From Stephanodiscus triporus (lineage: Eukaryota > Bacillariophyta > Thalassiosirophyceae > Thalassiosirales > Thalassiosiraceae): a stretch of 22,045 nucleotides of DNA. Position numbers and translations under genes: made by a program. The stretch lies in the NCBI GenBank assembly GCA_036939755.1, contig JALLAZ010001188.1, positions 1 through 22,045 of the forward strand, in the 5' to 3' direction. The notes beneath the pieces are model-generated. The model worked only from the letters and a program-made list of their open reading frames with translations, made no database searches and was not told the origin of the DNA. Positions 1-22,045 of the stretch are shown in pieces (within the stretch, counting starts at the first letter, position 1; every line of letters begins with the position of its first letter).

Positions 1-79
1 ACAAAAACTCTACATACCCCAAAACTTTTGTGTTAGTATTTACACGCACACAACAAAAACAAAGTTGCGGCCTCCTTCA

Positions 80-2414
80 ATGGCCCAAGAAACGTCCTCC
101 GATGTCACCGCGGCGCCCGATGCCTTCGTCGGCGTCGGCACCGGCGCCGGCGACGGCGGTCATTCCGCCACCATCATCGACCGATCGGTCATGGCCCTTG
201 CGTGCGCGACGCTGGAGCGACTGCACTCCCTCCACGCTGAGAGGGAGGCATGCGCCCTCCTCGCGTCGTCTATCCTCGCCCATTCCCCCTGGGAGTGGCG
301 GCGGGTCTAGTACGAGGGCGGACGTCGAGGGCGGGGGCGGCGGCGGTGGCACCGCAACCTCGAGGGATCCGCTCCACCCCGGCTCCCTCCCCGGGGGAGT
401 TCGCGACGCTTGGGCGACGCTTTCGCGATCCGCCCGACCGCTGGGCGTCCTCGCTGGGGAGGTGGAAGACCTCGAGGACGCCGATGCGGACGTGACGCCG
501 GGCGGGGCGGGAGCAGTCGCGATCACCGCCGCCATGATCGAGCGTGAGCTGGCGAGGGAACGACGGCACGAGAACGAGGAGTACGGGATGAACGACGGAC
601 AACTGTCCGTCGCGTGCAGGACCGTGGCGCTGAGATCGGCGATGACGAGGGAGGGGGAGCTCGTCGATTTGCTGGAGAAAGACGCGACCGGGAGCGGCAA
701 GGTACTTGAGGGGGCGAAGAGGCAGATCAGGGATGCCGGCGGCGCCCGCCACGGCGACGATGCCGCCGATCCCGCGGCCGTCGCCGCCGCGGGCAATATG
801 GAGCTGATGAACTCTTTCTACGCGAGATTGAACGAGGTGAAAGATTATCATTCCCTGAATATCGTGGAGGAGGATCGTGCTTCGGACCCGGCGATCCTGC
901 CGTTGCTCCTTTCGGGCCAAAAGCGCAAGCACGGCCATCCCCTGGCAGACGGTTACGACATATCGTCAATGATCGCCATCGAGACCGCCGCGGTGCGTTC
1001 GGGCGAGGTTTTCACCCCCGAGGAATTGTTTGGCAAGTATTTGGATTTGGTCCCAATTTACGACGAAGCGCGCAGTATGCGCCATGCGTTTGCTGCTCCT
1101 CCTCCACATTCTTCCTTTGCGGAGAAGGGCAATGACAATATGGATGGTTACGACGCATCGTCGTCGTCGATTGTCTCCTACCTTGACTTCCTCACTATTC
1201 TCTCGAAGGGATTGAATAGCTCCATCAGCGAATCCGCCAAACTACGCGATCGTCGTAAGTATGCGCGCTTTTTACAAGAGTTACAGAAATACCTCGTCGG
1301 ATTCCTCAATCGGACATCGCCTTTTTTGGATGTATCGTCAGAGGTGATCGCCAAGGCAGTCCAATCGTTTGAAAGAGATTGGGGGGAGAAGGGGGGCGTG
1401 GATGGATGGGAGTGCCGTATTACCGAGGCCGCCATGGTGTTGGACAAGTCCTCTGTTTTTGACAATACCAATGGTCAATCTTTGAATGCCGCCATTGGGA
1501 TCGACCTCACTAAGTATGCCACCTCGTCCGACTTGGAAAAAGAGTTTAGTGGAGATGAGTTGAAATTTGAGCTGGATAGATTGGGTCTGAAATGTGGGGG
1601 CACCGTTAAGGATAGGGCGGCAAGGCTATTCTTAACAAAGGACACACCACTGGACAAATTACCCGCCAAGGTATTCGCGAAGAAGAAGAAGGGAGCTGGT
1701 GCTCAAATAGCGCAGACGAATACACCTCCTGCAACGGGCGCTGATCCGAGCGAGTCTTCTGCCAATTCATCAGAGTCAGTTGCCGATCGACGCGTGGATA
1801 TTGCCCGGCTAGAAGCCGTCGTCACTTCTCTCCTCGATCAATTGAGGCCAACGTTGGATGGCACCAGACGCCGCATCGAACGCAGGACAACGCAAACTGA
1901 AAACGAAAGGGATCAAGAACTTGATGAGGAAATAAATGGTGCTTCCAGGGTGGACATCTCCAATCCTCGTAGTGGCGGCAAAGGAGAAGGAGAAGGGAAC
2001 GACAGCGCTGATGAAGACGATGAGGATGATGCACCCATTTACAACCCCAAAAATGTACCCCTCGATTGGAACGGAAAGCCCATCCCTTATTGGCTATTCA
2101 AACTCCACGGCCTGAACCACTTCTACGCCTGTGAAATTTGTGGCAACGAGTCCTACCGCGGACGACGTAACTTTGAGAAGCATTTCGCCGAATCACGACA
2201 TGCGTATGGGATGAGATGTTTGTCTATTCCTAATACAAAGCATTTTCATGGCGTGACGAAGATTGCTGATGCTCAAGAGTTGTGGGGACGATTAAGGAAG
2301 GTGTTGGAGGGAAGTCAGTTTGATGTCGATCAAGAAGAGGAGTATGAGGATTCACACGGCAATGTGGTTAATAGAGTTCAGTACGAAGATCTCGCTCGCC
2401 AGGGAATGTTATGA
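80..2414 (+). CDS. SF3A3: Splicing factor 3A subunit 3 (SF3a60/Prp9), 5' frame break
   Basis: This is a subunit of the SF3a complex of U2 snRNP, which acts in the nucleus in branch-site recognition. The C-terminal third is diagnostic: an acidic stretch, then YNPKNVPLDWNGKPIPYWL, a matrin-type C2H2 zinc finger (CEICGN to the final His, 2130-2201), and an ending close to the family's EEEYEDSHGNVVN and YEDLARQG. Upstream lie a coiled N-terminal segment (from about 534, MIERELARERRHENEE) and a SAP-like LGLKCGGTVKDRAARLF segment near 1585-1630. The first ATG, at 80, opens a GC3-rich frame (MAQETSSDV) that ends at a stop at 308-310. The rest, up to 2414, is in the next frame. The join is either a 1-base slip in a C5 run (285-289) or a very small intron (265-310, 46 bp). 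The protein is longer than the animal one (about 500 aa) because of a Gly/Ala-rich N-terminal extension. The family call is firm; the start region is not. Confidence 0.9.
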
Positions 2415-2516
2415 GATTTTTATTTTGTCATTCTCCTCGCATAATCGTAAATGCTGGAAAGCACCAAATTTTCGTTCATTAAGCGAAGATCGTTTCTTCT
2501 TCTTATTCCCTTGACA

Positions 2517-3477
2517 TCACAGCAAAAGAGTAGCAATTGAAATAGTTGACATTCCAGCGAAAACATGCTTCAATGAATGCGCTGATAGTCGATTGCATGT
2601 CAATGAAAATATTTCATAGTCCCATTTTTCACAAACTTTCGCCAACCCATAAAATACTAATGCAAATGCATGCTGAACAGCTCCACCTCGCTTTGGTTGA
2701 CAACAAACGAGCAATCCACCAATTATTACCAGAGGTAAGATTGCAATCAACGCATATAGACGTAAATCATCTGACCAACGCCAATACAAAACTGAAAAAA
2801 ACGCCAATCAATAGCAAGGGAGAAAGCAGATATTGACCTAAGCCAATATAGGGTGTGTATTCTTCAAGCATGAAGCAAAATATGGAAACAAAAGCCAGCG
2901 TCATAGGCAGACGATCCCAAACGAGCGTGCTGTCATTCGGATTCCAATGGTAATATGCAGAACCGGCGGATATAGCAACAGTAGAATAGAATAATATCGG
3001 GAGGCAGACCTGCAGTTGCCACTTTCTGATTGGTTCCACTCCAATGTCGGTGCTGCCTAAGTGCAGAAGAGCAAGTCCAATTACTCCTCCTGCAAAAATG
3101 ACTAAGTTGGACATTACATCTCCAAAATTCTTAATGATGAATCCCGTGCGTTCCCTCTCGGCACCCGGTGGCAAGAAGAACCCCCCTGTTGCTGCACAAG
3201 AGCAAATGAATATCCTTTTGTCTGCAAAGTTGTGGTAATCTTGTGGCTGAGGTATGGGTGCCACGAACAGAACGAATGCAGATATCAGCGCTACCACCAC
3301 CATCAAAGGAACTGATAATGATCCCGTCAAGTTGTGGCCATGATTCTGGGCGAAATAAATAATGTAAGCAGCGAAGAAAACTACGCCAATCTTGGCATTG
3401 TTGGTTGGTTGCCTTCGGATTTTGAGCATGTTGTCGGCAGGAGGTTGTGGTGGTAGATCAGCCACAACTACAACCAT
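2517..3477 (-). CDS. CREST-superfamily (ceramidase-like) seven-helix membrane protein, frame-broken
   Basis: This is a multi-pass membrane protein resembling the ceramidase-like branch of the CREST superfamily, whose members are mostly metal-dependent lipid hydrolases. Family signatures are PIPQPQDYHNFADKR, FGDVMSNL, SAYYHWNPNDSTLVWDRLPM and, near the C terminus, YGLAKVCEKWD followed by SAHSLKHVFAG. The conserved Ser, His and Asp are the usual metal-site residues. Reading starts at ATG 3477 (3429 is an in-frame alternative). The frame breaks at the 7-T tract (plus-strand 2795-2801) and resumes in the next frame to the stop at 2517-2519. One T fewer gives GVFSVLYWRW, which fits the helix expected there. 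An intron ending at TTTTTTTCAG is possible but would remove a conserved helix. The gene converges on SF3A3 with about 100 bp between the stops. The substrate is unknown. The family is confident; intactness is not. Confidence 0.78.
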
Positions 3478-3704
3478 TAACACTAACGGCTGAGGCGAGT
3501 CCGGATCTCCCCCTCTTCGCCCGCGGTTCCATTCCAAATAAAAAATCACAATTAATTATTATTATTTGGGGAGAGAATTATCCGGCCTTTCCCCCCTTTC
3601 TATCCTTTAACATCACCCCAAAATCACCATTGGCAATTTCACGGCATTGCTACGTAGTTTTCTACTACACACAATTACAAAAACAACCTAGTTAACCTTC
3701 CTTA
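3478..3704. other. Upstream region of the CREST-like gene
   Basis: This AT-rich stretch holds the 5' UTR and promoter of the minus-strand membrane-protein gene. It contains a TACGTA palindrome followed by GTAG-TTTT-CTAC (about 3651-3666), a weak hairpin. No convincing gene is visible. Confidence 0.3.
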
Positions 3705-3814
3705 TCTGCAACTGAATGCGACGGCGTCCCACCAGAACACAATTAAGAATCTGACGTCAACGCTGAGAGGAACGTATCCATCGACGAAACAGAGACGCAG
3801 CCCATCTCCGGAAA

Positions 3815-4030
3815 TTGGCAGCTAGGCTTTCCGTAAAATCCAGACGAAGTCTCCGATTACTGTGGCTTTGGGACAACGCAGGGGAATCAGGATCCAGGAC
3901 CGAACCCGAATACTACCTCACTCTCTTCGGGGAAGTAGGATACACCGACCCATTTTTCCCAGACGAATATCCTGCCATTGAATACGATCGTTATTATCCG
4001 GAAGCTTATGCCTATTTGGATGAAGATTAA
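3815..4030 (+). CDS. Small hypothetical peptide (repeat copy 1)
   Basis: This open frame of about 71 codons has no ATG at its start and is open upstream to a TGA near 3765. It carries SVKSRRSLRLLW, then YYLTLFGEVGY, then an acidic Tyr-rich tail (EYDRYYPEAYAYLDED). The first two segments match copy 2 at 392 bp. The tail is not shared. It is probably a fragment, or an exon whose start is missing. Confidence 0.25.
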   Translation: MAARLSVKSRRSLRLLWLWDNAGESGSRTEPEYYLTLFGEVGYTDPFFPDEYPAIEYDRYYPEAYAYLDED

Positions 4031-4068
4031 TTTCAATTCCCTACAAATCTATCTCAAACAAACAACTC

Positions 4069-4419
4069 ATGACCTACACCTTCACCTCAGAACTACGCCG
4101 TCACGAAAAACGATTCTTCGCAAGAAAACATAAAGATCAACGAAAATTTATCAAAGGAGTCCAACGTCTAGTGCGTTTAAGAGCTGTGCGAAGACATTTA
4201 GAAGACGTCGACAGACATTTGGCTAAAAAACCACGTAAGAGTCTACGATTACAGTGGAAACGAAGCAACGCTCGGTCGATAAGAGAGAAAGGGGGCCCGT
4301 GGTACACCTTGATTCTCTTCGGTGAAGAGGGCTATTGGTCCAACGGAGGTCCGTCGCTGGAGGGGCACAACATCACCATCTTTCCTTCCCGAATCTGTTG
4401 CTGCCACACCCAGTTCTAG
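4069..4419 (+). CDS. Small basic hypothetical protein (repeat copy 2)
   Basis: This 116-residue ATG-started frame encodes a very basic N-terminal two-thirds (RRHEKRFFARKHKDQRKF, then LVRLRAVRRHLED and KKPRKSLRLQW) followed by WYTLILFGEEGYWSNGG. It is the best-preserved copy of the tandem unit. Conservation of the same peptide in copy 1 (3815-4030) through synonymous changes argues that the peptide was once under selection. No family is recognised. It could be a small ORF in the 5' region of the retroelement or a diverged host gene, and whether it is expressed cannot be told from sequence. Confidence 0.35.
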   Translation: MTYTFTSELRRHEKRFFARKHKDQRKFIKGVQRLVRLRAVRRHLEDVDRHLAKKPRKSLRLQWKRSNARSIREKGGPWYTLILFGEEGYWSNGGPSLEGHNITIFPSRICCCHTQF

Positions 4420-4772
4420 TGCCTTCCAGCTACTCCAATAAAAATACCAGGCTATCAACACTTAAACACTATCTGGAGCATCATCAGTCTGCACTAGATT
4501 TCAACAACAGTATCTAAGACAACTACCACAGACTCTACGTCGAACACTCAGAGGTTATTTTTGGCTTGTAAGACTACGCTCCCTTTCAACAAGACCCAAA
4601 GATCCGTTCTTGAATACAGCTTTCCGGAAGTAATAAAATCTACCAGCTACTCTCAGCCTACAAGATCCTGACGCATTCACAAGACTTAGCGAACTCCTCA
4701 AATTGGATTATCATTCGAGCAGAAAGCCGCGAACTTCTGGGCACAAGAAAAGAAAGTCAACGCCATTGTATC

Positions 4773-7142
4773 ATGGTGCACCAACCTCCCCTCGGGGCAG
4801 GGGTGGTGTACTATTACGTTGTCATTGTTCTACTCATTATTTGCATCTCAGCTCATCCTAACACTATCCCTCACCGACGAAACGCACCGATCCATACTAT
4901 CGACGCTCAGCCACGGCCTCAACCTGCCCCGAACATATCACTCGCGTCATCAAGTAGGGCGATGCTTCCGACGATGCAGACACGCTCCGCTGGCCGTACG
5001 GCGACGGCGATATCCCGGGAACTCGAGGAGATTCGTTTACTTAATAAAAAACATCATCAACAGGAACGACAACGCCTAGAAGAAGCAGAGAAACGCAAAA
5101 AAGATGAGGACATCGCCGCCAAAGATCACGCGGAGGCTACGGAGACGGACACGGATGCGCCGGTGGCACGCCCGGATGGCACGGCGGGTACTGATGGCCT
5201 CGATTTCACAGCGGACGTGCATAACATTATGAATGGCCTTGACGAGATGACGGCGGGACTCCAGGAGGAGGATGACGTCGAAGAACGCTCTCCTATGAAG
5301 AAACGGCCGGGATCGAGCAAAGCGCCCTCGAGACGCAGTAAACCAGCAGCACGACAGGTGTCTCCTCAGGACTCCACGACCCCAACCTTGAAAACAGCGC
5401 TCAGACTGCCTCCTACGGCTGAACCCGTCGACCACGCGTACAAGCGTACGATCTTTGAACTAGCGATACTTCTTACAAGCGAGAAAAAATTTGAAGAGTT
5501 TACTCAAGCATTAATGGCGTTTCTAGTCAATGCCCAGATAGTTGACAAGCATTTTGCGATCAATCCCTTGAACCCCACGTCTACGGCCAAGGATATCACA
5601 ATGAAAGGGGATATTTCTCCCAACATGACAAGGCTGGGAGAGCACATTCGGATTTCAGGAAACGGCCCGACAGTCTTCAGCAAACGAAAGAAGTGGGACA
5701 AGGAGGAGGATGGGCGTAACTCGAGAAAGTCAACAAAAAAGGAAGAGTTCCAAGATCCGACGGTCTATTTCTCCATGTTTGTGTCCTCGGCAGTACCTCC
5801 TAAAGACATAATTGACCGTACTACACATGAGTGGGCACGCATGAACGGTGTTAGGCTCCAGATAAAAGAGCTACAGTTTGTCGACAGTGAGACGGTGGTT
5901 AGCCTTTACAAGGTTTCTAAACTCACCCCTAAAGAAGTTATTCTGGAGGAACTCAAGAGGATCCTTCTCATGGCTCAGGAGAAAGCTCGTCAGGATGCGC
6001 TAGAGCCTGAACTGTATGATTTCACGTTGGATCTGGATATTGAAGATACAGCAAAACTCCCAGCAATGACCTTGCGGATTCAGGCAGCGAAATTACGTGG
6101 CGAGGAGGTATCGACCTTCCATAAATTGAATAATAGGGCGCAGTATGCACGGAAAACATGGCATCTAGAGGTGCCCAGTGCATATGCAGCGAAGATGAAG
6201 AGTTTAGTGGAGATTGCGAAGAATTATAAATGTGTGGAAGCATTCTGGGGAGTTCACGCGCATCTGAGCGAGGTCACAGATACCAAGTCAACAGCGAGTG
6301 AAGCAAAGAAACAGGTCGAGATTGCGCAGAAACACACGAATTACGAGGTCTCAATGACAGCTGAAGATCTGGTTGGAGTGATCGACTTGGACTATGCCGC
6401 AACAGTCTATCATCCAGTCACGCGGAAGGAGGTCGGCAAGTACTCGCTCCGGTACGCGTTGATGAATTTTGTTAAGATGAGTGACGGCCGCCCAGCGATA
6501 GCGGAGGCCCATCAAAGCAGTATCTCGAAACCAACACACCTAGTGGTACCAAATACCCCGGAGGCGGAACGGATGATTGGTATGATGAATAAGAACCTGC
6601 CGGCTTACCTGTTCCATACGCTCACTGAATATGACCTTCCTGTTGACTTTGTGGAGGACTTGATCAAGAACTCTTGCGAGGCTACGATGCTGGCCGAAAG
6701 GCATAGATGCAAATGGGATTCGATTACTAAGACTCTGACCACAGCGGAAGATAGTATCCAGGAAGAGAGAGCAAAGGCATTTGAAGGCGCTGCATGGTTT
6801 AGGGATGAATTCGGCTTGCTCGGAAAAAACTCTGCTCGGAATCAAGCACGCTTTGCAGCGCCTGAAACTTTGTTCGATCTTGATGATGTGGGATCTCGCA
6901 AGACTATTCATGATCGTCATAAAAAGGTCCAGATTGAGGAGGGAGCAAATACGGTTTTAGGAACACCGCCTAGAAAGGATACAACGAGGTCGATGGTCGA
7001 CATGACCGGCGACAATGAGGACTCCGCATCCAGCACGAGTTCGGGTTCTGGGGGGACCACGGGCTCGAGTGACAGCCGGTCGCGCTCTCAAGCTTCGTCC
7101 AATGAGGACGGTAGCATCATGAGCGTGACCGGGGGCGGATAG
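4773..7142 (+). CDS. Retrotransposon ORF1 protein
   Basis: This frame of 789 codons precedes the polymerase ORF and by position is the nucleic-acid-binding ORF1 protein of the LINE. From the first ATG (4773) the N terminus is oddly hydrophobic. ATGs at 4962 and 4974 (MQTRSAGRTA) give a more usual start, followed by a charged helix likely to be a coiled coil (about residues 83-115), an acidic stretch, and a basic Pro/Ser-rich segment (KKRPGSSKAPSRRSK). A globular middle follows. Its VYFSMFVSSAVPPKDIID and VVSLYKVSKLTPKEVILEEL pattern looks like alternating strand and helix, possibly RRM-like. The C terminus is a Ser/Gly-rich tail. No CCHC knuckle is present. It ends at TAG 7140-7142, overlapping the open frame of ORF2. 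No database family is recognised; the role is inferred from position. Confidence 0.75.
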   Translation: MVHQPPLGAGVVYYYVVIVLLIICISAHPNTIPHRRNAPIHTIDAQPRPQPAPNISLASSSRAMLPTMQTRSAGRTATAISRELEEIRLLNKKHHQQERQRLEEAEKRKKDEDIAAKDHAEATETDTDAPVARPDGTAGTDGLDFTADVHNIMNGLDEMTAGLQEEDDVEERSPMKKRPGSSKAPSRRSKPAARQVSPQDSTTPTLKTALRLPPTAEPVDHAYKRTIFELAILLTSEKKFEEFTQALMAFLVNAQIVDKHFAINPLNPTSTAKDITMKGDISPNMTRLGEHIRISGNGPTVFSKRKKWDKEEDGRNSRKSTKKEEFQDPTVYFSMFVSSAVPPKDIIDRTTHEWARMNGVRLQIKELQFVDSETVVSLYKVSKLTPKEVILEELKRILLMAQEKARQDALEPELYDFTLDLDIEDTAKLPAMTLRIQAAKLRGEEVSTFHKLNNRAQYARKTWHLEVPSAYAAKMKSLVEIAKNYKCVEAFWGVHAHLSEVTDTKSTASEAKKQVEIAQKHTNYEVSMTAEDLVGVIDLDYAATVYHPVTRKEVGKYSLRYALMNFVKMSDGRPAIAEAHQSSISKPTHLVVPNTPEAERMIGMMNKNLPAYLFHTLTEYDLPVDFVEDLIKNSCEATMLAERHRCKWDSITKTLTTAEDSIQEERAKAFEGAAWFRDEFGLLGKNSARNQARFAAPETLFDLDDVGSRKTIHDRHKKVQIEEGANTVLGTPPRKDTTRSMVDMTGDNEDSASSTSSGSGGTTGSSDSRSRSQASSNEDGSIMSVTGGG

Positions 7143-7155
7143 TCGGCACCAGCTA

Positions 7156-7178
7156 CCCTCCCTTGTCCACGGGGAGGG
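7156..7178 (+). promoter_or_regulatory. Stem-loop at the ORF1/ORF2 junction
   Basis: CCCTCCC (7156-7162) and GGGAGGG (7172-7178) form a perfect 7-bp GC stem with a 9-nt loop, 13 nt after the ORF1 stop. ORF2 lacks a nearby ATG, so the structure may take part in reinitiation or recoding. A role is inferred only. Confidence 0.4.
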
Positions 7179-8288
7179 CACAGCGTTTAGCGCCTAGTGG
7201 AAGGGGAAATGATCACGATGATTTGCGGCGCACAAATCGATCTGGGGGAAAGACCTCGCGGGGGAGACACAACAGAACCCGCGCGAGCAAATTTAGGAAA
7301 CTTAGTGAATTCAAGCGGATAATAGAATTAATCGATGTGGATGGGAATCGACGCCGAGTAGTGAACCAAGGACAGATGAACACAACACGACATGAGACAG
7401 TCCTACAGGTCCTCTCTGCTCGAGCGCAACGGTTTCGTAGAAAAATGGAAATGGTAGACCCAGAGGCGTTGCGACACGACTGGACGGTCGATGAAACAGG
7501 AACAGTCAACACCTCTGTAATTATAAGTGAATGTGAAAAAGAACAACAAGAAATTAGTGAAATGAATAGTATTGCACTTCCCGAGGAGATTCTTCAAGTG
7601 CATGGTTTTGCGCCTCCCAAAAAGGCGGATGGCATAGTTCGACTAATATATGAAAATGCTAATGGATTTCAGAATCGCATAGTCGGTAATGAAAAGGTGG
7701 AGAGAGCGAAGGAGATACATGATGAGCTGGAGGTGGATATAGCAGCATATTGTGAACATCAACTAAATATGAAACACAAAAAGAATTGTAATGGTTTCAA
7801 CCAACTATTTAAAGGGGGGGAAGCAGCGGTGCAATCAGTGGTGGCTCACAACATACATGAAAACATTGGGAAAATTCAGCAAGGTGGAACAAGCTTGCTT
7901 CTTTTTGGACATCTAACGGAGCAATTGGAGTTTGATGAATGTGGAAAAGATAACACTGGACTAGGGCGATGGTCGGTTATGACACTGAAAGGGGTTGGGG
8001 TCCGCACTAGGATTGTATGCGGGTACAATCCCTGTGGGAATGGCAAGCTTAATAGTGGCACGTCCTACCAGCAGCACCGGCGATTTTGGGTCACTCAGAG
8101 GAAGGACTTGACCTGTCCACGGAAGAAATTTCATGATGATCTCGTGGCACAGCTGCAAAAGTGGCGCGAAGATGGAGATCGTCTGGTGGTGTGCCTCGAT
8201 GCTAATGAGGATATCTACAAAAAGTCGCTTGGAAAATCCCTTACGAGGCGTGAGGGATTACGGATGTCAGAGGTTGTCGGAGAAGAAA
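7163..8288 (+). CDS. ORF2, part 1: N-terminal region and AP-type endonuclease
   Basis: The exonuclease-endonuclease-phosphatase fold domain nicks target DNA for target-primed reverse transcription. Visible motifs are YENANGF (7650s), AAYCEHQLN with the catalytic Glu (7750s), VVCGYNPCG (8018-8043), LVVCLDANED with the Asp/Asn pair (about 8184-8210) and, after the frame break, KPIDGIWATSD and GDHRLFVVD with the catalytic His (8394-8420). The frame is open from 7115 with no ATG before 7376, so translation may come from ORF1 by recoding or reinitiation. A basic leader (SGGKTSRGRHNRTRASKFRK) precedes the domain. The frame runs on to a stop at 8324-8326, but sense coding leaves it near 8282-8289, where a GAAGAAAA stretch shifts to the next frame. 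Confidence 0.85.
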
Positions 8289-10991
8289 ATCGGTCCTACC
8301 TTCTTTCGAGGGTCCAAGCCTATTGATGGCATATGGGCAACCTCTGACATTGAGATTGTCCATGCCTGCATAATGCCCGCAGGTTTTGGGGTGGGTGACC
8401 ATCGTTTATTTGTTGTGGACTTTAGAGAGGAAAGCCTGGTGGGCACTGCTCCGTTCCGAATCAAGCGGTTCGAATCCCGCCGTTTGAACACTAAGGTGTC
8501 AAGTGGTGCCACACAAAAGTATATACAGCGAATGGAGGAGCAGCTATCGCGGCACCGCCTCATAGAACGTCTTGGACGACTGTACACCACGTGTTCATCC
8601 CGTAGATCCTTTCAAAAGGGACTGAACAAGCTGGATAAGCAGAGTAGGGACATAATGCTTAATGCGGAGAAAAGGTGTCGAAAAATTAAATCAGGACGCA
8701 TTCCCTTCTCCCCGGAAGCTGCGCTATGGATCCGGAGAACACAGGTATACCGGTCGCTTCTTCGGTACCATAGGGGACTCATTCGTAATCGGGGCAACCT
8801 GAAACGCACAGCTCGACGGTGTGGAATTCGTAATTGCCTCTCGATTTCTATCGACGACATACTACAACGCTTGAAAGTATGTATCAGGCAGTGCGACTAT
8901 TTTCGAAAGCATGGAAAACAATTTCGGAGGAAGCATCTATATGAATGCCTGAGGACTGCGAAGGAAAAAGGGGATGATAAAAAGGAAAAGGAGATACTGG
9001 CTATCATCCAGCGCGAAAAGGACCGTGGCTTCTGGCGTCGAATTAACTATGTTATGGGGAAGCAACGTGGAGGATCAGTACGGAGGGTACTTACAGAAGA
9101 CGGGGAAGAAGAAGGAACGCTCATGGAGCATCAGACAGAAGAATCGGTCACGGAGGCTATCTTCAACAATATACACCGGAAACGCTTCTTCCTTGCTGAG
9201 GCGGCGCCAATCTGCTCCGGAGCACTCCGGGGTCAGTTTGGATACAACGCCACAACAAGAACAGCCAGGGCCATCCTAAATGGTACCTATGAATTCCCAC
9301 CCGATTTTGATCAGGCGACTAAGGAGATTCTTTTAGAATGTGCAAAGATAAGAGTCATGATTCCAATTGATTCCCTGAATATAATAATCACCAAAGAGGA
9401 ATGGAGGAGGCAGTGGAAGGGTCGAAGGGAGTCTACGTCATCGTCGGAATCCGGTCTGCATTTTGGGCATTATATTGCAGGAATAGACTCGGATCATATT
9501 TCCCACTTCCATGCTTTAAAGGCATCTCTTATTATTCGAAGAGGGGTCGTTCTAGATAGATGGGCACGGGGTCTGTCGGTTATGTTGGAAAAAATCTTCG
9601 GATGTGCGTTGGTAACTAAGCTTCGATCAATCCTCTTAATGGAAGCGGACTTCAACGCTACCAATAAGATTATTTACGGGCAACGAATGCTTCAACAAGC
9701 ACGAAAGTACAAGCTCGTACCGGAAGAAATCTACAGCGAGAAGAACCGCTTGGCAGATGACGGGACTCTTGCGAAAGTTATCTTTTATGACATCGTACGC
9801 CAGACGCGACGGCCAGCAGGGATAGGGGCGGTGGATGCTGATAATTGCTATGACAGAATAGCCCACCCAATCGCGTCGATGGTTTTCCAGTCCCTGGGTG
9901 TTCCAAAGGAAGCAGCAGCATCGATGTTATCCACTATCCAGGATATGAAATTTTTCCTTCGAACCGGATTTGGTGACTCAACAGCATATGCGGGCTCGGC
10001 AGATGGCAAGAAAACGCAAGGACTATGTCAAGGCAATGGCGCAGCCCCAGCGGGTTGGGGTGTTACCAGCATTGCAATGCTTCGGGCGCACAAAAGGAAG
10101 GGATACGGTGCTCACTTCCGCTGCCCGATCACAGAAAAGGAACATCACTCAGCGGGCTCGGTATTTGTCGACGACACTGATCTGGAGCAATTCAACATGA
10201 ATAAACTACAAACAGTAGAGGAAGTGCATGCCGAATTTCAGGAGAGCGTTCTAAATTGGGGAAAACTTTTGCTTGCGACCGGAGGGGCCCTGAAGCCCAT
10301 AAAATGCTTCTACCATTTGATATCATTCATTTGGCGGCAAGACGGTACATGGCGGTATGCAGACAATGTTGGAAGAGACGATCTTAAAATCAGGGTCCCC
10401 CTGGAGGACGGATCACTGGCAGATATAGATCATTTGCCGGTAACAACTCCCACCAAAACTCTCGGACAGATGACCTGCCCCACAGGCGGGAGCGACGGGG
10501 CGGTAGCACAGATGCGAGAGAAAGCTCGCGGATGGGTGGAGAAGGCCAGAGCCAGCAAGCTCAATAAGCGTATCCTTGTCTTTCTCCTGGACAAGCAATT
10601 CTGGCCGGGGGTCTCATTCGGAATCAGCAGCGTATGTGCCCCGTTCAGGGAGTTAGAGGAATGTCTAATGAAGATATATTACGATATGCTGCCGTTGTGT
10701 GGCATAAGGCGCTCGGTACGAAGGGAACTCCGACAAATGGACAGAGGTTTTTACGGAGTCGGTCTACCACACCCGGGGGTGGAATGCCTAGTCGCACAAT
10801 TGAACAAGCTACTCACACACTATGGGAGCAGCTCGAGTTTGGGTATTCAGATGCAGGTGTCAATGGAGATGCTGGTGATAGAAGGGGGAATATCTTTACA
10901 AATTCTATCAGAGTCCTTCGCCACCTACGGGAAGCGGGTAACGCACAGCTGGCTGAGATCAGTCTGGGAAAAGATTGATAAGTTTGGGTAA
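8283..10991 (+). CDS. ORF2, part 2: end of endonuclease and reverse transcriptase
   Basis: The frame resumes with KIGPTFFRGSKPIDGIWATS and the endonuclease His motif GDHRL. A long basic linker follows, then the reverse transcriptase. RT motifs in order are SGLHFGHYIAGID (9450-9490), RPAGIGAVDADNCYDRI with motif A Asp (about 9814-9860), QGLCQGNGAAPAGWG as motif B (10018-10062), and SVFVDDTDLEQF as motif C with the catalytic Asp pair (about 10155-10190). YVDD is replaced by FVDD-TD. The downstream TTPTKTLGQMTCPTGG is typical of the thumb-side region of these elements. The frame stops at TAA 10989-10991 but remains open in phase beyond it, so the stop interrupts rather than ends ORF2. It makes the cDNA at the nicked target. 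Confidence 0.9.
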   Translation, partial: KKIGPTFFRGSKPIDGIWATSDIEIVHACIMPAGFGVGDHRLFVVDFREESLVGTAPFRIKRFESRRLNTKVSSGATQKYIQRMEEQLSRHRLIERLGRLYTTCSSRRSFQKGLNKLDKQSRDIMLNAEKRCRKIKSGRIPFSPEAALWIRRTQVYRSLLRYHRGLIRNRGNLKRTARRCGIRNCLSISIDDILQRLKVCIRQCDYFRKHGKQFRRKHLYECLRTAKEKGDDKKEKEILAIIQREKDRGFWRRINYVMGKQRGGSVRRVLTEDGEEEGTLMEHQTEESVTEAIFNNIHRKRFFLAEAAPICSGALRGQFGYNATTRTARAILNGTYEFPPDFDQATKEILLECAKIRVMIPIDSLNIIITKEEWRRQWKGRRESTSSSESGLHFGHYIAGIDSDHISHFHALKASLIIRRGVVLDRWARGLSVMLEKIFGCALVTKLRSILLMEADFNATNKIIYGQRMLQQARKYKLVPEEIYSEKNRLADDGTLAKVIFYDIVRQTRRPAGIGAVDADNCYDRIAHPIASMVFQSLGVPKEAAASMLSTIQDMKFFLRTGFGDSTAYAGSADGKKTQGLCQGNGAAPAGWGVTSIAMLRAHKRKGYGAHFRCPITEKEHHSAGSVFVDDTDLEQFNMNKLQTVEEVHAEFQESVLNWGKLLLATGGALKPIKCFYHLISFIWRQDGTWRYADNVGRDDLKIRVPLEDGSLADIDHLPVTTPTKTLGQMTCPTGGSDGAVAQMREKARGWVEKARASKLNKRILVFLLDKQFWPGVSFGISSVCAPFRELEECLMKIYYDMLPLCGIRRSVRRELRQMDRGFYGVGLPHPGVECLVAQLNKLLTHYGSSSSLGIQMQVSMEMLVIEGGISLQILSESFATYGKRVTHSWLRSVWEKIDKFG

Positions 10992-13145
10992 AGGGTGGAA
11001 ATCCGAGAGCTTCCACTCCGGTCCCCAAGAGAGAATGATGGGTGGATCATGCAGGCCTTTGCTAGTCAGGGGATCACCGAAGATGAGCTGCTCCGGTTGA
11101 ATCGGGTCCGGTGCCATCAACAAGTCATATTCATATCAGATGTCTTTGATGCTAGCGGGAGAGCAGTGGACAGAAAATATCTCCGACCTCGGGCTCTGGA
11201 AGAAACATGGTCTACCCTGATCTTTCCTCAAGAGCGTCCACCACGCAGGGATTTTAAACTGTGGCAGCAGGCAGTTTTACTACTGGCGCCAAGAGGACGC
11301 CCAGACAGGAGACTAGGACGGCTGCTAACCAAGGGGCATAAGATATGGCCTTGGCGATATGACATCGACAACGGTGAGCTATATCACATGAAGGGTGCGG
11401 TTATGGACATTTACACACCAACAGCAGGGTGTACACGCCGAACAAACAAATGGCGATGCACGGTACTAGATGCCCACAGAAGAGAATCGGGTATGATATG
11501 CTCGGTCAGGGAGGAGGGGAACGGAACGATATCTATTATATGCTTCACGGACCCTCCGGCAGCAGTCACTCCCCCGTCGGACTTCTGGGAAGTTCTGGAT
11601 AGATGGCAACGGCGATGGATGTGGGAGAATCTCACTTGGGTTGGGGATGACAACTGGCTGGCAGCAGCGATTGCGGATGGTACGTGTATTGCGGTCACGG
11701 ATGGGTCCTACATGAAAGACCTTTATCCGAACGTCCAATCAGCTGCGGTCGTCCTAGAGTGTACCAGAGGTAGGGGGCGCATGTGGTGCTCGTTTACTGA
11801 AACCTCTGCAGTTGCGTGCAGCTATCGAGGGGAGCTTCTCGGTCTCATGGCAATTCACCTCATCCTCTTGGCAATAAATGAGGTGAATCCTAGGCTGGAG
11901 GGCTCCGTGCATATTTTCTCGGACTGCCTTGGAGCATTGGATAAGGTGAAGAACCTACCTCCTTCCCGCATACCATCGGGATTGGCTCATTCGGACGTGC
12001 TCAAGAATATCTTGGTGAACTGCAGTGACCTCTCCTTTGAGCGTGTCTACTCTCACGTGAAGGCGCATCAGGATGATGTCATAGCTTATCAGGATCTCAC
12101 GCGCCCAGCTCAACTGAACGTAAATATGGACTCATACGCTAAACAAGCTCTTTGGGATCTTCAGGCAACACAGCAGCCCACTCAGCAGGCCTTTCCCTTG
12201 GAACCAGTGTGTGTTTTTGCGGGAACTACAAAAATAACGGCAGATTCTGGACAGGCATCGAGGTACTGGGCACACCGGAGTTTGGCGCGAACGGTGTTTT
12301 CTCAATTGGATATTCTCTACCACACCTCCTTTGATAAAGTCGATTGGGAGATGGTGTATCAAACGCTTCATGAGGTCCCGCGCCTTTTCCAACAATGGGC
12401 TAGCAAGCAGGTAATGGGCATTGCAGGAACTATGGAATGGGATAAGTCGGAGGTGCGGATGTGCCCCAGTTGTTTTCAGGAGAGGGACACCTGCGCACAT
12501 GTGCTGTATTGTGATAACGCGGGCAGGGTAGAGACCTTTCGACACACCATAGATCTAGTGGAGGGATGGATGGAAGAGTCAGACACTGACCCTACGTTGC
12601 AAGACTGTATTGCGGAGTTCGCCCTCGGCCGGGGAGGACGCACGATGGTGGAGATTTGCACAGGTCTGGATGAAAGGTATCAACAAATGGCGGCGGACCA
12701 GGATGCGATAGGCTGGAGGAGATTTATGGAAGGTATGGTGTGTACGAAAATAAAACAAATTCAAACCTTATATCATCTTCGGATAGGAACAAGGATGACG
12801 CCAGATCGATGGGTCAAAGGACTAATAGTGAAGTTGCTGGAGGTAACCCACGGTCAGTGGCTTTATCGTAATGTGCAACTCCATGATTCAGTGGCAGGCA
12901 CGCAAGCTACTCTTCGGAAAGAGGAAATCCGGCAGGAAATAGAGGACCAGATGGAGATGGGATCCGAAGGCTTGCTTGAGGAAGATCGATGGATGATGGA
13001 GGTGAATTTGGGGGACCCAGAGACTCGCTCAGGGGAGCAGGAGGAATATTGGCTACTAGCCATACGTGCGGCAAGGGAGGCAGCGACATTGACGAGGCAA
13101 TTGACGCGACACGCAAGGGCGGATCTGATGGGAGAAGGGCACTAA
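10992..13145 (+). CDS. ORF2, part 3: RNase H domain and zinc finger
   Basis: This is in phase with the RT part and separated from it only by the TAA at 10989-10991. It has no ATG at its start, so it is the C-terminal portion of the same polyprotein. After a linker (RENDGWIMQAF, LNRVRCHQQV) comes an RNase H fold: AVTDGSYM with the first Asp (about 11692-11715), SYRGELLGL with the Glu (11821-11850), IFSDCLGAL with the Asp (11914-11940), YSHVKAHQDD with the His (12049-12078) and NMDSYAK with the last Asp (12124-12144). A zinc finger follows, CPSC then HVLYC (12461-12511), as in other LINEs with a downstream RNase H. The end is acidic and charged. All RNase H catalytic residues appear intact, so decay of this copy is slight. 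Confidence 0.88.
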   Translation, partial: RVEIRELPLRSPRENDGWIMQAFASQGITEDELLRLNRVRCHQQVIFISDVFDASGRAVDRKYLRPRALEETWSTLIFPQERPPRRDFKLWQQAVLLLAPRGRPDRRLGRLLTKGHKIWPWRYDIDNGELYHMKGAVMDIYTPTAGCTRRTNKWRCTVLDAHRRESGMICSVREEGNGTISIICFTDPPAAVTPPSDFWEVLDRWQRRWMWENLTWVGDDNWLAAAIADGTCIAVTDGSYMKDLYPNVQSAAVVLECTRGRGRMWCSFTETSAVACSYRGELLGLMAIHLILLAINEVNPRLEGSVHIFSDCLGALDKVKNLPPSRIPSGLAHSDVLKNILVNCSDLSFERVYSHVKAHQDDVIAYQDLTRPAQLNVNMDSYAKQALWDLQATQQPTQQAFPLEPVCVFAGTTKITADSGQASRYWAHRSLARTVFSQLDILYHTSFDKVDWEMVYQTLHEVPRLFQQWASKQVMGIAGTMEWDKSEVRMCPSCFQERDTCAHVLYCDNAGRVETFRHTIDLVEGWMEESDTDPTLQDCIAEFALGRGGRTMVEICTGLDERYQQMAADQDAIGWRRFMEGMVCTKIKQIQTLYHLRIGTRMTPDRWVKGLIVKLLEVTHGQWLYRNVQLHDSVAGTQATLRKEEIRQEIEDQMEMGSEGLLEEDRWMMEVNLGDPETRSGEQEEYWLLAIRAAREAATLTRQLTRHARADLMGEGH

Positions 13146-13350
13146 AATCTCTGTTCTGTAAATCCCTGTGAAAACAGGGTTGGATGGCTTTTAGTAGCCA
13201 ATCTTACCGGGGATAATAATCCTCGAAGGGGAGATGTCCTCTCTCTAGCGGTTCCGACTGCAGCGCTGTTTGGTTAACGAGCCCTCGGCGTATGAAGACT
13301 CCAGTGTGGTGAAAAAGGTCTAGGTAGTACTAAGCAGTTACCTAATTTCT
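13146..13350 (+). other. Hairpin-rich 3' UTR of the retrotransposon
   Basis: Consecutive small hairpins are visible. CCCTGT-GAAA-ACAGGG (13164-13179) has a GNRA tetraloop. TGGCT-TTTAGT-AGCCA lies near 13184-13199. CGGGGAT-AATA-ATCCTCG lies near 13209-13226. TAGGTA and TACCTA (13321-13326, 13339-13344) are further arms. Such structures are often what a LINE reverse transcriptase recognises at the 3' end of its RNA. The tract is followed by a TTGTAT-rich stretch (13353-13376). Confidence 0.5.
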
Positions 13351-13561
13351 TAAGTTGTATTGTATATTGTATTGGTATCTAACCACAAGCGCAGGCATGA
13401 GCGAGTGCTCAGAACTCAGAACACAAACATAACATCCCTTCCCGCCACCGGACGACGCTGCCGACTCGTCCTCTCCTCCTCCACGCCCGTCGCTGAAATA
13501 AAGGACGTTGCCGCCGTAGCCACTGAGTGTGATGATAAAGTAGCTCTTTGGCTGCTTTAGC
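13351..13561 (+). promoter_or_regulatory. Junction and upstream region of the cyclo-ligase gene
   Basis: This stretch holds the likely retroelement 3' boundary (a TTGTAT-rich run at 13353-13376) and then the promoter and 5' UTR of the folate gene. No TATA box is obvious. A non-ATG open frame up to 13560 is not considered a gene. Confidence 0.3.
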
Positions 13562-14749
13562 ATGCGCAGTTCGTCCTCGGCAACCACTCTTTTCATCGCC
13601 AACATCGCCTCCTTGATTTCATCCGTCGCCGCTAAGACCGCGAACCAGCAGCACCAGCCCCTCAGCGTCGTTTCTACCGCGACGTTCCTGCATCGTCGCG
13701 ATCATCATCATCGTCATCGTAATCTTCGTCGCCATCATCATCGCATCCCTCGCGATTGTCGCAATCGGCAACACCGAGCCGGGATCGTTCGTCCGTCGGC
13801 CATCGAATCATCGTCGTCGAGAATCGGTGGCGGCATCGGCATCGGCCGAATGAGTTCCGACACAGCGTCGTCATCAGCGGCGGACGGAGACGACGCGACC
13901 GCGCTCCTGCGTCAACGGAAACAATCCCTGCGGAATCTGATACGCTCTCGGATGAAATCGGCGTACCCGCGCGACGAGGCCGGCGGGCAGTCGTCGCGGC
14001 TGCTGTCGTCCGAGTCCGACCTCGTCTTCTCCCGCCTCTTCTCCCTCCCCCAGTACTCGCTCGCCAGGTCCGTGGGATTCTTCCTGTCGATGCCGCACGG
14101 GGAGATACGCACGGATCGCGCGATACGGAGGATGATCGCATCGCCGCGCGGCGGCGGCGGGGGGGACGGCGACACCGGCACCGAGAGGAAGGTCCTGTAC
14201 GTCCCGAGGGTGGGATTGGACTTCGAGGGTCGCGACATGGACATGGTCCGATGCGACGACGTCGGGACCGCGACTGCCCCGACGACGGACGACGACGGCA
14301 GCGAGAAGATGTTCTATCACGACTGGCCTCGTAACAGGTGGGGAATACCGGAGCCCCCGCCTTCGACGACGACGTCCGCGACCGCCGAGGTGGCCATGCC
14401 AGGGGACATCGACATCCTCGTCGTGCCGGGACTAGCGTTCGACGTCGACGGCAGTCGATTGGGGCAGGGGAAGGGATATTACGATCGGTTCATCGCCAGG
14501 ATGAGGGCGGACGACCGCCGCGCGGGCGGCGAGGGAGACGACGCCCGCGTCACGTGGAAGAGGCCGCTGCTCGTGGGGGTGTGCCTTGAGGAGCAATTCC
14601 TGGACGAGGCGCCACACGGCGTCGATTTGGGCCACCGTGGCGGCGGATACCCTCGTGGTGGAATTATTCCCGTTTCCGATCACGATTACGTCATGGACAT
14701 CGTGCTCACCCCATCCAGGACTTTAATCTTGCGCAACGTCCAATCCTGA
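13562..14749 (+). CDS. MTHFS: 5-formyltetrahydrofolate cyclo-ligase (5,10-methenyl-THF synthetase)
   Basis: The enzyme converts 5-formyl-THF to 5,10-methenyl-THF using ATP, returning stored folate to one-carbon metabolism. Signatures are a basic N-terminal helix (RQRKQSLRNLIRSRMKS, about residues 117-133), SVGFFLSMPHGEIRTDRAI, WGIPEPPP near residue 260, DILVVPGLAFD followed by GQGKGYYDRF (about residues 290-312, the nucleotide and substrate loop), and PVSDHDYVMDIVLTPS near the end. The frame is intronless and runs from ATG 13562. M97 (13850) is the start that would give a usual core enzyme of about 300 aa. The extra 96 residues begin with a Ser-rich, weakly hydrophobic segment and a His/Arg-rich stretch, which suggests an organelle presequence but could be untranslated. 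Gly/Asp-rich inserts lengthen the core loops. The coding region is GC-rich, unlike its flanks. Confidence 0.93.
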   Translation: MRSSSSATTLFIANIASLISSVAAKTANQQHQPLSVVSTATFLHRRDHHHRHRNLRRHHHRIPRDCRNRQHRAGIVRPSAIESSSSRIGGGIGIGRMSSDTASSSAADGDDATALLRQRKQSLRNLIRSRMKSAYPRDEAGGQSSRLLSSESDLVFSRLFSLPQYSLARSVGFFLSMPHGEIRTDRAIRRMIASPRGGGGGDGDTGTERKVLYVPRVGLDFEGRDMDMVRCDDVGTATAPTTDDDGSEKMFYHDWPRNRWGIPEPPPSTTTSATAEVAMPGDIDILVVPGLAFDVDGSRLGQGKGYYDRFIARMRADDRRAGGEGDDARVTWKRPLLVGVCLEEQFLDEAPHGVDLGHRGGGYPRGGIIPVSDHDYVMDIVLTPSRTLILRNVQS

Positions 14750-15178
14750 TGGTTGGACAATCAATGATACCGGCGAGGACCCTGACGGGCAAGCGCATAG
14801 TGAGAGCATGGGAATGATGTAGGAGGATAATAAATTGAAGACAGTATTACGTCATCATGTTAGAAATACACCGAGAGTGTCAGTTTCAATGAAAAAATCA
14901 TACAAGTGTGATGCATTCGCAAATATCACCCTTTATTCATAGAGTTCAGGCCTCGGGCTATGATTCATCAGCGATTGCCCGTCGCTCGAAACCTGGCATT
15001 TTTACCTGCCAAACTCACCTCCCAAATCATTTTTCACATTGCAGAGGGAAATCGCTCCAAAAAATCAAAAGCAATGCAATCACAATTCACTATGAATCTT
15101 TTACTACATCTAATTCACTATGAATCTTTTACTACATCTCTTCAGGTTTCTTATCATGACAAGGAGGTCACACTCCAC
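14750..15178. other. Convergent 3' intergenic region
   Basis: This spacer lies between the stop of the folate gene and that of the homeobox gene. It holds a possible plus-strand AATAAA (14829-14834), about 80 bp after the folate stop. A minus-strand AATAAA (TTTATT near 14932) lies about 245 bp beyond the homeobox stop. It also holds a perfect tandem 28-bp duplication. No gene is seen. Confidence 0.4.
15084..15139. repeat. Perfect tandem duplication, 2 x 28 bp
   Basis: The unit at 15084-15111 (beginning aattcactatgaatc and ending actacatct) is repeated without change at 15112-15139. It lies in the probable 3' UTR of the homeobox gene. Confidence 0.95.
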
Positions 15179-16184
15179 TTACACTGCAACGACATTATCC
15201 GCTGATGCTTTTTGATGCTTGCTGTCCAGCAGCTCGTCGGGTTGGACCTCTTCTGCAGCAACGAGGCTGCCATAAAAATTCTGCGAAAATTCATCAAGTG
15301 GCAGTGGAGCCACAGGATCAGCTGTAGGTGCAGACTCGGCAAACAAGCCTTGGTCAACAAAATCTGCACTGTATGAAATTCCAGAATCATTTATTGTATC
15401 AGAAGCTGGGGTATAAACAGCGGCAGTGGCAAGCAAAGCTGGAGAAAGAGAATCAGACTTGCCCAAACCATACTGCGCCCTCAGCTTGTCCATCTTGGGC
15501 TTCCAGTACCGCTTTCGATTATTGGAAAACCAGCATGTCAACTGCTTCTTGTCAATGCCAGTTGCAGCTATGATCTCGGCCTTCTCTTCCTCAGTTGGGT
15601 ATGGATTTTGGAAATGCTCAGGGCTCATCATCCATGATTTAAGATAATCAATGACATCGGGGGCCAGTGTGTTACCCATTGCAGCTTCTACAACATCGCA
15701 CCTTGCGGGCACAAATGAAAAAGAAGGAAATAATATGTAGCGATAAGGTTTCGAGAATTCTGGTGACGGGAACAATCTTCGATTTCTTTCTCACGCACTT
15801 TCCCAACTTCTCCATCTCGGGTTTCCAGTACCTCTTTCTGTTATTGGAAAACCAGCATGTCAGCTGTTTGCTGGAGATGCCGGTATCCTTGATTATCTTG
15901 TCCTTGTCTTCCTCTTCGTAACAAATATTTACAACATAGTCACAAAGAGGGATGAATGGAGTATTGGTGGGGGGAAACGCGGAAAGAGGTAGAGGTTGAG
16001 GAGGTAAATGATTTTGGGATACCGACCCCATTCAAAACTGCAATGAAAGTCGATGTTGCATTCACTCACCACTGGGGTACGGGTGATTGACGTGTTCTGG
16101 CGAAAACATCCATGATCGCAGATATTCGATTGTGGGAGTCGGAAGCTTATCGGCGCTGCCGATCTTCCGTTTCTTCGACATCAT
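15179..16184 (-). CDS. Tandem double TALE homeodomain transcription factor
   Basis: This is a nuclear DNA-binding protein of about 250 aa in three exons (16184-16070, 15913-15799, 15701-15179). The introns of 156 and 97 bp have GT-AG ends and the phases agree. The exon lengths sum to 753 nt, an intact frame with stop. After a KKRK basic tract, homeodomain 1 (about residues 17-76) reads IEYLRSWMFSPEH, PYPSEEDK, then KQLTCWFSNNRKRYWKP. Homeodomain 2 (about residues 92-151) reads IDYLKSWMMSPEHFQ, PYPTEEEK and the same recognition-helix segment. The PYP loop marks the three-residue TALE insertion. Only about 20 residues separate the domains. The C-terminal 100 residues are acidic and Ser/Ala-rich, a plausible activation region. 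The gene diverges from the M16 protease gene across 304 bp. The start could also be the second ATG at 16181. Targets are unknown. Confidence 0.85.
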
Positions 16185-16488
16185 TGAGGTCGGCGGGAAA
16201 AATCGATTGGACTGATCGATGATGCGATGATCGTGATCGGTGATGAGTGGGTTGGACTCAACCCATGGTGGTGGTCACAACTCTCTCTACCGGTTGATTT
16301 TAGATACATGAGATGTCACTCTACTCCTCTTTCCGAAGTTCCTGGAGTTCCCGCGCACAAAATATACTAGGAATTCCCGCCAAAACAAGCATAAAATTAC
16401 TTACTCTACTTTTATTATTTACATACTCTACCATTATGTAACTCTTGATAACATTCCTAAAAAAACAAAAAACGCAACGAACAATGCC
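16185..16488. promoter_or_regulatory. Divergent promoter region, homeobox / M16 protease
   Basis: The 304 bp between two divergent start codons must hold both promoters and 5' UTRs. It contains a run of overlapping GATCG/GATG motifs (16202-16246) and a 7-bp inverted repeat, TGGGTTG-GACT-CAACCCA (16248-16265). No clear TATA box is seen. Confidence 0.5.
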
Positions 16489-16507
16489 ATGCCATCGAAG
16501 AATCTGA
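16484..16507 (+). promoter_or_regulatory. Overlapping upstream ORF at the M16 start
   Basis: An ATG at 16484 opens a 7-codon frame ending at TGA 16505-16507. It overlaps the chosen M16 start (16489) in another frame. It could lower initiation at 16489 and favour the in-frame ATG at 16549. Confidence 0.4.
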
Positions 16508-19500
16508 ACACGGGCATAATATTCGTGGCAGTTATCACTTCGCGGCGTATGACAGCCGGGTTAGGGTCCCCTCCCGCCGTTGGATCGCGGCCGCGGCGGA
16601 TGATGACGACGACGACGACATTCGCGAGCCCGTCGTCCCGCTCGCACTCGAGGACGTCCACCTCCTACAACAACACAGCCAACGACAACGATTACGGTTG
16701 CGACGTTTGCAATATCGCTGCCTTTGACGAACTGAATTCTTCCATACCTACCCATGTCAGTCGTCGAAAGTTCATCCGACTCTCGACGGCTACAACCATC
16801 GCAGGAAGTTCGAGCTTTTCTACTTATCCGTCGACTCCAGCTCAGGCTATAGATGACGCAGATTCACTATTCGCCCCAGACAAGAAAAAAATCATCGCTT
16901 TCGGAGGACCACTGCCTCCCTTCTCGACCACGCGAACTTATAGAAATATAGTTCTGTCAAATGGACTGAAGGTGGTGCTCGTGAAAGATTTATTGGTACA
17001 ACGATCTTCAGTTGCTTTGAGTATTGACGGTGCTGGTCAGTTTTCGGAGCCTGAGGATGTTCCGGGGCTCGCTCATTTAATGGAGCACATCGTGCTTTCT
17101 TCCACCCGCTTTAGTGGGAAAAATATACTTGAAAGGAAGGCTAGATCATTATGGAACAACGATCAAGGTAAACGAAACAATGTCATCAGCAGTGTTGAAG
17201 AGGCGTTTGAGGACTGGCTTTCGGAGAATGATGGCGATTCAAACGCATTTACTGCTCCTGGTTTTGTGTGCTTTCATTTCACTGGTCCGCATGAGGTGAG
17301 TTGATATCCTTTTCTCTTCAAAGATCATTTGCGTTGAACAATCAATCATCACCGTTTTCAAAATCACAAGATTTTACCAGAAGGATTGGAAAGGTTCTCT
17401 CGACTCTTTTCTTTAGACGAAGTTGAGAACACAATTGCTAACGGCGTTATCCCGCGCGAAATTGGCCGTGTTGCGGACGAGCTCGATCGCACGAGTGATG
17501 CATCGAGGGCCTTTTACTTCTTGAAAAAAAGCATCAACCCCGATCATCCTTTTGCTAGGTTCTCAGCAGGGTCAAAGACGACGCTGCAAACCATTCCTGC
17601 GGAGAAAGGAATCAATGTAGCGTCCAGACTACTGAGTTTCTTCCGAGATCACTATCTCGCCTCAAAGGCTACTCTGGTTGTTGTTGGACGAGACGACCTT
17701 AGTTTTTTGGACCGATGGATCTCTCCTTTTTCGAACGCTATGTCGCAGAAAGTAAGCCTTGGCGGAAGATCTTTCCATAAGCCTCCATTCCCCGATCCTA
17801 TGATTAACCGTGGTATGACAAATAGACAAGCTATCATTCTCAGATCTAAAGATGACGTTCAAATGGATGAAAATTTACAGACATTATGCATGGAATGGCC
17901 ACTAGCTTTGGTTTATGATGGGACCCGGCAAGCGCCTCGGCAAACCACTATCACTGCTCATGCTGTAGGGTTCGTGTTGACGCAAATTATTTCTCGCCGT
18001 GGGCCTGGAAGTTTGCGCTTCTTCCTAGAAAAATATGGGTGGGCGCCAAATGTAGGATCGAAGGGTTTGCCAAGGATATCGTTTCCTGTTGATGTGGACG
18101 GATTTCAGATACTGAGAATGGAAATTGGCTTGACTCTAGACGGTTTCTCAAATCGATCAGCAGTAGTTAGCGCAGTGTTTGAGAGTATACGCAAGGTAAT
18201 TGAAACGCCTCTACAGCTTGATCTCATCAAGCAATATCTCGTGACAGGACTAGTCCATGGATATCTGTTTGCGCCACGCCCGCCCGATGCAATAGCTCTA
18301 GCTGTGGATTCAATTCGTTTTGGAATCGGTGGTACTAGTGGTATTGCAAGCAATGAGTTCAATTGGTACTTAATGCCTTCCCCGGAGGATGAAGAGTCAG
18401 TAACTAGAATGAGACAAGTTGTTACGGACACTCTCAAAATTATGTCGGATGAAAGTTGCCCATTGGTTAGTTTTAGAGCGTCACCGCTGGCAGTATTCGA
18501 ATTCAGTGGAGGTATTGTTGATCAGACTATTTCCACCCCGCCTGTTTTTTCTCCATGGAAAAAGGAGCCTATAACTGGAGCGCGCTATTTGGTCGAGACT
18601 AGAGCTAATGGGGCGCTTAGCTACTTCAAGTCGCTCTCTTGGTTCGCTGCAACTTTTGATGGTGAAGAACTATCGCCTCCGTATTTGAATCCATTGATCC
18701 CAACGAACATTCGATCGCCACGACTAATTATTGAACGTCAAGTAGCATGGAGAGGGAGCCGCTACTTTTACCTTGATGACGCCTCGGATGAATTGGCACG
18801 CACTAGTGGGAGGAATCTAAAGTTGACAAACGGAGGATCATGGCGTGAATTACAGACAAGTGGGCTTTCCGATGGAGGGTCGAATTGGAAGTTGTGGCAA
18901 ATTCCTCCTGGCAAGATAGGTTTCATTGGGCTCCCAGTTCCTGTTCGGCCTCCGGAACCATCTGTTGAATGTGCTTTTGTTGTGCAGCTACTAAGTTCCC
19001 TGCCAGCGACTTTCACAAGCAGCCAGCTAGCATTTGCCAATCTCTGGCTATCATCATTTGATGATGAGGTGCTGGATCTAGCGGAACTCGGCGCAATCGT
19101 GGGTATAGCATATGAGACGAGCTTTAACACAGCTGGTCTTCGCATTTGTTTCCGTGGCGTTAGTCAGACCCTTCCAAGTTATGTTCGTCGTTTCTGCCGC
19201 CGACTTGTCCAACACCATGTTAAATTATTTGATGGCTCCACCAAAATATCGGAGTCATTACACCAACACGCCATTTCCAAACAAATCATTGACACTGTAT
19301 GGCAGGTAACAGAAAAAGAAGTTGCAGAACAAGGACTCTCCTTCTTAAGGTGTACAAGTGGTGGCATTTTGGTAGCGCAAGGAGACGTTTTGCCGGATGA
19401 GTCTTTGACGCTTCTTGCAGACCTTCAGTATGTGTTTCGTGATTACGGCCTTGCAGATAACTTTTCTGTTAGACCTGAACTAAGGGACTTGTTATACAGG

Positions 19501-19593
19501 CCTTTTTGGAAGCCAAGGGACTCGTCACCGTGTCTATTACCAGGCATTTCTCTGATATCAGATGCATGTGGAAGGATTCCGCGAGGAGGATGA
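16489..19593 (+). CDS. M16 (insulinase/pitrilysin-type) metalloprotease with thylakoid Tat-type signal
   Basis: This is a zinc peptidase of about 1,009 aa in two exons (16489-17295, 17371-19593). The 75-bp intron starts GTGAGT, ends ACAAG and has phase 0. The inverted zinc motif HLMEH is at residues 196-200, the GDSNAFT active-site-region motif follows, and E299/E306 (REIGRVADE) supply the third ligand, as in insulin-degrading enzyme. HPFARFSAGSKTTL is also a family match. About 30 extra residues lie between HLMEH and the Glu. N-terminal targeting looks multipart: a short hydrophobic stretch, a Ser/Thr/Arg-rich stretch, then SRRKFIRL (residues 91-98), a hydrophobic core and a cleavage-type AQA (118-120), as in Tat-dependent thylakoid lumen proteins. 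The C-terminal half is the usual inactive M16 repeat. The end may be altered: from a T5 run (19503-19507) another frame stays open to 19694 with protein-like content. Confidence 0.88.
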
Positions 19594-19830
19594 CAATAGG
19601 CCGCGTCGGCGTTAAGGACGGCATTGCGGTCAGTATTTTGGCGGACGGACGCAAGAATGCAACATTCTCGATCTTCACTGACCATAAGTTGTAAACAATA
19701 TTGTTCCTAACTAATATTACCACCTTGAAAATCGTGTATGCAAAATGGATCACAATCCTCGTTCGAGCTATCGACAGATACAACGACTACAATATGTGAC
19801 TGCGTCGTCGAAAACTGCCAATCACGACGT
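19594..19830. other. Convergent intergenic spacer
   Basis: The spacer lies between the stops of the M16 protease and the CoaX fusion. Its first 100 bp remain open in a second frame that may be the true C terminus of the protease. Nothing else is recognised. Confidence 0.3.
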
Positions 19831-21920
19831 TTATGTTTTCTTGTCAGGATCATCCTTACCGTGGATTGAATAGTGACTCAGGGCTTTGATCAAATCCTTC
19901 TTGGTAAAATCCTCCTCATCCCCGTCATCATATTCGACATGCCAGAATGCAGGATTTTCAGAATTGTCGTACTCCACAATTGTGCCGAAGAAAGATGATC
20001 CATCAAAGTCTTTGGAAATCCTTTTTCCGACGAAGCTACGAGGGTCTGAGTTCACTAATGCTGCAAAGTCGTCTCCTAGTTTGGCCTTCTTTGCTGCAGG
20101 CTTCTTCGAAGCAGTACGAGTCTCGTTCGCCCCGTGCTTCGCAGATTTCATCGGGAAGCGAGGGATTTCTACAGCTGTCTCGTCCGGTAGAATTGACGCT
20201 AGGGTCTTAACTTTATCATCAGAGGACGCATTTAGTGCATCCATTTTCTTATGAGAGATGCCAGTGCGCTTCCCTGCCGCAGCTTTCACTGATTTCTTCT
20301 CCCCATACTCCGCATACATTTTGAACATGTCTAAATGAGGAAACGCGTTGTGCGTTCAGCTGAATGTGAAGAATTTACAAACCATCATGAGCGACGAAAG
20401 GAAGGTACTCACCCAATAATTCGTCCATTCCGACATCCTCGCTGTCGCCATCATCATATTGAATTCGAAAGTCGGGATCTTCGCCCTCAAATTCAATGAC
20501 CCTTGCCACTATGCCTCTAAAAATGTTATCGCCATCGTCCGCCTCAACTTCAAAATGTTTCGCCACACGTTTACCAATGTACTCCTCATGGGGAAGTCCC
20601 TTGCGCTTGCGTAAACTATTCTGCGACAAAAGGGCGCACGCGACACCATAGTGCATCAGGTGCTTCGATGATTCGACGTCATAGCGCGGTTTCGACGATT
20701 CGTTGTTGGACTTTCCGCCATCGCTGTTGCTGTGTTCGATGAGCCCCCCGTGGTGGGGCTGTAGCAATTCCATCAATATATCGCCGTCTCCGCCGGTGCA
20801 CAGTACTTTCCTCTTGGAATTGACCTTCGCCCGCCCGGCGGGGATAGTTTTTTTGAACGCCTTCTCGAGCCAATGTTCGATCACGTTCTGTCCCTTCAAG
20901 GCGAATTCCTGAAAGCTGTCTACCATCATCGCCTCCCGAGTGTTCCTAGCAAAGGTGGGGAGTGGTTTCCCATTATCCTGCGCCTCCTTCACCCGGGAGA
21001 GCACCTCCTCCATGCTAATTTCCGGCAGCGCGTGAGTATCCTTGCTCAGCGAACGAAACTTACTCTGAATGCCTGGACCGATGCCCCCGCCCAAGATTTT
21101 GCCATCGCTGTCCGTGGCCGAGTACGTCGTCGCAGTGCCCCCGTCGAACACCAACGCCGGATGGCCGTACATATGGACCGCGCCGGTGAGCGTCGCGAGG
21201 CGATCCGTCCCCATGTTGTCGTACCTTCCATCCTCCTTCTTGAAGAAATCGTCCCCCTTCATCACGAAGAAGCGACTCGGTACCGTCTCCCATATCCTGG
21301 CGAGTAGTTCCTCCTGGACGCGGTTGGTGCTGACGACGTAGACGGATATTTGCGGCACGTCTCGCGATTGCGATTGCTCGTTGGCGTTCTCGGCCGATGC
21401 GTCCCTGGCCTTGCCGAATATGTAGTCGTGCGGCTGGTCGGGGAGATTCCTGCTAAGGATCGCGATCGGGTCCTCGAACTTTGTTTCGTCTTCTGTCAAA
21501 TGGGGGGTTCTGGCGTGAAGTGGAATATCATTTTGAAAAATTGTGGGGGGGATGCGAGATGCGAGTAAAGGCAAGGCAAGAAAAATATGCAGCAACCGAG
21601 GAAAAGACCGAATGAGTACGGAAAATGCCGTTGGACGAGCGGCGAAGCAGTAGGTAGTAACTCTCACCTCCAAAACGTATGAGGCTCGAAATTGTGCTCG
21701 ACTCCCAAATGAGTAGCCCAGTGCAAGTGTGAATTTCCGCAAGAGCTGAAAGTTTGAAATGAAGAAGGAATGAGTGGCGTGAGCCTCGAAACTAACTACA
21801 GATGCATTATGAACTACGATAACGAAACGAAAGTAATGCATCTTACATTGTGATGATTAATTTTTCTCCATCCAGTGGCACGGCTTCGGGCCATATCGTC
21901 TCAGACGACGGAGCCGACAT
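19831..21920 (-). CDS. CoaX-like type III pantothenate kinase fused to two Tudor-like domains
   Basis: The four exons are 21920-21847, 21745-21668, 21509-20413 and 20330-19831. The introns (101, 158 and 82 bp) have GT-AG ends and agreeing phases, giving 582 aa. Residues about 22-345 form a CoaX fold (phosphorylates pantothenate, first step of CoA synthesis): ISCGNSHLHWA at residue 25, FWRTPHL at 49-55, GTDR at 151-154, FDGGTATTYS from 172, GKILGGGIGPG, and TGGD further on. The N-terminal motif has Ser where most CoaX have the catalytic Asp, and its HLHWA and W.TPHL pattern resembles cyanobacterial CoaX. Two Tudor-like domains of PTM/DIR17 type follow: EEYIGKRVAKHF to YDDGDSED (about 359-425) and SFVGKRISKDF to YDDGDEED (about 515-572), joined by a basic linker. 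The fusion does not depend on a dubious splice: the first Tudor-like domain is in the same uninterrupted exon as the kinase. Confidence 0.88.
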
Positions 21921-22018
21921 GGTTGCTGTTTTTAGTTTTTACATGGAAGCATGCGATGCGAGGCCCTCCTCCCAGAACGTAAGTAGTACCATATATATAT
22001 CTAGTTTAGGAAGCTACG

Positions 22019-22035
22019 TACGTACCAGGTACGTA
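22019..22035. repeat. Near-perfect palindrome upstream of the CoaX fusion gene
   Basis: TACGTACC (22019-22026) and GGTACGTA (22028-22035) are perfect inverted arms around a single A. They lie about 100 bp upstream of the start codon, so they could be a dimeric-factor site of the minus-strand gene. ACGT cores suit bZIP-type factors; that reading is inference. Confidence 0.5.
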
Positions 22036-22045
22036 TCTTCTACAG

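What the first reader, a model, noticed from the sequence alone, without database searches (positions are those of the whole stretch)
19831..21920. A coenzyme A pathway kinase fused to two Tudor-like domains
CoaX is normally a stand-alone enzyme of about 250-300 aa. Here it carries two C-terminal copies of a Tudor-like module of the kind found in plant chromatin proteins (GKRVAK.F to YDDGD.ED). The first copy shares an uninterrupted exon with the kinase. The fusion suggests a metabolic enzyme tethered to chromatin, or a kinase fold reused as a regulator that senses pantothenate or ATP.
Basis: partly seen in the sequence, partly recalled or inferred. Interest (0 to 1): 0.75.

Follow-up and report, generated by a model that had tools for sequence, protein, structure and literature searches.

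The report
Diatom CoaX kinase with Tudor readers
Diatoms carry a bacterial-type vitamin B5 kinase, the first enzyme of coenzyme A synthesis, joined to two domains that look like readers of methylated histones, which suggests that a step of metabolism may be anchored to chromatin.

Summary
On the minus strand at 19831-21920 lies a four-exon gene for 582 aa: a type III pantothenate kinase (CoaX) followed by two PTM/DIR17-type Tudor domains, all three above Pfam cut-off. Tudor 1 shares exon 3 with the kinase.

It is not a one-off: 57 of 95 database relatives carry both Pfam domains. Named sources are centric and pennate diatoms. MMETSP transcripts of other diatoms hold kinase and Tudors in one frame; none was seen from this species. 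The kinase keeps its catalytic motifs and resembles cyanobacterial CoaX, sharing loss of the motif-1 Asp. In 27 presumed cyanobacterial genomes no other pantothenate kinase passed cut-off, so that loss need not mean inactivity.

Tudor 2 is closest, weakly, to the Arabidopsis H3K4me1 reader RDM15. Its reader motif is in 74 of 74 proteins with a detected Tudor 2; Tudor 1 lacks it in 27 of those 74. The genome also has a type II kinase.

Best reading: active CoaX tethered to chromatin. Activity, binding and nuclear location are inferred. The listings seen showed no paper on the fusion.

The parts
21847..21920 (-). exon 1, start codon and N-terminal leader (residues 1-24)
   Evidence: WP-A-P leader shared with other diatoms
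21668..21745 (-). exon 2, first CoaX motif GNSHLHW (21718-21738)
   Evidence: weak separate homology hit
20413..21509 (-). exon 3, most of the kinase plus Tudor 1
21200..21211 (-). GxDR motif (residues 151-154); Asp153 in 163 of 163 eukaryotic rows with a letter there
21125..21145 (-). DGGTATT motif (residues 173-179)
21071..21091 (-). GGGIGPG motif (residues 191-197)
20417..20581 (-). Tudor 1 (residues 361-415), Pfam PF21743
19831..20330 (-). exon 4, basic linker and Tudor 2, stop codon
20080..20106 (-). basic cluster KKPAAKKAK (residues 492-500), possible nuclear localisation signal
   Evidence: K[KR]x[KR] in 67 of 74 inter-Tudor linkers against a shuffled mean of 43; the NLS role is inferred
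19888..20034 (-). Tudor 2 (residues 516-564), Pfam PF21743, YDDGDEE reader-type motif

Best explanation
A widespread diatom fusion enzyme: a cyanobacterial-type CoaX that most likely still phosphorylates pantothenate, held on chromatin by its C-terminal Tudor domains. Tudor 2 is the conserved methyl-lysine reader, and an H3K4me1-like mark is the best guess. The enzyme would start coenzyme A synthesis beside chromatin, in parallel with the type II kinase, and so couple local CoA/acetyl-CoA supply to the histone-methylation state. Shown: gene structure, domain identities, conservation, conserved catalytic and reader-type residues, cyanobacterial affinity. Inferred: catalysis, methyl-lysine binding, nuclear location, and the link to CoA or histone acetylation.
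Confidence: 0.5

Rival explanations
1. Reused kinase fold: the CoaX domain binds pantothenate and/or ATP but is no longer a significant enzyme. It acts as a metabolite sensor or scaffold that changes what the Tudor domains do.
For: CoaX has non-enzymatic precedents: a catalytically inactive type III kinase in M. tuberculosis is reported (PMC8366970, passage), and a Dop-CoaX complex is in the PDB (9cku, title only). The motif-1 Asp is missing. Another kinase is present.
Against: The remaining catalytic motifs are almost invariant across the eukaryotic rows. The missing Asp is also missing in presumed cyanobacteria in which no other pantothenate kinase passed cut-off.
Confidence: 0.22
2. Active kinase whose Tudor domains bind something other than chromatin (methylated cytosolic protein, RNA-protein complex, or self-assembly); the protein is mainly cytosolic.
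Against: Best match by structure and by profile is a histone reader, with the acidic residues for lower-methyl lysine kept, a basic linker, and chromatin-type partner domains in two of three scanned sister Tudor genes, one of them below cut-off.
Confidence: 0.22
3. Artefact: two adjacent genes or an assembly join misread as one.
For: The splice model was made by hand on an assembly of 1324 contigs; no RNA from this species was seen.
Against: Tudor 1 lies in the same open frame as the kinase, and proteins named as MMETSP transcripts or peptides of other diatoms hold kinase plus two Tudors in one frame, e.g. P0001, P0017, P0046.
Confidence: 0.01

Closest known systems
Type III pantothenate kinase CoaX (PF03309, TIGR00671), cyanobacterial subfamily PRK13331
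   Same: Fold, GxDR, DGGTATT, GGGIGPG and TGGD motifs, GNS.LHW first motif without the leading Asp
   Different: The bacterial proteins seen here are about 250-300 aa without Tudor domains; the diatom kinase is diverged (79.9 bits against the PRK13331 cut-off of 251) and the diatom rows sit on a long stem of their own (2.09 changes per column)
PTM/DIR17-like Tudor domain (PF21743)
   Same: Both copies over Pfam cut-off; VGKRVAK.F ... YDDGD.ED
   Different: Found here behind a cofactor-biosynthesis kinase
Arabidopsis RDM15 Tudor domain (H3K4me1 reader, PDB 7de9)
   Same: Tyr623 and the Tyr641-Asp-Asp-Gly-Asp-x-Glu647 pattern have counterparts; closest natural structure to Tudor 2
   Different: Phe is the probable replacement of Trp616; binding not shown; RDM15 is an RNA-directed DNA methylation factor, not an enzyme of CoA synthesis
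Mammalian nuclear pantothenate kinases PanK1alpha and PanK2
   Same: A pantothenate kinase placed in the nucleus (PMC3496714, abstract)
   Different: Type II family (recalled); directed by their unique N-termini rather than histone-reader domains

Membership tests
Type III pantothenate kinase (CoaX) | Profile match over curated cut-off | tested here: met
   PF03309 68.9 (24.7); TIGR00671 76.5 (58.2)
Type III pantothenate kinase (CoaX) | CoaX fold | tested here: met
Type III pantothenate kinase (CoaX) | Catalytic GxDR, DxGT(A)T, GGxIxPG motifs | tested here: met
   Present in the window; columns checked hold the commonest letter in 154 of 164 or better, except the Pro of GGxIxPG (141 of 163)
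Type III pantothenate kinase (CoaX) | Leading Asp of the first phosphate-binding motif DxGN (textbook form, recalled) | tested here: not met
   Ser26 here; Asp in 0 of 72 eukaryotic and 0 of 32 cyanobacterial rows, in 76 of 80 other bacteria. It does not mark the cyanobacterial branch either, so it is not taken as defining; filing rests on the curated PF03309 and TIGR00671 cut-offs
Type III pantothenate kinase (CoaX) | Pantothenate kinase activity, dimer, lack of CoA feedback inhibition (recalled) | not testable with these tools
   needs protein
NCBIfam equivalog PRK13331 (cyanobacterial CoaX) | Score over equivalog cut-off of 251 bits | tested here: not met
   79.9 bits; it is the best-scoring NCBIfam model but the protein is not filed there
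PTM/DIR17-like Tudor (PF21743) | Profile match over curated cut-off, each copy | tested here: met
   28.9 and 45.3 against 27.2
Tudor fold | Small bent beta-barrel resembling solved Tudors | tested here: inconclusive
Methyl-lysine reader of RDM15 type | Cage aromatics and two Asp contacting methyl-ammonium | tested here: inconclusive
   Equivalents of Tyr623, Tyr641, Asp643, Asp645 and Glu647 present; the Trp616 position not resolved and probably Phe
Methyl-lysine reader of RDM15 type | Binding to methylated histone peptide | not testable with these tools
   needs ITC or peptide arrays

The most novel reading that the evidence does not exclude
Diatoms have hard-wired a cofactor-making enzyme of cyanobacterial type to a histone-mark reader, so that CoA synthesis (or pantothenate sensing) is switched or placed by the methylation state of chromatin, a direct physical link from vitamin B5 to the epigenome.
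Probability: 0.3. Interest if true: 0.9.

Novelty: new variant of a known kind. Interest (0 to 1): 0.7.

Why it matters
Nuclear CoA and acetyl-CoA supply is thought to shape histone acetylation, but metabolic enzymes are usually brought to chromatin by loose interactions (general knowledge). Here the connection appears to be written into one polypeptide and kept in centric and pennate diatoms. It can be tested with a few point mutations (kinase Asp153; Tudor 2 Tyr550 and Asp552). It also offers a case of a cyanobacterial-type enzyme refitted with eukaryotic chromatin modules.

Tried and rejected
Artefact reading: rejected (transcripts of relatives; one open frame for kinase and Tudor 1). A stand-alone CoaX elsewhere in the genome: none found. 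A sole-kinase reading: rejected, because a type II kinase matches on another contig. Chance similarity of the basic linker: tested by 200 shuffles, observed 67 of 74, shuffled mean 43, maximum 51. The first genome-contig scan matched 141 stretches but no relative; the second, with another alignment, gave 80 loci. A DFP-type PPC synthetase was not found in the genome, while CoaE was; not pursued, since introns can split genes and the family may be diverged. Sequence search of Tudor 2 alone against PDB found nothing at E <= 10; the profile gave 7de9 at E 0.0049 and LBR at 0.1. One search (literature on the active site) gave nothing usable. The trees show three monophyletic groups and are unrooted; 'sister to cyanobacteria' holds only if the root lies among the other bacteria, and the program warned that long branches meet. 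The four rows between RDM15 and SMN are TraI barrels, taken as a shared arrangement.

Full report
GENE. The window is a whole contig of a 21.65 Mb genome in 1324 contigs. On the minus strand, exons 21847-21920, 21668-21745, 20413-21509 and 19831-20330 give 582 aa and a stop. The exon 2 frame carries GNSHLHWA and exon 3 opens with RTPHL; both match relatives without gaps. A separate relative, P0101, hit exon 2 at 21667-21744, weakly (E 0.007).

DISTRIBUTION. The full protein found 95 proteins at E <= 1e-3, of 7996 candidates scored; 57 carry both Pfam domains. With the window, 46 of 96 show two Tudors, 46 one and 4 none by my own profile; many single-Tudor rows are short frames that may end at the intron behind Tudor 1. 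Named sources include Detonula confervacea, Thalassiosira punctigera, T. profunda, T. exigua, Cyclotella cryptica, C. meneghiniana, Skeletonema marinoi, Attheya and a Rhizosolenia whose taxid is now Sundstroemia setigera. Searches with the kinase profile and with P0101 (unnamed source, pennate by its nearest relatives) added Fragilariopsis cylindrus (partial, no Tudor seen), Pseudo-nitzschia heimii, Nitzschia inconspicua and Entomoneis paludosa. Many rows are unnamed metagenome proteins that I call diatom only by their likeness to the named ones. Over all three searches 196 of 197 proteins match the kinase profile, bacteria included: 56 with two Tudors, 84 with one, 56 with none. Proteins named as MMETSP transcripts or peptides hold kinase and two Tudors in one frame (P0001, P0004, P0006, P0017, P0046, P0049, P0084, P0139). 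No transcript of this window's own species was seen. The own genome holds one CoaX and a type II kinase.

ORIGIN OF THE KINASE. PRK13331 is the best NCBIfam model for the window and for the three other eukaryotic kinases tested. It passes its cut-off in 70 of 194 genomes drawn from the phylum of a Gastranaerophilales locus, and in one of 14 control genomes; which one is not told, but Synechococcus elongatus is among the seven that ring. I take the 30 best-scoring of these genomes as cyanobacteria; they are unnamed. In a tree of 13 chosen diatom rows, these 30, and 47 other bacterial rows (every second of the 80 loci plus seven proteins), each group is one side of a branch (100/99, 99/90, 99/95). 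The same holds after six rows, among them the longest branches, were dropped. The trees are unrooted, so kinship with cyanobacteria assumes a root among the other bacteria. Asp stands at the head of motif 1 in 0 of 72 eukaryotic rows and 0 of 32 cyanobacterial rows (the 30 plus two named ones), and in 76 of 80 other rows. The only two bacterial hits of the P0101 search that bear an organism's name are cyanobacteria. A plastid-derived origin is possible but untested.

IS IT AN ENZYME? Asp153 (163 of 163), Asp173 (165 of 165), Thr179 (164 of 164) and Gly197 (164 of 164) are invariant where a letter is present, out of 174 eukaryotic rows. The missing motif-1 Asp need not mean loss of activity: of the 30 presumed cyanobacterial genomes, 27 were checked (three whose match held a stop were left out). 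None had a type II match, and none a type I kinase over cut-off; all 27 had weak type I matches of at most 35 bits against 235. The control genomes did not ring for type II, but the window's own genome did. A review passage also gives a type III enzyme for Synechocystis (PMC7133116, passages). Against: M. tuberculosis CoaX is reported inactive (PMC8366970, passage).

IS IT A READER? RDM15 holds the methyl group with Trp616, Tyr623 and Tyr641 and the ammonium protons with Asp643 and Asp645; Glu647 contacts H3R2 (PMC8184781, passages). The profile alignment and numbering check place Tyr623, Tyr641, Asp643, Asp645 and Glu647 on Phe530, Tyr550, Asp552, Asp554 and Glu556 of Tudor 2. Over 135 Tudor domains (first and second copies) these columns hold F/Y 131, Y/F/W 135, D 132, D 131, E 132. 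The pattern [YFW]xDxDxE is in 74 of 74 second Tudors, the window's included, and in 47 of the same 74 first Tudors. Second Tudors were picked by a profile that favours the motif, but 69 of 72 proteins that run at least 200 aa past the kinase have one, so the bias is small. Of the 27 proteins without the motif in Tudor 1, 22 came first from the P0101 search; of the six named, five are pennates and one is Attheya. So Tudor 2 is the constrained copy. In this genome five other genes pass the Tudor cut-off. Three were scanned: one also has an MBD (over cut-off), one a PHD_2 match (below cut-off) and an RGS domain, one nothing else; two were not scanned. Diatom DNMT5b enzymes with Tudor domains are described (PMC9998398, passages).

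LOCATION. The N-terminal leader is short and shows no hydrophobic stretch to the eye. The inter-Tudor linker has K[KR]x[KR] in 67 of 74 proteins against a shuffled mean of 43 and maximum of 51. This suits a nuclear signal but does not show it. Mammalian PanK1alpha and human PanK2 are found in the nucleus (PMC3496714, abstract).

MECHANISM. Most likely the kinase works and the Tudors hold it at methylated chromatin, so that 4'-phosphopantothenate, and through the rest of the pathway CoA, is made there. From general knowledge, type III kinases resist CoA feedback, which would set this enzyme apart from the type II kinase. The steps from catalysis onward are inferred.

LITERATURE. Searches for type III pantothenate kinase with diatom (0 papers), CoaX with Tudor (4), pantothenate kinase with Phaeodactylum (2) or diatom (10), type III kinase with eukaryote (16), pantothenate kinase with Tudor domain (10, of which 8 listed), and two of CoA biosynthesis/diatom/Tudor (198, of which 10 listed) gave listings in which no title or abstract start described this fusion. 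Databases name some members 'Type III pantothenate kinase'. The library lacks most subscription papers.

Noticed in passing
window 4614-13142 (+): Four long neighbouring frames with no Pfam match; by eye they look like a LINE-type retroelement with reverse-transcriptase-like and RNase H-like stretches.
   Followed up: partly
window 15179-15790 and 15672-16031 (-): Two neighbouring Homeobox_KN matches, perhaps a tandem duplication or two exons.
   Followed up: no
window 16312-19593 (+): M16-type peptidase in two frames (the second match is below its Pfam cut-off), convergent with the CoaX-Tudor gene.
   Followed up: no
window 3-2411 (+): SF3a60/Prp9-like splicing factor carrying an SDE2_2C match.
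   Followed up: no
window 13544-14746 (+): 5-formyltetrahydrofolate cyclo-ligase-like frame.
   Followed up: no
window 15084-15139: Perfect two-copy 28-base tandem repeat.
   Followed up: no
L002:640-2958 (+): Protein with MBD and PTM/DIR17 Tudor, and by eye a cytosine-methyltransferase-like C-terminus.
   Followed up: partly
L005:1-2235 (+): Protein with an RGS domain, a Tudor domain and a sub-threshold PHD match, an odd mix.
   Followed up: no
L012 (minus strand): Type II pantothenate kinase frame with, by eye, an N-terminal hydrophobic segment and a large insert, possibly membrane-anchored.
   Followed up: no
own genome G000: No DFP-type match for phosphopantothenoylcysteine synthetase, although CoaE is present; it may be a diverged or split gene.
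   Followed up: no
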